Positions 1 to 64,000 of a stretch of 64,000 nucleotides of DNA are shown here, one piece after another. Under the pieces are notes generated by a model. The model had not been told where the DNA came from and did no database searches. It saw only the letters and a program-made list of their open reading frames with translations. The stretch lies in IMG/VR virus record IMGVR_UViG_3300037011_001068, positions 41,757-105,756 of that record; one strand, 5' to 3'. The stretch is from a virus. A program made the position numbers and the translations under genes. The number at the start of each line of letters is the position of its first letter. Position 1 is the stretch's first letter.

Positions 1-981
1 ATGATGCTTGTATTTTCGGATTTGCATTTGCGGGAAGAGACCGCAGAAGTTGTCTTTAAATCTGTACTTCCGGGTATCTTGCAGGCTGCAATTAAGCGTA
101 AAATCATGGTTATCGCCTGCTTGGGGGATTTTTATCATCTGCGTTACCGTATTTCTGTATTTCTGCAAAACAAGGTGGCGGAGTGGCTTCGGGAGACGGG
201 GAAGCGGGGCATTCATGTGGTGCTTCTTCCGGGGAACCATGATCAAGTGGATAGCCATGGTCGCCATGCGCTCGAGGTGTTCCGAGAATTCCCGCATGTC
301 CATGTGATCGATGAGCCGAAAAGCCGGGATGATGGGCTCTGGATTCCTTACCGGCAGGACCCGGAGGAGCTCGAGTGCGCGTTTAAGATCAAGAAGCACC
401 CTTACCAGGACCCGGTAGTGTGGATGCATCATGGGGTTCGAGGGGCGCTTATGAATGCCAGAAAGAAAGATGAAGATGGGATTGATCCGACGTTTTTTGA
501 GAAGCGTAAAGTTCAAGTGTTTTGCGGGCATTATCACAAAAGGCAGAAGGTCGGGGTGGTGCAGTACGTTGGAAGCCCCTATCAGACGCGAGCGGATGAG
601 GCGGGGGATCCCAAGGGCTTCATGATCCTTTCCAAGCAGCATGGGGTTGAATTTGTGGATACTGCTTGGGGACCTCGGTTTCATGTTTTCCGCTTTGAAG
701 CGGGGAAGCCCTTTCTCCTCGAGGGAGTGGCTCCGGGAGATGAAGTGAGGGCTGTGGCTGGCCCGGGGGTTCTGCCGGAGCAAGTAGGCCAATTTCTTCA
801 GAGTCAAGGAATCCAGAAATTTGTTGTGTCGGCGGAAATGGAGGCTTCTGGATCTCGGCTGCAGGTACGGCCCGGGGCAACAATCCTGGATTATGCTGAG
901 GCTTACGTCAGGGAATTCCGCGGGCAGTTGGATGCTTCATTTTTGATGGAGGTGTTGGAGGGATTCGCTCGTGAAATTTGA
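1..981 (+). CDS. sbcD: SbcD/Mre11-type DNA exonuclease subunit (T4 gp47-like)
   Basis: Calcineurin-like metallophosphoesterase of 326 residues. The five metal-binding motifs are visible in order: D7/H9 (SDLHL), G42-D43 with H46 (GDFYH), G78-N-H-D81 (GNHD), H143-H144 (WMHHG) and G176-H-x-H179 (GHYH). In this family the protein is the nuclease partner of an SbcC/Rad50 ATPase and processes DNA ends and hairpins. The adjacent overlapping gene is that ATPase. The ATG is the first base of the window, so a start further upstream cannot be excluded. In phages such pairs serve recombination-dependent replication and host DNA breakdown. Confidence 0.92.
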   Translation: MMLVFSDLHLREETAEVVFKSVLPGILQAAIKRKIMVIACLGDFYHLRYRISVFLQNKVAEWLRETGKRGIHVVLLPGNHDQVDSHGRHALEVFREFPHVHVIDEPKSRDDGLWIPYRQDPEELECAFKIKKHPYQDPVVWMHHGVRGALMNARKKDEDGIDPTFFEKRKVQVFCGHYHKRQKVGVVQYVGSPYQTRADEAGDPKGFMILSKQHGVEFVDTAWGPRFHVFRFEAGKPFLLEGVAPGDEVRAVAGPGVLPEQVGQFLQSQGIQKFVVSAEMEASGSRLQVRPGATILDYAEAYVREFRGQLDASFLMEVLEGFAREI

Positions 982-3010
982 ATACCTGGAGCTCGAGAAT
1001 TATGGCTCTTTTTTTGGCAAGCATCGGTTGGACCTCGCGGACCGGGGGCTTCTTCTTGTGTCTGGGGATAACCGGGATGACCCCCGCACCAGTTCCAATG
1101 GGGCGGGGAAGAGCACGATCTTCGATGCGCTCGATTGGGCCCTCTTTGGCGCGGTGCCGCGGGGGGATCGGGTGGAGTCGGTGGTCAATGCCGAGGCTTC
1201 TGAGTGTCGGGTGCGGGTCGGGATCAGGACTGATAGTGGTGAGGCTCTCGTGGTGGAGAGGACACGGGTGGAGGGGGCTACCGGGCTTGCGCTCTGGCAA
1301 GGTGGCCAGGAGGTTCGTTGTCTTGATGTCACAGAAACCCAGAACGTCCTTGAGCAGAAGCTCGGTCTTGACCGGGAGGTTTTCCACGCCGCTGTTCTCT
1401 TTTCCCAGGGCGATCTGACTCATTACGCGGATGAGACGGATGCCGGGAAGATGGACATCCTCACGCGGATTCTCCAGTTGGGTGTGATTGACCAGTTGCA
1501 GGGGGTGGCAAAGAAGCGTCTTGCCGCCTTGGAGGAAGAGCTCCTGGAAGTTGATCGGGTACTTGTGGATATCCGCGGGCAGATTTCTGGATTGGAGAGT
1601 GCTGGAGTGGCAAGCCAGGCGCAGGCCTGGGAAGAGCAGCGGCAGAAGGAGCTCGCTTTTGTCCGGGCGGAGATAGTTCGCCGGCAGCAAGCCATTCAGC
1701 AATTGCCGGTGTCCACCGGTTTGTCCGCGGGGGCCATCCGGGCGGAAATGGAGGCGCTTCAGAAATCGGGGGCAGCCTACGGTTCGCCGGAAGAGCGTTC
1801 GGCGCTTTTGGCGGCCGAGCAGGCGGTGGCGGAGTGGAAGGCGGAGCTCCGGCAGCGGGACCAGGAGATCGGGATTATCCGGGGCGAGATGGAACGGTTT
1901 CGCACTTTCAAGGGGGAGGTTTGCTCTTTATGCGGGCAGCCGGTGACGCAGGAGCATTTGGGGCGTGAGTATGCCTTGAGAGGGCAGAAGCTCCAGGGCC
2001 TCCTGCAAGCTAAGGGGGAGGCCGAGAGTACCCTGGGAGCCTGGGAAGCCCGCTTGGGGGAGCTCAAGGCTTCAGAGCAGGCAAAGAATCGAGCTTTGCA
2101 GGAGAGGATAGCAGCCGAGCGATCGAAGCTCTATGTGCTCCAGGAATCCCTCCGGAAGGCCGAGGCGCTCGAGCGTGAGGGGATTGAAGCGCAGCGAGCG
2201 TTCCAGGCAGAGCGGGACAAGGCGGAGGAGGTTTTCAGGCGGGTGAATCCTTTCCAGGCGCAGCAGGCGGAGCTCGACAAGAAGCGGCAGGAACTTGAGT
2301 GGAGGCTCAAGACTACGGAACATCTTTTGGGGCAACAGATGCTCCTGAAGGAGCATATCTTCTTTTGGGTGAAAGCCCTCGGCGCTAAGGGGCTCAAGAG
2401 TTACATCCTGGACCAACGTCTCCAGGAGCTCTCTGACGCGGTGAACGGGTGGCTGGCGCCTTTGACCGGGGGAGCTATGTGGTGTCGGTTCGATAGCACG
2501 AAGCAAACGAAGACTCGGGGCGTTCAGAATTCCCCTACTCTCCGGATTTTTCGGTGGGAGGGCGATGGAGTGGTCGCAGAGCGTGGGTACAAGAGTTGGA
2601 GCGGTGGCGAGAAACAGAGGATTTCTTTTGCCGTGGATTTTGGGCTTTCGCGGCTCCTTGCACGGCGGGCCAGAAATCAGTATGACTTGCTCATTCTTGA
2701 TGAGGTATTTAAACATCTTGATTCATCGGGGAAAGAAGCGGTAGTAGAGATGTTGCATGCTATCGCGCAGGAGAAATCGAGCGTTTTTGTTGTTGAGCAT
2801 GATCACGAGCTACAGGGGAGCTTTGAGCGTGTGATGGTGGTCCAGAAAATTAAACGTCGCAGTCAGATCAAGGAGGGATCCGATGGGATCCAGATCAAAG
2901 CGAAAAAAGCAATCAAAAGAGCGCCCGTCCACCATGTATCTGGTGAAGCCCTACCAGCGGGAAAATCTTGCAGAGCCCCCCTCCGAAGAGCACCCATTAT
3001 CGGCGGGTGA
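971..3010 (+). CDS. sbcC: SbcC/Rad50-type SMC-like ATPase (T4 gp46-like)
   Basis: A 679-residue ATPase starting at GTG with GGAGGG seven bases upstream, overlapping the sbcD stop. Walker A (SNGAGKST) lies at residues 42-49. A Glu/Gln-rich coiled coil runs either side of a zinc-hook CSLC at about 318-321. The ABC signature (SWSGGEKQRIS) is near 543-553 and Walker B (LLILDE) near 574. Length matches phage versions, with shorter coils than bacterial SbcC. With SbcD it forms the end-processing complex. The last 40 or so residues after VVEHDHEL are basic and unlike the family; the next gene begins inside them. Confidence 0.92.
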   Translation: MKFEYLELENYGSFFGKHRLDLADRGLLLVSGDNRDDPRTSSNGAGKSTIFDALDWALFGAVPRGDRVESVVNAEASECRVRVGIRTDSGEALVVERTRVEGATGLALWQGGQEVRCLDVTETQNVLEQKLGLDREVFHAAVLFSQGDLTHYADETDAGKMDILTRILQLGVIDQLQGVAKKRLAALEEELLEVDRVLVDIRGQISGLESAGVASQAQAWEEQRQKELAFVRAEIVRRQQAIQQLPVSTGLSAGAIRAEMEALQKSGAAYGSPEERSALLAAEQAVAEWKAELRQRDQEIGIIRGEMERFRTFKGEVCSLCGQPVTQEHLGREYALRGQKLQGLLQAKGEAESTLGAWEARLGELKASEQAKNRALQERIAAERSKLYVLQESLRKAEALEREGIEAQRAFQAERDKAEEVFRRVNPFQAQQAELDKKRQELEWRLKTTEHLLGQQMLLKEHIFFWVKALGAKGLKSYILDQRLQELSDAVNGWLAPLTGGAMWCRFDSTKQTKTRGVQNSPTLRIFRWEGDGVVAERGYKSWSGGEKQRISFAVDFGLSRLLARRARNQYDLLILDEVFKHLDSSGKEAVVEMLHAIAQEKSSVFVVEHDHELQGSFERVMVVQKIKRRSQIKEGSDGIQIKAKKAIKRAPVHHVSGEALPAGKSCRAPLRRAPIIGG

Positions 3011-3452
3011 GCCATTTTTCGTTCGCGGTGAGATCGATGGGGCTATTATTGTGAGCGTACCAGAGACTATCAGTAGGTCTTCCGCGGAAAATCTTCATAA
3101 GGCGTTTGCAGACACTTTTCCGGGGAAGCCTGTTCTTGTCCTCACACACAACGTACAATTTCTTGAATTGCGAAGGCTCACCGAGCAGGAGGAACAAAAG
3201 GTCAGGGCTTTCGTCCAAAGGAGCAACTCTGATGCCAGAGGGCTTGAAAAGAACGCCGATTCCCCTGCAGAAAAAGGATTGGGCGCTCAATCCGTCTCAA
3301 GTGGTGCTGGGGATAGACCCGGGCTTCGGGTCGTTGGGGATGGCGGTTTTGGAGGCGGAGCCCGGGAAGAAGCCTCGAACATTAGCAGCGCGCGTGGTGA
3401 GCACGGCGAGGGCGAGCAAGAAGCAAATCAAGGATTTTCGGGTAACGAATGA
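2883..3452 (+). CDS. Hypothetical protein overlapping both neighbours
   Basis: A strong Shine-Dalgarno (AAGGAGG) precedes the ATG by six bases, so translation here is likely. The frame codes 189 residues but overlaps the sbcC end by 128 bases and the ruvC start by 221 bases. Residues 1-115 look like ordinary protein (a basic N-terminus, then ...VLVLTHNVQFLEL...). The rest is Gly/Ser/Glu-rich and looks like the ruvC sequence read in another frame. Either the gene genuinely overlaps or a frameshift has removed an earlier stop. No family recognised. Confidence 0.5.
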   Translation: MGSRSKRKKQSKERPSTMYLVKPYQRENLAEPPSEEHPLSAGEPFFVRGEIDGAIIVSVPETISRSSAENLHKAFADTFPGKPVLVLTHNVQFLELRRLTEQEEQKVRAFVQRSNSDARGLEKNADSPAEKGLGAQSVSSGAGDRPGLRVVGDGGFGGGAREEASNISSARGEHGEGEQEANQGFSGNE

Positions 3453-3891
3453 TGATCAGCGGCGTGTTTCTGAAATTTACTATGCGTTAGAGGGTGTCTA
3501 CAGCGAATTTCACCCCGGTTCTGTTGGCGTGGAAGCGTATAACCCTTTTCGGAAGATGGGAAAGGGCGCTGGACCTCGGCAAAGCACAATTTCTGGATGG
3601 AAGGCGGGTGGTATTTATTTTGGCGTGAATTTTTGGGCTTTATCCCGGCATCTTCTCATTACGGCATTTTTGCCGATGGATCTGAAAAAGAGATTTTGTG
3701 GGAAAATTTCCGCGTCAAAAGAAGAGGTGGAGAAGGCGCTTTACAGCCAGGTGGATGGGCTTTACCCTGTGATCCAGCAATTGCCGGTGACCAAGCGGGA
3801 GCACGCAGCAGATGCCGCGGGGCATGCTGTTCTCGTCCTGGAAGAGGTGTGGCGCATGCGGCAAATGCTTGGTTTAGGAGGTGCCGAGTGA
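3232..3891 (+). CDS. ruvC: RuvC-like Holliday junction resolvase
   Basis: 219 residues from ATG with AAAGGAG eight bases upstream; the frame is open further upstream but lacks a good start. The RNase H-fold signature GIDPGFGSLG holds the first catalytic Asp (D29), GVEAYNPF supplies the acidic residue on the second strand, and REHAADAAGHAV matches the C-terminal His/Asp motif of RuvC. It would cleave four-way junctions formed during recombination or before packaging. It follows sbcD/sbcC, which fits a recombination-replication module. Confidence 0.85.
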   Translation: MPEGLKRTPIPLQKKDWALNPSQVVLGIDPGFGSLGMAVLEAEPGKKPRTLAARVVSTARASKKQIKDFRVTNDDQRRVSEIYYALEGVYSEFHPGSVGVEAYNPFRKMGKGAGPRQSTISGWKAGGIYFGVNFWALSRHLLITAFLPMDLKKRFCGKISASKEEVEKALYSQVDGLYPVIQQLPVTKREHAADAAGHAVLVLEEVWRMRQMLGLGGAE

Positions 3892-4217
3892 TTTTTTTAT
3901 TGAACACTGAATTGGTCCTGTCTGAAATTTTGGAGCTTGCCTTGTTGAACGTTTCAAAGGCGCTTGATGTACCGAAATCGAAGGTGCGTATCTCCCTGAA
4001 TTTCTCGGATGGGAAGCTTGTTCCAGATTTCAGGGTGGACAAGGATTTTTCGGATGTGCTCGAGCAGCAGAAGGCGGAAGAGGCGATTCGGGCCATTTGG
4101 CTTGAAAATATGAAGCCGGAGCTCACGACGCGATTTCGTGGGCTTAAGGAGCGGCGTTATGTTGACCGAAGAGACAAAGCCTCGGAGGCGGCGTCCAATC
4201 CATCCGCCGAAGGCTAA
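3888..4217 (+). CDS. Hypothetical protein
   Basis: 109 residues from GTG, overlapping the ruvC stop as GTGA, with TTAGGAGG just upstream. It begins V-I-F-L-L-N-T-E-L and continues as a mixed helical protein (residues DVPKSKVRISLNFSDGK), ending in a basic tail. Its tail overlaps the next gene. No family recognised; the tight coupling suggests it acts with the recombination genes. Confidence 0.75.
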   Translation: MIFLLNTELVLSEILELALLNVSKALDVPKSKVRISLNFSDGKLVPDFRVDKDFSDVLEQQKAEEAIRAIWLENMKPELTTRFRGLKERRYVDRRDKASEAASNPSAEG

Positions 4218-4950
4218 GGCAGCTCCCAGAGTCACTCTGGCGCCGGATGCGGTGCTCGAGGCACGCCGGATAACACGGGGCACTCAAGAGCAGCCGGAGT
4301 GGGTGCTGGATGGGACCTCGGAGAATCCAGAGGATTCGATTTCCACCGCCTGGCTGCGGCAGCTTGCGGGGATCCAATATTCTACTTCGCAGGCGGGAAT
4401 CACCGTGCCGGAAATGAGTCGTATGCCTCCGTTTGACCATGTGTCGATTCGGACGCTCGAGGGATGGTGCGCGTATGATCATTGGGAGGATAAGCGGAAA
4501 GAGTATTTTGCTCGGCTGCGAGATCAAATTGAGCAGCGGCTCGCAGCGTCAGTGGTGGAGACGCGTGTCCAGCATTTGCAGCGAATCGACAGCATTGCCG
4601 AAGCCATTATAGCTGACATTGAGAGCAAAGAGGTTGGTTACAAGAGCAGGGAAGGCATGATCACGGCTCTAGTAAAATTGCTGGAGGTTGGGGATCGCAT
4701 GCGTGAAAAGGTTGCTGCTCGGATAGCTCCTAAGCTCGATTGTGCGGGTGTCCTCACCCTCACAGCAGAGCTTTCCGAAGATGAAGCTCGTGCTGCAGCC
4801 AAGTTGATTATGAAGACTCGGCGAGAGAAGCTTCGGGCGGGGTTACCTAGTCCAGAAATTCGAGAGCAGGATTCTGGGGAACCAGGCCGTTCTAAAATGA
4901 TCCGTCGTCCGGTATGCGATGGTAAGAATAATGGCGAAACGGTGGAGTAA
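4159..4950 (+). CDS. Possible small terminase or HTH DNA-binding protein
   Basis: 263 residues from ATG with AAGGAG upstream. It opens with a basic proline-rich segment, then a region (ITVPEMSRM...VSIRTLEGW) with the look of a phage helix-turn-helix that ends in a Trp. A long helical stretch follows (RVQHLQRIDSIAEAI). This layout resembles small terminase subunits and related phage HTH proteins, which bind DNA and present it to the large terminase. The large terminase lies 17 kb downstream, so the role is uncertain. The C-terminus carries one copy of the dispersed TCCAGAAATT word in frame (SPEI). Confidence 0.5.
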   Translation: MLTEETKPRRRRPIHPPKAKAAPRVTLAPDAVLEARRITRGTQEQPEWVLDGTSENPEDSISTAWLRQLAGIQYSTSQAGITVPEMSRMPPFDHVSIRTLEGWCAYDHWEDKRKEYFARLRDQIEQRLAASVVETRVQHLQRIDSIAEAIIADIESKEVGYKSREGMITALVKLLEVGDRMREKVAARIAPKLDCAGVLTLTAELSEDEARAAAKLIMKTRREKLRAGLPSPEIREQDSGEPGRSKMIRRPVCDGKNNGETVE

Positions 4951-5638
4951 AAAGGAAGAGAATCAGTTGTTGCAAGGTGCAGGAGTTTATGGGCTTTCTT
5001 GGTTCCAGAGACACACTGAGAGCGCCTACTCCTGGCCGAATGCTCCGAAAGGAAGATCGTACAAAGCGCTGTACTCTAAGGCTCGCCGGCTTTTTGGTCT
5101 TGGCGGATTTTCCAAAGGGAGCTATTCGCTGTCCAAGGCTTGTCGAATGACGGGATACTCGAAAACGCAATTGCGACGGGCTCAAGCGGCGTTAGGCCAA
5201 AAATGGAAGCGGCTGTCTTCCACGGGGAGCTACCTGATTTTTGAGGAGCAGCTAGGGGAGCTGTCTGATTGGCTGGGGAAAGACTACTGGTATCGGAAGG
5301 GGCGTCTTTATTGCTGTTCATGGTGCCACACGGAAAAGAGGGCGCATAGAAGCCAGGGGCTTTGCTCTAAGTGCTATTCCAAGTATGCAGCGCGGTTACG
5401 TCGAATGGGGGTTCCTTTGCGCGCTGAGGATTTGCTGGACTACTTGAATGCTCATGAGAATGCTGGTAAGGTGCCACAGGCTGTGAAAACAGCGCTGGAG
5501 AAGAAAATAGCCATACCGGAGAAGGAGCTTTTGACGTTAATAAAATCGTGGAGAAATCATGCTCGTTCACTTGAAGATGGACGATTCGGATTTCGATCTA
5601 TTGATTCGGGCCTTGAGTGCAGGGAGGTTATCAAGTGA
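4931..5638 (+). CDS. DNA-binding protein with SANT/Myb-like, HTH and zinc-ribbon parts
   Basis: 235 residues from the second of two near ATGs (4919 is the alternative; neither has a strong ribosome site). Residues 1-45 (WSKKEENQLLQGA ... KGRSYKALYSKARRL) resemble a SANT/Myb-like helical domain. Residues 50-90 (SLSKACRMTGYSKTQLRRA) resemble a helix-turn-helix. A Cys cluster CCSWC...CSKCY near residues 130-155 suggests a zinc ribbon. It probably binds phage DNA as a regulator; similar three-part proteins occur in phage early regions. Function not proven. Confidence 0.6.
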   Translation: MAKRWSKKEENQLLQGAGVYGLSWFQRHTESAYSWPNAPKGRSYKALYSKARRLFGLGGFSKGSYSLSKACRMTGYSKTQLRRAQAALGQKWKRLSSTGSYLIFEEQLGELSDWLGKDYWYRKGRLYCCSWCHTEKRAHRSQGLCSKCYSKYAARLRRMGVPLRAEDLLDYLNAHENAGKVPQAVKTALEKKIAIPEKELLTLIKSWRNHARSLEDGRFGFRSIDSGLECREVIK

Positions 5639-5928
5639 TTTTACCGAGAGAGAGGCAGCCACGCTCAAAAAACTCGCTGAACGTTTGTTCCAAGAAAAAG
5701 AGGCGCAAGAAAATAGATCATTTGGCGATAGCAAGTAAATTTTTGAATTTATCTTTGCGGGATTTTAGGGATGAAGGGCTGGAGTCTTACGATATAATGC
5801 TTATTTTGCATTATGTTTTGAAGTTAGCGCAGGGAAGTTGCCAGGATCATGCGATGGTAGCAGCGGCGATTATGGAGGTGGAGGCTACCTTTGCGCTTTT
5901 CCATAATACGGCGGGAGATCCGGCTTGA
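5635..5928 (+). CDS. Hypothetical small basic protein
   Basis: 97 residues from GTG, overlapping the previous stop, with AGGGAGG seven bases upstream. The N-terminus is very basic (RKKRRKK-type run), followed by a helical, possibly HTH-like body (FLNLSLRDFRDEGL). No family recognised. Its stop overlaps the TTG start of the clamp gene, so the two are probably translated together. Confidence 0.65.
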   Translation: MILPRERQPRSKNSLNVCSKKKRRKKIDHLAIASKFLNLSLRDFRDEGLESYDIMLILHYVLKLAQGSCQDHAMVAAAIMEVEATFALFHNTAGDPA

Positions 5929-6956
5929 GTCTTAGTATCAAAAAGGCTATACAGCGTGTGTATAAAGTTACTGGAAGCGTGAAAGAAAAAAGTTCCATGT
6001 TTCGATGTATGCGATTTCTTCCAGGTTCCGAGAAGAATCCTCCTTTTTTGTACGGGACAGATGGGTTGATTTTTTCGATTGTTGCCTTGGATAGGAATGT
6101 ACCCCTTTTGCTTTTGGATGGTCATCTATTAGCGAAAGTGTCAAAAGATCCTGGAGAGCTAGAGCTTATTGAGACAGGGTATGGTCTTGTTCAGATCAAG
6201 AGCTCCACGGCAACGTATGCGCTTGAGAGCATCGATGAAAAGCGCTATCCTTTTTTTCCTTACTGGCCAGAGAGCGGGTTTGTTTTTATGGAAGCTTGGG
6301 ATCTCGTTCGGAAAGTATTTTACGCTGCAGCAAAGGCAAAAGAGGCTTCCCACTTGGCGTTTGTGCATTTTGCTTCCCATTACGTGGAGGCGACAGATCA
6401 GGCACGTATCGCGCGGGTGGGTGTCGAATGGCCTTATTCAGGGGTGGTTCCCTCGGCGGTTTTTCGGTCTTTTCCCGAGGGCTTTGTTCAGGTGGCTTTC
6501 ACGGAGGAACACGCTTTTTTTTCGGTGGGCGATGAAATGCGAATCGCTCCATTATTTCGTGGATCTTTCGTGGTAACGGACAAGCTCTTACCAGCGAATC
6601 ATGCGGGGGCAAGAGTGCTTCTTTCGACCTCGCAATTTCAGCATGTGGTGAGCCAGGGGCAGTTGATTGCTGAGCGTGGTTTTATTCATCTTTACTTCAG
6701 TGCAGATTGTGTTAATGCAGAATGCTGGGGACGGGATATCGCACGGAAGGTGTTCATCGGATCGCTCCCTGTTTTGCATGCGAAAGACGTGGGGCAGCCA
6801 GTGAAGATTCTCGTCGATGGGCGTTACCTGAAAGAGGCTTTGAGGCCTGTAGAGACTCCCAACGTTCAGATCTGTTTTTCGGAGGATCCTGTGATCCCTT
6901 TACGGATCGAGAGTGGTGCTTACGTGGCATGCGTTTGGCAAATGCTGGACCAGTGA
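5925..6956 (+). CDS. DnaN-like DNA polymerase sliding clamp
   Basis: 343 residues from TTG, overlapping the preceding stop. The C-terminal third (VKILVDGRYLKEAL ... IPLRIESGAYVACVWQM) matches the last domain of the bacterial beta clamp, including the ...YVACVWQM end equivalent to the YLIMPMRL end of DnaN. Length is close to the 366 residues of DnaN. Such clamps tether the replicative polymerase; phage copies probably recruit the host polymerase. No polymerase is in the window. The N-terminal domains are divergent, so this rests mainly on the C-terminal third. Confidence 0.7.
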   Translation: MSLSIKKAIQRVYKVTGSVKEKSSMFRCMRFLPGSEKNPPFLYGTDGLIFSIVALDRNVPLLLLDGHLLAKVSKDPGELELIETGYGLVQIKSSTATYALESIDEKRYPFFPYWPESGFVFMEAWDLVRKVFYAAAKAKEASHLAFVHFASHYVEATDQARIARVGVEWPYSGVVPSAVFRSFPEGFVQVAFTEEHAFFSVGDEMRIAPLFRGSFVVTDKLLPANHAGARVLLSTSQFQHVVSQGQLIAERGFIHLYFSADCVNAECWGRDIARKVFIGSLPVLHAKDVGQPVKILVDGRYLKEALRPVETPNVQICFSEDPVIPLRIESGAYVACVWQMLDQ

Positions 6957-6970
6957 TTGGAGGCCTAGAA

Positions 6971-8074
6971 ATGGATGCAAAAGAGTTTTTTGGGGAGCTC
7001 ACGGAATTTTCTAGACGAGTGTTTAAGAAGCTTCGCGTTGGAAATCAGAGTCCGTGGGGAGGTGTGCCTATGAAAAATGGCGCACCTAAAGGGGTCATTC
7101 TACATGGAACCTCGGCGCCGGAGCCTTTGGGATCGATCGGTTGGTTCATGAAGCAGGAGCTTCGATCGAATGTTTCTGCTCATGTCGTGATCGGTCAGGA
7201 TTGGCCGGCTGGCTATCAGGATCTTGCGAAAGATCTTCCTTTAATTCATGAGTTGCCGGCCATGATTGTTGAGTGCATGCCGTGGAATCTTGTCGCGCAG
7301 CATGCTACCTGGACCAATGCTACCTGCTATGGCGTTGAGCTTGTGAGTCTCGGAGAAATCCGGAATTTTAGTGGGCAATGGCGCGATTGGCGCGCCAACT
7401 GGACGAAACCTTACCCGAGAGAAGATCCCCCGGTTTTTTCTTGCGGCCGCTATTGGGATCCTTACCCTTTGGGGCAATTTGAAACGACGGTTGCTTTGCT
7501 CCGGAACTTGCGAGAGCTTGCACCCTTGGAGGAAGTTTGGGTTCTCGGTCATGAGCAGGTGCAGGGGGTTTCTACTAACGTGGCTCTTGGGCGGGATAAA
7601 CGCGATCCAGGGCCCCACTTTAATCTTGCGCTTTTGCGGGGGGCGGTATTTCACGGCGTTTCTGGAAATCTGGATGACTCGAGCGTGAGCACTCCTTATT
7701 TCAGTAGCATGGATAGATATAGGAATCATACGGTATGCTCTTGGGCGAGAACATATTGGCAGGCGCAGGTAGCAGCGGGAGAGGCATTCGATGGTTTTGT
7801 CGAAAGGTGCTGGTGGGAGCTGGAAAGGGAACTTTGGCAACCTGATTTTGTGAAAGGTAAACTGTCGTTCACCCCGCTTGGAAGGGTGGCTCTCTCTCTT
7901 CTTGGTTATCATGTATATTCGATTCCCGTGCTTGATATGCAGCCAGAGGATTTAGAATCGGTGCGGATTTTTCAGCGGATGGCTGGATGTACCGTCGATG
8001 GGGATCCGGGTTCAGAGACCCGGGAGGCGCTCTTGAGCAGGCTCCTTGATCGTGGCTGCATCGATCGCAGTTGA
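6971..8074 (+). CDS. N-acetylmuramoyl-L-alanine amidase endolysin
   Basis: 367 residues from ATG with GGAGG upstream. Amidase_2-type fold: zinc His H45 in VILHGTSAP, a second His in VLGHEQV, and the RDPGPHFN box carrying the third ligand. The last 60 residues (ESVRIFQRMAGCTVDGDPG) match a peptidoglycan-binding type 1 domain. The enzyme cuts the amide between MurNAc and the stem peptide. No signal peptide is visible, so release would need a holin. It sits before the accessory region, away from any obvious holin. Confidence 0.9.
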   Translation: MDAKEFFGELTEFSRRVFKKLRVGNQSPWGGVPMKNGAPKGVILHGTSAPEPLGSIGWFMKQELRSNVSAHVVIGQDWPAGYQDLAKDLPLIHELPAMIVECMPWNLVAQHATWTNATCYGVELVSLGEIRNFSGQWRDWRANWTKPYPREDPPVFSCGRYWDPYPLGQFETTVALLRNLRELAPLEEVWVLGHEQVQGVSTNVALGRDKRDPGPHFNLALLRGAVFHGVSGNLDDSSVSTPYFSSMDRYRNHTVCSWARTYWQAQVAAGEAFDGFVERCWWELERELWQPDFVKGKLSFTPLGRVALSLLGYHVYSIPVLDMQPEDLESVRIFQRMAGCTVDGDPGSETREALLSRLLDRGCIDRS

Positions 8075-8141
8075 CGAAAAGCTTTCTTCTTTTCAGTACA
8101 TAAAGAAAAAAAGATTTCTTGATTTCAATGCTTCTTTTTTC

Positions 8142-8170
8142 TTGACATAGGAGGCAATTTGCCTCATACT
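8142..8170 (+). promoter_or_regulatory. Sigma-70-type promoter with palindromic operator, copy 1
   Basis: TTGACA at 8142-8147, a 17-bp spacer, then CATACT at 8165-8170. The spacer contains the perfect palindrome GAGGCAATTTGCCTC (8151-8165; 7-bp arms, one centre base). The same arrangement recurs at 16001 and 20747. A dimeric repressor bound here would block RNA polymerase. The promoter drives the gene at 8214; the preceding 65 bases are A/T-rich with no gene. Confidence 0.8.
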
Positions 8171-8213
8171 GAGATCAAGATCGGAAACAGGGTAAAAACC
8201 AAAGGAGAAGAAA

Positions 8214-8609
8214 ATGACGAAGTTCAGTTTGACGTTCAGTATTTCAGGAATTCCGGCAATCTTTCGGGTGTTGAATCACACATCGCAGAAGGACAAGATC
8301 GTGGTCAAGGTTGAGAAGGATCTGGCCATGTATACCCTCGTTAAGGGTGTCCTTGCGGAAGCGGGGGCCAACTCCATGGCGAGTTGGGAAGGAACCCACT
8401 TTTTCATCGTGGAGTACATCCGGGCGGAGTTCTTCCAGGCAATGGGTCAGATTCAGGAGCGTATGACCCAGCGGGAGGGGTCCCAGGAGCCTCAGGAGAC
8501 TGAGAAGAAGCCCCAGGAGGCTGGAGAGACCTCGGAAGAGGAGCCTCAGGAGGCTAGTGGGGTGTCGGCAGAGGAGCCTCTCCTTCTTTCCCCGCCGGGC
8601 GATTGCTGA
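8214..8609 (+). CDS. Hypothetical protein with acidic repetitive tail
   Basis: 131 residues from ATG with AAAGGAG upstream, directly under operator-promoter copy 1. The first 80 residues form a mixed domain (TFSISGIPAIFRVL). The tail is rich in Glu/Pro/Gln with repeated EPQE units. It is followed by a hairpin terminator, so it forms a single-gene transcript under tight control. No family recognised. Confidence 0.75.
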   Translation: MTKFSLTFSISGIPAIFRVLNHTSQKDKIVVKVEKDLAMYTLVKGVLAEAGANSMASWEGTHFFIVEYIRAEFFQAMGQIQERMTQREGSQEPQETEKKPQEAGETSEEEPQEASGVSAEEPLLLSPPGDC

Positions 8610-8631
8610 AGGGGATGGTAGGGGGGGGTTG

Positions 8632-8651
8632 GGCCCAAGGGGGCCTTTTTT
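8632..8651 (+). terminator. Rho-independent terminator
   Basis: GGCCC (8632-8636), a four-base AAGG loop and GGGCC (8641-8645) followed directly by six T. It closes the one-gene transcript starting at the 8142 promoter. The stem is short but GC-only. Confidence 0.65.
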
Positions 8652-8665
8652 GATCGGAGGATATC

Positions 8666-8890
8666 GTGACTTTACGAGAGGCTCTTGAAATGCCAGGAAT
8701 AGCGGTTCATACCTCGGGGAGGTATCTTTTGGACCGGCAGATTATCCCTCGGAGGTACATTTTCCTCGATTACATCGATCCCGAGGGGCCGGGGGGTTGG
8801 AGCAGCGCAGAGAATTTCGTCGGGGTTCGTTTCGCGTCAGCTCCCCCGGAGTTTCCGGAGGAGGACTGGATTCCGATTGATGAGTCATGA
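8666..8890 (+). CDS. Hypothetical small protein
   Basis: 74 residues from GTG with GGAGG upstream. Acidic, with Pro/Glu-rich C-terminal half (PPEFPEEDWIPIDE). Lies between a terminator and the ADP-ribosylglycohydrolase gene. No family recognised. Confidence 0.65.
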   Translation: MTLREALEMPGIAVHTSGRYLLDRQIIPRRYIFLDYIDPEGPGGWSSAENFVGVRFASAPPEFPEEDWIPIDES

Positions 8891-8911
8891 CATAAGGGGG
8901 ATGGAGGCATT

Positions 8912-9871
8912 ATGCTGCGATTAGATCAAGACAAGGTTCGGGGGGTGGTGTTCGGGGTGGCAGTGGGGGATGCAATCGGATACCCTGTTGAGTTTCTTTC
9001 CAGAGATCAAATCCGAGAGGTTTGTGGGGGTTCGCTTCAGGGATACCTTCGTCTGGTGGATGGGGTGGCGGAGTATTCCGACGACACTCAGATGTTTTTG
9101 GCTGTTCTCCGAGGCCTTCTGAGGGCTATTGGGGGCAAGCTCTCGGTGGATTGGGATAGCATCCACCTGGCGGTGGCTGAGGAGCTTATTGCTTGGGGGA
9201 AATCTTCAGAGAATAACCGGGCTCCAGGAGCGGCGTGCATGTTCGGGGTCCATAACCTAGCCACGGGGGTTCATTGGAGGGAGGCTGGGAAGGTGCATGC
9301 TGGTGGGTGCGGGGCAGCCATGCGCTCCATGGCCTACGCTCTGGTATTTGATGTTCAGGCGGCCTGGGAGACCGCCAGGGCGCATGCAGCCATGACCCAT
9401 AGGTCTCCTTCAGGGGAAGCCTCTTCGGCAGCGGTAGCAGCTATCACAGGGCTTCTCCTGCGGGGCAAGAAACCTACGGACGCCTGTCTTCAGGGTCATA
9501 TTATTGCGCGGCGCATTGATCCTTTGACCGGGCAGCTCATCTGGGAGGCGATCGAGGCATCGCAGGAGATTCTTGAGGGGTCCTTATCGGGGGTGGGCCC
9601 TCGGATGGTGGAGCTCCTGGACAAATGGCGGGGCTGGACGGGCCATGAGGCGGTGGCCGCCTCGGTTCTGTGCTTCTTGGTTTCTCGGTCTTACCGCGAG
9701 GCTGTTCTGTGGGCGGTGAACAGCTCCGGGGATTCGGATTCTCTGGGGGCCATAACGGGGGCTTTCGCGGGGGCCCATTGGGGCTTTGCTTCTATCCCGC
9801 ATGCTTGGGTGGGTAGGATCGAGAATCGATTAGGGTTAGAGAAGATAGTGGAGTCCGCTTGTGAGGGGTGA
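8912..9871 (+). CDS. ADP-ribosylglycohydrolase (DraG-like)
   Basis: 319 residues from ATG with GGAGG upstream. Family motifs are clear: GVAVGDAIG at about 15-23, the metal-binding YSDDTQM near 60, and SGDSDSLGAITGAFAGA near 272-288. DraG-type enzymes remove ADP-ribose from proteins or nucleic acids using a di-metal centre. In a phage accessory region it could reverse host ADP-ribosylation defences or regulate a host enzyme; the target is not shown by the sequence. Confidence 0.9.
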   Translation: MLRLDQDKVRGVVFGVAVGDAIGYPVEFLSRDQIREVCGGSLQGYLRLVDGVAEYSDDTQMFLAVLRGLLRAIGGKLSVDWDSIHLAVAEELIAWGKSSENNRAPGAACMFGVHNLATGVHWREAGKVHAGGCGAAMRSMAYALVFDVQAAWETARAHAAMTHRSPSGEASSAAVAAITGLLLRGKKPTDACLQGHIIARRIDPLTGQLIWEAIEASQEILEGSLSGVGPRMVELLDKWRGWTGHEAVAASVLCFLVSRSYREAVLWAVNSSGDSDSLGAITGAFAGAHWGFASIPHAWVGRIENRLGLEKIVESACEG

Positions 9872-9924
9872 CCCTTCTCCTTTTAAATCTTTCCAGAAAG
9901 TCCAGAAATACGTTAAATAGGGGT

Positions 9925-10113
9925 ATGGATGTGCTGTGCAAGCATTGCGGTAGGCGCGGTATTTTCATTTACTCCACGAGGTTTGGAGGATCTTTTCACC
10001 AGGAATGCTGGGAGGAACTTTTGGAAAATTGGAGGCGTGGGGAGAAAGTCAAAGAGGAGTGGGGGAAAGTGGTTAGGCGTCCAGTCTTGCGGCGGACGCC
10101 TGTGGAGAGGTGA
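9925..10113 (+). CDS. Small Cys-rich protein
   Basis: 62 residues from ATG; the frame is open from a GTG at 9868 but that start has no ribosome site. It opens M-D-V-L-C-K-H-C-G, a CxxC pair, with a further Cys-containing FHQECWEELL. A one-mismatch copy of the dispersed word (TCCAGAAATA, 9901) lies 24 bases upstream of this start. The tail is basic. Likely zinc binding; function unknown. Confidence 0.55.
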   Translation: MDVLCKHCGRRGIFIYSTRFGGSFHQECWEELLENWRRGEKVKEEWGKVVRRPVLRRTPVER

Positions 10114-10115
10114 TT

Positions 10116-10475
10116 GTGGTTAAGGTGCATCCCGAAAAATTTCGAGTGTCTGTTTATACGGACGGGCATTTTTTTTATTTTTACGAGAGCTCTTTTACAT
10201 CTGGCTCTGAAGGTTTTCTCGCTCCTTCGGTTGTGCAGCTCGCGCAATCGATGCGGGTGGAGGGCCTGGATTTAAAGCAGGTGGTGGTGCTCAAGAACAA
10301 CAGGACGGCGGTTTCATTTTTTTCCTGGTTAGCTGGATTATTGGAAGAGGCGCTGGGGATTAGCGTTCTTCCGATGCTTGATTCGGGGAGTGCTGATGAA
10401 CGGTGTAATTGCCCCCAATGCCAAGCGCATTTTGCATCTATGATGCGTGGCGTGGGGAATGGCGTAGTGCAGTGA
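10116..10475 (+). CDS. Hypothetical protein
   Basis: About 119 residues from GTG at 10116 (SD GGAGAGG five bases upstream); GTG at 10110, overlapping the previous stop, is the alternative. Alternating strands and helices (FRVSVYTDGHFFYFYE ... DLKQVVVLKNN) and a late CNCPQC cluster that could bind zinc. No family recognised. Confidence 0.6.
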   Translation: MVKVHPEKFRVSVYTDGHFFYFYESSFTSGSEGFLAPSVVQLAQSMRVEGLDLKQVVVLKNNRTAVSFFSWLAGLLEEALGISVLPMLDSGSADERCNCPQCQAHFASMMRGVGNGVVQ

Positions 10476-10488
10476 GTGGAGAGTGGAT

Positions 10489-10737
10489 ATGCGGGTGGCT
10501 GCTCGGAGGGTGCTTATGGGAGAGCTTGAGATAATCGAGATGTCGGGTCTTCAGGGTGAGCTCATCATGCATGCGTGGGTGGATGATGTGATCTCGCTAG
10601 AAGCATGCATCAAGGCGGCCCTCAATAATACACGTCCGAATGGGCATTTTCGCGTGTTGCTGGATGGGCGAGAGATTACGCAAGATGAGTACGCTCAGTG
10701 GCTTTTCCGAGATAGCGCAATGCCTGTTTCCTTTTGA
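10489..10737 (+). CDS. Hypothetical small protein
   Basis: 82 residues from ATG with GGAG seven bases upstream. Ends with HFRVLLDGREITQDEYAQW. No family recognised. Downstream 10738-10939 has no credible protein gene but holds the structured tRNA-like element. Confidence 0.6.
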   Translation: MRVAARRVLMGELEIIEMSGLQGELIMHAWVDDVISLEACIKAALNNTRPNGHFRVLLDGREITQDEYAQWLFRDSAMPVSF

Positions 10738-10828
10738 GGTTTTCCGACCCGAGGCGGAACCTTCGGGGTGCTCTTTAAAAATGCTCCATGTTGCACAATC
10801 AGCCGTGGCCCCGGGTGACGGGGCATTT

Positions 10829-10909
10829 GTGGGCATGGCTGGCGCGGCTGACAGGACGGGGAGTGCCCCCTTAATGCAGCCGGAGGGTTCGATTCCCCCC
10901 TTGCCCACT
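10829..10909 (+). ncRNA. tRNA-like structured element
   Basis: GTGGGCA (10829-10835) pairs perfectly with TGCCCAC (10902-10908) like an acceptor stem. GAGGG-TTCGATT-CCCCC (10883-10899) looks like a T-arm with the conserved TTCGATT loop and one A-C mismatch. Between them CGGCTG and CAGCCG, and GGGG and CCCC, can pair, but no normal seven-base anticodon loop with T33 can be drawn. There is no encoded CCA. Just upstream GCCCCG/CGGGGC forms another hairpin. It may be a decayed tRNA, an odd tRNA or another structured RNA. Confidence 0.35.
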
Positions 10910-10939
10910 GTTGATCCAGAAATTTGAAGGAGGTAGCAA

Positions 10940-11062
10940 ATGACCAAGGATAGCAGGGATTCTGAGATACGTTGCTCCGGATGCTATAGCGTTCTTCAGA
11001 TTGTGCGGGTGGTTTCAGGCGTATCAATTATTCAGCCATGCCCTGTTTGCTGGGAGAGGTAA
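10940..11062 (+). CDS. 40-residue zinc-ribbon-like miniprotein
   Basis: ATG preceded by AAGGAGG with normal spacing. The protein has two Cys pairs, CSGC near residues 13-16 and CPVC near 35-38, so a small zinc knuckle is likely. A perfect TCCAGAAATT lies 25 bases upstream of the start. Confidence 0.6.
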   Translation: MTKDSRDSEIRCSGCYSVLQIVRVVSGVSIIQPCPVCWER

Positions 11063-11068
11063 TCATGC

Positions 11069-11479
11069 ATGGCAGCCGAGGCGCTTGAAAAAATAGATGC
11101 TTCTTTGCGAGTGCTTGAAGAGTGCGTGATTTATCGTTGGGCTGAGATAGAAGGGCTTATCATAGAGGATCTAAGGCGCCAGGGGCTCTCTCTGCTACCT
11201 GGCTCGTTTTTTATCATGCAGGGATACCAGCAGATTATGGCGATGGTGGCTCCTACGGATCAGCTTAAGGTTAAGGCTATAGATCGGATGCAGGGTATGA
11301 GTGTGATTGCAAGTCCAGAAATTGGGTTGGAGGCTTTGCATGCGGAGCAGGCAACTCCGTTGACGGCAGAAGAGCTGGCGGATGGTCGAAGTGAGGATGA
11401 AATGAAGCGTGTAGAAGAGCTGGCGAATTTATTCTGGGATCCAGAAATGAAGGGAGGAGGCTCCTTTGAAAAATCGTAG
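11069..11479 (+). CDS. Hypothetical protein
   Basis: 136 residues from ATG with GGGAGAGG upstream. Mostly helical and acidic (LEKIDASLRVLEECVIYRW). An internal TCCAGAAATT is read as SPEI. Its end overlaps the next start. No family recognised. Confidence 0.65.
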   Translation: MAAEALEKIDASLRVLEECVIYRWAEIEGLIIEDLRRQGLSLLPGSFFIMQGYQQIMAMVAPTDQLKVKAIDRMQGMSVIASPEIGLEALHAEQATPLTAEELADGRSEDEMKRVEELANLFWDPEMKGGGSFEKS

Positions 11480-11921
11480 TCAGGAGGCTTGTGAAGTATG
11501 TGGAATCGATCTTTTGTCGAATGAAAAAAAGAAGTGCTGCATGTGCCGGCGTGGAGACTCCTACCCACCCGTCATAAAGCCGCTAGTGAATGTTACAGGG
11601 CATTTTTCCCTGCAATTTGAGCTACAGGTGCCTGATGGTGTGGACGATGAGACGATCCAGCAAATCATCGAAGCGCGTCTCTGCGAGGAGTGGGTGGAAT
11701 TGCCGAGGGGTGGCGCTTTTGGTTCAGCGAGGCTCCATGTTTTTCGGCAGGATCCATTTTTGCTGGTGTTGGGTGAGGATGGACGGATGGAGAAGCCGAA
11801 AATATGGGAGGATTGCCGATATAGCCGAGCGGTGAAGCGGGCGGTAGCGCTCTACATGTGGGGGCCTACGTCAGAGGGGATATCGGCGTCTGGAGATCAA
11901 TCCAGCAATTTGGAAAAATAG
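11466..11921 (+). CDS. Hypothetical protein with N-terminal Cys cluster
   Basis: 151 residues from TTG with AGGGAGGAGG upstream. An N-terminal CEVCG ... CCMC cluster suggests a zinc ribbon; the body is a compact alpha/beta region (LQFELQVPDGVDDETIQQII). The gene ends in DQSSN, encoded by the dispersed word; the gene ending at 12573 has the same end. Confidence 0.65.
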   Translation: MKNRSQEACEVCGIDLLSNEKKKCCMCRRGDSYPPVIKPLVNVTGHFSLQFELQVPDGVDDETIQQIIEARLCEEWVELPRGGAFGSARLHVFRQDPFLLVLGEDGRMEKPKIWEDCRYSRAVKRAVALYMWGPTSEGISASGDQSSNLEK

Positions 11922-11963
11922 GATTGGTTGAGTGGAAAGTAATTTCTGGATCGAGGTTGTAGG

Positions 11964-12277
11964 ATGAGCATATCGGCAGTAACAGAAGAGCAGAATGTCG
12001 ATGAGCTCCTGGAGGTGCTCGAGGCTTCGGAGTCGGAAGGGGTGGAGACGCCAGAGGAGACGGTGTTTCGGTTTGAGGTGCAGGAGATTGTGCGGAGGGC
12101 TATTTTGGATTTGGATTTTCGATCTTGGTACGTGATCGTTAGGAGGTTTGGAATGTACGGGATGAGGGAGAAGCTCTTGATGTGCAGAAGGCGCGGGTAG
12201 CGCAGATCGAAGTCAAAGCATTCCGGTTTCTTAGGTGTCCACAACGATCGCGCCCTCTCAGGTGTGTTTTTGAGTAG
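11964..12277 (+). pseudogene. Sigma-70 region 4-like protein, frameshifted
   Basis: The first frame (ATG 11964, stop 12198-12200) codes an acidic lead-in, then VIVRRFGMYG, matching the start of sigma region 4 (V..LRFG..G). The continuation lies in another frame: ARVAQIEVKAFRFLR ... RSRPLR, matching the sigma 4.2 DNA-recognition helix and tail (RVRQIEAKALRKLR ... RSRKLR), stopping at 12275-12277. Adding one G to the GGG run near 12158-12161 joins the halves. About eight residues expected between them are missing. Either a decayed gene or a sequencing error in a homopolymer. Confidence 0.7.
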
Positions 12278-12303
12278 TCCAGCAATTCAGAAAGGGGCAG
12301 TAC

Positions 12304-12573
12304 ATGGAGTTTATTCGTTGTTTTAGGGTAGTTCCTTGAGGGCTCGAGCCGTTCGAGGCTGTGGAGGAGGATGCGGAATTCGGCTGTGAGGGGGTGATCG
12401 ATGATGGGGCTCCTGCGGATCTGATAATTCTTGAACGACCCGTTAATGGGAATATTTGGGAAGAGATATCGAGGAAGGAATTTCTGAATCCGAAAGAGGC
12501 CAGCTATTTTTTAATAGAGCTCGTTGCTGGCAAGCGCCTTTGGGAAGATCAATCCAGCAATTTGAAAAAATAG
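12304..12573 (+). pseudogene. Small acidic protein gene with in-frame TGA
   Basis: ATG 12304 follows AAAGGGG and, 26 bases upstream, a TCCAGCAATT. Twelve codons in there is a TGA (12337-12339), after which the same frame stays open for 78 codons (ADLIILERPVNGNIW ...). A GTG at 12361 could restart translation but has no ribosome site. A TGG to TGA change would explain it. Ends in DQSSN like the gene ending at 11921. No family recognised. Confidence 0.55.
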
Positions 12574-12582
12574 GAGGTAGCC

Positions 12583-12777
12583 ATGCCGGAAGTAGTGGAA
12601 GAGGTGGATTATCTGGATGCGTGCGAGAGCTATCTTGGATGGTGCAAGGTATGCAAGGCCTTTACACGCTACAATACCGAGCCGGACGCGGGGGATTACG
12701 ATTGCGAGAAGTGTGGGAACACGGATTCGGTGATCGGGGCTGAGCAGGCGCTTATCACGGAAGAAATCATTTTTTAG
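12583..12777 (+). CDS. Zinc-ribbon miniprotein
   Basis: 64 residues from ATG with TAGGAGG upstream. CKVC and CEKC pairs (about residues 22-25 and 45-48) form a classic zinc ribbon: GWCKVCKAFTRYN ... YDCEKCGN. Its TAG stop abuts the next TCCAGCAATT (12778). Probably a small DNA/RNA- or protein-binding adaptor. Confidence 0.7.
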   Translation: MPEVVEEVDYLDACESYLGWCKVCKAFTRYNTEPDAGDYDCEKCGNTDSVIGAEQALITEEIIF

Positions 12778-12805
12778 TCCAGCAATTTTTACCTAGGAGG
12801 CGATT

Positions 12806-13141
12806 ATGGAAGAGCGGAAAAAGGGTTCGTTGACTGAAGCTGGGGTTTTTCGGATTTTGCGGGATAAGGGTTTGTTGGTTGAAGCCAAAGATTCGCGGAT
12901 TCCATGGGACGGGGAACTATTGATTGAAGCCAAAGCTGCTTGGATTTTGCATGACAGGGATGTTTTAAATTGGCGGGGCAAGCTTGCGCGGAGGCTGCAG
13001 TATTTTTTAAAGGAAAATGCCGGGGTGAAAATCAGCTACCGCATGGCGGTGCAAGCGCTAGGATCTGTCTTTGGGCTGGACCAGTATTTAAGGAAGGCGA
13101 TTATTGATCGTCTTCACGAGGCTAAGAAATCCAGCAATTAG
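12806..13141 (+). CDS. Hypothetical protein with internal repeat
   Basis: 111 residues from ATG with TAGGAGG upstream. The first half repeats a pattern of L(I/V)EAK followed by W-rich turns (GLLVEAKDSRIPWDG, LLIEAKAAWILHD). The second half is helical. It ends KSSN, encoded by the dispersed word. No family recognised. Confidence 0.65.
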   Translation: MEERKKGSLTEAGVFRILRDKGLLVEAKDSRIPWDGELLIEAKAAWILHDRDVLNWRGKLARRLQYFLKENAGVKISYRMAVQALGSVFGLDQYLRKAIIDRLHEAKKSSN

Positions 13142-13158
13142 TTTCGTGGGAGGTTTTT

Positions 13159-13383
13159 ATGAAAAGCAGTAGGGTTCAGGATGTGGAGCCAATAGCATGT
13201 GATTGGTGCCGTTGGGTAGAGTGATTATCGGGCGGGAAGAATTGTTGCGAGAAGGTGGAGGGGTGTTGGCTTGAGGATGCTCCCCCACCTTGTGGAGGCA
13301 GGTATTTTGATAGCTCCGGAATGTGGGATGATTTACGAAGTTCAGGGTACATGCGGGATCTTTTATCTCGGATTTTTCGCTAG
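13159..13383 (+). pseudogene. Cys-rich small protein gene with in-frame TGA
   Basis: ATG 13159 with GGGAGG upstream. Codon 22 is TGA (13222-13224), but both sides look like one Cys-rich protein: CDWCRWVE before, then KNCCEKVEGCW and PPPCGGRYF. The frame ends at TAG 13381-13383. A TGG to TGA change is the simplest explanation. Likely a zinc-binding accessory protein, now broken or read through. Confidence 0.55.
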
Positions 13384-13421
13384 AGAAAAAGAATCCAGCA
13401 ATTGAATTTTCTAAATCAGGA

Positions 13422-13892
13422 GTGTGGTCGAATTTTCGATCGGAAGGTGCGATGCATATCATTGAAAATCCACTAGATGGAAGCGCGGAAATCAAGTTTT
13501 TAAGAGCAGAAAATGGTGCCCCAATTACGGATGTTCGCTGTCCGGTCGGGTGTGGGGATTGCTGCAAGTATTGGGTTGCAATTAAGGAGCTCCAACATTT
13601 TGTGGTGGGGGTGTCCATCCGAAAAAATAAATGCCCCGCACTCCGAAAGTACGGGTGCAGGTTGAAGCGCTCGAAAATGCCACCGGTGTGCCGAGGATAC
13701 CTCTGTGAGCTCGGGATGCTCGCGTATATGGGGCTTGTGAATCAAGAGGAGATTTCTCAGACGGTGGCGGCGCATGCTCAGAACAGAGCTGCTCAAGAGC
13801 TTAAGAAGGTATTTCCTGTGGAAATGCGGGATATCGCGCGGGGGGCAATTAGTTTAGATGAGTTACGATCAAAAATACGAGAATATCGGTGA
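13422..13892 (+). CDS. YkgJ-like Cys-cluster (zinc/iron-chelating) protein
   Basis: 156 residues from GTG 13422 (AGGAG directly before); ATG 13452 is the alternative. I prefer 13422 because a TCCAGCAATT lies 28 bases upstream, as for its neighbours. The signature CPVGCGDCC ... CPAL..YGCRL ... PPVCRGYLC matches the CxxCxxCC family (YkgJ/UPF0153), thought to bind Zn or Fe-S. Function in phages unknown. Confidence 0.75.
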   Translation: MWSNFRSEGAMHIIENPLDGSAEIKFLRAENGAPITDVRCPVGCGDCCKYWVAIKELQHFVVGVSIRKNKCPALRKYGCRLKRSKMPPVCRGYLCELGMLAYMGLVNQEEISQTVAAHAQNRAAQELKKVFPVEMRDIARGAISLDELRSKIREYR

Positions 13893-13906
13893 GGGAGGAG
13901 TGTGCT

Positions 13907-14125
13907 GTGGAAGAAAGAAATCCAGAAATTGAGGTAGCGACCGAAGGGAAGAAGCTGCGGACATGCTTTTTGTGCAAGGTGGAAAAGCCTCTCGCTGAAT
14001 ATTATTCCCGCGCGGGGGCGCGGTACGCTTACAGCGTGTGGTGTAAGAGCTGCAGGCGCGTGAAGGCAGTAGAGTGCGTGAGGCATTTGCGGTTGACCAA
14101 AGAGGAGGTGCTCGAATGGACGTGA
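13907..14125 (+). CDS. Zinc-ribbon protein
   Basis: 72 residues from GTG with AGGGAGGAG six bases upstream (a GTG at 13889 overlapping the previous stop is the alternative). CFLCKVEKPLAEYY ... WCKSCRR is a two-knuckle zinc ribbon of the type in phage HNH-adjacent small proteins. No nuclease motif follows. Confidence 0.65.
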   Translation: MEERNPEIEVATEGKKLRTCFLCKVEKPLAEYYSRAGARYAYSVWCKSCRRVKAVECVRHLRLTKEEVLEWT

Positions 14126-14607
14126 CTTCAGAGATGCGATGGCGGCCGATGAGTAAAGCCCCCCGGTCATGCATCTTGCTCGGGTGGGATGGGCTCGTGA
14201 CGGAAGGGATCCGGGGTGAGGACGGGCGGTGGTGCGTTCGAGGCGCGTATTTTCCGGAGCAAGAATTTCGGGCTTGGCTGCCTTTCCCAGAGGTCTTTCC
14301 TTTTTTTCCATGGGAGCCGGCGCTTGGCATTCAGAAGAGCTCCGAGCAGCCTGTTTTTATCTCTCTCATCATCGAGGCGTTCTCCCGAGAGCTCCAGGTG
14401 CGCTTCAGCGGGAGGGTCCTTGGGATGGTCGTGGAGGAGAGCCTCTGGGAGAAGCTCCGAGCGGAAATACCAGTGGCTTGCTTGGGGGTGGAGACCCGGG
14501 TGAGTATTCGTTCGCCGGTCTCTCTTCTAGAGCTTTCTGGGGTCCTGATCAATACTGAGGTGGGCCCGGTGCGGGTCGTTCGGGAAAGCGAGGGGAGGTG
14601 GCCATGA
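14116..14607 (+). CDS. DUF551-like domain protein
   Basis: 163 residues from ATG with AGGAGG upstream. The N-terminus has the DUF551 pattern: WRPMSKAP ... ILLGWDG ... W ... AWLPFPE, a short beta domain common in phage accessory proteins. The C-terminal 80 residues are not recognised. Starts inside the previous gene. Confidence 0.6.
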   Translation: MDVTSEMRWRPMSKAPRSCILLGWDGLVTEGIRGEDGRWCVRGAYFPEQEFRAWLPFPEVFPFFPWEPALGIQKSSEQPVFISLIIEAFSRELQVRFSGRVLGMVVEESLWEKLRAEIPVACLGVETRVSIRSPVSLLELSGVLINTEVGPVRVVRESEGRWP

Positions 14608-14855
14608 GGTTCACGATTGATGTGGTGGCGAAGTGCTCAGCGTGCGGGGGGCTCATGGAGGTTCGGGACATGCAGCCGGATATTCAGGGGTGCGCGGTGT
14701 TCACGGTGGACAATTGCCAGGTGTGCCGAATCGCGCTGGAAAAAGAGACACGCGAAGGTGTTATCCAGAAATTTTTTGGTCGTAGGTCTAAGGCTTTGAC
14801 TAAGGTCTCAACGAAATGCGGTAAGAAGCGGGGAACCAAGCGAGCGAAAGGATAA
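14604..14855 (+). CDS. Cys-rich small protein
   Basis: 83 residues from ATG (overlapping the previous TGA), GGGGAGG upstream. CSACGG and CQVC pairs suggest zinc binding; the C-terminus is strongly basic (KKRGTKRAKG). Possibly nucleic-acid binding. Confidence 0.65.
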   Translation: MRFTIDVVAKCSACGGLMEVRDMQPDIQGCAVFTVDNCQVCRIALEKETREGVIQKFFGRRSKALTKVSTKCGKKRGTKRAKG

Positions 14856-14859
14856 TTTC

Positions 14860-15111
14860 ATGGGTGAAAAATTGGGTCCTGGTCCGACAGGTGATTTTTC
14901 GGACGGTAAATTACAGGAGGGTGACGAGGGTGGGATTAACCTGACGATTGCTGCTTGCAAAGGCAGGGTGCTTCTCGAGTTTGGATGCTCGGTGCAGTGG
15001 CTTGGATTTGAGGTACATCAAGCAAGAGAGGTTGCTGAAGCGCTCTTGAAGCAAGCGGCGAATGCAGAGGATCAGTTGCGGGTGGAGGTGCAACAATGCT
15101 TGAGAAATTAG
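14860..15111 (+). CDS. Hypothetical protein, paralogue of the next gene
   Basis: 83 residues from ATG. The core INLTIAACKGRVLLEFGCS followed by QWLGF and EVAEALLKQA is echoed in the next protein, so the two arose by tandem duplication. Such a short strand-strand-helix unit could bind a peptide or nucleic acid. No family recognised. Confidence 0.6.
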   Translation: MGEKLGPGPTGDFSDGKLQEGDEGGINLTIAACKGRVLLEFGCSVQWLGFEVHQAREVAEALLKQAANAEDQLRVEVQQCLRN

Positions 15112-15308
15112 ATGATCAATCCTCTTTCCTTATGGGGGTAAATTTGCAGGAGGGGAAAATTTGCCTCGATTTTGGGAAGCTTGTTCAGTGCATCGGATTT
15201 TATCCAGATCAGGCGGTAGCATTGGCGGATGCGCTGCTTGAAAAGGTGCAGAAAATAAGGGAATTTGAATGCCCTTCAGTGGAGCAGAAAGGCGGGTTGC
15301 TGTCATGA
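15096..15308 (+). CDS. Hypothetical protein, paralogue of the previous gene
   Basis: 70 residues from ATG inside the end of its paralogue. Shares VNLQ...GKICLDFGKLVQ, CIGF and the ALADALLEKV helix. Function unknown. Confidence 0.6.
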   Translation: MLEKLDDQSSFLMGVNLQEGKICLDFGKLVQCIGFYPDQAVALADALLEKVQKIREFECPSVEQKGGLLS

Positions 15309-15964
15309 GTGACAACGGGGATAAATTGCTGGATTCAGAGATCAAGCTTGAGCCTGCGGTGCTGACAAAAGACGGGGGCGTGACGGTTGAGTACATTTAC
15401 GAGCGGACTTGGACGGCGCTTAATCGTCTGCGGTCATGGGCTCAGATGATCTCTTGTAAATTGCGCCCCCCTGATAAGGAGGGCAGCGATAAAATTTGTG
15501 ACGGCATGGAAGATTTTTCGTATATACAAGATTCCATTGATGCGCTTGCATTATGGGATATTTTTGCTGAGCTCCGTATACATGAGTGTCGTTCTGGGGT
15601 TGTGTGGAAGAAAAAAGTGGAAGGTGAGGAAGAGCGAATTTCCGCTGGGGCTATGGAAAGGCGCATTTCCGAGCTTGCGGCCAAAGGCCCTTGTTCCGAT
15701 TTTCTCAGATTCGATCTTGAGCAGGAATTTTGGCAGAAAATCCTTGGTGGGGAAGCGGCCGCGGAATCGGTGCTTCGGGTGTCACGAGCGGCAGTGGACT
15801 TTCGATTTGCCATTGAGGCGCTTTGTGCGTCTTCGCGGGAGCGCTCTCTTGCGATTACTAAGCTCGAGGAGGCGGTTTTGTGGGCGCGAGAATACGTGCT
15901 CAAGCGGGCATTGCAGGAGGCTTCATGCGGGGTGCTTCGTGGTCTATCTTCCCAGAAAAAGTGA
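15305..15964 (+). CDS. Hypothetical helical protein
   Basis: 219 residues from ATG overlapping the previous stop. Mainly amphipathic helices with conserved-looking Trp/Arg positions (YERTWTALNRLRSWAQM, KLEEAVLWAREYVL). A reverse TCCAGCAATT copy (15324) lies near the start. No family recognised. Last gene before the second operator-promoter. Confidence 0.65.
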   Translation: MSDNGDKLLDSEIKLEPAVLTKDGGVTVEYIYERTWTALNRLRSWAQMISCKLRPPDKEGSDKICDGMEDFSYIQDSIDALALWDIFAELRIHECRSGVVWKKKVEGEEERISAGAMERRISELAAKGPCSDFLRFDLEQEFWQKILGGEAAAESVLRVSRAAVDFRFAIEALCASSRERSLAITKLEEAVLWAREYVLKRALQEASCGVLRGLSSQKK

Positions 15965-16000
15965 GTGGTTCTCTTCGATTGCAATCCAGAAATTTCGGGG

Positions 16001-16029
16001 TTGATTCATGGGGCAATTTGCCTCATAAT
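16001..16029 (+). promoter_or_regulatory. Promoter with palindromic operator, copy 2
   Basis: TTGATT (16001-16006), 17-bp spacer, CATAAT (16024-16029). The spacer carries GGGGCAATTTGCCTC (16010-16024), one base different from the copies at 8151 and 20756, in the same register. A TCCAGAAATT (15985) lies immediately upstream. Drives the gene starting at 16047. Confidence 0.75.
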
Positions 16030-16046
16030 TGGGCAGGAGGTTGTGC

Positions 16047-16436
16047 ATGATACGCTACATTGATCGAGCCGTGATTTATTATCTGGATTGGGTAAGGGCT
16101 CAGGTGGAGGTTCCGGAGGCCTTCCAAGAGAGGGGTGTAGAGCCGCTAGATCCCGTGTTCTATTTTCCGGCGTATGAGGAATTTCCTGGACCGTGGGATA
16201 TTTTTCTTTATGCAAATAAGATTTTCTCTTTCCTCAGCGATCCCATCTACATCAATCCGAGAAAGATTCGATCCATGTCGGTTGGGGATCTGATTGCGCT
16301 CAAGTTTCGGAATGGCGAGACGGATGCCTTGCTTTGCGGCCTTACCGGGTGGAAATCCCTGGAAGGTAGCGGGTGGTTCGATCGGTTGGCAAATGGCGGT
16401 GGATTTAACTCCGCAGATTACGTTTGCACGCTTTGA
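16047..16436 (+). CDS. Hypothetical protein
   Basis: 129 residues from ATG with GCAGGAGG upstream; first gene of the transcript from operator-promoter copy 2. Aromatic-rich N-terminal half (VFYFPAYEEFPGPWDIF), then RSMSVGDLIAL and a TGWKSLE end, a pattern seen in small phage/plasmid proteins of unknown function. Confidence 0.65.
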   Translation: MIRYIDRAVIYYLDWVRAQVEVPEAFQERGVEPLDPVFYFPAYEEFPGPWDIFLYANKIFSFLSDPIYINPRKIRSMSVGDLIALKFRNGETDALLCGLTGWKSLEGSGWFDRLANGGGFNSADYVCTL

Positions 16437-16451
16437 AAGTGAGGTAAGAAG

Positions 16452-16643
16452 ATGTCATTTGAAAGTGAAATTGTGAAGTATTGCTTGACGTGCCAAAATA
16501 TAATTGCTGGACGCGATGGAAATCGTTGTGCTGTGCATCAAAATCTTTTGATTTTTCCTGATGACGCGTTAAAAGTGCCTCCACCTTGCGGTGGAAAAAG
16601 CTGGGTGATTCAGTCAGCCTTGGAGCTATTATGGCTAAAATAA
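16452..16643 (+). CDS. Small Cys-containing protein
   Basis: 63 residues from ATG with AGGTAAG upstream. CLTC...C...H...PPCGG spacing could form one metal site. A reverse TCCAGCAATT lies inside (16502). Overlaps the next gene. Confidence 0.55.
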   Translation: MSFESEIVKYCLTCQNIIAGRDGNRCAVHQNLLIFPDDALKVPPPCGGKSWVIQSALELLWLK

Positions 16644-16945
16644 ATGTGCTGGTGTTCGAGGTTGGGAGGGTAGGCGTGATTCGGGAGATTGAAAATGAGC
16701 TAAGCAGCTATCAGGAGGTGGTTGGGGGAGATATCGAAGGCTGGGGTTTCCCGGCAGCTATGGGCTACGCGGTGATATGTCGCGATTATGGGCGGTATGA
16801 GTGCCCTCCGAATCGGGTGATTCACGGGCTTGACATGATCTATGGCCCTTTCATGATCGTGAAGGTGGACTCTTCAGGGGACGAGGTTTCTATGAGTAAA
16901 ACGGAAGCGGTTTTTATCCTGAAGTTTTTTTTACAGGAGGGGTAA
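16631..16945 (+). CDS. DUF3846 domain protein
   Basis: 104 residues from ATG. Pattern INVLVFEVGRVGVIREI ... YQEVVGGDIEGW ... YECPPNRVIHG ... GPFMIV fits DUF3846, a small alpha/beta domain found in phages and mobile elements next to anti-restriction-type accessory genes. Function unknown. Confidence 0.75.
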   Translation: MAKINVLVFEVGRVGVIREIENELSSYQEVVGGDIEGWGFPAAMGYAVICRDYGRYECPPNRVIHGLDMIYGPFMIVKVDSSGDEVSMSKTEAVFILKFFLQEG

Positions 16946-16955
16946 GGAGAGGGTC

Positions 16956-17261
16956 ATGCTGAAGGACGCAAGGAAGCATTTAAAGACGTTGGGGGGCCTT
17001 CTGGGGGGTCCAAATCATGGTGCTGCGGTTGGCACCATGGCCATGGCAATGGAAGAGCTCTTGGAGGCTGTGGAGGCTCAGCAAGCGTTGTATGAGAAGA
17101 TTTGTAAGGTGGAATTTCTTTTTCAAGACCTCGACCGGCGGGTGCAGGTACTTGAGAGTGGGGAGCTTGAGGAGGGGATCTGCAAGATAGAGGATAAACT
17201 CGTTGCCAGGATCAAGGATCTAGAGCAGCGGTTGGCTGCTCTGGAAGGTTTGCATATCTAA
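16956..17261 (+). CDS. Coiled-coil small protein
   Basis: 101 residues from ATG. From residue 30 on, heptads of Leu/Ile with Glu/Lys (MEELLEAVEAQQALYEKI, VARIKDLEQRLAALE) predict a coiled coil. No family recognised. Confidence 0.65.
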   Translation: MLKDARKHLKTLGGLLGGPNHGAAVGTMAMAMEELLEAVEAQQALYEKICKVEFLFQDLDRRVQVLESGELEEGICKIEDKLVARIKDLEQRLAALEGLHI

Positions 17262-17272
17262 GGAGGTGAGGA

Positions 17273-17662
17273 ATGCTGACGGATAGGCCTAAATGCGTGT
17301 ACTGTGGGCGTGCTCTCTCCAGGTACACTCGAGGGTGGGTCCTTCGGGTTAACCGGCAAGAGGATGAGCCGATCGTGGGGCAGCAAGGGGTTCTTGAAAT
17401 TCTCAAGGTGCGAGAAAATGCCTATGGAAAATTCATACGTTACTGGAAGGGGGAACACGGTTTTCACGGGGATGGTTATTTTTGCTCTCAAAAATGCTTG
17501 CATGCATTTGCTTACGTTCTACTGGAATTTTTGGAAGTCAGCGCTGGAGATCATGAGTGGGATATTTCACGGGCGCTATTTATCGCGATTCGGGAAAAGC
17601 GAATGCCTGAGTTTATTCGGGAGGTTTGCGCTAAGGTGCGGAAGGAAAAAAATACTCCTTGA
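17273..17662 (+). CDS. Zinc-finger-like protein
   Basis: 129 residues from ATG with AAGGAGG upstream. CVYCGRAL near the N-terminus and YFCSQKC near residue 75 form a treble-clef-like Cys4 site. The C-terminal helix pair is basic. Possibly a DNA-binding accessory factor. Its stop codon overlaps the next promoter's -35 box. Confidence 0.65.
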   Translation: MLTDRPKCVYCGRALSRYTRGWVLRVNRQEDEPIVGQQGVLEILKVRENAYGKFIRYWKGEHGFHGDGYFCSQKCLHAFAYVLLEFLEVSAGDHEWDISRALFIAIREKRMPEFIREVCAKVRKEKNTP

Positions 17663-17688
17663 CATCGTAATACGATTCGTAGTATGAT
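17659..17688 (+). promoter_or_regulatory. Promoter with a different palindromic operator
   Basis: TTGACA (17659-17664), 18-bp spacer, TATGAT (17683-17688). Overlapping the -35 and spacer is ATCGTAATACGAT (17664-17676), a perfect palindrome with 6-bp arms about one base. The design copies the other operator-promoters but with an unrelated word, so a second repressor is implied. Drives 17728 onward. Confidence 0.7.
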
Positions 17689-17727
17689 TAGATCATGGGT
17701 CAAGGAGACCCAAAAAGGAGCGGAAAA

Positions 17728-17934
17728 ATGAAATGCGAATTTTGCTTGAATAGCGGAAAAATAGACCCTGATGATGCACTAGAGGCCGTTGAGAAGGTGT
17801 GGATGCATCGTCCATTCAGCACTCCCGATTGCCGATGGGTGCATCTCTGCCAGGAGTGCATGGACCAAGGGGCCGAGGATGAGGTGGACGAGAAATGCCC
17901 GTGTGGGCATGACTATAAGGAGGAGGGTCCATGA
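17728..17934 (+). CDS. Small Cys-rich zinc-binding protein
   Basis: 68 residues from ATG with AAAGGAG upstream (ATG 17695 lies upstream but has no ribosome site). CEFC ... LCQEC ... CPCGH gives four Cys pairs or knuckles. Overlaps the next gene as ATGA. Confidence 0.65.
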   Translation: MKCEFCLNSGKIDPDDALEAVEKVWMHRPFSTPDCRWVHLCQECMDQGAEDEVDEKCPCGHDYKEEGP

Positions 17935-18245
17935 CCACAAAAGAAAAACAGGTCCTATGCAAGGCTGAGGTCGTCTGGACACAGGCCTGCGATGCCTGGG
18001 AGGATGCCAGAGTGATATGGCGGCAAGAACGTGCGGACTGGGATGAGGCCAGAGTGGTATGGCGGCGAGCACGTTCCGCCAGGAGAGATGCAGGGCCCTG
18101 TCTAGAGGCAGAGGCCGCTTGGCGTCTAGCCCGGGGGATTTGGGCCCAGGTTTGCGACGCTTGGGTTGGAGCTGATGCCGTCTGGATCGAGGCCGAGACT
18201 GCCCTGGCCGAGGCCGAGGCCATCTGGATCGGAGCCGTGTTGTGA
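17931..18245 (+). CDS. Trp/Ala heptad-repeat protein
   Basis: 104 residues from ATG. Tryptophan recurs about every seven residues through most of the protein (VWTQACDAWEDARVIW, AWRLARGIWAQVCDAWV), with Ala and Glu/Arg between. It should form a long amphipathic helix or coil with a Trp stripe. An unusual composition; no family recognised. Confidence 0.6.
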   Translation: MTTKEKQVLCKAEVVWTQACDAWEDARVIWRQERADWDEARVVWRRARSARRDAGPCLEAEAAWRLARGIWAQVCDAWVGADAVWIEAETALAEAEAIWIGAVL

Positions 18246-18448
18246 CTGCCCGTGACGTGGTATGCGTTCGGCTCTCTTCCAAGGAGCGCTCGATCCTCGA
18301 GCGCCACGGGAGACAGCTCGCCGACCAGCTTCGGCGAGATCTCCATCTCATTTATGTGATCGAGGAGGCGGAGCGCAAAAAGAAGGAGAAGGGCGCTAGT
18401 AAATCGAGTTTGACTATCCAGGAGCTTCGGGATCTCCTGGATTTTTAG
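18242..18448 (+). CDS. Hypothetical small helical protein
   Basis: 68 residues from GTG overlapping the previous stop. Helical, with CVRLSSKERSILERHG at the N-terminus and a charged EEAERKKKEK run. Possibly a small DNA-binding helical protein. Confidence 0.55.
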   Translation: MTARDVVCVRLSSKERSILERHGRQLADQLRRDLHLIYVIEEAERKKKEKGASKSSLTIQELRDLLDF

Positions 18449-18463
18449 GAAAAGAGGTGAAGG

Positions 18464-18694
18464 ATGAACACAAAAGCGGAAGGTGACGCTATTGCAGAAG
18501 AAAGAGCAGAGTTTTTCAGGAGAGCGGAAGCGGAAGCTATTGCAGAAGAAAGAGCAGAGTTTTTCCTGAGAGCGGAAGCGGAGTATGACCGCACGCACCC
18601 TCCCATTCCCGGGCCGGGTCCGAGGGAGCGGCTCATTGTGGGGCGTCGTGCGCTCCCTACGGGGGATGGTGTGTCCGCGCAAACGAGGGATTGA
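18464..18694 (+). CDS. Hypothetical protein with 16-residue tandem duplication
   Basis: 76 residues from ATG. The unit AIAEERAEFF.RAEAE occurs twice in a row, then a Pro-rich linker (PPIPGPGP). The stop overlaps the following start by one base. Function unknown. Confidence 0.6.
   Translation: MNTKAEGDAIAEERAEFFRRAEAEAIAEERAEFFLRAEAEYDRTHPPIPGPGPRERLIVGRRALPTGDGVSAQTRD
18488..18583 (+). repeat. 48-bp tandem duplication
   Basis: Two adjacent 48-bp units (18488-18535 and 18536-18583) beginning GCTATTGCAGAAG and differing at about three bases. The near identity suggests a recent slippage or duplication inside the gene at 18464. Confidence 0.85.
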
Positions 18695-19686
18695 TGGCTA
18701 TGTCACATACAAGACCAGTTGAGCTCATGCGAGCAATGGCAGAGAAATATCCCAATGCATGGAAGGAGTATGCGGACTTTCGGGCGCGTAAAGGCTCCCC
18801 AGATTTCGATGATTGGCCATCGTGGTGCTGGGTGCCCCTTCATGGCGCTTATGCGATCATTTCTGGAGGGGGTGATGAAAAAGTGCCAGATACAATGTTA
18901 AACGACGTATCAATCCTTGGGGCTGTTGCGGCCTGGAGGCAAACCCAAGGTGTTTATCATATTGATGTTGATCTAGCATTAGAGCTTCTTGAAGTTCCAT
19001 TCTCTGGTGAAATTCCTTCCGAGGTTCTTTTTTGCCTTCCGGAATGGTGTGTGTATGTTGAGCTAAGTGAAGAGGTTTCTTTTTTTGCTCATCTCGATTG
19101 GGATGTCAGTGAGCAACATGCAGAGTTACGGGTTGTTTTATTGAGGAGCGATCGTAAACCTATGCCTATTGTTGCTCATATTTATTCTAAATCAACAATT
19201 GAGGAAATGGTCATTGGCACGGAGAGAGAAATAGAGAAGTTGGGTCTCATGGTTGATGCGGTTAGAAATTTACGCGATCACATCATTTGTACTTTGCGTA
19301 CTATTATTCCTGTGCTTCTTTATCTCTGTTCAGATAAGCCTGATATAATCGATCGTGCTGGAAAGAGGAGAAAGCCGGGTCCTCCTCCACCTGTATCAAC
19401 CGCTACTGGACATAAGTTCTTTCCGCCTGCAAATCCAACGCAATGGGATGTTGGATATAAGGTAGGAGCGGTGTTAAGAAGTCACAAGGCAGCAGAGTCA
19501 ATTCGAGGAGAGGGAACGCATGCGTCACCGAAGCCCCATGTCAGGCGAGCGCATTGGCACTCTTACTGGACAGGCCCTCGGGACGATCTTGAGAAGCGAA
19601 GTATCGTGCTGAAATGGATACATCCTCTCCTGGTAGGAGGCGATAAGATCATTCCCACGGTTTATCAGGTAAAGAAGGATCCTTAG
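18694..19686 (+). CDS. AcrVA2-like protein (candidate anti-CRISPR)
   Basis: 330 residues (ATG 18694; ATG 18700 possible). Three blocks match my recollection of AcrVA2, the Cas12a inhibitor from Moraxella: CLPEWCVYVEL (compare LPDWCVYVDI), IIPVLLYLCSDKPDI (compare LLPYLLWLCVAEPDI) and PHVRRAHWHSYWTGP (compare PHIRRGHWHGYWQG), in the same order and with similar total length. AcrVA2 acts by targeting cas12a mRNA through the nascent Cas12a peptide. The middle of the gene (18.9-19.4 kb) is visibly AT-richer than its neighbours, suggesting transfer. AcrVA2-like genes are widespread, so a role other than Cas12a inhibition is possible. Confidence 0.75.
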   Translation: MAMSHTRPVELMRAMAEKYPNAWKEYADFRARKGSPDFDDWPSWCWVPLHGAYAIISGGGDEKVPDTMLNDVSILGAVAAWRQTQGVYHIDVDLALELLEVPFSGEIPSEVLFCLPEWCVYVELSEEVSFFAHLDWDVSEQHAELRVVLLRSDRKPMPIVAHIYSKSTIEEMVIGTEREIEKLGLMVDAVRNLRDHIICTLRTIIPVLLYLCSDKPDIIDRAGKRRKPGPPPPVSTATGHKFFPPANPTQWDVGYKVGAVLRSHKAAESIRGEGTHASPKPHVRRAHWHSYWTGPRDDLEKRSIVLKWIHPLLVGGDKIIPTVYQVKKDP

Positions 19687-19712
19687 GAGTTTCTGGATCG
19701 GGAGCCTAGGGA
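19680..19712. terminator. Possible bidirectional hairpin between convergent genes
   Basis: TCCTTAGG (19680-19687) pairs with CCTAGGGA (19705-19712) with one G-T pair, between the ends of the AcrVA2-like gene and the minus-strand RHH gene. T-tracts are weak on both sides. Confidence 0.35.
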
Positions 19713-20009
19713 TTAGAGATTCTTTTCCACGATACATTCAATAATGGATACCATGGGGACTCCTTTCTCCGCGGCTGCTAAGCGCAGCCGTTTATGGAGC
19801 TCGGCAGAGATATCGAGCGTGACCCGGCGGACTTCGCGTTTGCTGGGTTTTTTTTGTGGAGAAGAATTTATGGACGAGAATTTGACCTCTTCGGGTTTTG
19901 CGAGTGCTGCGGGCTCTGCGGGCTCTGCGGTATCCAAGGGAACCTCGGTGCCTTGCACCCAGGAGTCGGCGGAGGCCTTCGGGGGGATGATGATTTTTTT
20001 CTGGGTCAT
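19713..20009 (-). CDS. Ribbon-helix-helix partition/regulatory protein
   Basis: 98 residues, start ATG overlapping the ParA stop. A disordered Pro/Ala/Glu N-terminus is followed by [20 protein letters not shown], the beta strand plus helix of a MetJ/Arc or ParG/Omega-type RHH fold. In type Ib partition systems the small RHH partner binds the centromere, represses the operon and stimulates ParA. It is the best candidate in the window for recognising the inverted repeat upstream of parA. Confidence 0.75.
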
Positions 20010-20644
20010 GACATGTACCCTTTCACGATTTCTGAGAGTACGGCGAGGATTTCTTGGGCGGCCTTGTTGTCGTCGGTCAGCGGTTGCTCCAAGACCGTGC
20101 TTCCAGAGCTCGCGGTTTCAGCAAAGCTGACCCGCTGGCAAATAGAGGCTGCAAGGACAGGGAGCTGGTATTCCGCGAGAGCGCTTGCCACGTCTCGTCC
20201 AATTGCGGTTCCGACGATTTTTCTGTTCACCACGAAGGCGCATTTCATTTTGGGGTTGTAGATGGCTGCTTCTTTGGCGAGATTCACTACGTCCTGAGCG
20301 GCCCATACGTCGTAGGGGGAGGGCTGGACGGGGATCAAGATGAGGGCGGAGGCGAGCATGGCGCTCCGCACAAGTTCTGTGGTCCGTGGGGGTCCGTCCA
20401 CGATGACGTGATCATACCCTTTTGCGATGCCGTCGAGGTCTCGGTGGAGGACCGGTCGATCCATCGCGACGACCGAGAAGAGGGGCGCGATTTGGCGGGT
20501 GGCGAGCCAATCCCGGGCGCTCCCTTGGGGGTCCGCGTCCACGAGGAGGACTTTGTGGTGCCGGAGCGCGAGCCCGGTTGCGAGGTGGAGAGCGACGGTG
20601 GTTTTTCCGACGCCTCCCTTTTGGTTCAAAATAGCGATGTGCAT
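20006..20644 (-). CDS. parA: ParA partition ATPase
   Basis: 212 residues from ATG with AAAGGAG six bases upstream; the open frame extends further upstream but that part is not ParA-like. Deviant Walker A KGGVGKTT at about residues 10-17, DADPQGSA near 40, and VIVDGPPR near 82. The short length without an N-terminal HTH fits type Ib ParA. With the RHH gene it would segregate an extrachromosomal prophage. Only minus-strand operon in the window. Confidence 0.92.
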
Positions 20645-20675
20645 GATTACTCCTTTCAGTGGTACAGTAAATCCA

Positions 20676-20697
20676 GAAATCCAGTATTCTGGATTTC
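20676..20697. promoter_or_regulatory. Inverted repeat upstream of parA (operator or centromere)
   Basis: GAAATCCAG (20676-20684), TATT, CTGGATTTC (20689-20697): perfect 9-bp arms, starting 32 bases before the parA start codon. It overlaps a one-mismatch copy of the dispersed word (TCCAGAAATC, 20672-20681). Expected position for RHH autoregulation and/or a parS site. Confidence 0.75.
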
Positions 20698-20746
20698 CGG
20701 GTGCTAGGTGTATCGGAGCGCGTTCTTGGAAGCAAGGAAATAATGC

Positions 20747-20775
20747 TTGACATAGGAGGCAATTTGCCTCATAGT
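20747..20775 (+). promoter_or_regulatory. Promoter with palindromic operator, copy 3
   Basis: TTGACA (20747-20752), 17-bp spacer, CATAGT (20770-20775). GAGGCAATTTGCCTC at 20756-20770 is identical to the 8151 copy, and the flanking CTTGACATAG is also identical. Drives 20801 onward, divergent from parA. Confidence 0.8.
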
Positions 20776-20800
20776 GAAGGATGAGGTAAAGGAGGCGACC

Positions 20801-21178
20801 ATGAAGCGGTATCGGACGATTGAAGAGGTGACGGTCCAGCGGTGGTATTACGTGGCGGATGGCGCTGTGGACCATATCTGTCAGCAGTCGGAAGTGATGG
20901 GCCCCTACTCGTGCCGGCCGGACAAGTCGGAAGAGATGGCTATTCGGTGGGTGGATGCGGATGGGTATCTCTACATTGAGCAACCTCAGTATAAGTGGAG
21001 GATCGTGGCTCGTTACAAGCAGTGGATTGGGAAGAGCGATCCAAGTAATTTTGGACAGTTTTTTGTCTATTCTAATGATCCTTCGTGGTTGCACGAACAC
21101 GCGAACAAGTTAAAATCTCGCGGACACAAAGTATACCGAATAGAGAAGGTTCTTTACATAGGAAGAGGTGTTTCATGA
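20801..21178 (+). CDS. Hypothetical protein
   Basis: 125 residues from ATG with AAAGGAGG upstream; first gene under operator-promoter copy 3. Aromatic-rich alpha/beta sequence ([16 protein letters not shown]). No family recognised. Confidence 0.65.
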
Positions 21179-21447
21179 AACGAGAACAGGCGAAAAAGAT
21201 GTCGGGTGTGCATTTAGAGGAGTATCTGGATGCGTTTCACCAGGAGACTTCACTGCGATTATCAAAGGCGGAGTTTCAGCGCGTGCTGGAAGAATTCTTT
21301 TTCCTAACATTTGATGCTTATGTTGGCGGAGAGGGGGATCGAGCGGAGGCTTGGGATAAGTTCGAGAAATGGTTATGGGGAAAAAATACGAATATATCGC
21401 CGATTGCGGTATTTCGGGCAGTGGATAATGTGGATTCCTACACGTAA
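21175..21447 (+). CDS. Hypothetical helical protein
   Basis: 90 residues from ATG overlapping the previous TGA. Helical and acidic (FQRVLEEFFFLTFDAYV). No family recognised. Confidence 0.6.
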   Translation: MKREQAKKMSGVHLEEYLDAFHQETSLRLSKAEFQRVLEEFFFLTFDAYVGGEGDRAEAWDKFEKWLWGKNTNISPIAVFRAVDNVDSYT

Positions 21448-21466
21448 AACGTAAAGGAGGTTTCTA

Positions 21467-21715
21467 ATGACATTGAAAGAAATTTTGAAGCACGCACGCA
21501 TGCTGGCTTTTGCGGGTGCGGAAAGCCTGCAATCGTTGGATGAAGTTGAGATGCTCGGTGATTAGCATTTGGAAATTTTGGAGCTTGCGGTGGAGGACCT
21601 CGGACGCGCGAAGGAGGAAATCGAGGTTCTTCTGGGGAGGATTCGGAAAGAATGCGAGGGCGCTTTTACCGACGCGGCAACGCGGACTGGAATGTACGAT
21701 CGCGACGAGGGTTGA
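21467..21715 (+). pseudogene. Coiled-coil-like small gene with in-frame TAG
   Basis: ATG 21467 follows AAAGGAGG. Thirty-two codons on there is a TAG (21563-21565); the same frame then continues for 49 codons to TGA 21713 as a Glu/Leu-rich helix (LEILELAVEDLGRAKEE). Both parts look like one helical protein. A CAG or TGG to TAG change would explain it. Confidence 0.55.
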
Positions 21716-21719
21716 GGCT

Positions 21720-22409
21720 ATGCGGATTGATCTTCACATCCACACCCAGGGAAGCGATGGCATCGGGAGGCCTTCGGAGATTGCCGAGGCGGCGGTCCGG
21801 GCTGGGCTCGAGGGGATTGCCATCACGGACCACCATCGCACACGGACTAAGGCGGGCGAGCAAGTGGCGGAGGCGTGCCGGGCGCGAGGCCTTCTCGTGG
21901 TCCGCGGGGCGGAGTATTCGGCAGCCGAGGGGCATGTTTTGGTTTTCGGGGTGGCAATGGAGGACCTCGCTTTTGGGTTCTATGCCCCCATGCAGACCGT
22001 GATTCAGCGGGCATGGGAAGCCGGTGGGGTGGCTATCCCGGCTCACCCCTACCACGGATACCGTTCTTGCCTTGGGAGTGGTCTAGCGGCCCTCTCTGGC
22101 CTTGTGGCGGTGGAGACCTTCAACGGCCAGGTGGAGACTCGTTCCCCGGAGGAAAATTGGATGGCTCGGGTGGCGGCGCAGGCGATGGGCCTTCCAGGGG
22201 TGGGCGGGAGCGACGCTCATTTTCCTCTGGCTGTGGGGCGATGCTTTACCCACTTCCAGGGGCAATTTCTGGACGCTCGGCAGGTAGTGGCGGCACTTCG
22301 GGGAGGGCAAGGATTCTTGGCTTGCGCCAGAGTGCTGGACAAGTCCGCAATTTTGAAGCAAAACAAAAGGTATGGACGTGCAATTCTCAGTAAAAAGAAA
22401 GCCAGTTGA
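21720..22409 (+). CDS. PHP-domain phosphoesterase
   Basis: 229 residues from ATG. PHP motifs in order: DLHIHT (H6, H8), AITDHH, GAEYS, PAHPYH and GGSDAHF. The fold uses a tri-metal site to hydrolyse phosphoesters; relatives include YciV/RNase AM-type nucleases and DNA polymerase-associated PHP domains. A nucleotide or nucleic-acid 5' processing role is likely. Its 3' end overlaps the terminase start by 38 bases. Confidence 0.85.
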   Translation: MRIDLHIHTQGSDGIGRPSEIAEAAVRAGLEGIAITDHHRTRTKAGEQVAEACRARGLLVVRGAEYSAAEGHVLVFGVAMEDLAFGFYAPMQTVIQRAWEAGGVAIPAHPYHGYRSCLGSGLAALSGLVAVETFNGQVETRSPEENWMARVAAQAMGLPGVGGSDAHFPLAVGRCFTHFQGQFLDARQVVAALRGGQGFLACARVLDKSAILKQNKRYGRAILSKKKAS

Positions 22410-24933
22410 GCGAAGGCCTATTAAGAGGCAGCCTATCCTCGCTCCAGAGAATTCAGAAAATTCAAAAATAGACCCGCTGGGTAGCCAAAAGCTTCTCCGC
22501 GCTTCGTGCGCTTTTTTCGCGCAGGATGTCTTGGGGGGTCCAGCAATTGCCCCCTACCATGGGCGGTTTCTTGTGAGTGAGCATCACGAGGAATGGGATG
22601 ACTTGATAGTCCGGTATCTTCGTCTGGTGATTCTCGCTCCTCGGGACCATGGAAAATGTGGGCGAGGGAATGAGCTTCTGCTCGCGGCGGATGGATCTCG
22701 TGTGCGGCTGGATCAGTGGCAGGGGGGTTATCTCTGGGTGTATAGGGAGCAGGATCAATCTTTCGTTCCGGTGTACGCTCCGAAATCTCGGAGAAATGGA
22801 GTGCATCCTGTATACGCCGTGAGAACACGCACGGGGCGAGAGCTCGTTGTTACGGGCAATCATCGTTTTCTTTTAGAAGACGGTTGGAAGGAGACAGCAG
22901 AGCTCCTGGTCGGGGATCGGATTGCATTGGCGCAGAGGATCCCTTCCCCCAAAGGGCTTCCTTGTTCTAATGCTTGGATTCTTGGGTTGCTGTTAGGAGA
23001 CAAGGGGATTTTTGGGAAAGAGGTTGCAAGTAAACGTGTTCCAGCAATTATTTTTCAGGCGCGAAAAACGGATATAGCAGATTTTTTGGGTGGGTATTTT
23101 GATTCGAGTGGGGTGCTGAATTTTTATGGCGGAGGGTCGCTTGAATTCTGTTCGAGATCAGAAGGATTGCTTCAAGATGTGCAGCATTTGCTTGGTCGTT
23201 TTGGCATCATCGCGTCTTTAAGCTCCAAGGTTGAAACGCATATCGGAGAGTCATACTACTCTTTTCGATTGGTCGTTTGTGGTACTGATGTTTTCCGTTT
23301 TGCAGAGGCAATTTCTTTGCAGAGCAGCAAGCGGATGGTACTCAAAAAGCTTGTGGCGGAGCAAAAGAAACGAGGCATTTCTACTGAGTCTTCCGCTTCT
23401 CAATGGAAAGGGGATCAACCTATTTTTTGGGATGAGGTCATGGCGGTTGAGGCGCAAGCGCCCTGCATGACTTGGGCTCTTCAGGTTCCTGATACCCAGA
23501 CATACCTAGCGAATGACATCGTAAATCATAATACTTATTTTTTTGATTTCGCTTACGTTATTTGGAAAGCGTGGAGCAATCCAGGAGGAACAGGGTTCAT
23601 TTTCTCGGCCACAAAACCGCAAGCAGAGAGAATTTTAGAGGACATAAAGAATGAAATTGAGAATAACCCCAAGCTTGCACATCTAGTTCCGAATGAGCAG
23701 AAAGGGCGGAAGTGGAGCTCTGGGTACATTCGGCTCTCGAATGGGCATCGTATTTATGCTAGAGGCTATGGGTCGCGTGTTAGAGGGGCGCACCCTGATT
23801 ATATAATCGTGGATGATGGGATCAATGATGAATCACTTTACTCAGAAATGGTCAGAAAAAAGCAATCGGACTATTTCTTTACCGCTATCTCTAACATGAT
23901 TATCCCCGGTGGACAAATTTTAGTGGTGGGAACGCCTTTTCATTCAAGCGATCTGTATGGGGAGCTCCAGAGTAACCCGGAGTATGAGTTTCGGAAGTAC
24001 CCTGCCATCAAATCTGATGGTACACCGCTTTGGCCTGATCGATATTCTATTGGGCGACTAGAGGCCAAGAAGAGAGAAATTGGTACAATTCGGTTTACGC
24101 GAGAATTCATGGTGGACCCGGTGTCGGACGATATGAGTCTTTTTCCTATCGGGCTCTTCCGCGGGCAGCAGGTGGAGCTCTTCCATGTACGGCTAGGGAT
24201 GCCTCTGGATTTCTGGAAGCGGGCTGGTGTGATCCCTTACATGGCGGCGGATTTCGCGATTTCCTCGAACGTCAAAGCAGACTACTTTGTGATTTTCGTG
24301 TTGGGGCTCGACAAGTTTGGCAATCGCTGGATCATCGATATTGCGCGGCATCATGGGATGTCCTATCAAGATCAGCTCTCCGAGATCAATCGGCTGGGGC
24401 GAAAATACGAGCCAGCTCTTATTTTCCTCGAGTCTAATCAAATGCAGCGAATCTTTGGGGATGAGCTCATTCGGACTACTGATCTTCCGATTCGGAAATT
24501 CGAGACCACCGCGGCGAAGAACGCTCTCGATAAGGGGGTGCCTTCTCTTAGGGTACTCTTGGAGAATGGCAAGGTGCGTATCCCTCGGGGGGACAAGCAA
24601 TCGGTGGAGCTGACCGATCAGTGGATTGGGGAGATGCACGCCATCACTTTTTCTGAGGGCAAGGTGCATAGTACGGCTCCACACGATGATACCGTGATGG
24701 CTTTTTGGATTTGTGATCAAGCCATTAGGCACGGAGGGTTTCAGTTTACGTTTGGCGAGGAGTACGGGGAGCCTACGCAGGAGGGATTTCAGGAGCTCAT
24801 GCAGGAGCTCACGGGGGAGGACTCTTCCCAGAAAAAGGATGTAGGAACCCCGGCAGCCGTTTCGACGGTCTCTTTGGTTGACGAGGCGGTGGATATCGAG
24901 GCTAGAGGCTATCCAGAATTGGGGTATGTGTAG
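22372..24933 (+). CDS. terL: Terminase large subunit, interrupted by an intein
   Basis: 853-residue precursor; the spliced product would be 561. Walker A is split: APRDHGK (to residue 95), then the intein (96-387), then T-Y-F-F. The rest is a normal TerL: Walker B YIIVDDG near 477, the VVGTPFH coupling motif, and an RNase H-type nuclease with D627 (MAADFA), E687 (FLESN) and H771-D-D773 (HDDTVMA). It packages DNA into the prohead through the portal. The ATPase cannot work until the intein is removed. Confidence 0.95.
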   Translation: MDVQFSVKRKPVERRPIKRQPILAPENSENSKIDPLGSQKLLRASCAFFAQDVLGGPAIAPYHGRFLVSEHHEEWDDLIVRYLRLVILAPRDHGKCGRGNELLLAADGSRVRLDQWQGGYLWVYREQDQSFVPVYAPKSRRNGVHPVYAVRTRTGRELVVTGNHRFLLEDGWKETAELLVGDRIALAQRIPSPKGLPCSNAWILGLLLGDKGIFGKEVASKRVPAIIFQARKTDIADFLGGYFDSSGVLNFYGGGSLEFCSRSEGLLQDVQHLLGRFGIIASLSSKVETHIGESYYSFRLVVCGTDVFRFAEAISLQSSKRMVLKKLVAEQKKRGISTESSASQWKGDQPIFWDEVMAVEAQAPCMTWALQVPDTQTYLANDIVNHNTYFFDFAYVIWKAWSNPGGTGFIFSATKPQAERILEDIKNEIENNPKLAHLVPNEQKGRKWSSGYIRLSNGHRIYARGYGSRVRGAHPDYIIVDDGINDESLYSEMVRKKQSDYFFTAISNMIIPGGQILVVGTPFHSSDLYGELQSNPEYEFRKYPAIKSDGTPLWPDRYSIGRLEAKKREIGTIRFTREFMVDPVSDDMSLFPIGLFRGQQVELFHVRLGMPLDFWKRAGVIPYMAADFAISSNVKADYFVIFVLGLDKFGNRWIIDIARHHGMSYQDQLSEINRLGRKYEPALIFLESNQMQRIFGDELIRTTDLPIRKFETTAAKNALDKGVPSLRVLLENGKVRIPRGDKQSVELTDQWIGEMHAITFSEGKVHSTAPHDDTVMAFWICDQAIRHGGFQFTFGEEYGEPTQEGFQELMQELTGEDSSQKKDVGTPAAVSTVSLVDEAVDIEARGYPELGYV
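22657..23532 (+). other. Intein in TerL Walker A, degenerate LAGLIDADG nuclease
   Basis: 292 residues, starting with Cys (C96) and ending H-N before the +1 Thr. N-terminal splicing block has CGRGNELLLAADG, block B is TGNHRFLL, and the C-terminal blocks are TYLANDIVNHN. Between them ILGLLLGDKG and FLGGYFDSSG correspond to the two LAGLIDADG helices. In the second the catalytic acidic position is Ser (FDSSG for FDADG), so homing activity is probably lost. Splicing residues look intact. Confidence 0.9.
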
Positions 24934-24958
24934 CCTAGCCCTTTTCTAAATTCTGGAT
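24911..24958. repeat. Inverted pair of shortened dispersed-word copies at the terL end
   Basis: ATCCAGAATT (24911-24920) and AATTCTGGAT (24949-24958) are perfect 10-bp inverted arms with a 28-base loop, followed by TTTTC. Each lacks one A of the dispersed word. Could act as a weak terminator or a paired protein site between terL and the next gene. Confidence 0.5.
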
Positions 24959-24997
24959 TTTCGGTAAGCTGATCTCATCATTGGAGAGGACAAGGCC

Positions 24998-26029
24998 ATG
25001 CCAGTTAACGTCGTCAAGACACCGCGCGATGAACGGCTGTGGGACAAAGCAAAAAAGCAAGCGGAAAAGCAGGGGCACACGAAGGATTGGGCTTATGTGA
25101 TGGGGATTTACCAGCACATGAAGGGGATCTCCAAAAGCGAAGATCTCGGTAAGAGTATGGTTCTTCCACGGGCGGCAGAGTACCGCATTCCAGGTCAGGT
25201 GCCCACTCAGGCAGCGATTGCTTCCTTGGCCGGGCTCACAGCGAGGCCCGCGCCTATGAGTGAAGCGCGCTTCCTCGCGCAGAGTGGCCATCATTTTTCG
25301 GTCGATTCGGTGGTGCAGGGGCTCGGGTTGAATCTGCAGGGGCAAGCGTATTGGAAAAAAGCGCTTGAGGACATCATTTATGGAAGTAAAAATGAGCTTG
25401 TCCTCAAGCAGCGTTTGATCGAGAGGCTTATCCAAGAAAAGGCTGATCTCGGACTCCGGAAAGCGCTTTATGAGCGCGCGGTGATTCACTGGAAGGACAC
25501 GATCCAGAAATCGCTTGTTCAGGTGGTGCCTGTGGAGGAGCTTCAGGGGGAGGTACTCGAGAAGGCGGAGCCGCGGGGCGGGCAATATCATAAGCGCATT
25601 CCTCGAGGAGACGGTGGGTACACATACATCTATGATCCAGCAAAATACCAGGCGCGGAAGGATGCCCATGTGGACGGAAAAGAAGCGCGGAAGGGCCATA
25701 TTATAAGGCATATTGAGAAGCGGGTGCGGCGTGCAGGAAAGAATGGACTCCATATTTCGGAGCTCGCGGACTTGAGCACTAAGCATGGTGCGGATGCGGT
25801 CGCCGAGGTGCTGAAGGATCATTGTGACCGAGGTGTATTCGCGTTTGAGAAGGGGAGCGGGACTTTCACGCGAGCGCGCAATCGCTTTGTTGAGCGGCGG
25901 GGTCCGGTCGTGATCAATCTGGACAAAAAGAATCCCCGAAAGGGGAAAGGCGAGAAGCTACCGAAACCGACAACCAATTTGCCGGGGAGCAAGCCTGAAA
26001 ATGCGAGCCAGTATAAACCGAAAATTTGA
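24998..26029 (+). CDS. Virion-associated protein with C-terminal winged-helix-like part
   Basis: 343 residues from ATG. The opening KTPRDERLWDKAKKQAEKQ ... WAYVMGIYQHM is a conserved phage motif found near terminase/portal genes. Residues 190-215 (GGQYHKRIPRGDGGYTYIYD) resemble the tag-like segment also found in the next protein. Residues 240-290 (LHISELADLS ... CDRGVFAFE) look like a winged helix. Role probably in the virion or at injection; not certain. Confidence 0.6.
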   Translation: MPVNVVKTPRDERLWDKAKKQAEKQGHTKDWAYVMGIYQHMKGISKSEDLGKSMVLPRAAEYRIPGQVPTQAAIASLAGLTARPAPMSEARFLAQSGHHFSVDSVVQGLGLNLQGQAYWKKALEDIIYGSKNELVLKQRLIERLIQEKADLGLRKALYERAVIHWKDTIQKSLVQVVPVEELQGEVLEKAEPRGGQYHKRIPRGDGGYTYIYDPAKYQARKDAHVDGKEARKGHIIRHIEKRVRRAGKNGLHISELADLSTKHGADAVAEVLKDHCDRGVFAFEKGSGTFTRARNRFVERRGPVVINLDKKNPRKGKGEKLPKPTTNLPGSKPENASQYKPKI

Positions 26030-29000
26030 GAAGTTTGTCCTTGCCAAGTGGAAGCAGCAGATCCCCGGTGGTCGCTCGAGTGGCAAGACGCCAGAGGATT
26101 TCGACCGGGAGCAGCTCGACGCTGGCCGGAAGGTGGAGATGGAGCACACGCGGGACCCGAAGCTTGCTACCGAGATTGCGATGGATCACTTGGCCGAGGA
26201 TAAGGACTACTACCGGAAGTTGAAGGTCATGGAAGCGAAAAAATCGGAGGATTCTAGCTTGCAGGGTGCGCTTGAGCGCTCTCTCGCGCAGCCGGTGGAA
26301 TTTCTGGATGGCTGGAGGGAGCTCGTGCCGGAGCTCGGGGCGGTGGTGTGGGGGGAATTCCAGAAGGCCTTCGGGCCGACAGCGGGAGCCGGGCCCGCGG
26401 CCGGGGGTGGAGCGCGGTCGCACAAGTATCTGAAGCGGGTTCCGTACAATTCCCCTGATGGGAAGCGTCATTATCGCTATTTTTACAAGGAGAGCGGTAT
26501 GACGCGGGAGACGGAAGCCGGGAGCGATGTGAAGCTCGGGCAGGGCATGGTGCATGTTCAGGCGGTGACTCCGGAAGGTCACGTTACGGTACAGGAGGAG
26601 GGGCAAGAAGCGCGGCAAATCAAGAGCCACGAGTGGCATGAGACGCTTGCGAAGCACTACGGGGAAGGCTATTTGAAGTCGGCCGAGAAGCGGGCCCGGC
26701 AGGTAATGAATGCGGTGCTCCGGCAGGTGCCGCGGAAGCTCCTCCAGGATCTTTTGGGCGAGACCGATGAAGCGCGGCTCGAGGATTTGAAGAAACGAGT
26801 GCCGGAGGTGTATCAGCGGCTCGATGAGTCTTTCAAGCGTGCAGGGATCTCTATTTTCCGGGCGAAGGAAATTCTGGGTGATGTTCTGCAGCGGCGGGGT
26901 TGGGAGCCGGATGCGCGGGCGGTAGTGATCGGGGCGGTGCTCACTGAGCAGGGCGTTAAGGCGGCAAGTGGGTATCGGAGCACCATGCGGGCGGCCGAGA
27001 ATTTGGCCGGCGACGGGCCGGTCCATGCTCAGCATGTCCAGGCGGCGCTTGAGCTCTGGGAATCCCCGGAGCCGAAGATTGAGGAACAGGCGACTCAAGA
27101 AGTAGGGCAGCTCCAGGCGCTCATGAAGGAGGCTTTCCAGGGAGGTGACCGGGCCAAAATAGCGGCGGTGCTCGCGCAGGCTTTGGCTTTTTCCTCGGAA
27201 GCTCTCCAGCAATTGTCCGCGGCAGGAATTGCTTACCCTGGCCTTTTGCAGGACCCGGTTATCAAAAAGGTGAGGGAAGCGCTCCTCCAGGTGCCGGCGG
27301 TAGCTCCGAAGGAAGCTCCCAGCTCGGATGGATCGGCGACGACGGTGTTCCTGGCTGGCGAGGGCGGGCAGGCGAAGGGCATGAAAGCCCACTACAAGCT
27401 CATGGAGGCCGAGGAAGCGATTGCCAGCCATGATCCCTCCAACGGGTTCAAGGTGAATTCCAAGTACCCTGAGGGTGTCCAGGAACGCGCGTATCACCGG
27501 GATTTTGGAGAACAGGATAAGGTGCGGCGAAATGCCAAGCGGCTTGAGCCGGCTTTTCTGGTTAACACGAATCCAGATGCGGTAAATGGGCCCCCGCTGA
27601 TCACTCATGATGGGATAGTCCTCGGCGGGAACAGCAGGACCATGAGCATGCAGCTCGCTTACCAGGAGCAGCCGGACCGGGCCGAGGCTCTTAAAAAGTA
27701 CCTCGGGGAGCACGCTCATGAGGTGGGTCTCCAAGCGGAGGATGTCCAGAAATTCAAGAATCCAATTTTGGTCCGTCAGCTTGAGCCTGCGAATTGGAGC
27801 AAGGAAGAGCTGCAATCGTTGGTCCGGAAGGCAAATGAATCTTTCACCCAGGCTATGGATCCGAGGGCGATGCAGGTAGCGCTCGCGAGAAAATTGGATG
27901 ACAAGGCGGTGGAGGCGCTATCGAGCGCGATGAACGAGGAGGAGACGCTTTCGGCGTTCCTTTCGAGCAAACGCGCAGAGCCTTTTCTAAAAAACCTCCG
28001 GCGAGTCGGTGTGATCGATGAGAGAAATGCTAATCAGTTTTTCTCTAGTAAAGGGGACAAACTGAACGAAGATGGAAAAACGCTCATCACGTGGATTCTG
28101 GTTGGGCGGATGGTGCCGGACGGGGACCTCCTGAATGAGACTCGCCCGAAGCTCATGGAGTCGGTCGCGCAGGCGGTTCCGAGCATGATCCACGCGATTG
28201 GGTTCGGCAAGGGTTATGACCTATCTGCATCTCTCCAGACGGCTATTCATGCGTACAATCGGATTCAGGATAAGATCGACAATGGAATTTTGAAGCCGTT
28301 AGATCCGGGCATGAGTGACAAAGACGTGAAGGTGATTCTGGACAACTATTTTTCGGATATGTTTGGCGAGAAGCACCCTATCCTTTCGGACGATCGCGCG
28401 CAGGAGCTCTTCAAGGTGTTCATTCGGAAGGCGGGCCCCAAGCAAATGGCCGGGGTGTTTCGAGAGTACGCGGACCTTGCTTCCAAAAATCCTGAAGGGC
28501 AGAAGCAGCTTTTGGGGGAGAATCTGTCTCCGGCTGAGGTGTTCAAGCGATCGATCGCTCTGGCATCGAAGAAGGAAAGCAAAGTGCAAAAGGCTTTATC
28601 TGGTGTACGCTTCATTTTAAAGAAGGCAGCGGGGCCTTTTATTGGCCCGCGCGGGGGCAAATGGGAAGATGCAGAGCACAAGATTTCCTGGAAGGATCGA
28701 GCGGATTATCACGATAGGGAAGTCCAGAAAATTAAACGGCGGTTGAGAGAGCGGCATGGTGGCGTTTTTTCCGAGTACGATGGATTGGGCGCGACAACCC
28801 CGAATAAATTGTTGATCGAGCGCGTTAAGCATAATGTCGCGGCAATGGCAGCGAGGAATTATCAGCGGGAGCCAACAAAAGAAGAGGTGGATTCCGCTGT
28901 AAAAGAAGCCACTAAGAAATGGGCCCCGCATAATCGAAGACTCCACGGGGTTGAAAAGAGCTTGACGAAGGCTGGTGGTCCTTATATTGGGCCCAAGGGT

Positions 29001-32000
29001 GGGAAGTGGGCGGACGTGAAGCATACCCAGCATTGGGATCCGGACGCTCCCAAGAGTGAGAAGAAAATCTATGTAATCGACGCTACAAAGAAAAAGGAGG
29101 AGGCGAAGCCGGCGGAACCAGAGAAAAAGCCAGAGAAGAAAGAGGAGCTGAAGGGTGAGGAGAAGGGAAAGACTCGCCAGCAAATGCTTCTTTTTTCAAA
29201 GCCTACGGCGGCTAAGCCTAAGGAAGAGCCAAAGGTGCAGACTATCCAGGAGAAGGCCGCGGAGCTCGGCGTGAAAGCTAAGGCGGCAGGCCTTCCGGGG
29301 AGCCCGGGAAAAGATGGGGAGCTTATGAAGCTTGTGGAGAAGCTATCCAGCAAAGAAACCCAGGATGCTCTTGTCGCTTGGATGGGCGCGCATGAGAAGA
29401 CCCCAGCGAAGTCTATAGAGAAGCCAAAGGAGGAACCTGAGAAGCCCAAAGAAGCCCCCGCGCCGGAACCGAAGGCGGAGGAGCCTGAGAAGCCGAAGTT
29501 CACGCTGGTCGCTCCCTCGGAGAAGGCGGAGGTGAAGGACAACATGACGGCAGCGGACGAGAAGATCGCGCAAGAGGTTGGAGAGCACGTCTGGGGTGCG
29601 CGGAAAGATCTCTGGGTAGCGCGAACCTCTGCAGACCTTCAGAAGCTCACCCCAGAAGAGCAGAGCAAAATCTCGACTAAAAAGAATCTCCTTCCGAAAT
29701 GGGAGACGGATACTTTGCTGGATGATGGGTGGGAGCCTGAAGCGATCGTGATGCGGCACGCGATCGAGAGCCTTGTTCAGAATGCACCTGGGAATACTTT
29801 GGAAGCGCGACAAGCGTACATGGACGGCATTGATTTTTTGGCGAAGAGCTTGGAAGAGTGCAGGACGCTCGAGGATATCAAGGGCTTTCTGGCTGATTGG
29901 GAGCATCTCCTTTTGAGGCAACGACGTGAAGCTACCCTGTCTATCGATGAGGCAGGGAAAGCGGTGGATGATTATTTTGAACATAAGCTAGGTAAGAAGC
30001 CTCCCAAAAATTACAAAGAGCGGAAGGAGCTTGATGATCGTTTTCGAGAGGCAAGAAGCAATAAATATCATGCGGCGTCTGTTGGGGACGCTGATTGGAA
30101 TAAATGGCTTATTAAAGAGCAGGAAATTGATAAAGAGAGGCGGGAAGCTCTCGATAATCAAAAATTTCAGATTGATGACGTGGTGGCTTGGAAGCTTAAT
30201 TTGCCCAAGCATGATCTCACTCTTCGGTTTGAGGAGAACGGGATCACAACCGTTTATCGGGCAGATCCAGAAATTGCGAAAGGGAAGGATAATCCCTACG
30301 CGCTAATGGCGGCGGCGCTCGGGGAACGGGTTGTGAAAGGGCTAGTGCGTAAATATCAAATAACGCGGCCGAAAGCGCTCATGGATGCAGAGCGTAGGGT
30401 TCGGAAGATGCAGGAGCTCGGGAGCGAGGAAAAGGAAAAGGAGCTTTTCGAGCACCTTCAGCAAAAGCAGCGGAAGGGCGGCCAGAGAATGAAGCCCTTC
30501 AAGTGGGAGCGGAATGTCCCTGGGGAGGTGGATCGTAAAGGTGGAAAGCCTGTCACTGCGGCAGATCCAAAAGCGCTTGCTTCGGATTTCAAATTCAAAA
30601 ACGTGCAATTCGGGAATTGGGTGAACGAACAAGATGCGGAAAGCCACCTAAAAGGGGCGCATGGAGCGCTCTTTGACTTGTCCGATGTGCTCGGGATTTC
30701 CCCAGAGGTGATTTCTTTGGGTGGTCGATTATCGATTGCCTTCGGTGCTCGAGGAAGTGGGAATGCTCTCGCGCACTACGAGACCATGGGAAAAATCATT
30801 AACCTCACGAAGATAAAGGGCTGCGGATCCCTCGCGCATGAGTGGGGTCATGCGCTCGATAATCTCTTGACCGTGATGGGTAACCCGCAAGGAACAGCGG
30901 CTCATCAATTTATCTCTGGCGGTGTGACAGCGGGTGTTCCTCAGGCGGTATCGGATGCCATGGAAGGGGTGATGGGGGCGATCCACTACAAGGATCCCTC
31001 GGTTCTTCAAAAGCGAAATAGAGCGCAGGATATGACGCAGCGGTGGGATTCTCTGAGCTACAAGGAGCGCCAGGAGCTCCGGCAGTTGCATAAAGAAATT
31101 GGGGCAGCCGAGCAGAGCCGTTATTTTCAAGACGCTTCCGTGTTTTCCAAGGCTCCGAATAGTTATTGGACGCGCCCGCACGAGCTTTTTGCGCGTGCTT
31201 TTGAGTCTTACGTGGAAGATACGCTTGTGGAAGCGAATCGAAAATCAAGTTACTTGGTCTCCGGGACTCGGGATCCTTATGAGACTGGGCGGCACAGCGC
31301 GGCATCGGGGGAGGAACACGCGCAAACCTTTCCTCAAGGGGAGGAGCGCAAGGGCATCAACAAAGCAATCCAGAAATTGATCGGTGTGCTCAAGCAAGAG
31401 AAAGCGCTCGAGAAGGCCTTACAGGCGCTTGAGGCGCAAGAAAGGAACTGTGCTATGAGTAGGATACTTTCCATTGATGAGTACCTTGCGAAGGCCGAGC
31501 AGGGGCTTCCCAAGGGGGAGCCAGGGTTGACGGACAGCGAGAAGGACGGAGGTGAGCTCGCGGGAGTCGGCCAGGCGTCTGGAGCGACGAGCGGGAGCGC
31601 GGGGAGTGAAATCGGTGCGCCTGTCCCGAAGACCAAAAAGCTCTCCGAGGATGACGAGGAAGACGAGGAACAAATGAAGCCGGGCAAGAAGCCTCTGGAG
31701 GCCTCGGTGGGGAAGTCCATGGCGGTTCCCCAGCATCAGCGGGATCTGGTAGCGCATGAGAACGCGCAGGTGGTCTCCCAGCTCCGGAAGGGCGAGGAGG
31801 ATATCGTGGTCGGTATGGGGCAGGTGCTTCCGGAGGAGCTGGCGCCGGAGGGCGAGAAGACGAAATTCTGGACCCAGGGAGAAAAGGCCATGATCGTATA
31901 CTCGAACGCGCTCGACATCCGGACCGAGAAGCTTCTGAAGGGGGATGCCTTCTATGCGAATGGCGAGCCCTCGGTGGGCATGGGTAATGCACTCATGGCT

Positions 32001-32207
32001 TCTCATCGACGGTGCTCTCAGTGCGAGCGGATGCTTTTGAAGAGCCTTTCTGCGTGCCCACACTGTGGGTTTGGCGCGCAGCTCCTCGCGGTGCAGCCAA
32101 TGGCATTTGAGGGCCGATCGCGAATCGAGAAGGGAATACATCCGTTGCAGCCGGCGCGGCATGAAGCGGATCTTGTGCTCCCTCAGGGGACCAAAGTGGC
32201 GAGGTGA
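26001..32207 (+). CDS. Giant polyvalent protein: DUF5661, DdrB-like, LPD zincin
   Basis: 2068 residues from ATG (overlap 29 bases with the previous gene). Residues 1-75 match DUF5661 (VEMEHTRDPKLATEIAMDHL). About 480-635 match the DdrB-like ParB-superfamily domain (LGGNSRTMSMQLAY). Tag modules G-P-F-I-G-P-R-G-G near 876 and G-P-Y-I-G-P-K-G-G near 992, then a Lys/Glu/Pro linker. About 1180-1260 resembles LPD5 (VGEHVWGARKDLW). About 1534-1620 matches LPD1 with the zincin motif HEWGH (1613-1617). The last 250 residues hold a CSQC...CPHC ribbon and may once have been separate (see 31455). Such proteins are thought to be packaged and injected. Confidence 0.8.
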   Translation: MRASINRKFEKFVLAKWKQQIPGGRSSGKTPEDFDREQLDAGRKVEMEHTRDPKLATEIAMDHLAEDKDYYRKLKVMEAKKSEDSSLQGALERSLAQPVEFLDGWRELVPELGAVVWGEFQKAFGPTAGAGPAAGGGARSHKYLKRVPYNSPDGKRHYRYFYKESGMTRETEAGSDVKLGQGMVHVQAVTPEGHVTVQEEGQEARQIKSHEWHETLAKHYGEGYLKSAEKRARQVMNAVLRQVPRKLLQDLLGETDEARLEDLKKRVPEVYQRLDESFKRAGISIFRAKEILGDVLQRRGWEPDARAVVIGAVLTEQGVKAASGYRSTMRAAENLAGDGPVHAQHVQAALELWESPEPKIEEQATQEVGQLQALMKEAFQGGDRAKIAAVLAQALAFSSEALQQLSAAGIAYPGLLQDPVIKKVREALLQVPAVAPKEAPSSDGSATTVFLAGEGGQAKGMKAHYKLMEAEEAIASHDPSNGFKVNSKYPEGVQERAYHRDFGEQDKVRRNAKRLEPAFLVNTNPDAVNGPPLITHDGIVLGGNSRTMSMQLAYQEQPDRAEALKKYLGEHAHEVGLQAEDVQKFKNPILVRQLEPANWSKEELQSLVRKANESFTQAMDPRAMQVALARKLDDKAVEALSSAMNEEETLSAFLSSKRAEPFLKNLRRVGVIDERNANQFFSSKGDKLNEDGKTLITWILVGRMVPDGDLLNETRPKLMESVAQAVPSMIHAIGFGKGYDLSASLQTAIHAYNRIQDKIDNGILKPLDPGMSDKDVKVILDNYFSDMFGEKHPILSDDRAQELFKVFIRKAGPKQMAGVFREYADLASKNPEGQKQLLGENLSPAEVFKRSIALASKKESKVQKALSGVRFILKKAAGPFIGPRGGKWEDAEHKISWKDRADYHDREVQKIKRRLRERHGGVFSEYDGLGATTPNKLLIERVKHNVAAMAARNYQREPTKEEVDSAVKEATKKWAPHNRRLHGVEKSLTKAGGPYIGPKGGKWADVKHTQHWDPDAPKSEKKIYVIDATKKKEEAKPAEPEKKPEKKEELKGEEKGKTRQQMLLFSKPTAAKPKEEPKVQTIQEKAAELGVKAKAAGLPGSPGKDGELMKLVEKLSSKETQDALVAWMGAHEKTPAKSIEKPKEEPEKPKEAPAPEPKAEEPEKPKFTLVAPSEKAEVKDNMTAADEKIAQEVGEHVWGARKDLWVARTSADLQKLTPEEQSKISTKKNLLPKWETDTLLDDGWEPEAIVMRHAIESLVQNAPGNTLEARQAYMDGIDFLAKSLEECRTLEDIKGFLADWEHLLLRQRREATLSIDEAGKAVDDYFEHKLGKKPPKNYKERKELDDRFREARSNKYHAASVGDADWNKWLIKEQEIDKERREALDNQKFQIDDVVAWKLNLPKHDLTLRFEENGITTVYRADPEIAKGKDNPYALMAAALGERVVKGLVRKYQITRPKALMDAERRVRKMQELGSEEKEKELFEHLQQKQRKGGQRMKPFKWERNVPGEVDRKGGKPVTAADPKALASDFKFKNVQFGNWVNEQDAESHLKGAHGALFDLSDVLGISPEVISLGGRLSIAFGARGSGNALAHYETMGKIINLTKIKGCGSLAHEWGHALDNLLTVMGNPQGTAAHQFISGGVTAGVPQAVSDAMEGVMGAIHYKDPSVLQKRNRAQDMTQRWDSLSYKERQELRQLHKEIGAAEQSRYFQDASVFSKAPNSYWTRPHELFARAFESYVEDTLVEANRKSSYLVSGTRDPYETGRHSAASGEEHAQTFPQGEERKGINKAIQKLIGVLKQEKALEKALQALEAQERNCAMSRILSIDEYLAKAEQGLPKGEPGLTDSEKDGGELAGVGQASGATSGSAGSEIGAPVPKTKKLSEDDEEDEEQMKPGKKPLEASVGKSMAVPQHQRDLVAHENAQVVSQLRKGEEDIVVGMGQVLPEELAPEGEKTKFWTQGEKAMIVYSNALDIRTEKLLKGDAFYANGEPSVGMGNALMASHRRCSQCERMLLKSLSACPHCGFGAQLLAVQPMAFEGRSRIEKGIHPLQPARHEADLVLPQGTKVAR

Positions 32208-32212
32208 TAAGC

Positions 32213-33988
32213 ATGAGCTTTTTCGAGGACTTCACGGGGTTCGGGCTGACCACGCTCGGGGCCCTGGGTGGCATGGTGCAGGAGTGGGCGCAAGGCGCGT
32301 TATTAAAAGGTCCGGAAGGATCGGATGAAGAAGAAAAGCGCAGCTCGCAAGGCTCGGATACTGCCCCCGGCGGTAAGCGAGCGGACAGCGCGGAGTCAAA
32401 TCCTGTTCCAGAGGAGAAGGCCTCAAGCGACCCAAAGGCGCTTTTTTGGGATCCCTTCGCGATTATTGAGCAGTTGGGCTACAAGGACAGGCCTTCGCAA
32501 ATCAGCTATGGAACGCTGAAAGCGATGGCCTGGAAAACCCCTATCGCGCACGCGGTCATCCAGACACGGGTGAATCAAATTTCTGGATTTAGTCATGTGC
32601 AACATGATCGGTATCAGATGGGTTTTCGGATTAAAACCCGTGAGACTGAGAAAGAGCCCACGAAGGCGGAGCGAAAATGGATCCAGCAAATGGAATCTGT
32701 GATATTGCGGACAGGTGTCACGGATCATCCGAGGGGGCGAGACGGCTTCAAAGAGTTTCTCAAAAAAGTTACCTGGGATTCCCTTGTGTACGATCAAATG
32801 TGCTTTGAAATCGTGCAGAATCGCAAAGGGCAGCCGGCGGAGTGGTATGCGGTGGACGGTGCCACCATTCGGCGGGCCGACACGGCGAGTACCTTCACGG
32901 ACGAGGATCATACGAAGGCTATCCGGTATGTGCAGATCTACGACGGACTTGTAATCGCGGAGTACACTCAGGATGAACTATGTTTCGCAATTCGGAATCC
33001 CAGGACGGATATTCGGCTTTTTGGGTATGGCATTTCTGAGCTTGAAATGCTTGTGCCGGCGGTAACCTGTATCCTCTATGCCTGGGAGTACAATCAGCGT
33101 TTTTTCAGCCAGGGGTCAGCGGCGAAGGGAATCATTAACTTCAAGGGTGCGGTTCCAGAAAAGCAACTGCAGTCTTTTCGCCGCCACTGGTATCAAATGA
33201 TTTCAGGCGTTGAAAATGCATGGAGAACGCCTGTCACAAATGCCGAGGATCTCCAGTACATTAATCTCCAGCAATCCAGCCGGGACATGGAGTACAATTC
33301 TTGGATGGATTTTTTGATCAAGGTGGTTTGCGCGATGTATGCCATGGATCCGGCAGAGCTCAATTTCAAGTACGGGAACGTTGGGCAGCGTGGAGGGCTT
33401 CAGGAGAGCTCCAATCGGGAGAAAATTACGGAGAGCAAAGAGCGGGGTCTCAGGCCGCTTCTCCGGTTCATCGCGGATGCCATCAATTTGCACCTTATCT
33501 GGCCCATCAACGAAAATTTTGAATTTGATTTTGTGGGCCTGGACGCGCAAACCAAGGATGAAATGGCCGAGCTTTCTGCAAAGCAGGTGCGCGTATATAA
33601 AACTGTGGATGAGATTCGCGCGCAGGACGATCTTCCTCCACTTCCGGATGGCCTCGGAGAAGTGCTGCTCGACCCCACGTGGTATCAGTACGCTCAGCAA
33701 AAGCAGGCGCAGGCGCAGCAAGCAGAGAACCCCCAGGGACAAATGGGGGAAGGTGAGCCAGAGGGCGGAGCTCCTGGCGGGGAGCAGGGCGGTGAAGAGC
33801 AGGGAGGGGGAATGGACTTCAAAAAGCTCCTCCAGCAGTACGGGCAAGGCGGGGGAGAGAAGCCGGAGGGCGGGAGCAAGAATGCGGTAGAGCCTGCGAA
33901 GCCTGCGGTTCCGGCTAAGGCAGCAGCTCCTCAAGTAGCGAAGAGCTTCGGGCAAGGCAAGAAAATTTTTATCGATCTAACCCTGTGA
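32213..33988 (+). CDS. Portal protein
   Basis: 591 residues from ATG (GAGG upstream; GTG 32204 possible). The central region (AMAWKTPIAHAVIQTRVNQI, AWEYNQRFFSQGSAAKGII, NSWMDFLIKVVCAMYAM, LNFKYGNVG) is typical of the HK97/SPP1-like portal superfamily. N-terminal 70 and C-terminal 90 residues are low complexity (Gln/Gly/Glu). It forms the dodecameric DNA gate at one capsid vertex and docks TerL. Confidence 0.92.
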   Translation: MSFFEDFTGFGLTTLGALGGMVQEWAQGALLKGPEGSDEEEKRSSQGSDTAPGGKRADSAESNPVPEEKASSDPKALFWDPFAIIEQLGYKDRPSQISYGTLKAMAWKTPIAHAVIQTRVNQISGFSHVQHDRYQMGFRIKTRETEKEPTKAERKWIQQMESVILRTGVTDHPRGRDGFKEFLKKVTWDSLVYDQMCFEIVQNRKGQPAEWYAVDGATIRRADTASTFTDEDHTKAIRYVQIYDGLVIAEYTQDELCFAIRNPRTDIRLFGYGISELEMLVPAVTCILYAWEYNQRFFSQGSAAKGIINFKGAVPEKQLQSFRRHWYQMISGVENAWRTPVTNAEDLQYINLQQSSRDMEYNSWMDFLIKVVCAMYAMDPAELNFKYGNVGQRGGLQESSNREKITESKERGLRPLLRFIADAINLHLIWPINENFEFDFVGLDAQTKDEMAELSAKQVRVYKTVDEIRAQDDLPPLPDGLGEVLLDPTWYQYAQQKQAQAQQAENPQGQMGEGEPEGGAPGGEQGGEEQGGGMDFKKLLQQYGQGGGEKPEGGSKNAVEPAKPAVPAKAAAPQVAKSFGQGKKIFIDLTL

Positions 33989-33995
33989 GGATCCC

Positions 33996-34382
33996 ATGCG
34001 AATCAAGGATAAAGTGAACATCCGCATTGCGAAAGAAGCTGAATTTAAGAACATTTTATTCGGCCCGGACGATGCGCTTGCTGAGCGGGTGGTGGACTCG
34101 TGGGCAAGATACGCTTCAGGAAATCTTTCCATCGACGCCGGGGAGACTGAATCTCTCTCCTTTGGGGATGTGACCACGGTCAAGGGGATGTACCTGGAGG
34201 TGACCGGGGAATGCCAGCTCGTGATCAATGGAGCGGATCCCATCCAACTGCGAAAGAGCGGGACGGATGCGGCTCTGATTGCGAAAGTCTTTATCGAGGC
34301 GGATATCTCTTCGGTTACGCTCACGGCTCCCCTTACGGTAGCGGTGACGGGGATCTATTGCTTTTGGGGCGATAGTGTTTGA
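33996..34382 (+). CDS. Small beta-rich virion protein
   Basis: 128 residues from ATG. Beta-rich (GETESLSFGDVTTVKGMYLEV, TLTAPLTVAVTG) like small phage decoration or adaptor proteins next to portal genes. No precise family. Confidence 0.6.
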   Translation: MRIKDKVNIRIAKEAEFKNILFGPDDALAERVVDSWARYASGNLSIDAGETESLSFGDVTTVKGMYLEVTGECQLVINGADPIQLRKSGTDAALIAKVFIEADISSVTLTAPLTVAVTGIYCFWGDSV

Positions 34383-34395
34383 TGGAGGATAAGTT

Positions 34396-37300
34396 ATGCG
34401 GCTGCAGCTCGAGGCTACCGCGGAAGAGCTTTCCACAAAGAGCGAGGATCTCTTAGAGGCAATCCAGCAATTGGTTAGGCCTTATTCGGAAGATCTTGCC
34501 GACAAGCTTGAGAAGGCGCTTCCGGAGAAAGAAGAGAGTCTCAAATTTCCTGTGCTGCAGGAGCTAGAAAATCGAGTTGAAAACCTGTATAAAGAGCATG
34601 TGGGGGCGATGATCGAGGAGATTTTTGCTGTGCTGCAGGACAATGCTAAAAAAAGCGAAGGGGGGCTTGAGAAGGCGGGAGGTCCATTTATTGGACCCAA
34701 GGGGGGCATGTGGGCTGATCCAGAGCACACAGAGCACTGGGATCCGGATGCGAAGCATGAAAGTGGGGGCGAAAAAAAGCCTGAGCACAAAAAGGCAGAA
34801 GAGAAGGTGCCGGAATTTTATTCGGATGATGTCGCAACAAAGAAGCTAGAAGAAATCGGCGATTCTCTTTATGACATGCAGACGGATATGCATGATGTTC
34901 TCGACAAGACGGGTCTCTCTTTGCATGATTACACTGCATGGGCTTCTGTTAAAGGTAACTTGAACAAGATGAAGTTTCTCTTGTCCAAGTACAAGAAGCA
35001 AATCAGCTATGGTTGGGGAGAAGAGGAATACCACAAACTTGGCCTCGGGCAAGCCCCCCTGGGTTCCGAGGTAAAGCCATTTTATCAGCAGAATTACGGG
35101 TCTCTTTCTCTTCCGGTGAACGGATTTATTCAGAAGCCTGCATTCAAAGATTATCTTGCTTACCACCAGGCGCTCAAGTCCAAAGGGTTTGTAAGCTACG
35201 ATGGAACCGCCTGGTTCATTTATAAGAAGCGTCTTGCTGATTTTCCTTGGAAAGAATACGTCCAGAAAATGGCGGAATTTGGCATCAAGGTGCCGGAGAA
35301 GATGCCAGAGCCGCCACCACAAAAAGAATTCCCGAAGGATCCAGCAATTGGGCTCTCGGTCAGTGGAAGCACGGTTGATCAAGTTATCGCGGGAATATTG
35401 CACAAGCAGGTGCATGACAAGCTCGCGGTCAAACGAAGCAAGGATGGAAAATTCTCTTTCTACTACCCTTACACCCCAGCGCTGAATGATTTATTTTCCA
35501 ATAAAGCTGGGAATCTCACGGGAATCACGAAGTACAATCCAGAAAATCATGCACGAGAGACTTTCCAGCTCGAGCTTGTAGAAGAGGCGATTGAGAAGAT
35601 CAAGAAGCTTGCTCCTGAGCTAGAAATTGTGACTGAAGGCGTCTCTGAAGCGCGAATCGAGAAGGATGCGGAAATTGCTGAGCTCCAGAAGCCTATCCCG
35701 GAGGTAGCGAAGCTCATCAATCCAAAATATAAGCTGTATCCCTACCAGAATGAATGCGTGCGATTTCTGGACAAGGCAAAGGGGAATGCGCTTATCGGAG
35801 ATGAGATGGGGCTCGGGAAGACGCTCGAGACGCTCGCGTGGTGTGCAAAAAACGGAAAAAAGGTTGTGGTAGTTACTCCCCGAGTCGTTCGGCGGACGTG
35901 GCTCCAAGAATCCGTGAAATTCTTTCCTGGGTATTTCAAGGGCGTTGAGCTTGTCTCTTCCGACATCAAGAAGGGGAAGGTTCCGGACCTTTCCGATGCG
36001 AATATAGTGACTGTTAATTATGAGAGCCTCAGCAAGTTTCTTCCGCAGATTCAAGCTGCGGGGTTTGATACTATTATAGTTGATGAATCTCATCGCATGA
36101 AGAACCCAAAAGCAAAGGCGACGCAATCTATTCAGGCGGTCGCCAAGCTTCCGACCATGAAGCATCGCATTTTGCTCTCTGGTACAGCCATCAAGAACAA
36201 AAAGGAGGAGCTTTATACTCAGTTGGGTCTGGTCGCTCCCGGGAAGTTTTCTAAGGAGGCGCTCAAGTACGGGACGATCGGCGGTCTCTGGATGGACATG
36301 CGCTCTGTCTACTTGGCCCGGCAGAAGAGCCTTGTCCTGAAGGATCTCCCGGAAAAAACCACTCAGATCATTGAGCACCCCTCGAAAAAAGGAGTACCGG
36401 ATCTAGATGAGCTGGCAGATCTTTCTCCTCAGGAAAAGATCGGTCGATTTTCTCAAATGAAAGCGGAGATTGCGGTTCATAAGGCGCCAGAGACGCTTGA
36501 ATTCGTGAAGGAGATTCTGGAGAGCTCGGATTCAAAGGTCGTTCTCTTCTCCGATTCGGTGGAAGCGGCACACTACCTGGCTGATCAACTGGGGGACGTG
36601 GCGCTCCTCCACACGGGGGAGATGAGCCTCGACAAGCAGGAGGCGCTCAAAAAGGAATTTGAGCGGCAGGATGAGGAGGGGAATTTCATCTCTCCGAAGC
36701 GCGTTTTTGTCGCGACGCGGCAGTCTCTCGCGGTAGGGGCGACGTTGGTTGCGGCCGATAAGGTGGTGTTCAACGATTTGCCCTGGACCACCGCGGATAT
36801 CCGGCAGGCGGAGGATCGGTGTCATCGGATCGGCCAGAAAAATGCGGTGACGGTTTATTGGTCAAAGCTCGGGGGCAACGCATTTGACGAGAACATCATT
36901 AGTATCCTGAAGAGGAAGTTTGAGCTCTCCAAGAAGGTGAACCAAGGCCAACAACTGACCAAGGAAGAAGTCGCCTGGCAAAATAAGTCCATCACACTGA
37001 ACGAGGTGCTCGCGCAGTACCAGGGCGACAAGGCCGGGCCCGGGAAGACTTCTTCGCTGGGTCCTTCCCTCCCAGAATTGGGAGAACAGGGGGAGATTCT
37101 TCCCCCAGTCAAGGAGAAGGCCTTGGAGGCGCTTCCCGTGCCCGTGGAGGAGCCTAAGCTTTCAAAGCCGGGGGTGAATACCCCCCAGAAGATGGAAGCT
37201 CCCAAAGAGGCTCCTAAGGCTCCTCCGGCGATTTCTGTGGGGACGCTTGATCCTCTGGTGCTGGGAGCTGGTGGGAAGATCGAAGAGAGCAAGATCAATC

Positions 37301-37806
37301 CAGCAAATTATGACATTAAAATACCCAAGGGAAAGCCCGAGGTGATGGCAGAAATTCAGGATTCTTTCGAGCTGCATGCAAAGGTGCGGGAAGACGGGGA
37401 GCACTTGATCGTCACGGTTCCTAAAAGTGCCATCATCAAGTTTTTGACAGGATCGGATATTCTGAAGGCGCTTTTAGAGGAGGGCTCAGATGTCGTCTAC
37501 TCTAGCGGAGGAACATGGGCTGACAGCGGAGGAGTCGAATCAGGGGAAGCTCCTCAATCTGAAGGGGCAACCGATCACGCGGGAGATGATCAAGAAAGCG
37601 ATTCAGCAAGCGCTGGAAGCGGACAAGGTTTTTCTGATGTCACAAAGCAGGTTTTCGATCAAGAAAACCTAGCTTATAAGCGGACCAAGAAAGTGCTCAT
37701 AAAACTTGGCTGGAAAGAGACCGATTTTTTGGACGGTGGTCCTCTTTATGGGTGGAGCACGAACCAGTTGATTGACCTTGTGCGGGAGAGTAGGAATGCA
37801 AATTGA
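34396..37806 (+). CDS. SNF2-family helicase with virion-type N-terminus
   Basis: 1136 residues from ATG. An N-terminal helical region is followed at about 94-118 by the tag module (G-G-P-F-I-G-P-K-G-G-M-W, H-W-D-P-D). From about 450 a full SNF2 motor: LIGDEMGLGKT near 467, VVTPRVVRRTW, DESHRMKNP near 562, LLSGTAIKN, and HRIGQKN near 810. The nearest architecture is single-subunit SMARCAL1-like. C-terminal 250 residues are Pro/Lys/Glu-rich with two small domains. Its place between portal and MuF genes and the shared tag suggest it travels in the virion and acts on DNA early after injection. Confidence 0.88.
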   Translation: MRLQLEATAEELSTKSEDLLEAIQQLVRPYSEDLADKLEKALPEKEESLKFPVLQELENRVENLYKEHVGAMIEEIFAVLQDNAKKSEGGLEKAGGPFIGPKGGMWADPEHTEHWDPDAKHESGGEKKPEHKKAEEKVPEFYSDDVATKKLEEIGDSLYDMQTDMHDVLDKTGLSLHDYTAWASVKGNLNKMKFLLSKYKKQISYGWGEEEYHKLGLGQAPLGSEVKPFYQQNYGSLSLPVNGFIQKPAFKDYLAYHQALKSKGFVSYDGTAWFIYKKRLADFPWKEYVQKMAEFGIKVPEKMPEPPPQKEFPKDPAIGLSVSGSTVDQVIAGILHKQVHDKLAVKRSKDGKFSFYYPYTPALNDLFSNKAGNLTGITKYNPENHARETFQLELVEEAIEKIKKLAPELEIVTEGVSEARIEKDAEIAELQKPIPEVAKLINPKYKLYPYQNECVRFLDKAKGNALIGDEMGLGKTLETLAWCAKNGKKVVVVTPRVVRRTWLQESVKFFPGYFKGVELVSSDIKKGKVPDLSDANIVTVNYESLSKFLPQIQAAGFDTIIVDESHRMKNPKAKATQSIQAVAKLPTMKHRILLSGTAIKNKKEELYTQLGLVAPGKFSKEALKYGTIGGLWMDMRSVYLARQKSLVLKDLPEKTTQIIEHPSKKGVPDLDELADLSPQEKIGRFSQMKAEIAVHKAPETLEFVKEILESSDSKVVLFSDSVEAAHYLADQLGDVALLHTGEMSLDKQEALKKEFERQDEEGNFISPKRVFVATRQSLAVGATLVAADKVVFNDLPWTTADIRQAEDRCHRIGQKNAVTVYWSKLGGNAFDENIISILKRKFELSKKVNQGQQLTKEEVAWQNKSITLNEVLAQYQGDKAGPGKTSSLGPSLPELGEQGEILPPVKEKALEALPVPVEEPKLSKPGVNTPQKMEAPKEAPKAPPAISVGTLDPLVLGAGGKIEESKINPANYDIKIPKGKPEVMAEIQDSFELHAKVREDGEHLIVTVPKSAIIKFLTGSDILKALLEEGSDVVYSSGGTWADSGGVESGEAPQSEGATDHAGDDQESDSASAGSGQGFSDVTKQVFDQENLAYKRTKKVLIKLGWKETDFLDGGPLYGWSTNQLIDLVRESRNAN

Positions 37807-38014
37807 GCAATTAAAGCGGTATCAGCGTATAAACAGCGCGAAACGCTTTTTGATAGTTTGTAAAACCTGCATGTATCAAGAGGCATGCCAGGATCGAATG
37901 GGTTGGAATTTTCGAGATGACATGCCTTGCGTCTATCATCCAAGCCGGTGGAAAAAGCGTTTGGAAAGGGATGCTCGTGCACTCGAGACAGCCCCGTCGG
38001 AGTTTGTTGGGTGA
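37796..38014 (+). CDS. Small Cys-containing protein
   Basis: 72 residues from ATG inside the helicase end, GGGAGAG upstream. Contains VCKTCMYQEAC, a possible metal site, and a basic C-terminal half (WKKRLERDAR). No family recognised. Confidence 0.6.
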   Translation: MQIEQLKRYQRINSAKRFLIVCKTCMYQEACQDRMGWNFRDDMPCVYHPSRWKKRLERDARALETAPSEFVG

Positions 38015-38186
38015 GCTTCACGCTGAATGCCCCCTTTGTGGTGGGGCGCCTGTTTTTTGGAGCCCGTGTCGATGTTTCGTTCTCGTTTGCGAGCAAGGCC
38101 ATTATTGGTACGGGTCAGATTATGGTCGGAAATTTGAGTTTCATGGACCCTTAGGGCGAGAGGAGCCTGAGCATGTACATGGATGA
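38007..38186 (+). CDS. Zinc-ribbon miniprotein, paralogue of the next
   Basis: 59 residues, start TTG with GGAG close upstream. CPLCGG ... CRCFVLVCEQGHYWYGS then YGRKFEFHG. The next gene has the same arrangement, so this is a tandem duplication. Likely zinc ribbon. Confidence 0.55.
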   Translation: MGELHAECPLCGGAPVFWSPCRCFVLVCEQGHYWYGSDYGRKFEFHGPLGREEPEHVHG

Positions 38187-38379
38187 GCCAGGATTCCAGA
38201 GTACATGCCCCCAATGCGGGGGAGTGGCTGTCACGCGATGCCAATGCCCTTGCGCGATTTCTATCTGCTCAGAGGGACACACATGGTACGCGAGCGCGTG
38301 GGGAAGAAAATATCGAGTGCATGGTAGCGCTGAAAAAGCGGAAAAGTCTATCGAGGTGCCGGATGCTCCTAAGTCCTAG
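38173..38379 (+). CDS. Zinc-ribbon miniprotein, paralogue of the previous
   Basis: 68 residues from ATG with GAGAGGAG upstream. CPQCGG ... CQCPCAISICSEGHTWYAS then WGRKYRVHG, matching its neighbour in spacing. Overlaps the MuF gene start. Confidence 0.65.
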   Translation: MYMDEPGFQSTCPQCGGVAVTRCQCPCAISICSEGHTWYASAWGRKYRVHGSAEKAEKSIEVPDAPKS

Positions 38380-41300
38380 ACAGCTTCAAGAGATCCAGAA
38401 AATAATTCAGACCTACCATGAGGCGTTCATCGTGAACGCGATATCAGTTGAAGCGGTGGCTCCAGAAATTTTGGAGAAGCTCAAGAAAAAGGGTCTCGTG
38501 CATGCCACGGTGAAATCGATCGAGGAGGCGTATCTTTATGGGCAGCTCCTCGCGCTACTCGAGAACCCCAAGGTCGCCAAAATGTCTTACGAGGATTTTA
38601 AAAAGTATCTCCGGAAGCACCCTATTCCGCTGACGCCGGTGGAGCGGCAGGGGATTCAAATGGCTATCCAGAGTGCGGGGCAATATTGTCGCGGCTTGGG
38701 GAACAAGGTCAACCTTGCGACCGGGGCGGTGCTCATCGAGGCAGATCAAAAGCTCCGGGCGAAGATGGTGGGAGTCATCCAGAACAAGGTCGCTGAGAAC
38801 ATCATGAAGCGGCAAACCATCCAAGATCTTCGGAGTGACCTCGGGTGGGCGACGGGGGATTGGGCCCGAGACTTTCATCGAATCGCGGTGACCGAGAAGC
38901 AAGCGGCCATGCTCGAGGGGCAGGCGAATCACATCCAGAAAAGGCATGGCCCCGAGGCTTGGATTGCAAAGAGACCCATGCCGGGCGCTTGCGAGCGGTG
39001 CAAGGCCTTGTACCTCGGGCCCGATAGCCATCCGAGGATTTTCAAGCTCACCACCCTGGCGGCGCACGGGACAAACGCGGGCCGGAAGGCTTCGGAGTGG
39101 CTTCCGACCGTGGGCCCGATTCATCCAAACTGCCAATGCGTTATGACGCGTGTCCCGCAGGGGTGGGGGTTCAATGAGGAGGGGCAACTGATCCCGGGCG
39201 GGGCCGGCGGGAAGCATTATGAGGATGAGGGGAAGCTCCAGCTTGCTATGCTCCGCGAAGCTGATCTCCGAAAATCCTATCAATTCGATCGAGATTTCGA
39301 TTTTCAGGGAATCCCCATCGTAATCGAGAACCATGTTGGGAGCATGAGAACCTGGCGTGCTGCGAACGGGGAGACCGGGACTACTGAGATGCTCCATGCC
39401 TACGGCTACATCCCGGGGACCACCGGGGCAGACCAGGATGAGATTGACGTATTTCTGGGGCCGGACCCGGAGGCGGAATATGCTTTTCTCGTCCACCAGC
39501 AGAACCCGGAGAATGGTCTTTACGATGAAGAGAAGGTGATGCTCGGCTTCTCGAACCAGGAGCTCGCTGAGGAGGCTTATCGCCAGCACTACACCCACCC
39601 GGATACCTACCTCCTGACCGTGAGCCCGATGGACATTGAAGCCTTCAAGCGTTGGATTCTCATGACCCGCCCGGTGGAGGGGTTCCAGAAATCAGGGCTT
39701 CGGCTTGTTCTCCCGCTCGAGAAGGCCAGAGGGCCTTTCATCGGTCCTCGGGGCGGTCTATGGGCGGATCCAGAGCACAAGGAGCATTGGGATCCAGAAG
39801 CACAGAAAAATGTAAGCACAGAAGAAAAGGAATCTGGAAATCCAGAAAAAAAGGAAGAAATGGACGAAAAGGAAACGTGGAAGATAACGGCAGTTGAAGA
39901 CCTTCGCCCTATCGATTGGGTGTCGGGGAAGAGAGCGCCTTTGCACGCTGGAGAAGGGAACACTTGCGACCGATGCGGGAAAGAGCACGCGATAATTTAC
40001 CACATGCAATCGAGCTCTGGGAAAGTGCTGGCAGTGGGGAGCGGGTGTGGCCCGAGGCTTGTCGGCGGCGCGGGGTTAATCGACAAGGAGAGCAAGAAGA
40101 AAGCGGAGAAAGATCTCAAAGCGCGGGAAGTGCGGATCGCAGAGAACATGGTTTCCGGATGGTTCCTTCGGGGCCTGCAGGAGCTCGATAAGGTGGCCCC
40201 ATTCTCAAAGCTCACCTTGAAAGAAATCCCAGTGGATGCGGATGCTATCAGCTTCCACCTGAACAAGATCAAAACCCGATGGATAGCATTAGATGAAGCG
40301 GGGAAAGAGTGGGCTAGGCAGCGGGGGATAGTGCAGACGTCTGAAGATATCGAAGGGCTTGCAAGTGAAGAGAGAATTCGTTTTGAAGTGACGAGGGTGC
40401 TTGATACGTTGAAAGTGCCTGTTACTAAGGAGTGGAAATGGGATATCGAATTCCCATTTGAGTCTCCTGGGTATTGGGTAAGAGACCGTCTGCACGAGCG
40501 GCTTACAAGCTACCTTGCGCGCCGTCTTCTTTCTCCGCTTCATCCAGGCCTTCGCCTTCTTGCGAAGCACGATTTATTTACAGCGGAGAAGCTCCAGGAG
40601 ATGAAGGAACGCGCCATGGAATTTGAGGCTTTCCCTCAAGGGAGACCCCTTGAGAAGGGTGGAACAGATTCTATGATCAGCGTGGGGGACAGCCAGTGGG
40701 AAAATCGGAACGTAGTTTCTGGACACGCGGTTAATTTTATCATGCGGTCTCCAAAGAACCACAAGAAAACCGATCCTATCACCATGCAGGACTACTTTCC
40801 GACGCTTGATGAGTTTGCCCATGAGCACATGGAAAACGAGATGTGGAGGCGAGATCCAAAGGTGTACGAGGTTGAGGAGCCCGTGCCTCGGCAAGTGCGG
40901 CCGGTGAAAGTGACCTCGGGGCAGAAGCCCGAGACAGAGGAAGAGGTGACTCGTCGAAAAAAGAAGCTCATTCAGCGGTTCGTCATGAATATGGGGCGGC
41001 CGAAAAATACTCCCCTTGAAAAAGCTCTTCCCCCGACCATCAAGAAAATCGGTGTTCATGGCGGAAAAATCATTGGCTGGGGCCGTGGAATGAAACCCAT
41101 TTATTTGGGGCAAGGAGGGCAGGATAAGCGAAGCGCTGTTCATACTTGGGCTGAATCTCATGGGGGAAAAGTTTCTCCTGTTCGGGGGCAGGAAGAGCAT
41201 CCAGATCCAGAAGCGCTGGTCATCAAGGTTCCCCCTCATAAAGTTCAGCACCTCGAGCAATTCAAAGAGGAGCATGGAATTCCTGGGTCCACTTTTGGGG

Positions 41301-42715
41301 GTGAGACTTATCGGATGCTGGTGGTTCCCAAGGAGCATTGGATAGCAGCCAGCGAGAAGCTCGAGGGAGGAATCCCTGTGGCTTCAGAATTTACTCCGAG
41401 CGCACCTTTACCGGCAGCGCAAGAAATTGCAGAAGACGGGACGGTAGTATTCGCAGATCTTTCCACGGTAAAGCAGCTTTCGATCTTGCAAGGCGCTTCC
41501 AAGGCATCTTTGAAGGTGCCTTCAAAGGCGAAAGATGTGATCCAGCAGGGCCAGGTGGTGGAAGCTATTTTTCATGATGGGAGTTCCGGGGAAGGCAAAG
41601 TAGTGGGAACGGATCCTCGAGGAGATTTTTTGGTTCAGCGTAATGGCGTGAAGCTTGCCCGTAAAAGTAATGTGAAGCGAAAGGGCAAAGAGGAGTACAA
41701 ATCGGTTTATGAGGGCGTGAGCGAGAAAAACATTTTTAAGCCTTCTCCACGGCAACAAACGCTCCTTCGGCAGTTGTTGACCGAAGAAAAAGTCGTCGGT
41801 GAGCATGTGGCTCAAGAGTACCTTGATTGGCTGTGGAACCACGGGCACGAAGCGTTTGTCGTCGGCGGCGTTGTGCGGGATATGTTGCACGGGACAATTT
41901 CTGGATCAGACTTGAGCGATAAGCAGGTGTTCGAGAGCATGAAGGACGTGGATCTCGTAACGTCGGCGAGCCCACCGGAGATAAAAAGGATGTTCGAGGA
42001 GATCAATAAAGAATTTGGAGATCTTTCTGTGACCGTGGATGCTCATCCTTGGGGCGTTTATTGCCATCAAGGTGCGGGCCTTGGGTTGGATGTGAGCTCC
42101 ATGGTACATTCCGGGACCAATGATTTTCATCGTGCGAATATAAAAGAACACGCGCTTTATCCCAACGAAAAAATCAAAATCGAACCCCCCTCGATTTTCG
42201 ATCACAAGCTGCTCAAGGATATGATGCGTCGGGATGCGGCATGCAATTCCCTTTATTACGATGCTCAGAATGAGGTGATCGTGGATCCTTCGGGGCATGG
42301 AGTGATGGACGCTGAAAATGGGGTAGCAAGGATTGAGGGGTCTAGGGAAGATCATCAGGACAATCGACCAATTCTTTTTCGTTTCTTGAAGCTCATCGAA
42401 AAGGGAGCTATCCCGGATAAAAAGTCTTGGGATATGGCTCGTGAGGTTTTCAAAGATCAAATGATTCATATGACCCCTTTGCAGAGAGCTCATATTATTT
42501 ATCAGGTATGGGGTAAAAAAGAAGGCGTGACTGCCAAAGATGCGCTTGAGAAATGCATCAAGGCTTGTAAGGCAGGTGGATGCTATGTGCTCTTCCGAGA
42601 ATTTTTTAAAAATGATGCTTTCACGCTTCTCATTCTTGCGGAGAAAATTAAATCATATCAAGATGCCAAAGAAGAGGTGCGTGCTAGAGTGAAGAAAGCG
42701 GTGATGCATGTTTAA
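38363..42715 (+). CDS. MuF head protein fused to pyrophosphatase-like and tRNA nucleotidyltransferase-like domains
   Basis: 1450 residues from ATG. About 90-266 is a phage Mu F-type head-morphogenesis domain with C210/C213 (ACERCKALYLG) and C257/C259 (HPNCQC). About 306-433 matches the inorganic pyrophosphatase-like MuF-associated domain (GADQDEIDVFLGPD, KVMLGFSNQE). A tag module lies near 456, then a Cys region (CDRCGKEH) and an IIGWGRGMKPIYLG segment. About 1150-1350 matches the head domain of class II CCA-adding enzymes/poly(A) polymerases: VVGGVVRDML, D1195-V-D1197, MRRDAACNSLYYD. MuF proteins are minor head proteins that can carry toxins; here the cargo would be an RNA-modifying enzyme. 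Confidence 0.82.
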   Translation: MLLSPRQLQEIQKIIQTYHEAFIVNAISVEAVAPEILEKLKKKGLVHATVKSIEEAYLYGQLLALLENPKVAKMSYEDFKKYLRKHPIPLTPVERQGIQMAIQSAGQYCRGLGNKVNLATGAVLIEADQKLRAKMVGVIQNKVAENIMKRQTIQDLRSDLGWATGDWARDFHRIAVTEKQAAMLEGQANHIQKRHGPEAWIAKRPMPGACERCKALYLGPDSHPRIFKLTTLAAHGTNAGRKASEWLPTVGPIHPNCQCVMTRVPQGWGFNEEGQLIPGGAGGKHYEDEGKLQLAMLREADLRKSYQFDRDFDFQGIPIVIENHVGSMRTWRAANGETGTTEMLHAYGYIPGTTGADQDEIDVFLGPDPEAEYAFLVHQQNPENGLYDEEKVMLGFSNQELAEEAYRQHYTHPDTYLLTVSPMDIEAFKRWILMTRPVEGFQKSGLRLVLPLEKARGPFIGPRGGLWADPEHKEHWDPEAQKNVSTEEKESGNPEKKEEMDEKETWKITAVEDLRPIDWVSGKRAPLHAGEGNTCDRCGKEHAIIYHMQSSSGKVLAVGSGCGPRLVGGAGLIDKESKKKAEKDLKAREVRIAENMVSGWFLRGLQELDKVAPFSKLTLKEIPVDADAISFHLNKIKTRWIALDEAGKEWARQRGIVQTSEDIEGLASEERIRFEVTRVLDTLKVPVTKEWKWDIEFPFESPGYWVRDRLHERLTSYLARRLLSPLHPGLRLLAKHDLFTAEKLQEMKERAMEFEAFPQGRPLEKGGTDSMISVGDSQWENRNVVSGHAVNFIMRSPKNHKKTDPITMQDYFPTLDEFAHEHMENEMWRRDPKVYEVEEPVPRQVRPVKVTSGQKPETEEEVTRRKKKLIQRFVMNMGRPKNTPLEKALPPTIKKIGVHGGKIIGWGRGMKPIYLGQGGQDKRSAVHTWAESHGGKVSPVRGQEEHPDPEALVIKVPPHKVQHLEQFKEEHGIPGSTFGGETYRMLVVPKEHWIAASEKLEGGIPVASEFTPSAPLPAAQEIAEDGTVVFADLSTVKQLSILQGASKASLKVPSKAKDVIQQGQVVEAIFHDGSSGEGKVVGTDPRGDFLVQRNGVKLARKSNVKRKGKEEYKSVYEGVSEKNIFKPSPRQQTLLRQLLTEEKVVGEHVAQEYLDWLWNHGHEAFVVGGVVRDMLHGTISGSDLSDKQVFESMKDVDLVTSASPPEIKRMFEEINKEFGDLSVTVDAHPWGVYCHQGAGLGLDVSSMVHSGTNDFHRANIKEHALYPNEKIKIEPPSIFDHKLLKDMMRRDAACNSLYYDAQNEVIVDPSGHGVMDAENGVARIEGSREDHQDNRPILFRFLKLIEKGAIPDKKSWDMAREVFKDQMIHMTPLQRAHIIYQVWGKKEGVTAKDALEKCIKACKAGGCYVLFREFFKNDAFTLLILAEKIKSYQDAKEEVRARVKKAVMHV

Positions 42716-42965
42716 TCAGCCAATGTTCATGCTCAATCCTGCCGAGGATGGTATCTTTGACGTGCTGTACTATCCGCCTTCGTTGGGGGTGGAGTATTCG
42801 GATTTTGAAAATGAGCTGCGGTTGGATCGATGCGTGGAAATGCAAGCCAAGGTCCGGTACAAGGATCAGGTTTTTGTTACCGTGATCGTAAAGCAAATTC
42901 TTTTTCCTGGAGCTGATGAATATTGGCTTCGTCAAAGGGATCTCGAAAATGCTATACCTGCTTAA
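42708..42965 (+). CDS. Small virion-region protein
   Basis: 85 residues from ATG overlapping the MuF stop. Beta-rich (DGIFDVLYYPPSLGVEYSD). Similar-sized proteins in this position are often head-tail or minor head factors; not recognised. Confidence 0.55.
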   Translation: MFNQPMFMLNPAEDGIFDVLYYPPSLGVEYSDFENELRLDRCVEMQAKVRYKDQVFVTVIVKQILFPGADEYWLRQRDLENAIPA

Positions 42966-43164
42966 GTTGAAAAAAGCGCGGCCGGTTGAAAAGGAAGAGG
43001 GGGTGCTCACCCGGACAGGGCGGCGCATAGCGGTAGCTTACGCTCGGAAGTGGGTAGCACAGGTTCGAGCCCTCGATCTTGAGCGGGCCTACCCTTCCCT
43101 GCAAAGCCTATTTTTGGACATCCGGCGGGATTCAGCTCTCGCTCGTGAATACGAAAAGGACTAG
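42949..43164 (+). CDS. Small basic protein
   Basis: 71 residues from ATG 42949 (42916 possible). Basic and helical (GRRIAVAYARKWVAQVRAL). No family recognised. Confidence 0.5.
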   Translation: MLYLLKLKKARPVEKEEGVLTRTGRRIAVAYARKWVAQVRALDLERAYPSLQSLFLDIRRDSALAREYEKD

Positions 43165-43166
43165 CA

Positions 43167-46100
43167 ATGCTCGCTACACAGCTCACGGCTCCTAAATGGG
43201 TCCATACGTCTTTTCAGAAGGCTGGCGTGAAAACCAAGCCCATGAAACTCGGGTTGGGAAGCTGGAAAGGCTTGAGCATCATTGCCATTGGGCCCAAAGG
43301 GGGCCGTATCATTGGGTATGGGCGTTTCCACAAGGCCATTTATGCTGGTAGTGCTATCGCCGAGCATTTGGTCGCTTTGCGAGAAGAGGCGGCTGCTTCC
43401 AAAAAGTGGACCCCCAGCACAGAAATCCAGAAATTAGTGGAGTGGCTTACTGAGCTCGGGATTGACGGGAAGGCCTTTAAGGATCGGGTGGAGGTGGAGG
43501 AGGACGCTGGAAAGCTTCTCGGTCAGTCTTTCAGTGTTTACGGAAATACTGAACCTGGAAAGAAGCTCAGCTTCAAGGTAGCAGAGCTCCTCCCGCATAT
43601 CGGTGAGCCCTTGAAGCCCGCTGAGAATGAAGCGCTCTCCTACGCGGCCGAGGTGGCGAGTGGGCAGTTCCAGGAGGAGAAGCTCTTCCCGGATCTGAAG
43701 ACGCTTGAGCCCGTGCCTCTTGAGGGGGTGTATGCGAAATATGCTGGGAGCCACGGGAACAAGCTCTTTCGGGATCCAGAGGAAAGGCTCTGGATTTTCA
43801 AGGCCGCGAACCCCATTATCGCTCGAGCAGAGGAGGCAGCTAATCGGGTTGGGCGACACATCCTCGGGGACAAGTTTCCGCCCGCCAAGTACGTCCAGCT
43901 CGGAGGCAAGGATGGTGTCTTGATCGGGGAAATGCTCGGCGAGGTATGGCAGGAATCGAGCGCCATGCATTCTCACCCCCCTCTGAATCTTCTCAAAGAA
44001 CATCGGCTTGAAGTGCTCCAGCATGAAATTCTGGATTGGTTGCTCGCGAACCACGATAGTCACGCCGGCCAGTTCCTTTCGCATGAAGGGGAGCTCATTG
44101 CAATCGACAAAGGGCAGGCCTGGAAATGGATCGGTGAGGACACTTTTCATCCTGGGTTCAAGGGGCAGAATCCAAGCGATCCGATTTACAAGAAATTTTG
44201 GGAGCAGGTGAAGTCTGGGAAGATTTCGAGCGAAGGTTTCGTGGAGGCGGCGCTCGAGGTTATTGAGCGATGGCGGCAGATCCCTGTAGAGCAGTTTCGC
44301 TCGATCGTCGCTCCTTACGTGGTTACCTTGGCAGGGGGGACGCACAAGGAGCCCGAAGAAATCGCTAAGAAGCTTGAGGCTCGCTTCCTGTCCTTGGCGA
44401 AGGACGTGGAGGGGTTTTTGAGCGGGCAGCTCGGGCAAGTAGTCTCCTTCGGGGGCGTGCAGCCTATCGAGCCTACGACCGAGACTCTGCCTTCCCCTCT
44501 GAAGCTTGCACCCTCTCCCAAAGAGCCGGAATTGCCCATTCAAGCGATTCCAAAGCCCCCCCTGGCTGGACCCCTCTCCGTGGCAATAGAGCCCTCCTCT
44601 GCCCTTTCCGTGGCTTCTCAGTGGCCCATCACGAAAGGCAACGAAAAGGGGAAGGTGACTGTGACTTCTCCGGGCGTGAAGCCTCCTGCGAGCTGGCCGG
44701 CGGGAATCCCGGGGGCAGGGTTTATGCAGGACATCGTTTACAAAAAGGAGGCCTACAAGCTTTCCATTTTCGAGAAAGGCGGGAAGGTATCCTTCTTGAT
44801 TCAGTACCCTGACGGCACGTCGAATACGTGGCCTTCCATCAATCAGGCAGGGGATTCTTTGTACCTGTACGCGAATAAGCTTCCCATTTCCATGGGGGCC
44901 AAGGATAAAAAAGAGAAGGGGATTTCTCTGGGTTCCAAGGTCTTTCGGTTCGAGCAATTCAAGGCGGAGCTCGAGGCTGCTTATGGAATGCCTTCCGTGG
45001 CGGTGGAGAGCCCCCCTTCCAAGGCGAAAAGCATAAAGCCGCTTGCGGAGTCGATTACGGTCCAGACCCCCAAAGAGCTTGAGCAGGCGAATATCATTGA
45101 ACCGGGGCAAAAGAATCTCCCCTTTTATGAAGTGGCAGAGAAACTTCCCGCGTGGGAAGAAGTCGATCCTTCGGTGATGCCTCCAGAGGTACAGGAATTG
45201 ATCGATCAAATGGATGCGAGTATAACCTCTTATCCTGATGTCTGGGATGCAGCGATCTTTCCTGGAAAAGTGGTTAAGATTTTATTGAATACTACGGGAA
45301 AGCCAGGGTTCTTAATTGGGGATGTAAAGCAAGGAAAGCCTGTTTATCATATTTATAAGCAAGATCCCCAGGGGAACTATACGATAGGCTCTCCGATGAA
45401 CGCGGAAATTTACGATACTGGCTTTGATTTGTATTCAAAGCTTGGATCGAAAGGGCTAGAAGAGGAACCTTATGATCCGTTGAAGGTGCTTATGGAAGGA
45501 CCAAAGGCAGGGAAGGAAAAACCTTCGGAAGATAATTTTGAGACTATGCCGGAAAAAGAAGCGCAGCCGATCCAATTTTCTGGAAAGACGGCAAATGAAC
45601 ACATGAAGGTCGCGGTAGCGTTACCGGCCGGGACGATTATAACGCTCACTCCAGCAAAATGGCCGGATGTACCTACAGTGAATTTCGTCAAGAATGAAAA
45701 GGGATCGTGGCACCCTTTTGATACGGCAACGCAGGCTCCACTGGAAAAAGAAATTTTTTCATCCAATATGATTGGAGTAATTGTCAATAGCATGCTCAAG
45801 AATGGCGGCTTGGTTGTGCATTCTATGGGTGCTATCAAGAAGCCCGCACCCAGCAACTTTGAGACTATGCCTGAATCTGTGTATCAGCCAAAAGCTGGAG
45901 TGCCGAAGCTTGCAGATATAGAGTCGGCGGAAGAGGGGGCGGAGATCAAGTTACAAACAGAAGGGCAGGATGCTCCCACGGTTTTTACTAAGACCCAGGG
46001 AGAGTGGTGGGTATTGAATCCTGGAGCCAATAAGCATGAGAAGGTGACTTTTTCGGAGGTGTTCCTAGCGGATGTTTTGGACACGGCGAGTCAGAATTCC

Positions 46101-49100
46101 AATATTACAGTCAAAGGAATGAGTTTAGGGCAGGAAAAGAAGCCTGCTCCGGATAACTTTGAGACCATGCCGGAAGGGTTGCCTACTGAATTTAAACCAA
46201 ATAAATGGAAAAATTCTCAAAAAATAGTAAATGCTCTTTTGCTCGCTCCTCTTGATACTAAGCTTGAAACGAGTAAGTATATCGCTACGCTTGTTCCTAC
46301 ACTGGGTGGAGGAAATGTTTGGTATATAAAATATAAAGATGCTGCTTACGGAGAGGATGTTACAAGTTCCCATTCTTCGATGGCATGGGATATTTCTATT
46401 CTTAAAGAACCTATGAAAGTTATTCTTCCGGAAAAAGTAGAAGAGCTTCCTGAATTGAAGACCATGGAAGAAAAACAAAATTTTTGGAAAGATCAACCAT
46501 GGGGTGGAACGTTGGAAGTTTGGTCTGTAAATCCTTCTGGAGATCTTTTTTCTTATGCACCGCTCGGGACCGCTATTGCCGCTCCAAAGCCGGGGGATGC
46601 TTCAGGCATGGCTTTAACAATTTGGCATAAAGGTAAAGGTGACCACTGGTATACTATAGGTTATGCAATAAGCTCACAGGCACTTTCTACACTACTCCAA
46701 CCTATTGTAAAAGCAAAAAAGAAGGCTCTCATCCTAAAAGGAGCTCCTGCTATTGCTGGCCTTATTAAAGATTGGCCCAATATTCAGAACATCACGCAAG
46801 ACATTCCAATCAAGAATCCCTCGAAAATATTTCCAGGATTTTTGAGTGTAGCTCCTTTGGGAGCTCGCCTTACTTCTTATAAGCTCTCTACTGGCGGGAA
46901 AGTGGAGAGTCAGATGTTTGTAAAAGAAGATGGGGAAAATTGGAAAAATATCTTTACGCAAGATATTATAAATAACTATTTTGTAACTCAGCTCATGAAT
47001 ACGCAGGATGAAGTTTTTATTTATCTAGGAGGTATTCCTGGGAGCACTCCAAAGCCAACAATAAAAAAACTTGTACCTAAGCTCGTGCATGCCAAGGATG
47101 CAATAAAAATGCATGAGGCAATCAAAGCTTCAGGTGGTACGCTCAAGATCAAACCTAACTCCACTGATTCAACGGTGGCCTATGTTTGTTTGGACAACGT
47201 GATAGAGGGAGATGCGGCAAAAATACTGAATTCTGCGCTTTTGGAATTAAACCTTTCCCAGCATGTCTTGAATTTTCAGCAGTATCCTAAAACGAATAAA
47301 TTCGGTGCTTTTGTGGCGATTCCTTTTTCCCATCTAGAAAATCCCGTGGAGATACAGGTGGAGGAGGGTGAACAAGTTCCTTCTGAACCGCCTGATCAAG
47401 TGGAGGAAAAGCCCCAGAAAAAAAAGCCTAAGAAGCTCTCCAAAAAAGAAATCCAGAAAATGGCTGCAGCAAAGCAAAAAATCGAAGAGCAGAAGGTATG
47501 GGCAATAGCGCACCCGACGGTGAAGGATCCAGAAACCTTCCTTCTCCTCGCGCACTTCCAGAAGCACATGGATAAGTGGTTTTCTGAAAGTCCCTGGTAT
47601 GCGCGGGTGGAAAACGAAGGGGAGACCATCTTCCTGCAGCCGAAGAGCTTCCCTGAAGATTTTCCGGCGGTCATGAAAAAGCAGTTCCCTCTTGCGGAAC
47701 AGGTGGAGACCATCCATGGGCCCATGATGCGGGTCTCTCTCCAGTCGCTCCGGGATCGCTATCCCGAGGCGCTCCCCGTAAAAGGCCCGGATGGTAAGCT
47801 CTATCCTGTGGGGACCACTTTCCAGACTGAAAAGACTTCGGTGACCGTGGGGGACCTTTTAAAAACCGAGCCTGGATTCCATAGCATGGTCCCGCATACC
47901 TCTATGCCGGATTACATGGTGCTCAAAGTGGCTGGAACGGGAGCGAGCCAAAAAGAGCAGCTACATGCTATCGTCCAGAAATTTGGGTTACACCCACTTT
48001 TCACAGAGCCGAAACAAACATCGAGCTCCTGGATGCATTATTTTCTCAAGAAAGAGATCGATAATTCATGGAAAGAGGAGGAGAAGCTCGTGGTGCTCCC
48101 TGGGGAATCCCCCTCTCCCCTTCGCCTGGCTCCTTTGCCCTCGGGGACGACCACCACGGAGCATTGGGGGGAAGTGGGGGATAATCGTGCGGAGCTCGGG
48201 TTGTTGGAAGCTGTGAAAATTCCTTTGTACGGACACGTAATTCGGATTGGCAAACCGGGGATACTGACAGATTTTCAGGTGAACATCCGAAAAGTGAAGA
48301 CCCTTTCAGGGGATCTTGTTTACGAGGTGACAGGAGATCTTCTCGAGTTCAAGGCTCAGTCCAGCAAATTGAATCCTACCTCTAGTATTCCTCTGACTTC
48401 GGCAGCTTCGCAATTGTTCGCGCCTTTGGGAAAATTAAAGACCATTGAATACGATGCAGAGACCGGGGTGCATGACGAAAGCAAGAGCCCTGGGGAGATC
48501 ATGAGCCTCTCTGGTTTTCAAGGAACCGTGCGTGATGGAAAAACCGTGGTCCAGGTGATTCAAGATCCTTCTCAGCAAACCATGAATGGCACTTTCAAGG
48601 TGCGAATCCCGGTGGGGGATAATGTGGAGGAAGCACTCGGCGAAGCTTTTGAAGCGATGGGTTACAACGCCGCGGAGGCACTCTCCCCTATCGATGAAAA
48701 AAGCGATCGGATTTTTAAAAAGTGGTCTATCCTTCGCTCGACATTAGGACCATTGGCTTTTGGGCAGTCCGATGCTGCTATACCACGGAAGCAGCGGCAT
48801 GATGAGAAGTACCTGGATACACAACTTGATAAACTCGGCGTCCAGAAATTGGTTCCTACCGCGAAGGTACAGCGGATTTTTCAAAGCAAAGTCACGGTAA
48901 CGGTAGCGGGTGAAGAGCATTTCAAGGAGCATTGGTCTTGCCCTTATGTGGGAACAAAATTTCCTTCCGTCATAATTCAGCTCGCGCAGGGTGCTGGGTG
49001 GGCAAGTCGAAAAGAGCGTTATCTGAAGGGTGTAGATACGGATGGAAAAAGTAAAGGTGAGGATTTTCAGACTGGCGGGGCTGCGGGTGTTTTTTGCCGT

Positions 49101-49517
49101 ATCGCTGGGTCACAGGCAAAGATCAATCCAGCGTATGCTTATAATGTAGTATTCCATCCTCGCTTGTTTAGACGAACAGACTGGTATCACTATAATGATG
49201 ATCATTTTGGCGTGATTGCTCCTAATACCTTCAACACCATGGGTCCGCAGAAGGGAAGGTTGAGTGCAGGACCTATCACTAGCGTAGGAAATGAGATCAT
49301 CTTTCAAGGGGGTATGGACATTCGAGATATCGTAGGAATCATGTGTACGAGCCCTGAATCGGCAACTTCTTTGAAAGAGAAGCTTATCAGCATGGGAATA
49401 ACAGAGATCAATGGGGCTTCATTAGATGCTGCAATTAAGTACATTCCGCCGTATGAAACAACAGGCAGCAAATTTTTAAAGGTATTTCACATCAAAGAAG
49501 ATCCAGAGGAGGCATGA
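43167..49517 (+). CDS. Giant virion protein with kinase-like domain and beta repeats
   Basis: 2116 residues from ATG. An N-terminal tag-like part (GPKGGRIIGYGRFHKAIYAG) is followed at about 185-320 by a HipA/PI3K-like kinase pattern: GSHGNKLFRDPEERLWIFKAA, then N295-H-D297-S-H299-A-G (catalytic loop) and IDKGQ with D314 (DFG-like). About 490-1400 is a string of beta-rich modules; NFETMPE occurs at residues 790, 897 and 997, marking units of about 100 residues. The final 300 residues form another domain (RTDWYHYNDDHFGVIAPN). The 45.2-47.3 kb part is AT-richer. Likely packaged and delivered; the kinase substrate is unknown. Confidence 0.65.
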   Translation: MLATQLTAPKWVHTSFQKAGVKTKPMKLGLGSWKGLSIIAIGPKGGRIIGYGRFHKAIYAGSAIAEHLVALREEAAASKKWTPSTEIQKLVEWLTELGIDGKAFKDRVEVEEDAGKLLGQSFSVYGNTEPGKKLSFKVAELLPHIGEPLKPAENEALSYAAEVASGQFQEEKLFPDLKTLEPVPLEGVYAKYAGSHGNKLFRDPEERLWIFKAANPIIARAEEAANRVGRHILGDKFPPAKYVQLGGKDGVLIGEMLGEVWQESSAMHSHPPLNLLKEHRLEVLQHEILDWLLANHDSHAGQFLSHEGELIAIDKGQAWKWIGEDTFHPGFKGQNPSDPIYKKFWEQVKSGKISSEGFVEAALEVIERWRQIPVEQFRSIVAPYVVTLAGGTHKEPEEIAKKLEARFLSLAKDVEGFLSGQLGQVVSFGGVQPIEPTTETLPSPLKLAPSPKEPELPIQAIPKPPLAGPLSVAIEPSSALSVASQWPITKGNEKGKVTVTSPGVKPPASWPAGIPGAGFMQDIVYKKEAYKLSIFEKGGKVSFLIQYPDGTSNTWPSINQAGDSLYLYANKLPISMGAKDKKEKGISLGSKVFRFEQFKAELEAAYGMPSVAVESPPSKAKSIKPLAESITVQTPKELEQANIIEPGQKNLPFYEVAEKLPAWEEVDPSVMPPEVQELIDQMDASITSYPDVWDAAIFPGKVVKILLNTTGKPGFLIGDVKQGKPVYHIYKQDPQGNYTIGSPMNAEIYDTGFDLYSKLGSKGLEEEPYDPLKVLMEGPKAGKEKPSEDNFETMPEKEAQPIQFSGKTANEHMKVAVALPAGTIITLTPAKWPDVPTVNFVKNEKGSWHPFDTATQAPLEKEIFSSNMIGVIVNSMLKNGGLVVHSMGAIKKPAPSNFETMPESVYQPKAGVPKLADIESAEEGAEIKLQTEGQDAPTVFTKTQGEWWVLNPGANKHEKVTFSEVFLADVLDTASQNSNITVKGMSLGQEKKPAPDNFETMPEGLPTEFKPNKWKNSQKIVNALLLAPLDTKLETSKYIATLVPTLGGGNVWYIKYKDAAYGEDVTSSHSSMAWDISILKEPMKVILPEKVEELPELKTMEEKQNFWKDQPWGGTLEVWSVNPSGDLFSYAPLGTAIAAPKPGDASGMALTIWHKGKGDHWYTIGYAISSQALSTLLQPIVKAKKKALILKGAPAIAGLIKDWPNIQNITQDIPIKNPSKIFPGFLSVAPLGARLTSYKLSTGGKVESQMFVKEDGENWKNIFTQDIINNYFVTQLMNTQDEVFIYLGGIPGSTPKPTIKKLVPKLVHAKDAIKMHEAIKASGGTLKIKPNSTDSTVAYVCLDNVIEGDAAKILNSALLELNLSQHVLNFQQYPKTNKFGAFVAIPFSHLENPVEIQVEEGEQVPSEPPDQVEEKPQKKKPKKLSKKEIQKMAAAKQKIEEQKVWAIAHPTVKDPETFLLLAHFQKHMDKWFSESPWYARVENEGETIFLQPKSFPEDFPAVMKKQFPLAEQVETIHGPMMRVSLQSLRDRYPEALPVKGPDGKLYPVGTTFQTEKTSVTVGDLLKTEPGFHSMVPHTSMPDYMVLKVAGTGASQKEQLHAIVQKFGLHPLFTEPKQTSSSWMHYFLKKEIDNSWKEEEKLVVLPGESPSPLRLAPLPSGTTTTEHWGEVGDNRAELGLLEAVKIPLYGHVIRIGKPGILTDFQVNIRKVKTLSGDLVYEVTGDLLEFKAQSSKLNPTSSIPLTSAASQLFAPLGKLKTIEYDAETGVHDESKSPGEIMSLSGFQGTVRDGKTVVQVIQDPSQQTMNGTFKVRIPVGDNVEEALGEAFEAMGYNAAEALSPIDEKSDRIFKKWSILRSTLGPLAFGQSDAAIPRKQRHDEKYLDTQLDKLGVQKLVPTAKVQRIFQSKVTVTVAGEEHFKEHWSCPYVGTKFPSVIIQLAQGAGWASRKERYLKGVDTDGKSKGEDFQTGGAAGVFCRIAGSQAKINPAYAYNVVFHPRLFRRTDWYHYNDDHFGVIAPNTFNTMGPQKGRLSAGPITSVGNEIIFQGGMDIRDIVGIMCTSPESATSLKEKLISMGITEINGASLDAAIKYIPPYETTGSKFLKVFHIKEDPEEA

Positions 49518-49852
49518 TGGACTTGTCCAAGGTCTATGAAATTCAGGTGCCTCGTGGGAAACCCTTCGGTCCACTAATTGCCGAGGTGAGTCAGAAGCCC
49601 GGGGGCCTTGAGCTTCTTACCGAGAATGGAATTCGATTTCTGGATTTCGAGGACATCGATGAGCAGCTTATCGACGATGAAGCGCAAGGGGTAATCGAGA
49701 TTCACTACCCAGATCGCCGGGTGGTACTTCAGAAAATCACCCTTGCCACTTGGGCGGACGTGGATCCTTTTTTGGGAAGAAAATTTCCGCTTGTGACCTC
49801 GGATGAAGCGCTCACCCAGGAGCTCCGAGAGTGGCTGGAGGATTCTCCATGA
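49517..49852 (+). CDS. Hypothetical virion-region protein
   Basis: 111 residues from ATG 49517 (ATG 49514 lies too close to AGGAGG). Alpha/beta with acidic C-terminus. Often such small proteins follow giant minor head proteins. Not recognised. Confidence 0.6.
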   Translation: MDLSKVYEIQVPRGKPFGPLIAEVSQKPGGLELLTENGIRFLDFEDIDEQLIDDEAQGVIEIHYPDRRVVLQKITLATWADVDPFLGRKFPLVTSDEALTQELREWLEDSP

Positions 49853-50055
49853 GATGCCCTCATTGTAAAAATCATGTGCTTCAGAAGAGCGGAGAGCGCA
49901 CAAAACTGCGGATCCAGGGCCCCGTATTTTTCGATCGGCAGGGGAAGTGCAAAGCTACCTGTTTCTGGTGCAAAAGTGAAGTGGAGCTTCCCCTTCGGCT
50001 GCTCGGGGGAGTGCCTATCGAGAGCGAGACCTTTTTGCTTCCGACAAGAGGTTGA
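49849..50055 (+). CDS. Zinc-ribbon small protein
   Basis: 68 residues from ATG overlapping the previous stop. MRCPHCKNHVLQK ... CKATCFWCKSEV: two Cys pairs, similar in layout to Mu Com-type zinc ribbons but without clear Com similarity. The promoter for the next operon begins at its stop. Confidence 0.6.
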   Translation: MRCPHCKNHVLQKSGERTKLRIQGPVFFDRQGKCKATCFWCKSEVELPLRLLGGVPIESETFLLPTRG

Positions 50056-50080
50056 CAGATTTCTGGACCTTTTTTATTCT
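50052..50080 (+). promoter_or_regulatory. Promoter for the head-assembly operon
   Basis: TTGACA (50052-50057), 17-bp spacer, TATTCT (50075-50080). The spacer contains GATTTCTGGA (50059-50068), a one-mismatch reverse copy of the dispersed word. About 110 bases separate it from the prohead protease start; that leader holds no gene. Suitable as a late promoter for protease, scaffold and capsid genes. Confidence 0.6.
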
Positions 50081-50189
50081 AAGGGCAGATTAAGGAATAG
50101 CTGTACGGTTGGCCCGGGTAGGATCCGTGAGGGATCGGTAGGGGCAAGCGATAGTATCGTTTGCCCCTTTGCCGTTTCGAGGTGGAAAA

Positions 50190-51047
50190 ATGGAAGGTGA
50201 GCTCCCGTTCGATGTCGAATTTCCCTTCTCCGTTTTTGAAAAAGCGGATGAAGAGCCAGGGAAGAGAAAACGAATCGGCGGTATTGCCTCGATCGAGACC
50301 CGGGACCGGCAGGAGGAGACCGTTCTTCAGAGAGGTTTGGATTTTTCAGATTTCGCGAAAAATGGTTGGTTCAACGATAATCACTCCAAAGATACCGCGG
50401 GAGTCGTAGGATATCCCGATGGATCTACTGAATTTTTTCGCAAAGGTCAGCGATTACCTAGCGGAGAAATCGCGAAAGCTTCCGGGCATTGGGTGGAGGG
50501 TTATTTGCTGGATACTCCGCGGGCCAATGCGATCTGGGAGCTCGGAAAAGCACTCCAGAAAACGCAACGTCGGCTTGGTCTTTCGGTGGAGGGAAAAATT
50601 CTGCAAAGAACCGGGCCACAGTTAAAGACGATTGCGAAGGCCCTGGTCCGAAATGTGGCTATCACGAATTGCCCCGTAAATACTTCCGCGCGCATGGAAA
50701 TTCTGGCTAAGAGCCTTAAAGCCGCGGAGCAATGCGAAAGCGATCTGGCCAAGACCCTGGGTATGGGTGTTCCAGCAATTGGGGCTGGGGGCGGAGTGGT
50801 TCCACCGGCCAGCATGGGGCCTCAAACGGGTATGGGTGCAGGGCAGGTGATTGCCCGGGAATCGCTCGAGAGCAAGCAGCACCCGCCAAAGAAGATCGGA
50901 AAGAAAAAAAAGATTAAATTCCGGAAGTCTTTTTCGCATATCGAAGCGATCCATTGGCTTCGCGCTCAACTTCCGCATGCTTCGGCGGAACAAATCGAGC
51001 GCTTGCTAGAAACCACCCGGCGACTAAAAAGCGCTGGAAAACTGTAA
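50190..51047 (+). CDS. Prohead maturation protease
   Basis: 285 residues from ATG. N-terminal pattern RIGGIASIETRDRQEETVLQ, then the catalytic His region NDNHSKD (H65) and GLSVEGKI with the probable catalytic Ser (S132), as in XkdF/HK97-type serine proteases of the herpes-assemblin fold. It cleaves scaffold and other head proteins during maturation. Next to scaffold and capsid genes. The Lys-rich C-terminus may bind partners. Confidence 0.8.
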   Translation: MEGELPFDVEFPFSVFEKADEEPGKRKRIGGIASIETRDRQEETVLQRGLDFSDFAKNGWFNDNHSKDTAGVVGYPDGSTEFFRKGQRLPSGEIAKASGHWVEGYLLDTPRANAIWELGKALQKTQRRLGLSVEGKILQRTGPQLKTIAKALVRNVAITNCPVNTSARMEILAKSLKAAEQCESDLAKTLGMGVPAIGAGGGVVPPASMGPQTGMGAGQVIARESLESKQHPPKKIGKKKKIKFRKSFSHIEAIHWLRAQLPHASAEQIERLLETTRRLKSAGKL

Positions 51048-51057
51048 GGAGCGCCGA

Positions 51058-51969
51058 ATGAAAAATCAAAAACCGAATTCTGAAGAGAAAAACAGGCCTG
51101 GATTTCCGCCCCCCGGTGCGCCGAGCCCAATGACCAAGGCCAAAAAATCGAATGGAGAAGAGGGGGACGAAGGCAGGGGTGAAGAGGAAGACGAGGAGGA
51201 CGAGGACGAGGAGGGCGATGGTGGGGAGGAAGACGAGAACGAAGCTGAAAAAGGCTGCACGAAAAGCCTTTCTCGTGAGGACCTCGAGAAGAGCCTAAGC
51301 CGCTTGAACGAGCTCGCGACAGAAGATGATCCGGCGGCGAGGAAAGAGGTGCTGCTCAAAAAAGCCCTTATCGAGGAGCTTTCCAAGGGAGAGCAGGAGG
51401 AGCTTCATCAGATTCTCGGGGGTGTCACTGAGCCGACCTCGAGTCGCCTGTCTGATGATGTTCGGAAGGGTTTTGGCGAAAATGAGACCCTGCAGAAGGC
51501 TCTTGACGTGAGCGACTACCTCCAGGAGAACAATAACGAGCTTCTGAAGAGCTTGGATACCTTGTCCAAGGCGATCGAAGCTTCGGACAGCCGGCAGCAC
51601 GAATTCAACCTCGTGCTTGCCAAGGCAGTCTCAGACATCGGACGCGCTACCATGGCCATGAGCTCGAGGCTCGGTGTGATCGAGGCACAGCCGGCGAGGG
51701 CTCCGAAGTCTCGGGGCATTCACGCGCCTCTCGAGAAAGGATTCCAGGGTTCGGATCGCGCTCCCGACGGTTTGTCGAAATCTGAAATTCTGGATGCGCT
51801 GGAAGAGATGGCCGAAGATAGCATTAACAAAGGCCTCGGCGGCGTGATGGAAGATGGGGGAGATATTGCGCTTGCGATCAGCAAGTATGAACAATTCAAC
51901 ATGATCTCCCCAAGCCTCTTGAAGACGGTTCAGGGTCATATTCAGTCAAGGCGAGCCTCTGCCCACTAG
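51058..51969 (+). CDS. Scaffolding protein
   Basis: 303 residues from ATG. The first 75 residues are extremely acidic (runs of Glu/Asp); the rest is helical (SREDLEKSLSRLNEL) with a C-terminal part rich in helices, as in phage scaffold proteins. Position between prohead protease and major capsid protein supports this. Low sequence conservation makes family assignment weak. Confidence 0.75.
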   Translation: MKNQKPNSEEKNRPGFPPPGAPSPMTKAKKSNGEEGDEGRGEEEDEEDEDEEGDGGEEDENEAEKGCTKSLSREDLEKSLSRLNELATEDDPAARKEVLLKKALIEELSKGEQEELHQILGGVTEPTSSRLSDDVRKGFGENETLQKALDVSDYLQENNNELLKSLDTLSKAIEASDSRQHEFNLVLAKAVSDIGRATMAMSSRLGVIEAQPARAPKSRGIHAPLEKGFQGSDRAPDGLSKSEILDALEEMAEDSINKGLGGVMEDGGDIALAISKYEQFNMISPSLLKTVQGHIQSRRASAH

Positions 51970-52028
51970 AGGGCGTGGGCCTTTTGCGGTTAACGGAAAC
52001 CCCATACAGTGGGTAGGAGGATTCGGAA

Positions 52029-53462
52029 ATGTTTGGGAATGCAAACATGGTGTCCTGGAAGGACTACGAGGGAGTAGAAGGATTCCAGGTTGGATCTCAG
52101 CAAGAAGTCGATCAGCTCAACAAAGCTCTGGCGGCCGGCCAAAGCATCAATCCCCCGGGGAGTGCCACCGCGGGAGATGGTTTCAGTTTACGCGTGGAAA
52201 GTTTGGAACGTACACTTAAGGTGACTACGTTCAAAATGGAACACATCAAATTCTGGAAACAAATTCCCAAGCTCGCAGCTTGGAACACAGTGGAAGAACA
52301 CAATGCTCTGCATTCATACGGTCAAAATCCTGATGCCGGGTTTATCGCGGAAGGCGATCTTCCGGGTGAAGACGACTCGACCTATGAAAGGCAGTTCGCA
52401 ATCATCAAGTTTTTGGGGACCACACGCCGAGTGACTCACCCCATGAGCTTGATCAAGCCGGCTCACGGAAATGTCATTTCAATGGAAACCGTGAATGGCA
52501 CGATCCACTTGCTGCGGATCCTAGAACGGGCGCTTTTCTTTGGTGATAGCGCACTGTGCGCTTTGCAGTTCGATGGATATGCGAAACAGCTTCAGGCGAA
52601 GAGCAACGTGATCGATCTTCGAGGACAACCGCTGAGTGAAGACGTTCTCACCGATTCCTGCTTGACCGCGTTTGATGCCCCCAATTACGGCATGATCACT
52701 GATATCTATCTCAATCCGAAGGTCAAAGCAGACCTCGTGAAGACGTTCTTCCCGAAGGAACGCCATCCAACCAACGTTGGGGACATGAGCAAAGTCGGCT
52801 TGGACATTAAGGGGTTCACTTCCCCCGCCGGCGATGTGATGTTTCAGCCGGATGTGTTCATTACGGATGGTGGCGGCGTGACCACAGCAGTCGGCGACGC
52901 AACCAAACGGCCAGCAACCCCGACCATCTCCACTCCTTGCACAACCCCTGGTCCGGAGGCTCTCTCGAAATTTGGCGCCTTAGATGCTGGCGATTATCGT
53001 CTCCAGATCCAGGCCTGCAATCGCTATGGGCGAAGCGCCCCGGTAGCGGTGGATGCAGGCGCGGTGACCATCGGAGCAGCCGAAAAATTCACCTTCGGCG
53101 CGACCCCCGGTGGATCTACCACGGTTGAATGGTGGGAGCTTTTCCGAACAAAAAAAAACGGCGCGCTGGGGACCGAGCGTTTGGTTCTCCGGGTCGCTAA
53201 TGCGGCCGGCGCAGCGGAAAGTATCATCTCTGAATACAACGACCAGATCCCCGGGTGCTACTATGGCTTTGGGTTCCAGCTCAATCTGGAAAACTTGTCA
53301 TTCAAGCAACTTGCGCCTATGGTAAAAATACCACTGGCGACAATAGACAGCAGTATCAGGTGGATGCAGCTTCTCTATGGGGTGCCTGTTCTTTACACTC
53401 CTGGAAAGAACATCCTTTTCAAGAACATAGGGCGGGCTCTCGGCTACGTCGGCAACCCCTGA
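52029..53462 (+). CDS. Major capsid protein, HK97 fold, with Ig-like insertion
   Basis: 477 residues from ATG. HK97-fold features: an N-terminal arm, KFWKQIPKLAAWNTVEEHN (E-loop region), ALFFGDSALCALQFDGY and PNYGMITDIYLNPKVKADL (P-domain). Residues about 295-400 (PGPEALSKFGALDAGDYRLQI ... WELFRTKK) look like an inserted fibronectin/Ig-type beta sandwich, which would display on the capsid surface. The end LLYGVPVLYTPGK belongs to the core again. Confidence 0.85.
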   Translation: MFGNANMVSWKDYEGVEGFQVGSQQEVDQLNKALAAGQSINPPGSATAGDGFSLRVESLERTLKVTTFKMEHIKFWKQIPKLAAWNTVEEHNALHSYGQNPDAGFIAEGDLPGEDDSTYERQFAIIKFLGTTRRVTHPMSLIKPAHGNVISMETVNGTIHLLRILERALFFGDSALCALQFDGYAKQLQAKSNVIDLRGQPLSEDVLTDSCLTAFDAPNYGMITDIYLNPKVKADLVKTFFPKERHPTNVGDMSKVGLDIKGFTSPAGDVMFQPDVFITDGGGVTTAVGDATKRPATPTISTPCTTPGPEALSKFGALDAGDYRLQIQACNRYGRSAPVAVDAGAVTIGAAEKFTFGATPGGSTTVEWWELFRTKKNGALGTERLVLRVANAAGAAESIISEYNDQIPGCYYGFGFQLNLENLSFKQLAPMVKIPLATIDSSIRWMQLLYGVPVLYTPGKNILFKNIGRALGYVGNP

Positions 53463-53504
53463 CAGCGTTGAGCTCTTGAGGTAGGGGTAAAAGCGAATAA
53501 GTAT

Positions 53505-53558
53505 GGGGCGGTGACAAGAAGCTCTTAACACCCCCCGAGGATCTTCTGTCACCGTCCC
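53505..53558. other. Long hairpin after the capsid gene
   Basis: GGGGCGGTGACA (53505-53516) pairs with TGTCACCGTCCC (53547-53558) with one G-T pair; AGAAG/CTTCT extends the stem inward. No T-tract follows. It could be a transcription attenuator or an RNA-stability element that sets capsid expression apart from downstream genes. Confidence 0.6.
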
Positions 53559-53585
53559 GTGTTCGTGGGGGCAAAGGAGAAAATC

Positions 53586-54194
53586 GTGGAGCACACTTTA
53601 TCTGATGCGGAAAAAGGAAGGCTTCCAACACCCTCGGAAGAAGAGACGCTAGATATTCTCACCGCAGGCTGCATTCCCGCCTACATGGGCGCTCCCATTG
53701 CGGTGGATGATGACCGGATAGTGGTGTCTGCGGATTGGGCGGATGGTGCGCTTACCGTCGCCGCGCAGCCGGACGTGCCTCGAAATCTGACCGCGGTATT
53801 GACCGACGCAAACGCCAGCATCACAGCGGGCCTCTTGACCCTCACCGGCCTGGACGCGCAGGGAAGGGTCGTCTCCGAAGTGATGGACATCACCGCAGGG
53901 CTTTCCTGGGTCGGGACCAAAATCTTCGCCAAGGTGACTAGCGCGGTCATTTCTGGAACAGCCGGGACCCCGGCAGCCGGAACGGACGTTGTGAAGGTCG
54001 GCGTGGGTAACGTTATTGGGACATGCGTGGACCTCGTGAAGGCTACTGAGGTAGTGCATTGCTATTTGGGAACGCTAGTCACTCCGACAGCGATCGCTGT
54101 CGGGGAATCCAAGAGCGGTATCAACGCCAGCGGTTCGACGTACAATGGAACCAAAGTGCTCTGGGCGCTTTTGCGGCCCGCAAAAAATGCGTGA
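53586..54194 (+). CDS. Beta-rich virion protein (decoration or head fibre candidate)
   Basis: 202 residues from GTG with AAAGGAG upstream. From residue 50, alternating beta sequence (NLTAVLTDANASITAGLLTL) ending in GTKVLWALLRPAKNA, like structural proteins downstream of capsid genes. Precise role not shown. Confidence 0.6.
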   Translation: MEHTLSDAEKGRLPTPSEEETLDILTAGCIPAYMGAPIAVDDDRIVVSADWADGALTVAAQPDVPRNLTAVLTDANASITAGLLTLTGLDAQGRVVSEVMDITAGLSWVGTKIFAKVTSAVISGTAGTPAAGTDVVKVGVGNVIGTCVDLVKATEVVHCYLGTLVTPTAIAVGESKSGINASGSTYNGTKVLWALLRPAKNA

Positions 54195-54224
54195 AGTCGA
54201 TTGAGGGCAAGAAGGGGAACGAAA

Positions 54225-54725
54225 ATGGACCTACTGAACATCCTAAAAGATAAGGCGGGCACGTTGATCCTAGTCAACGGACGCCGCTACACCATCGGGA
54301 CCGACGGTATCGCTCGGGGTATTGACATCGAAGACGCGCAAAAACTTTTACAAAACCATCAAGCTTGGAAAAGGGTCGGAGTGCCGGAAAAAGTGGCCCT
54401 TCCAGGAGTGACAGAGAAGCCCCAGAGCGTGGTCGTCTCCTTGCCCCCACCTCTAGCCCCCAAACCCATTTCTCCCCTGCCTAAGGAGCCTCCAGTGGCT
54501 TCTCCAGCGGCTTCTTCGGTAGCTTCTCCAAGGGCTTCTCAAACAGAGGTAAAATTTGAGGAGCCTCCCGAAGAAAACGAGGAGTGGCCAGATCCAAAAG
54601 AGAGCATGGATCTTGAGTACCTCAGGCAGATGGCAGAGGCCTACGAAGTGAAATGGGCCCCTCGAACGGGAAAAAAGCGACTCATCCAAGACATCCTAGC
54701 GGCCATGTATCCTGACGGACGCTAG
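54225..54725 (+). CDS. Virion-region protein with LEM/HeH-like C-terminus
   Basis: 166 residues from ATG. An N-terminal small domain (NGRRYTIGTDGIARGI), a Pro/Ser-rich linker with repeated VASP/AASS, and a C-terminal helix-extended-helix-like stretch (MDLEYLRQMAEAYEV ... KKRLIQDILAAM), often used for DNA or protein contacts. Confidence 0.6.
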   Translation: MDLLNILKDKAGTLILVNGRRYTIGTDGIARGIDIEDAQKLLQNHQAWKRVGVPEKVALPGVTEKPQSVVVSLPPPLAPKPISPLPKEPPVASPAASSVASPRASQTEVKFEEPPEENEEWPDPKESMDLEYLRQMAEAYEVKWAPRTGKKRLIQDILAAMYPDGR

Positions 54726-54743
54726 AAGAAAGGCAGGATTTTT

Positions 54744-55073
54744 ATGGGTAAGAAAAACGCGAAAGATTTTGTTCCTTTTTGTGCAGATCAGGGGATTCCC
54801 ACTTTAGCTGGTGCGGCAAAAGCCGGCGTGTCGGTCCAGCATTTCCCAGGGGTGGTCATGACCAGCGATGGCGTCTACACCTTCGCAGGCCTCGGTGGGT
54901 CGAATATGGCGGACACGAATTATTCCTTGTTCGTGATCAATCAAACCGATTCCACGGACCCAGGAAAAGCATCGGTCAAAGCGGTGACCGGGTTCACAAT
55001 TGCTGGACCGGACACTTCAGATGTTTTGGATATCCTCGTGATCGGGGCTCTCAAAGGGCAGGTTACCGAGTAG
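54744..55073 (+). CDS. Small virion protein
   Basis: 109 residues from ATG. Beta-rich (GVYTFAGLGGSNMADTNYSLF). A reverse TCCAGCAATT (54998) lies in frame. Probably decoration or fibre-associated; not recognised. Confidence 0.55.
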   Translation: MGKKNAKDFVPFCADQGIPTLAGAAKAGVSVQHFPGVVMTSDGVYTFAGLGGSNMADTNYSLFVINQTDSTDPGKASVKAVTGFTIAGPDTSDVLDILVIGALKGQVTE

Positions 55074-55082
55074 GAGGCTCCC

Positions 55083-55391
55083 ATGAGCATAATGGAATCC
55101 CGAGGTGGCATTCCAGTCGTTTTTCGCGGAGCCATCGATACTAGCGGGAGGTATCACCCTTTTCCCACGGCGTGTAAATACCTTGTCATTCGAGCAGCCA
55201 CAAATCCCTGCAAGATTTATTTCTCGAAAGAGGATTTCGATCGAAACGAAAATTACATTTTGGTTCCTGTTCCGGCGACGACAACCCCGCATGGGGAGTG
55301 GCAAGGGCCCGTGGAAGCCAATGGGATCTGGCTTCAAGGATTAGGCGGAAGCTCCTCCATTGAGCTCGTGACCTTTCAGCGCAGAGCGTAA
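55083..55391 (+). CDS. Small virion protein
   Basis: 102 residues from ATG with TAGGAGG upstream. Beta sandwich-like (YLVIRAATNPCKIYFSK ... GIWLQGLGGSSSIELV). Resembles the small beta proteins around phage capsid genes. Confidence 0.55.
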   Translation: MSIMESRGGIPVVFRGAIDTSGRYHPFPTACKYLVIRAATNPCKIYFSKEDFDRNENYILVPVPATTTPHGEWQGPVEANGIWLQGLGGSSSIELVTFQRRA

Positions 55392-55409
55392 ATCTAGATC
55401 GGAGGGATC

Positions 55410-56012
55410 GTGGCTCCGCGGCAACTTGTGAGGCTCCGGGAGTCGCGGAAAAGCGATTCCTTTGATGATCAGAAGAGCCCTGCTCAAATCCTCACAGCGG
55501 AAAATGCCGCTATCACCCACCAGGATTTTCTGGATTATCTGCTTTCACAGTTACGGCAAATCCTCGGTACCGCCAAGTGGAGTCATGCTGTACCGGAATC
55601 TTTGGAGAGCTTGTCCAGAAAATTGCATTTTCAGCACGTATTTCCAGCTAATTGCTTGCCTACCGACATGGTAGGGGATTGCGTCTATGTGCGAGAAAAC
55701 CCCATAGATGGCTTCTTTCAAGTTACGAAAGGGGATCCTCTAAGTTTGTCAAAAATGCCGATCGTGGGTATCATCAAGGAAAAGAGTACGACCACTATTT
55801 GTGATGTGCAGTTCAGCGGCGTTTTTGAAGGCATCTATGGAGGTATGATGGCCGGAAGATCCGTATTTGTTGGGTTAGATGGGGAATTGACACACATTCC
55901 CCCAGCGCCCCCTTTGGGGGGTTTCGTTTTTTGGCAGGTTGTTGGCTCAGCTCTCGGTGATGAAGAAATTATTCTTACGCCTGGTGTTAGCATGATCCAG
56001 AAAATAGGTTGA
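55410..56012 (+). CDS. Virion structural protein
   Basis: 200 residues from GTG with GGAGGG upstream. Helical N-terminal 90 residues (HQDFLDYLLSQLRQIL), then a beta domain (MVGDCVYVRENPIDG ... MIQKIG) typical of fibre/decoration-type attachment. Not assigned to a family. Confidence 0.55.
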   Translation: MAPRQLVRLRESRKSDSFDDQKSPAQILTAENAAITHQDFLDYLLSQLRQILGTAKWSHAVPESLESLSRKLHFQHVFPANCLPTDMVGDCVYVRENPIDGFFQVTKGDPLSLSKMPIVGIIKEKSTTTICDVQFSGVFEGIYGGMMAGRSVFVGLDGELTHIPPAPPLGGFVFWQVVGSALGDEEIILTPGVSMIQKIG

Positions 56013-56023
56013 AGGAGTGGCGC

Positions 56024-56482
56024 ATGAAACGAAAACCGAAAACAGCTCCGAAGCAAGAAGCTGAAAAAAATGTGGATGGGAATTTGGAGGTTCCAATTCC
56101 TGAATCTGGTGCGTTGGAGGGCTTGCCAGATCCAGCAATTCCCGCGGGGGCTCCTGAAGGAATGCCGCATGCGGAAGGGGGCATCCTCGATCCTTTGCTG
56201 GTGACTCGGTTGGCACTTCTCCAGGAACGTATTGTGCGTTTAAACGCACAAAATACAGGCTACAATTTACTTTTTGAAGCTAAGAGAAAGGAGCTCGAGG
56301 AGGCTCGAAATACCACGATGACTCAGATCAAACGGGATCTGGTGATCGCAGAGGGGGAGTATCGAGAAATTCAAAGGCAAATCGAAAAAAAGCATCAGAT
56401 CAATTTGAAGGATTTCACCTTTGATGCGGATACCGGGCGGTTAAATCGCGTTGTGGAAGTAAAACCCGAGGAGTCTTCTTAA
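56024..56482 (+). CDS. Coiled-coil virion-region protein
   Basis: 152 residues from ATG; a TCCAGAAAAT variant lies 28 bases upstream. Pro/Ala-rich N-terminus, then a coiled coil (LALLQERIVRLNAQNTGYNL, VIAEGEYREIQRQIEKK). A five-base hairpin GGTCC/GGACC follows the gene. Function unknown. Confidence 0.6.
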   Translation: MKRKPKTAPKQEAEKNVDGNLEVPIPESGALEGLPDPAIPAGAPEGMPHAEGGILDPLLVTRLALLQERIVRLNAQNTGYNLLFEAKRKELEEARNTTMTQIKRDLVIAEGEYREIQRQIEKKHQINLKDFTFDADTGRLNRVVEVKPEESS

Positions 56483-56516
56483 TTAACGGTCCTTCACGGA
56501 CCAGCAAGGAGCTGAC

Positions 56517-58250
56517 ATGGCCAACCTAAAAGTCCTGTTTCTCCACGATGAAGGGTTTCCGGCGGAAGTGAATCCGCTAGGTGCGGATAGGCTCACGCTT
56601 CCGGAGCTTCTCATCAATGGTCCGGTGGATCTGGATTCGCACGAAATTCTCAACGTATCCACGCCTTCGGAGTCCGGTTCGGCAGCCAACAAAGGCTATG
56701 TGGATGCGGTGGCGTCCGGTCTCAATCCGCATGAATCGGTTGTGGTGAAAACCGCACATAAGCTCGGTACGCAAGCGCTCCTGGTTGGCGTGGGCGGTTC
56801 TTGGACGGGCGCACTCACCACGAGCGATAAATTCGATGTCTCGGTGGATGGGGAGACAGCGGTCACTATCACGTTGGCTTCTGCTCCGTCTAATCGTGCA
56901 GCGACCATCACCGCGATCAACACCCTCTATACAGCAGGTGGCGGTACAGGGGGAACAATCGCTTACGCTGGATTAGCTGGGCAGATCGACCTCCGAAGCC
57001 CGACGTGGGGCAGTGGTGGATCGGTTGCGGTGACCAATCGTGATGCGGTGTGGGGATCGGAAGTGGGCATCACGCAGGCCAGCGCGGCAGGATTGGATTT
57101 CACGGCAGCGGGAGGCCCTGGACCTGGGAAGACCCTCACGGCACCCTCCACGGCAACCATTTTCAATACCCTTGATGGTGTAACCCTTGCAGTGGACGAT
57201 CGCGTGCTCGTGTCGATGGAAGGTGGAGACGACATCACCGCGGATGTGGATAACGGTGTCTACAAGGTGACCGCCATTGGAAATGGATCGAGCACGTCTT
57301 TCACTTTGGAACGTGCGGCGGATGCAGATCAGGGCGTTGCCGGGGAGCTCATCAAAGGCTTGTACGTCTTCGCGACAGGCGGGACGCTCAGCATCAATAC
57401 CGGCTGGACCATGATCACTGCCGGTGCGATTAGCCCGGATGTGACCCCAATCAAATTCTCACAGTTTTCTGGAGCGCCTGGCTACACCTACGATCGCGGT
57501 CTCGTTGTGGACGTGACCTCGGTCAACGTGGAGCTCGACAACGCGGCGGATGCTCAGAGCGTGGGCCTTCCATCAGGCCCGGGCGTCAGGAAGTCCGGCT
57601 TGGAATTCGATGCGGATAGCGCGGCTGGTAAGCTCCGCGTGGCGGTGGCTGCGGCAGGCGGTATCCAGCGCAATCAATCGGCCGGTGGAATCGAAGTCAA
57701 ACTGGATGCCCCGGGAGGCGTGAACACCCTCAGTGCAAGCGCAACGGGTTTGAAAGTTATCGGTGTTCCCGTCCAATTTTACGTGGGGACTGTTCAGACC
57801 AACAACACCGTCACAGGAACCAATCTCAACACCCTCACAGGTGGGGGGGATGCTTCGCTCCTGCACACCCACGGGGGCGCAACAGAAGCCGAGAAGCTGG
57901 AGCATGACTTCACGGCTGACGGGATCATTGCGAAAGCAGATCCGGTCTACATCACAACGGCTGGCAAAGTGCAGAAAGCGCAAGCGAACACGGATGCCAA
58001 GGCCTTTGCGGTTGGCATTTGTTTGCTGGGAATCGCGGACACCGCTTCTGGACCCATCGTGATGGATGGCATCGCGGCGGGAATTTTTGCGTCAGATCAA
58101 ACAATCGGTACCCGGTATTTCATCGGCGCAACAGGCGGGCTCGTGACCACTCCCCCGTCGGGATCAGGGAATCACGTCATGCAGATGGGATTTGCATGCG
58201 CGATTCGAGATTTCCTCGTTCAGAAGCAGTATATGGGCAAAAAAGCATAG
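56517..58250 (+). CDS. Tail/head fibre or adhesin-like protein
   Basis: 577 residues from ATG with AAGGAG upstream. The PSESGSAANKGYVDAVASGL motif is typical of phage tail-fibre repeats. Gly/Ala/Thr-rich beta sequence follows, and the C-terminus has a repeated GTRYFIGATGG-type end. Likely host-surface binding. Confidence 0.7.
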   Translation: MANLKVLFLHDEGFPAEVNPLGADRLTLPELLINGPVDLDSHEILNVSTPSESGSAANKGYVDAVASGLNPHESVVVKTAHKLGTQALLVGVGGSWTGALTTSDKFDVSVDGETAVTITLASAPSNRAATITAINTLYTAGGGTGGTIAYAGLAGQIDLRSPTWGSGGSVAVTNRDAVWGSEVGITQASAAGLDFTAAGGPGPGKTLTAPSTATIFNTLDGVTLAVDDRVLVSMEGGDDITADVDNGVYKVTAIGNGSSTSFTLERAADADQGVAGELIKGLYVFATGGTLSINTGWTMITAGAISPDVTPIKFSQFSGAPGYTYDRGLVVDVTSVNVELDNAADAQSVGLPSGPGVRKSGLEFDADSAAGKLRVAVAAAGGIQRNQSAGGIEVKLDAPGGVNTLSASATGLKVIGVPVQFYVGTVQTNNTVTGTNLNTLTGGGDASLLHTHGGATEAEKLEHDFTADGIIAKADPVYITTAGKVQKAQANTDAKAFAVGICLLGIADTASGPIVMDGIAAGIFASDQTIGTRYFIGATGGLVTTPPSGSGNHVMQMGFACAIRDFLVQKQYMGKKA

Positions 58251-58261
58251 CTCGTAATAAA

Positions 58262-58313
58262 TTCTCCTTGACTGAGAATGATTATTTGGGTAGCGTTCTC
58301 ATTCTTAGGAGAA
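58262..58313. terminator. Hairpin after the fibre gene
   Basis: TTCTCCT (58262-58268) pairs with AGGAGAA (58307-58313), and GAGAATGA (58274-58281) with TCATTCTT (58299-58306), giving a bulged 15-bp stem followed by AAATAATAG. AT-rich end but few T, so termination is likely but not certain. The 131-base gap 58251-58381 holds nothing else recognisable. Confidence 0.5.
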
Positions 58314-58381
58314 AATAATAGCTGGTCAGGGTGCGGCGTTCATGATTGAGGTCCAATGGGCGCCGCACCTTTTAGGATACC

Positions 58382-58714
58382 ATGGCAAAAGATCGTGTCC
58401 ATCCGTTGAAGCTTGAGGACGCCGAAACAGGCGGTACAGAGACAGATTTTGCTCCCACGGAGCTCGACAAGAACGAAGATTTTGTTGATGCCCATGGGAT
58501 TACGATTCAAAATATCATTTCTGATGATTCTGATGTTTACTTGACCCGTGATGCTGAAGATAGCATGGTCTTTGCAGATAAGGTTGTTGGGAGACCCTAT
58601 ACGCTCCAAGAGCTTACTTCAGGTGGATTCGCTATAGGGATTATGTTAATTACGACAGAGGGAGGCTTTGTATATGATTCAACCGGTAAATTTGTGGTGA
58701 AAGCGAGCGCATAA
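58382..58714 (+). CDS. Small virion protein
   Basis: 110 residues from ATG. Acidic first half, then GGFAIGIMLITTEGGFVYDS. A pattern seen in fibre-associated small phage proteins. Not recognised. Confidence 0.55.
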   Translation: MAKDRVHPLKLEDAETGGTETDFAPTELDKNEDFVDAHGITIQNIISDDSDVYLTRDAEDSMVFADKVVGRPYTLQELTSGGFAIGIMLITTEGGFVYDSTGKFVVKASA

Positions 58715-59599
58715 ATGGCTACCTCTTTACATAAAAATCTAGGAATCGCCGAGGTTCATTGCCCTATCAGCTTTGAGTACGCGGATCAAACTGCTCGTGA
58801 AAATGCCTCTGGATTGACTTCGGACGATTTAAGAAAATTTGCTAGACAGCTCGACAACAATTCAATTTGGATGCTTATAGCAATTACGCCAACCTGGGTG
58901 TCTATATTGGGTGCTGTCACGAATGATGCACAATTGAAGAGAGCTGCGGGGGACATTGCTTCTTTTACTGAAAAAACAACACCGGTCGCGAACGATCTTC
59001 TTCTGATAGAAGATAGCGCCGATAGTGGAAATAAAAAGAAGTTGAAGATAGTAAATCTTCCTAGTGGTGTCGATACGACAGCTATACATAAAGTCATCGC
59101 AGGAGAAATCGCAGCAATGACGGAGAAAGTCTCTCCAGTTACCTCAGATTTTTTGATTATTGAGGATAGCTCTGATGCAAATAGCAAGAAAAAAGTGCAA
59201 ATCGGAAATTTGCCGTTGACAGCTTTTGGGCAGAGTTATCAGTATGTGGCTGCAGAAGCACGGTCAACCACAACTTCTGATGTTTTTCAGACTAAAGTAA
59301 CGTTGACCACTCCCGCCTTGACAGGTACTTTTCGAGTTAGTTGGAGTGCTGTTGTGGATCATGCTAACGCTTCATCTAGCTTAGAGGCGCAGTTATATAA
59401 CTCAACAGACGGGGTTATTATTGGGGCAATCTTAAATTATCGTTTGCAGATTAACTCAGAAATTCGAGTTGTGGGCGGTTTTGCAGATATCGTGTTCACG
59501 GGTGCTTCTAAGACGTTCCTTTTGCAGCATCGATCGGTGAATGGAACAGCGACTACTGGAATTCAAGCAGCCAAGATTGACTTGTGGAGGGTAGGATAA
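58715..59599 (+). CDS. Fibre-like protein with internal repeat
   Basis: 294 residues from ATG immediately after the previous stop. Two copies of a unit of about 44 residues: AGDIASFTEKTTPVANDLLL and AGEIAAMTEKVSPVTSDFLI, each ending in KKK..I.NLP, a repeat used in phage tail fibres. The C-terminal 110 residues (TFRVSWSAVVDHANASSSL) form a beta knob-like domain. Probably a receptor-contact protein. Confidence 0.65.
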   Translation: MATSLHKNLGIAEVHCPISFEYADQTARENASGLTSDDLRKFARQLDNNSIWMLIAITPTWVSILGAVTNDAQLKRAAGDIASFTEKTTPVANDLLLIEDSADSGNKKKLKIVNLPSGVDTTAIHKVIAGEIAAMTEKVSPVTSDFLIIEDSSDANSKKKVQIGNLPLTAFGQSYQYVAAEARSTTTSDVFQTKVTLTTPALTGTFRVSWSAVVDHANASSSLEAQLYNSTDGVIIGAILNYRLQINSEIRVVGGFADIVFTGASKTFLLQHRSVNGTATTGIQAAKIDLWRVG

Positions 59600-60645
59600 T
59601 GTCTTTGACAAAGTATACATTTTCGATCAATGACGATTTTCTAAATCACGCGGTAGCTCCCGATCGATTGCTTCAAGAAATTCGAGCAAGTTCCATTGTT
59701 ACGTCACTTGATTGCATCAATACTGAGGGAGATTCTTGTGATATATGGTTCAAAGCTGAACTTTCGCCAACTGACAGTGGTCTACTAAACGGTCTTGTCG
59801 CAGTGCACTCCGGAGAGCCTCTTGCTCCTGGACCGATAGAAATCAGTACGTCCGAAATGTTACCCGTACAAATCAAGGATCCCATTCCCCCTGGCCGACG
59901 AGAGAATCACTACTCCCATAACTTCTGCAAGAAAGAGACATGGTGGCAGGATTCTGAGCGCACAGTAAATGAAGTGCTCACAGACAATGGAGACCACAAA
60001 ACCTTTCATCCAGCAATTGCTCGGCATTGGATTGACGTGACGCATGGGAAGATTTTTTCAGAGCAGAGTATTCAGAGCACGTATCAACCTGTGGTCAAGG
60101 TGGATGGGGAGGTAGTGGCGGAGCATTCTCCTGGTACGACGGATGGAGATTACGCTATTGACTACACCACCGGATCGGTGACGTTCATTTCAGAGCAAAT
60201 GGGCGTAGTGACAGCGAGCTACAGTTTTGCGCGTTCTAGCTTATTTAAAGTGCAGCATTCGGAAGGAGCGTGCGTTCGAGTGGCCTACGTCGAAGTGACT
60301 TTTTCAAAAGACATAGGCTTAAAAGATAATGTCTGGTTTCAACTTTGGGGAAACATTGGCGCGGGCATGCAAGCGCTTTCTAATCCAGAAATTTACCGGA
60401 CGTGGGATGATTTTGTTCGAGATTCCATGGGAGGCGTGATGGAAGTTCCATGTCCTACCGGAACGGGGGAAGCTTGGCGCATGACAGCAATTCCTCGGTA
60501 CAAGCTTCGGTTCGACTATCGAGATCTTGCGGGGATTGATTTAGATCCGGATTTATCTCTAGAAATTCGGATGTGGCTAGAGCACGATACTCCCATAGAA
60601 GGAGAGCTCGCGCATGCTACCATTTTCGCTAGAAAGGAGATTTAA
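59599..60645 (+). CDS. Virion structural protein
   Basis: 348 residues from ATG overlapping the previous stop (TAATG). Beta-rich, with GKIFSEQSIQSTYQPVVKVD and GDYAIDYTTGSVTFISEQMG resembling fibre/baseplate beta modules. Role not defined. Confidence 0.6.
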   Translation: MSLTKYTFSINDDFLNHAVAPDRLLQEIRASSIVTSLDCINTEGDSCDIWFKAELSPTDSGLLNGLVAVHSGEPLAPGPIEISTSEMLPVQIKDPIPPGRRENHYSHNFCKKETWWQDSERTVNEVLTDNGDHKTFHPAIARHWIDVTHGKIFSEQSIQSTYQPVVKVDGEVVAEHSPGTTDGDYAIDYTTGSVTFISEQMGVVTASYSFARSSLFKVQHSEGACVRVAYVEVTFSKDIGLKDNVWFQLWGNIGAGMQALSNPEIYRTWDDFVRDSMGGVMEVPCPTGTGEAWRMTAIPRYKLRFDYRDLAGIDLDPDLSLEIRMWLEHDTPIEGELAHATIFARKEI

Positions 60646-60647
60646 AT

Positions 60648-61139
60648 ATGATCAATATCTGCTATGTGTACGAGAGTGATCCTAGCTGGGCTGGTCGAAT
60701 CATTCGATGGTTTACAAATGGAAAATTTTCGCATGTTGCGATTTGCTATGAGTCGTCAGACTGGAAAGACGTTTGGGTCGTGGAGGCAGTATTAAAAGGG
60801 GTATTAGCAAGACCCGTTCGCAATCGAAAATGGGCAGCGATCGTGAGAGCCAAGTATGATGCAGCTCCTTATGTTCGATCGGCAGAAAAATTCATTGGTG
60901 AAAAATATGACATTCCAAGCCTCCTTATTTTTGGGTGGCTTATTCTTGCATGGCGCTGGTTTCGGCTCAAAGTACGTAGGCCCCATCGTCCTGGGAATAG
61001 CCAATTCTGCTCCGAGCTCGCGGCACACACCATTCTCCCAGTTTTGGGGTATGTGATTCCAGATCCGCAGTGGGTGGATCCAGATCAGCTTTACGCTTTG
61101 CAAAAAGCGTATCCGGAATTTTTCGAGGTGGACATTTAG
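60648..61139 (+). CDS. Permuted papain-like (NlpC/P60, YiiX-type) hydrolase
   Basis: 163 residues from ATG. H29 in FSHVAICYE, an acidic VVEA, and C121 in QFCSELAA follow the permuted His-then-Cys order of the YiiX/DUF830 clan. These enzymes cut peptide or amide bonds, often in cell-wall peptides. Placed among virion genes, it may be a virion-associated wall hydrolase. Confidence 0.75.
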   Translation: MINICYVYESDPSWAGRIIRWFTNGKFSHVAICYESSDWKDVWVVEAVLKGVLARPVRNRKWAAIVRAKYDAAPYVRSAEKFIGEKYDIPSLLIFGWLILAWRWFRLKVRRPHRPGNSQFCSELAAHTILPVLGYVIPDPQWVDPDQLYALQKAYPEFFEVDI

Positions 61140-61149
61140 GAGGTATCGC

Positions 61150-61581
61150 ATGGAAGGTTGGATGAAATTGCCCGCAGAGGTGACTTTTTTCGTTGTATTG
61201 TTCCTCGGCTCTGCTCTTCTGTTTTTCTTGCGTATCTGGATTTCTGAACGGCGACGAGAGGAGCGATCTATCAGGGAAGAGGCAAGACAGTTAAATCAGC
61301 AAATTGCGAGTCGCATAGATCTTTTAGAGAAAAATTTGCATGCAATCGAGAGTCAAATGAGCCTTCATAGTGATTCTTTGCGTGAAGGACGCTTTTCTTT
61401 TCAGTCCATACGAGACGATATAAAAGAGCGGGTTCCAGAGAAATTTTGCGTGGAGCGACACGATAAAACGGATCTCATCATCCAGCAAATACAGGAGCGT
61501 TTGGAGGCGGTTCGTTCAGAAATGAGCACCATGTTTCGTGAGCTCGGCGCCAAGGTAGATCGGATGATCGAGCGAGGCTAG
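61150..61581 (+). CDS. Single-span membrane protein with coiled coil
   Basis: 143 residues from ATG with TAGGAGG upstream. One hydrophobic segment at about 9-30 (VTFFVVLFLGSALLFFL), then basic residues and a long coiled coil (LNQQIASRIDLLEKNLHAI). This is the layout of some spanins or lysis accessory proteins, but position among structural genes also allows a virion membrane factor. Confidence 0.6.
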   Translation: MEGWMKLPAEVTFFVVLFLGSALLFFLRIWISERRREERSIREEARQLNQQIASRIDLLEKNLHAIESQMSLHSDSLREGRFSFQSIRDDIKERVPEKFCVERHDKTDLIIQQIQERLEAVRSEMSTMFRELGAKVDRMIERG

Positions 61582-61582
61582 G

Positions 61583-61828
61583 ATGCCCGTGCAGCTACTC
61601 CATAATCAGGTGATCGAGCTTCTGGACCCCCTCCCGGATGGTGTGGTCCAAGAATTCAGTACATCCAGAAATTTTAAGCCAGGAACGGTCTCTGTTTGGC
61701 TGAACGGCATGCGGCTCATCCAAGAGTACGAGGATGGTTTTCTCGAAATTGGAAACCGGTACATCCGCTTGAAGGAGATTCCTCGCCCCGGGGATTGCCT
61801 CCAAGCGCAGTACGAGGCAGAGACGTGA
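61583..61828 (+). CDS. Small beta-sandwich virion protein, paralogue of the next
   Basis: 81 residues from ATG. GTVSVWLNGMRLIQEYEDGF and RPGDCLQAQYE recur in the next gene (VQVFLNGLLKPPTWEDGF, FGDSLQVEYQ), so the pair is a tandem duplication. This N-G-x-x-L ... G-D-x-L-Q-x-x-Y pattern is common in phage structural proteins. Confidence 0.65.
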   Translation: MPVQLLHNQVIELLDPLPDGVVQEFSTSRNFKPGTVSVWLNGMRLIQEYEDGFLEIGNRYIRLKEIPRPGDCLQAQYEAET

Positions 61829-62265
61829 TTCTTTTAAAGGAGACCGCGGGGGACACCCTTCAAGGGGCCATAGACGGCTCTAATCGCATTTTCGTGACCT
61901 CCTTCGATGCTTCCCCTTTTACCGTTCAGGTGTTCCTCAATGGACTCTTGAAACCCCCTACGTGGGAGGATGGTTTCGACGTGCATCCTCCGCGCACCAT
62001 CATCATGAAGGAGCCCCCGCTTTTCGGGGATTCTCTTCAGGTGGAGTACCAGTCTGATGTGAGGACCGGGGGAGGTGCGGAGGGGGGATGTCCGGGCGTT
62101 CCCCAGGTGGAGGTCTACAAGGGGGATGTTCAAGCTGCGGAGGCTATTCCAGAGGAGCACACGGGGGAAATTGTTTCTTCGATTTCGATTTCTGGACAGC
62201 CGGACCTCCTGATCTTGGCGACCAACCTCCAACCTGCTATTCTAGAGGCAACAAAGGAAGACTAA
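61825..62265 (+). CDS. Beta-sandwich virion protein, paralogue of the previous
   Basis: 146 residues from GTG overlapping the previous TGA. The N-terminal 75 residues repeat the neighbour's fold; a Gly-rich linker and a short C-terminal extension follow. Probably an attachment or collar module. Confidence 0.65.
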   Translation: MILLKETAGDTLQGAIDGSNRIFVTSFDASPFTVQVFLNGLLKPPTWEDGFDVHPPRTIIMKEPPLFGDSLQVEYQSDVRTGGGAEGGCPGVPQVEVYKGDVQAAEAIPEEHTGEIVSSISISGQPDLLILATNLQPAILEATKED

Positions 62266-62266
62266 C

Positions 62267-63289
62267 ATGGCGGTTATCAAGATCAAAGTGGTTGTATCGA
62301 CCCTTTCGGAAGTTCAAAAGCTTTTCGATCGGATCAAGATTTATCGCTCCACTACCGGGCTAACCGGGACCTTCACGGAAATCACGGAGCCTGCCGATCG
62401 CATGGTTTTGGAGACCGGGAAAATCGTTTACGAGTTTTCGGATTTGACGGGGGCTACCGGATATTTCTACAAGTCCAGCTATTTTCATTCTGTCTCCTTG
62501 CTCGAGTCCTCCCTCTCTGAAGCGCAGCAAGGGGAAGGTGATTCGGCGCTGGACATTATCTCGGTGGACGAGCTCAAGAATTTTTACCTGCTTGGCATAG
62601 ATCTCACCATAGATAATGGTGAGGCTTTTCCCGAATCGATGTACGAATGGTACATCAAGGCCGCCGTCTCCTGGGTGGAGAGGCGGCTCGACATCCCGAT
62701 TAGACCGAAATCGATTGAAGCCGAGGAGAGCGATTTTTACCGTGAAGATTTCATCAAATTCATGTTCCTCACCCTGAAGGAATACCCCGTTATCGATGTG
62801 GAGCAAGTGCAGCTCGTGTTACCAGGGAATAATGTCATTCAGACTTTCGATCGGGAGTGGCTGTACCTCGACAAGGATGGGGGCCAGGTGTCGATTGTTC
62901 CCCCTTCGGCAAATGCCGGCGTGCTCGTTCTTGGACTCGCGGGCTTCTGGCCTCCAGCACTCATGTGGACCCAAAGATTTATCCCGAATGCGTTTCGGAC
63001 CAAGTATACCGCCGGGTTTGAAGCGGGAAAAGTACCGGAAGGCATCAAGCATATCGTCGGGATGGTAGCTGCCATGGGTCCGCTGAACATCGCTGGTGAC
63101 CTCCTGGTGGGTGCTGGCATTGCCGCGCAAAGCCTCTCGATAGATGGTCTGTCTCAGAGCATTTCCACCACGAGCTCGGCGACGAATGCAGGGTACGGAG
63201 CAAGAATTATCGAGTATCAAAAAGAGATAAAGGACATGATTCCCACTTTGACACGTTACTATAAGGCCAAAAGAATGGCGGTGGTCTAG
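62267..63289 (+). CDS. Head-tail connector-like protein
   Basis: 340 residues from ATG. Contains WYIKAAVSWVERRLDIPIRPK, a helical segment seen in phage head-tail adaptors (gp6-like), and a C-terminal QKEIKDMIPTLTRYY. Lies with neck genes after fibres. Confidence 0.65.
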   Translation: MAVIKIKVVVSTLSEVQKLFDRIKIYRSTTGLTGTFTEITEPADRMVLETGKIVYEFSDLTGATGYFYKSSYFHSVSLLESSLSEAQQGEGDSALDIISVDELKNFYLLGIDLTIDNGEAFPESMYEWYIKAAVSWVERRLDIPIRPKSIEAEESDFYREDFIKFMFLTLKEYPVIDVEQVQLVLPGNNVIQTFDREWLYLDKDGGQVSIVPPSANAGVLVLGLAGFWPPALMWTQRFIPNAFRTKYTAGFEAGKVPEGIKHIVGMVAAMGPLNIAGDLLVGAGIAAQSLSIDGLSQSISTTSSATNAGYGARIIEYQKEIKDMIPTLTRYYKAKRMAVV

Positions 63290-63292
63290 ACC

Positions 63293-64000
63293 ATGACTAT
63301 GCCGACTCATCCAGCTTATCCGGAGTTTGGCCATCCTCAGATGAAGAAGTCGGGGAGGATTGATTTTCGCGTTCAGGAATACGATAAAGTCATCGAAAAT
63401 AAGGGTTACTTGCTGGCTTGGGAACGTGCTTCCATTTGTCCCTGCCGGCCTGTCTCCACTCAGACCGAGCAGCCAGATCCAAGTTGCCCTCTGTGCAAAG
63501 GAGGGGGCTGGTACTATTTTGGGGGGGACACCCCGACTGATCCAGAAAAAATTGGTGTTCTGGATGAAGTCCAGAAATTGCTCATTTCCCACAACAACGC
63601 CATGGTGATTCGTGGAGTTATCTCTTCTATCCAGGCCACTTTGAATCCCTGGGATAAGCTTGGAAATTGGATGGCTGGAACGATGCAGGTTACCGTGCGA
63701 GCGCATAACTACCTTGCGTACTACGACAAGCTCATCTCCTTGGATTCTGAAATCGTATATTCAGAGCTTGTGATCTACAAAGGAGGGAATGAGCTCACGC
63801 TTCGCTATCTCGCAACGGGGATTAATCAGATCCGGAGTCAGACGAAAGCTTTCATGCCGGATGCGGACTATTATCTAGATCAAGGCAAGGTGAAATTCTA
63901 TCCAGGAAAAGCGCCGGGAGTTAGCACACGCCTTGGAATCCATTATCTCTGCCATCCGACATGGCTTGTCGTGGAATACCCGCATTTGTTACGCGGAAAA
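63293..64000 (+). CDS. Neck/virion protein with Cys cluster, truncated by the window end
   Basis: 236 codons visible from ATG with no stop before the window ends. CPCRP ... CPLCKGGGWYYF near residues 47-75 is a zinc-type cluster found in phage neck or head-completion proteins. The remainder is beta-rich (MQVTVRAHNYLAYYD). Family assignment tentative. Confidence 0.6.
   Translation, partial: MTMPTHPAYPEFGHPQMKKSGRIDFRVQEYDKVIENKGYLLAWERASICPCRPVSTQTEQPDPSCPLCKGGGWYYFGGDTPTDPEKIGVLDEVQKLLISHNNAMVIRGVISSIQATLNPWDKLGNWMAGTMQVTVRAHNYLAYYDKLISLDSEIVYSELVIYKGGNELTLRYLATGINQIRSQTKAFMPDADYYLDQGKVKFYPGKAPGVSTRLGIHYLCHPTWLVVEYPHLLRGK

What the first reader, a model, noticed from the sequence alone, without database searches (positions are those of the whole stretch)
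43167..49517. 2116-residue protein: kinase-like catalytic loop plus about 100-residue beta repeats
GSHGNKLFRD, N-H-D-S-H-A-G and IDKGQ match ATP-dependent kinase loops (HipA/PI3K-like). The following repeats are marked by NFETMPE at residues 790, 897 and 997 and lie in an AT-richer stretch. A packaged kinase could modify a host factor at entry.
Basis: partly seen in the sequence, partly recalled or inferred. Interest (0 to 1): 0.7.

Follow-up and report, generated by a model that had tools for sequence, protein, structure and literature searches.

The report
Phage head protein: kinase plus ADP-ribosyltransferase
A very large phage protein, probably carried in the virus head and injected with the DNA, has a HipA-like kinase near one end and what looks like an ADP-ribosyltransferase at the other; this unannotated pairing recurs across phages and conjugative plasmids, often with an enzyme that could undo the second modification.

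Summary
The 2116-aa ORF, the motifs, the NFETMPE marks and the AT-richer stretch are where stated. Residues ~181-425 model with high confidence as a protein-kinase fold, best matched by H. pylori CtkA and HipA. Across 40 non-redundant relatives the ATP lysine (K212), catalytic Asp (D297) and metal-binding Asp (D314) are invariant. The window protein itself hits no Pfam, PHROG or NCBIfam model; relatives hit HipA_C (5e-9). Apart from two ORFs, every 3'-complete relative of the kinase ends in an ART: the DarT-like domain or Pfam PF03496. On actinobacterial conjugative plasmids the two are neighbouring genes with the same leader. An ADP-ribosylglycohydrolase, rare in phages (43 of 50,697 records), occurs in 8 of 12 kinase-bearing phage records and in this phage. 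Genes lie between portal and major capsid genes; relatives are fused to MuF. Best reading: a virion-delivered dual modifying enzyme with a de-modifying partner. Known kind (polyvalent/MuF effector), new variant. Packaging, activity and targets are inferred. The DarT assignment rests on fold, not sequence.

The parts
43167..49517 (+). 2116-aa kinase + beta repeats + DarT-like ART protein
   Evidence: ORF; no family hit for the window protein
43275..43349 (+). 'IGPKGGRIIGYGRFHKAIYAG' module (res 37-61), shared with the upstream head protein
   Evidence: BLASTP E 0.015, 56% over 25 aa; motif scan
43707..44441 (+). HipA/CtkA-like kinase domain (res 181-425)
   Evidence: AF2 pLDDT mostly 86-98; Foldseek CtkA 3akl E 2.7e-4 prob 1.00, HipA 3dnv; homologues hit HipA_C
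43746..43802 (+). glycine-rich loop G194-SHG and ATP lysine K212
   Evidence: G194 37/40, H196 35/40, K212 40/40
44049..44072 (+). catalytic loop N295-H-D297-S-H-A-G-Q302
   Evidence: D297 40/40; position 302 is N 20, Q 16, A 4
44103..44117 (+). metal-binding I-D314-K-G-Q317
   Evidence: D314 40/40, K315 39/40, Q317 39/40
44481..44612 (+). disordered Pro-rich linker (res 439-482)
   Evidence: pLDDT under 50
44619..44981 (+). beta-rich domain (res 485-605)
   Evidence: AF2
45159..45446 (+). beta-rich domain (res 665-760)
   Evidence: AF2
45534..46436 (+). tandem ~100-aa repeats marked by NFETMPE at res 790, 897, 997
   Evidence: repeat HMM
48237..48881 (+). C-terminal region conserved in close relatives only (res 1691-1905)
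48894..49436 (+). DarT-like ADP-ribosyltransferase fold (res 1910-2090); E2043 at 49293-49295
   Evidence: AF2 pTM 0.86; Foldseek DarT1 8baq E 5e-3 prob 1.00 TMt 0.55; D1966, G1970, G1971, D2012, G2015, E2043 invariant
8912..9871 (+). ADP-ribosylglycohydrolase, proposed de-modifying partner
   Evidence: PF03747 E 9e-61; co-occurrence
38183..42715 (+). upstream head protein: minor-head/MuF-like, inorganic pyrophosphatase (InPase), poly(A)-polymerase-head nucleotidyltransferase
32204..33988 (+). portal protein (context)
50169..51047 (+). head maturation protease (context)
   Evidence: phrog_1028 E 1e-34
52029..53462 (+). major capsid protein (context)
   Evidence: phrog_752 E 1e-80

Best explanation
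This is a virion-carried, two-enzyme effector. It is made with the capsid genes, enclosed in the head and injected with the DNA. The N-terminal HipA/CtkA-like domain phosphorylates a protein and the C-terminal DarT-like domain transfers ADP-ribose from NAD+ to a host macromolecule; together they help take over or disarm the newly infected cell. A variable string of small beta domains spaces the two enzymes. The phage's own ADP-ribosylglycohydrolase removes ADP-ribose later or protects the cell while virions are made. Shown by computation: kinase fold with a complete catalytic set, recurrent kinase-ART linkage, head-gene context, glycohydrolase co-occurrence. Inferred: packaging, injection, catalytic activity, targets, the role of the glycohydrolase.
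For: Kinase fold and residues. Relatives were fetched with a kinase-only query (A1), so the C-terminal result was not selected for. 86 kinase ORFs are complete at the 3' end; 62 end in the DarT-like domain. Representatives of the other 24 end in PF03496 or a PHROG ART, except L105 and L102. The ART type changes at least 2-3 times on the kinase tree, so the pairing outlives ART replacement. On three actinobacterial plasmids kinase and DarT-like ART are neighbouring genes with the same N-terminal leader (ART E 2e-27 to 2e-32). Head context: portal upstream, protease and major capsid downstream; relatives are single polypeptides MuF-kinase-ART or VG15-kinase-ART. Glycohydrolase: 8 of 12 kinase-bearing phage records against 43 of 50,697 overall; naive Fisher p 7e-23, about 2e-6 when counted as 2 of 3 lineages.
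Against: No virion proteomics or assay. The window protein has Q302 where kinases usually have Asn (16 of 40 homologues have Q there). The DarT-like call rests on fold: no Pfam match and profile-profile probability 5.8%, although that alignment puts the conserved NE on DarT's catalytic AE. The histidine of the first ART strand, frequent in distant relatives, is missing in the close ones. The glycohydrolase is absent from Onyinye-type phages and from several large contigs (G010, G016, G020, G028, W01).
Confidence: 0.7

Rival explanations
1. The kinase is mainly a regulator of the attached ART: it phosphorylates the ART or itself to hold the effector off during virion production, or to switch it on after entry. 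The host target is hit by the ART alone.
For: Near-obligatory pairing with ARTs of two families, fused or adjacent, and at least 2-3 ART replacements on the kinase tree. From my own knowledge, a kinase-fold enzyme (Legionella SidJ) regulates ART-bearing SidE proteins.
Against: I know of no HipA or CtkA relative that regulates an ART; the glycohydrolase already offers a protective role; the long variable spacer does not suggest a fixed contact.
Confidence: 0.2
2. The ART modifies nucleic acid, as DarT does, rather than protein: host DNA or RNA is blocked, or incoming phage DNA is marked.
For: The best fold matches are DNA-modifying DarT enzymes (three of the top five); conserved Glu and polar residues.
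Against: PF03496-type ARTs, usually protein modifiers (own knowledge), occupy the same slot; the partner is a PF03747 glycohydrolase (characterised members act mainly on ADP-ribosylated proteins, PMC9503650) and no macro-domain DarG partner is in G000.
Confidence: 0.3
3. The domains are catalytically decayed and the protein is a structural internal-head or ejection component.
For: Q302 in place of Asn; missing first-strand His in close relatives; size and repeats typical of structural proteins.
Against: K212, E/D222, D297, D314 kept 40/40 and E2043 23/23 at identities down to ~20-25%.
Confidence: 0.08

Closest known systems
HipA (E. coli) and CtkA (H. pylori) kinases
   Same: Fold, catalytic Asp with Asn/Gln five residues on, metal Asp, ATP lysine
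   Different: Here inside a >2000-aa phage head-cluster protein and paired with an ART; no HipB-like partner was noted
Polyvalent-protein kinases (Iyer et al. 2017, PMC5512222)
   Same: Kinase domain in large multidomain phage/conjugative proteins thought to be delivered with DNA
   Different: That family lacks the C-lobe and has an insert between the conserved His and Asp; here a helical C-lobe is modelled and H296-D297 are adjacent
MuF-VIP2/Alt ART fusions and T4 Alt (PMC9503650, PMC7302621)
   Same: Head-associated or injected ART; mycobacteriophage relatives here are annotated as such fusions
   Different: The kinase in them is unannotated, and the window's ART is DarT-like
DarT1/DarT2 DNA ADP-ribosyltransferases (PMC11543638)
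   Same: Fold; conserved glutamate in an equivalent C-terminal strand
   Different: No significant sequence match; no macro-domain partner; phage head context
ART-glycohydrolase pairs (DraT-DraG; Tre1-Tri1, the latter from own knowledge)
   Same: An ART accompanied by a PF03747 enzyme that could reverse it
   Different: Here the ART is fused to a kinase in a head-cluster protein and the glycohydrolase is encoded at a distance
PHROG 6577 (unknown function)
   Same: Covers the MuF-kinase part of the Desulfobacterota-type relatives
   Different: No function assigned; does not reach the window protein

Membership tests
HipA/CtkA-like (PKL) kinase | protein-kinase fold | tested here: met
   CtkA E 2.7e-4 prob 1.00 TMt 0.52; many HipA entries, most with prob 0.97-1.00
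HipA/CtkA-like (PKL) kinase | ATP lysine, catalytic Asp, metal-binding Asp | tested here: met
   K212, D297, D314 invariant in 40
HipA/CtkA-like (PKL) kinase | match to Pfam HipA_C | tested here: inconclusive
   window protein none; 30 of 51 homologues match, best 5.3e-9
HipA/CtkA-like (PKL) kinase | ATP-dependent phosphorylation | not testable with these tools
   needs an assay
Polyvalent-protein kinase of Iyer et al. 2017 | loss of the C-terminal lobe; insert between His and Asp | tested here: not met
   helices at res 340-422 modelled; H296-D297 adjacent; criteria
Polyvalent / head-delivered effector | several enzymatic domains in a large protein encoded with head genes | tested here: met
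Polyvalent / head-delivered effector | present in virions and injected | not testable with these tools
   no proteomics
DarT | Pfam PF14487 match | tested here: not met
DarT | DarT/ART fold | tested here: met
   8baq E 5e-3 prob 1.00; 7omu and 7yk3 follow in the top five, weaker (prob 0.57, 0.28)
DarT | catalytic Glu in the QxE/AE strand | tested here: inconclusive
   E2043 is 23/23 conserved and falls on DarT's AE, but that alignment has low probability
DarT | partner DarG macro or NADAR antitoxin | tested here: not met
   no macro domain in G000; NADAR not searched

The most novel reading that the evidence does not exclude
A mobile 'kinase + ART + glycohydrolase' delivery module, shared by tailed phages and actinobacterial conjugative plasmids, in which a HipA-like kinase is functionally coupled to an interchangeable ADP-ribosyltransferase: two covalent modifications act jointly on recipient-cell targets on entry, with the glycohydrolase as built-in antidote.
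Probability: 0.4. Interest if true: 0.82.

Novelty: new variant of a known kind. Interest (0 to 1): 0.7.

Why it matters
MuF-ART fusions are annotated in actinobacteriophages, but none of the annotations or papers I found mentions a kinase in them. If right, it reveals a widespread two-enzyme effector, says which residues to mutate, and gives a testable system in M. smegmatis phages (Onyinye, Phrappuccino). It would also make the question of what injected phage ARTs do, and how producer cells survive them, directly testable.

Tried and rejected
Family searches of the full protein (Pfam, PHROGs, NCBIfam) found nothing useful. Single-sequence scans of viral contigs failed; the mycobacteriophage tblastn hits opened the family. 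PDB sequence searches gave only weak or spurious hits (XkdS/sheath initiator, enolase, antibody, peptidylarginine deiminase). DarT by Pfam and by profile-profile was not significant, so DarT membership is not claimed. The polyvalent kinase family of 2017 was rejected on its own criteria. NFETMPE as a repeat hallmark was rejected: it is not conserved in relatives.

Full report
What is there. The window is bases 41,757-105,756 of a 105,756-base virus record. ORF 43167-49517 encodes 2116 aa. It lies in a head-gene cluster: terminase (22372-24933), a 2068-aa polyvalent protein (26001-32207), portal (32204-33988), a helicase (34396-37806), a minor-head-like protein with pyrophosphatase and nucleotidyltransferase domains (38183-42715), then this ORF, a head maturation protease, a weak scaffold match and the major capsid protein.

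Kinase. tblastn against 50,697 phage records matched residues 194-429 to mycobacteriophage 'minor capsid and ADP-ribosyltransferase fusion' proteins (E 3e-14). A kinase-only alignment found 111 relatives in viral contigs (80 kept) and 20 in genomes. Over 40 non-redundant domains K212, D290, W291, D297, D314, K320 and R406 are invariant, and residue 222 is always acidic. Pfam scans of members hit HipA_C (30 of 51, best 5.3e-9), PI3_PI4_kinase, Fam20C and ABC1. AlphaFold2 gives pLDDT mostly 86-98 over 181-425; the best PDB matches are CtkA and HipA. The Foldseek E-values are modest because a 790-residue multidomain model was searched.

Repeats. Between the conserved N-terminal (18-725) and C-terminal (1310-2090) parts lies a string of ~80-100-aa beta domains whose number varies: 5-9 strong copies in six close relatives, two clear and about three marginal in the window. 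NFETMPE marks linkers in this protein only.

C-terminus. Residues ~1910-2090 belong to a family found at the extreme C-terminus of most kinase-bearing proteins and at the end of Pseudanabaena phage Pan1's head morphogenesis protein. The model (pTM 0.86) matches DarT1 (E 5e-3, probability 1.00, TMt 0.55), with two other DarT structures in the top five. E2043 is invariant. By sequence the link is not significant, so this is a fold-level assignment.

Linkage. The search was made with the kinase alone, yet 62 of 86 3'-complete ORFs end in the DarT-like domain. Representatives of the rest end in PF03496 (L055 E 5e-16; nine of ten) or a PHROG ART (L025). Exceptions: L105, and L102, which stops soon after the kinase. 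The ART type changes at least 2-3 times on the kinase tree (a quick tree). In Streptomyces and Mycolicibacterium plasmids that carry conjugation-type genes, the kinase gene is followed by a gene ending in the DarT-like domain (directly in Streptomyces; in M. fortuitum the corresponding gene is split in two overlapping ORFs, the first with the leader and the second with the domain), and the paired ORFs begin with the same leader, of the form MGxxxKxxHxSxxxxP.

Glycohydrolase. The phage encodes a PF03747 enzyme (8912-9871). It is found in 43 of 50,697 phage records, and in 8 of the 12 with the kinase; relatedness inflates the naive p of 7e-23, and counted by lineage (2 of 3) it is about 2e-6. 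Ten of 31 tested kinase-bearing records have it, many of the rest being fragments; Streptomyces NBC_01216 has one about 6 kb downstream of its ART gene.

Interpretation. The simplest account is a head-delivered effector with two modifying activities and a de-modifying partner. Packaging, activity, targets and the order of events are inferred. Whether the kinase acts on host proteins or regulates the ART cannot be told from sequence. The literature searched describes MuF-ART fusions and polyvalent kinases, but I found no report of this kinase or of the pairing; most subscription-journal papers and preprints were not searchable.

Noticed in passing
28644, 28989, 34693, 39743, 41051, 43290 (+): A 'GPFIGPKGGxWADPEHxxHWDP' module (variant IGPKGGRIIGYG) recurs six times, only in the four large non-canonical head-cluster proteins (2068, 1136, 1510 and 2116 aa) of the window; possibly a shared packaging or processing tag.
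   Followed up: partly
L118-L120, N-termini of paired genes: Kinase and ART proteins of actinobacterial conjugative plasmids share a leader of the MGTxSKSSHESYAVxP type, a candidate transfer signal.
   Followed up: partly
15269-15964 (+): Acb2/Tad1 hairpin domain (PF24729, E 2e-7), possible cyclic-nucleotide sponge against CBASS/Thoeris.
   Followed up: no
22372-24933 (+): Terminase large subunit carries an intein with a LAGLIDADG domain (res ~144-387).
   Followed up: no
26001-32207 (+): 2068-aa polyvalent protein with ddrB-ParB and LPD1 domains directly upstream of the portal.
   Followed up: no
L087:6492-8855: A protein with two kinase domains in tandem.
   Followed up: no
L105:883-3873: Bacteriovoracaceae protein with a signal-peptide-like start, the kinase domain and no recognisable ART: possible non-phage use of the kinase.
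   Followed up: partly
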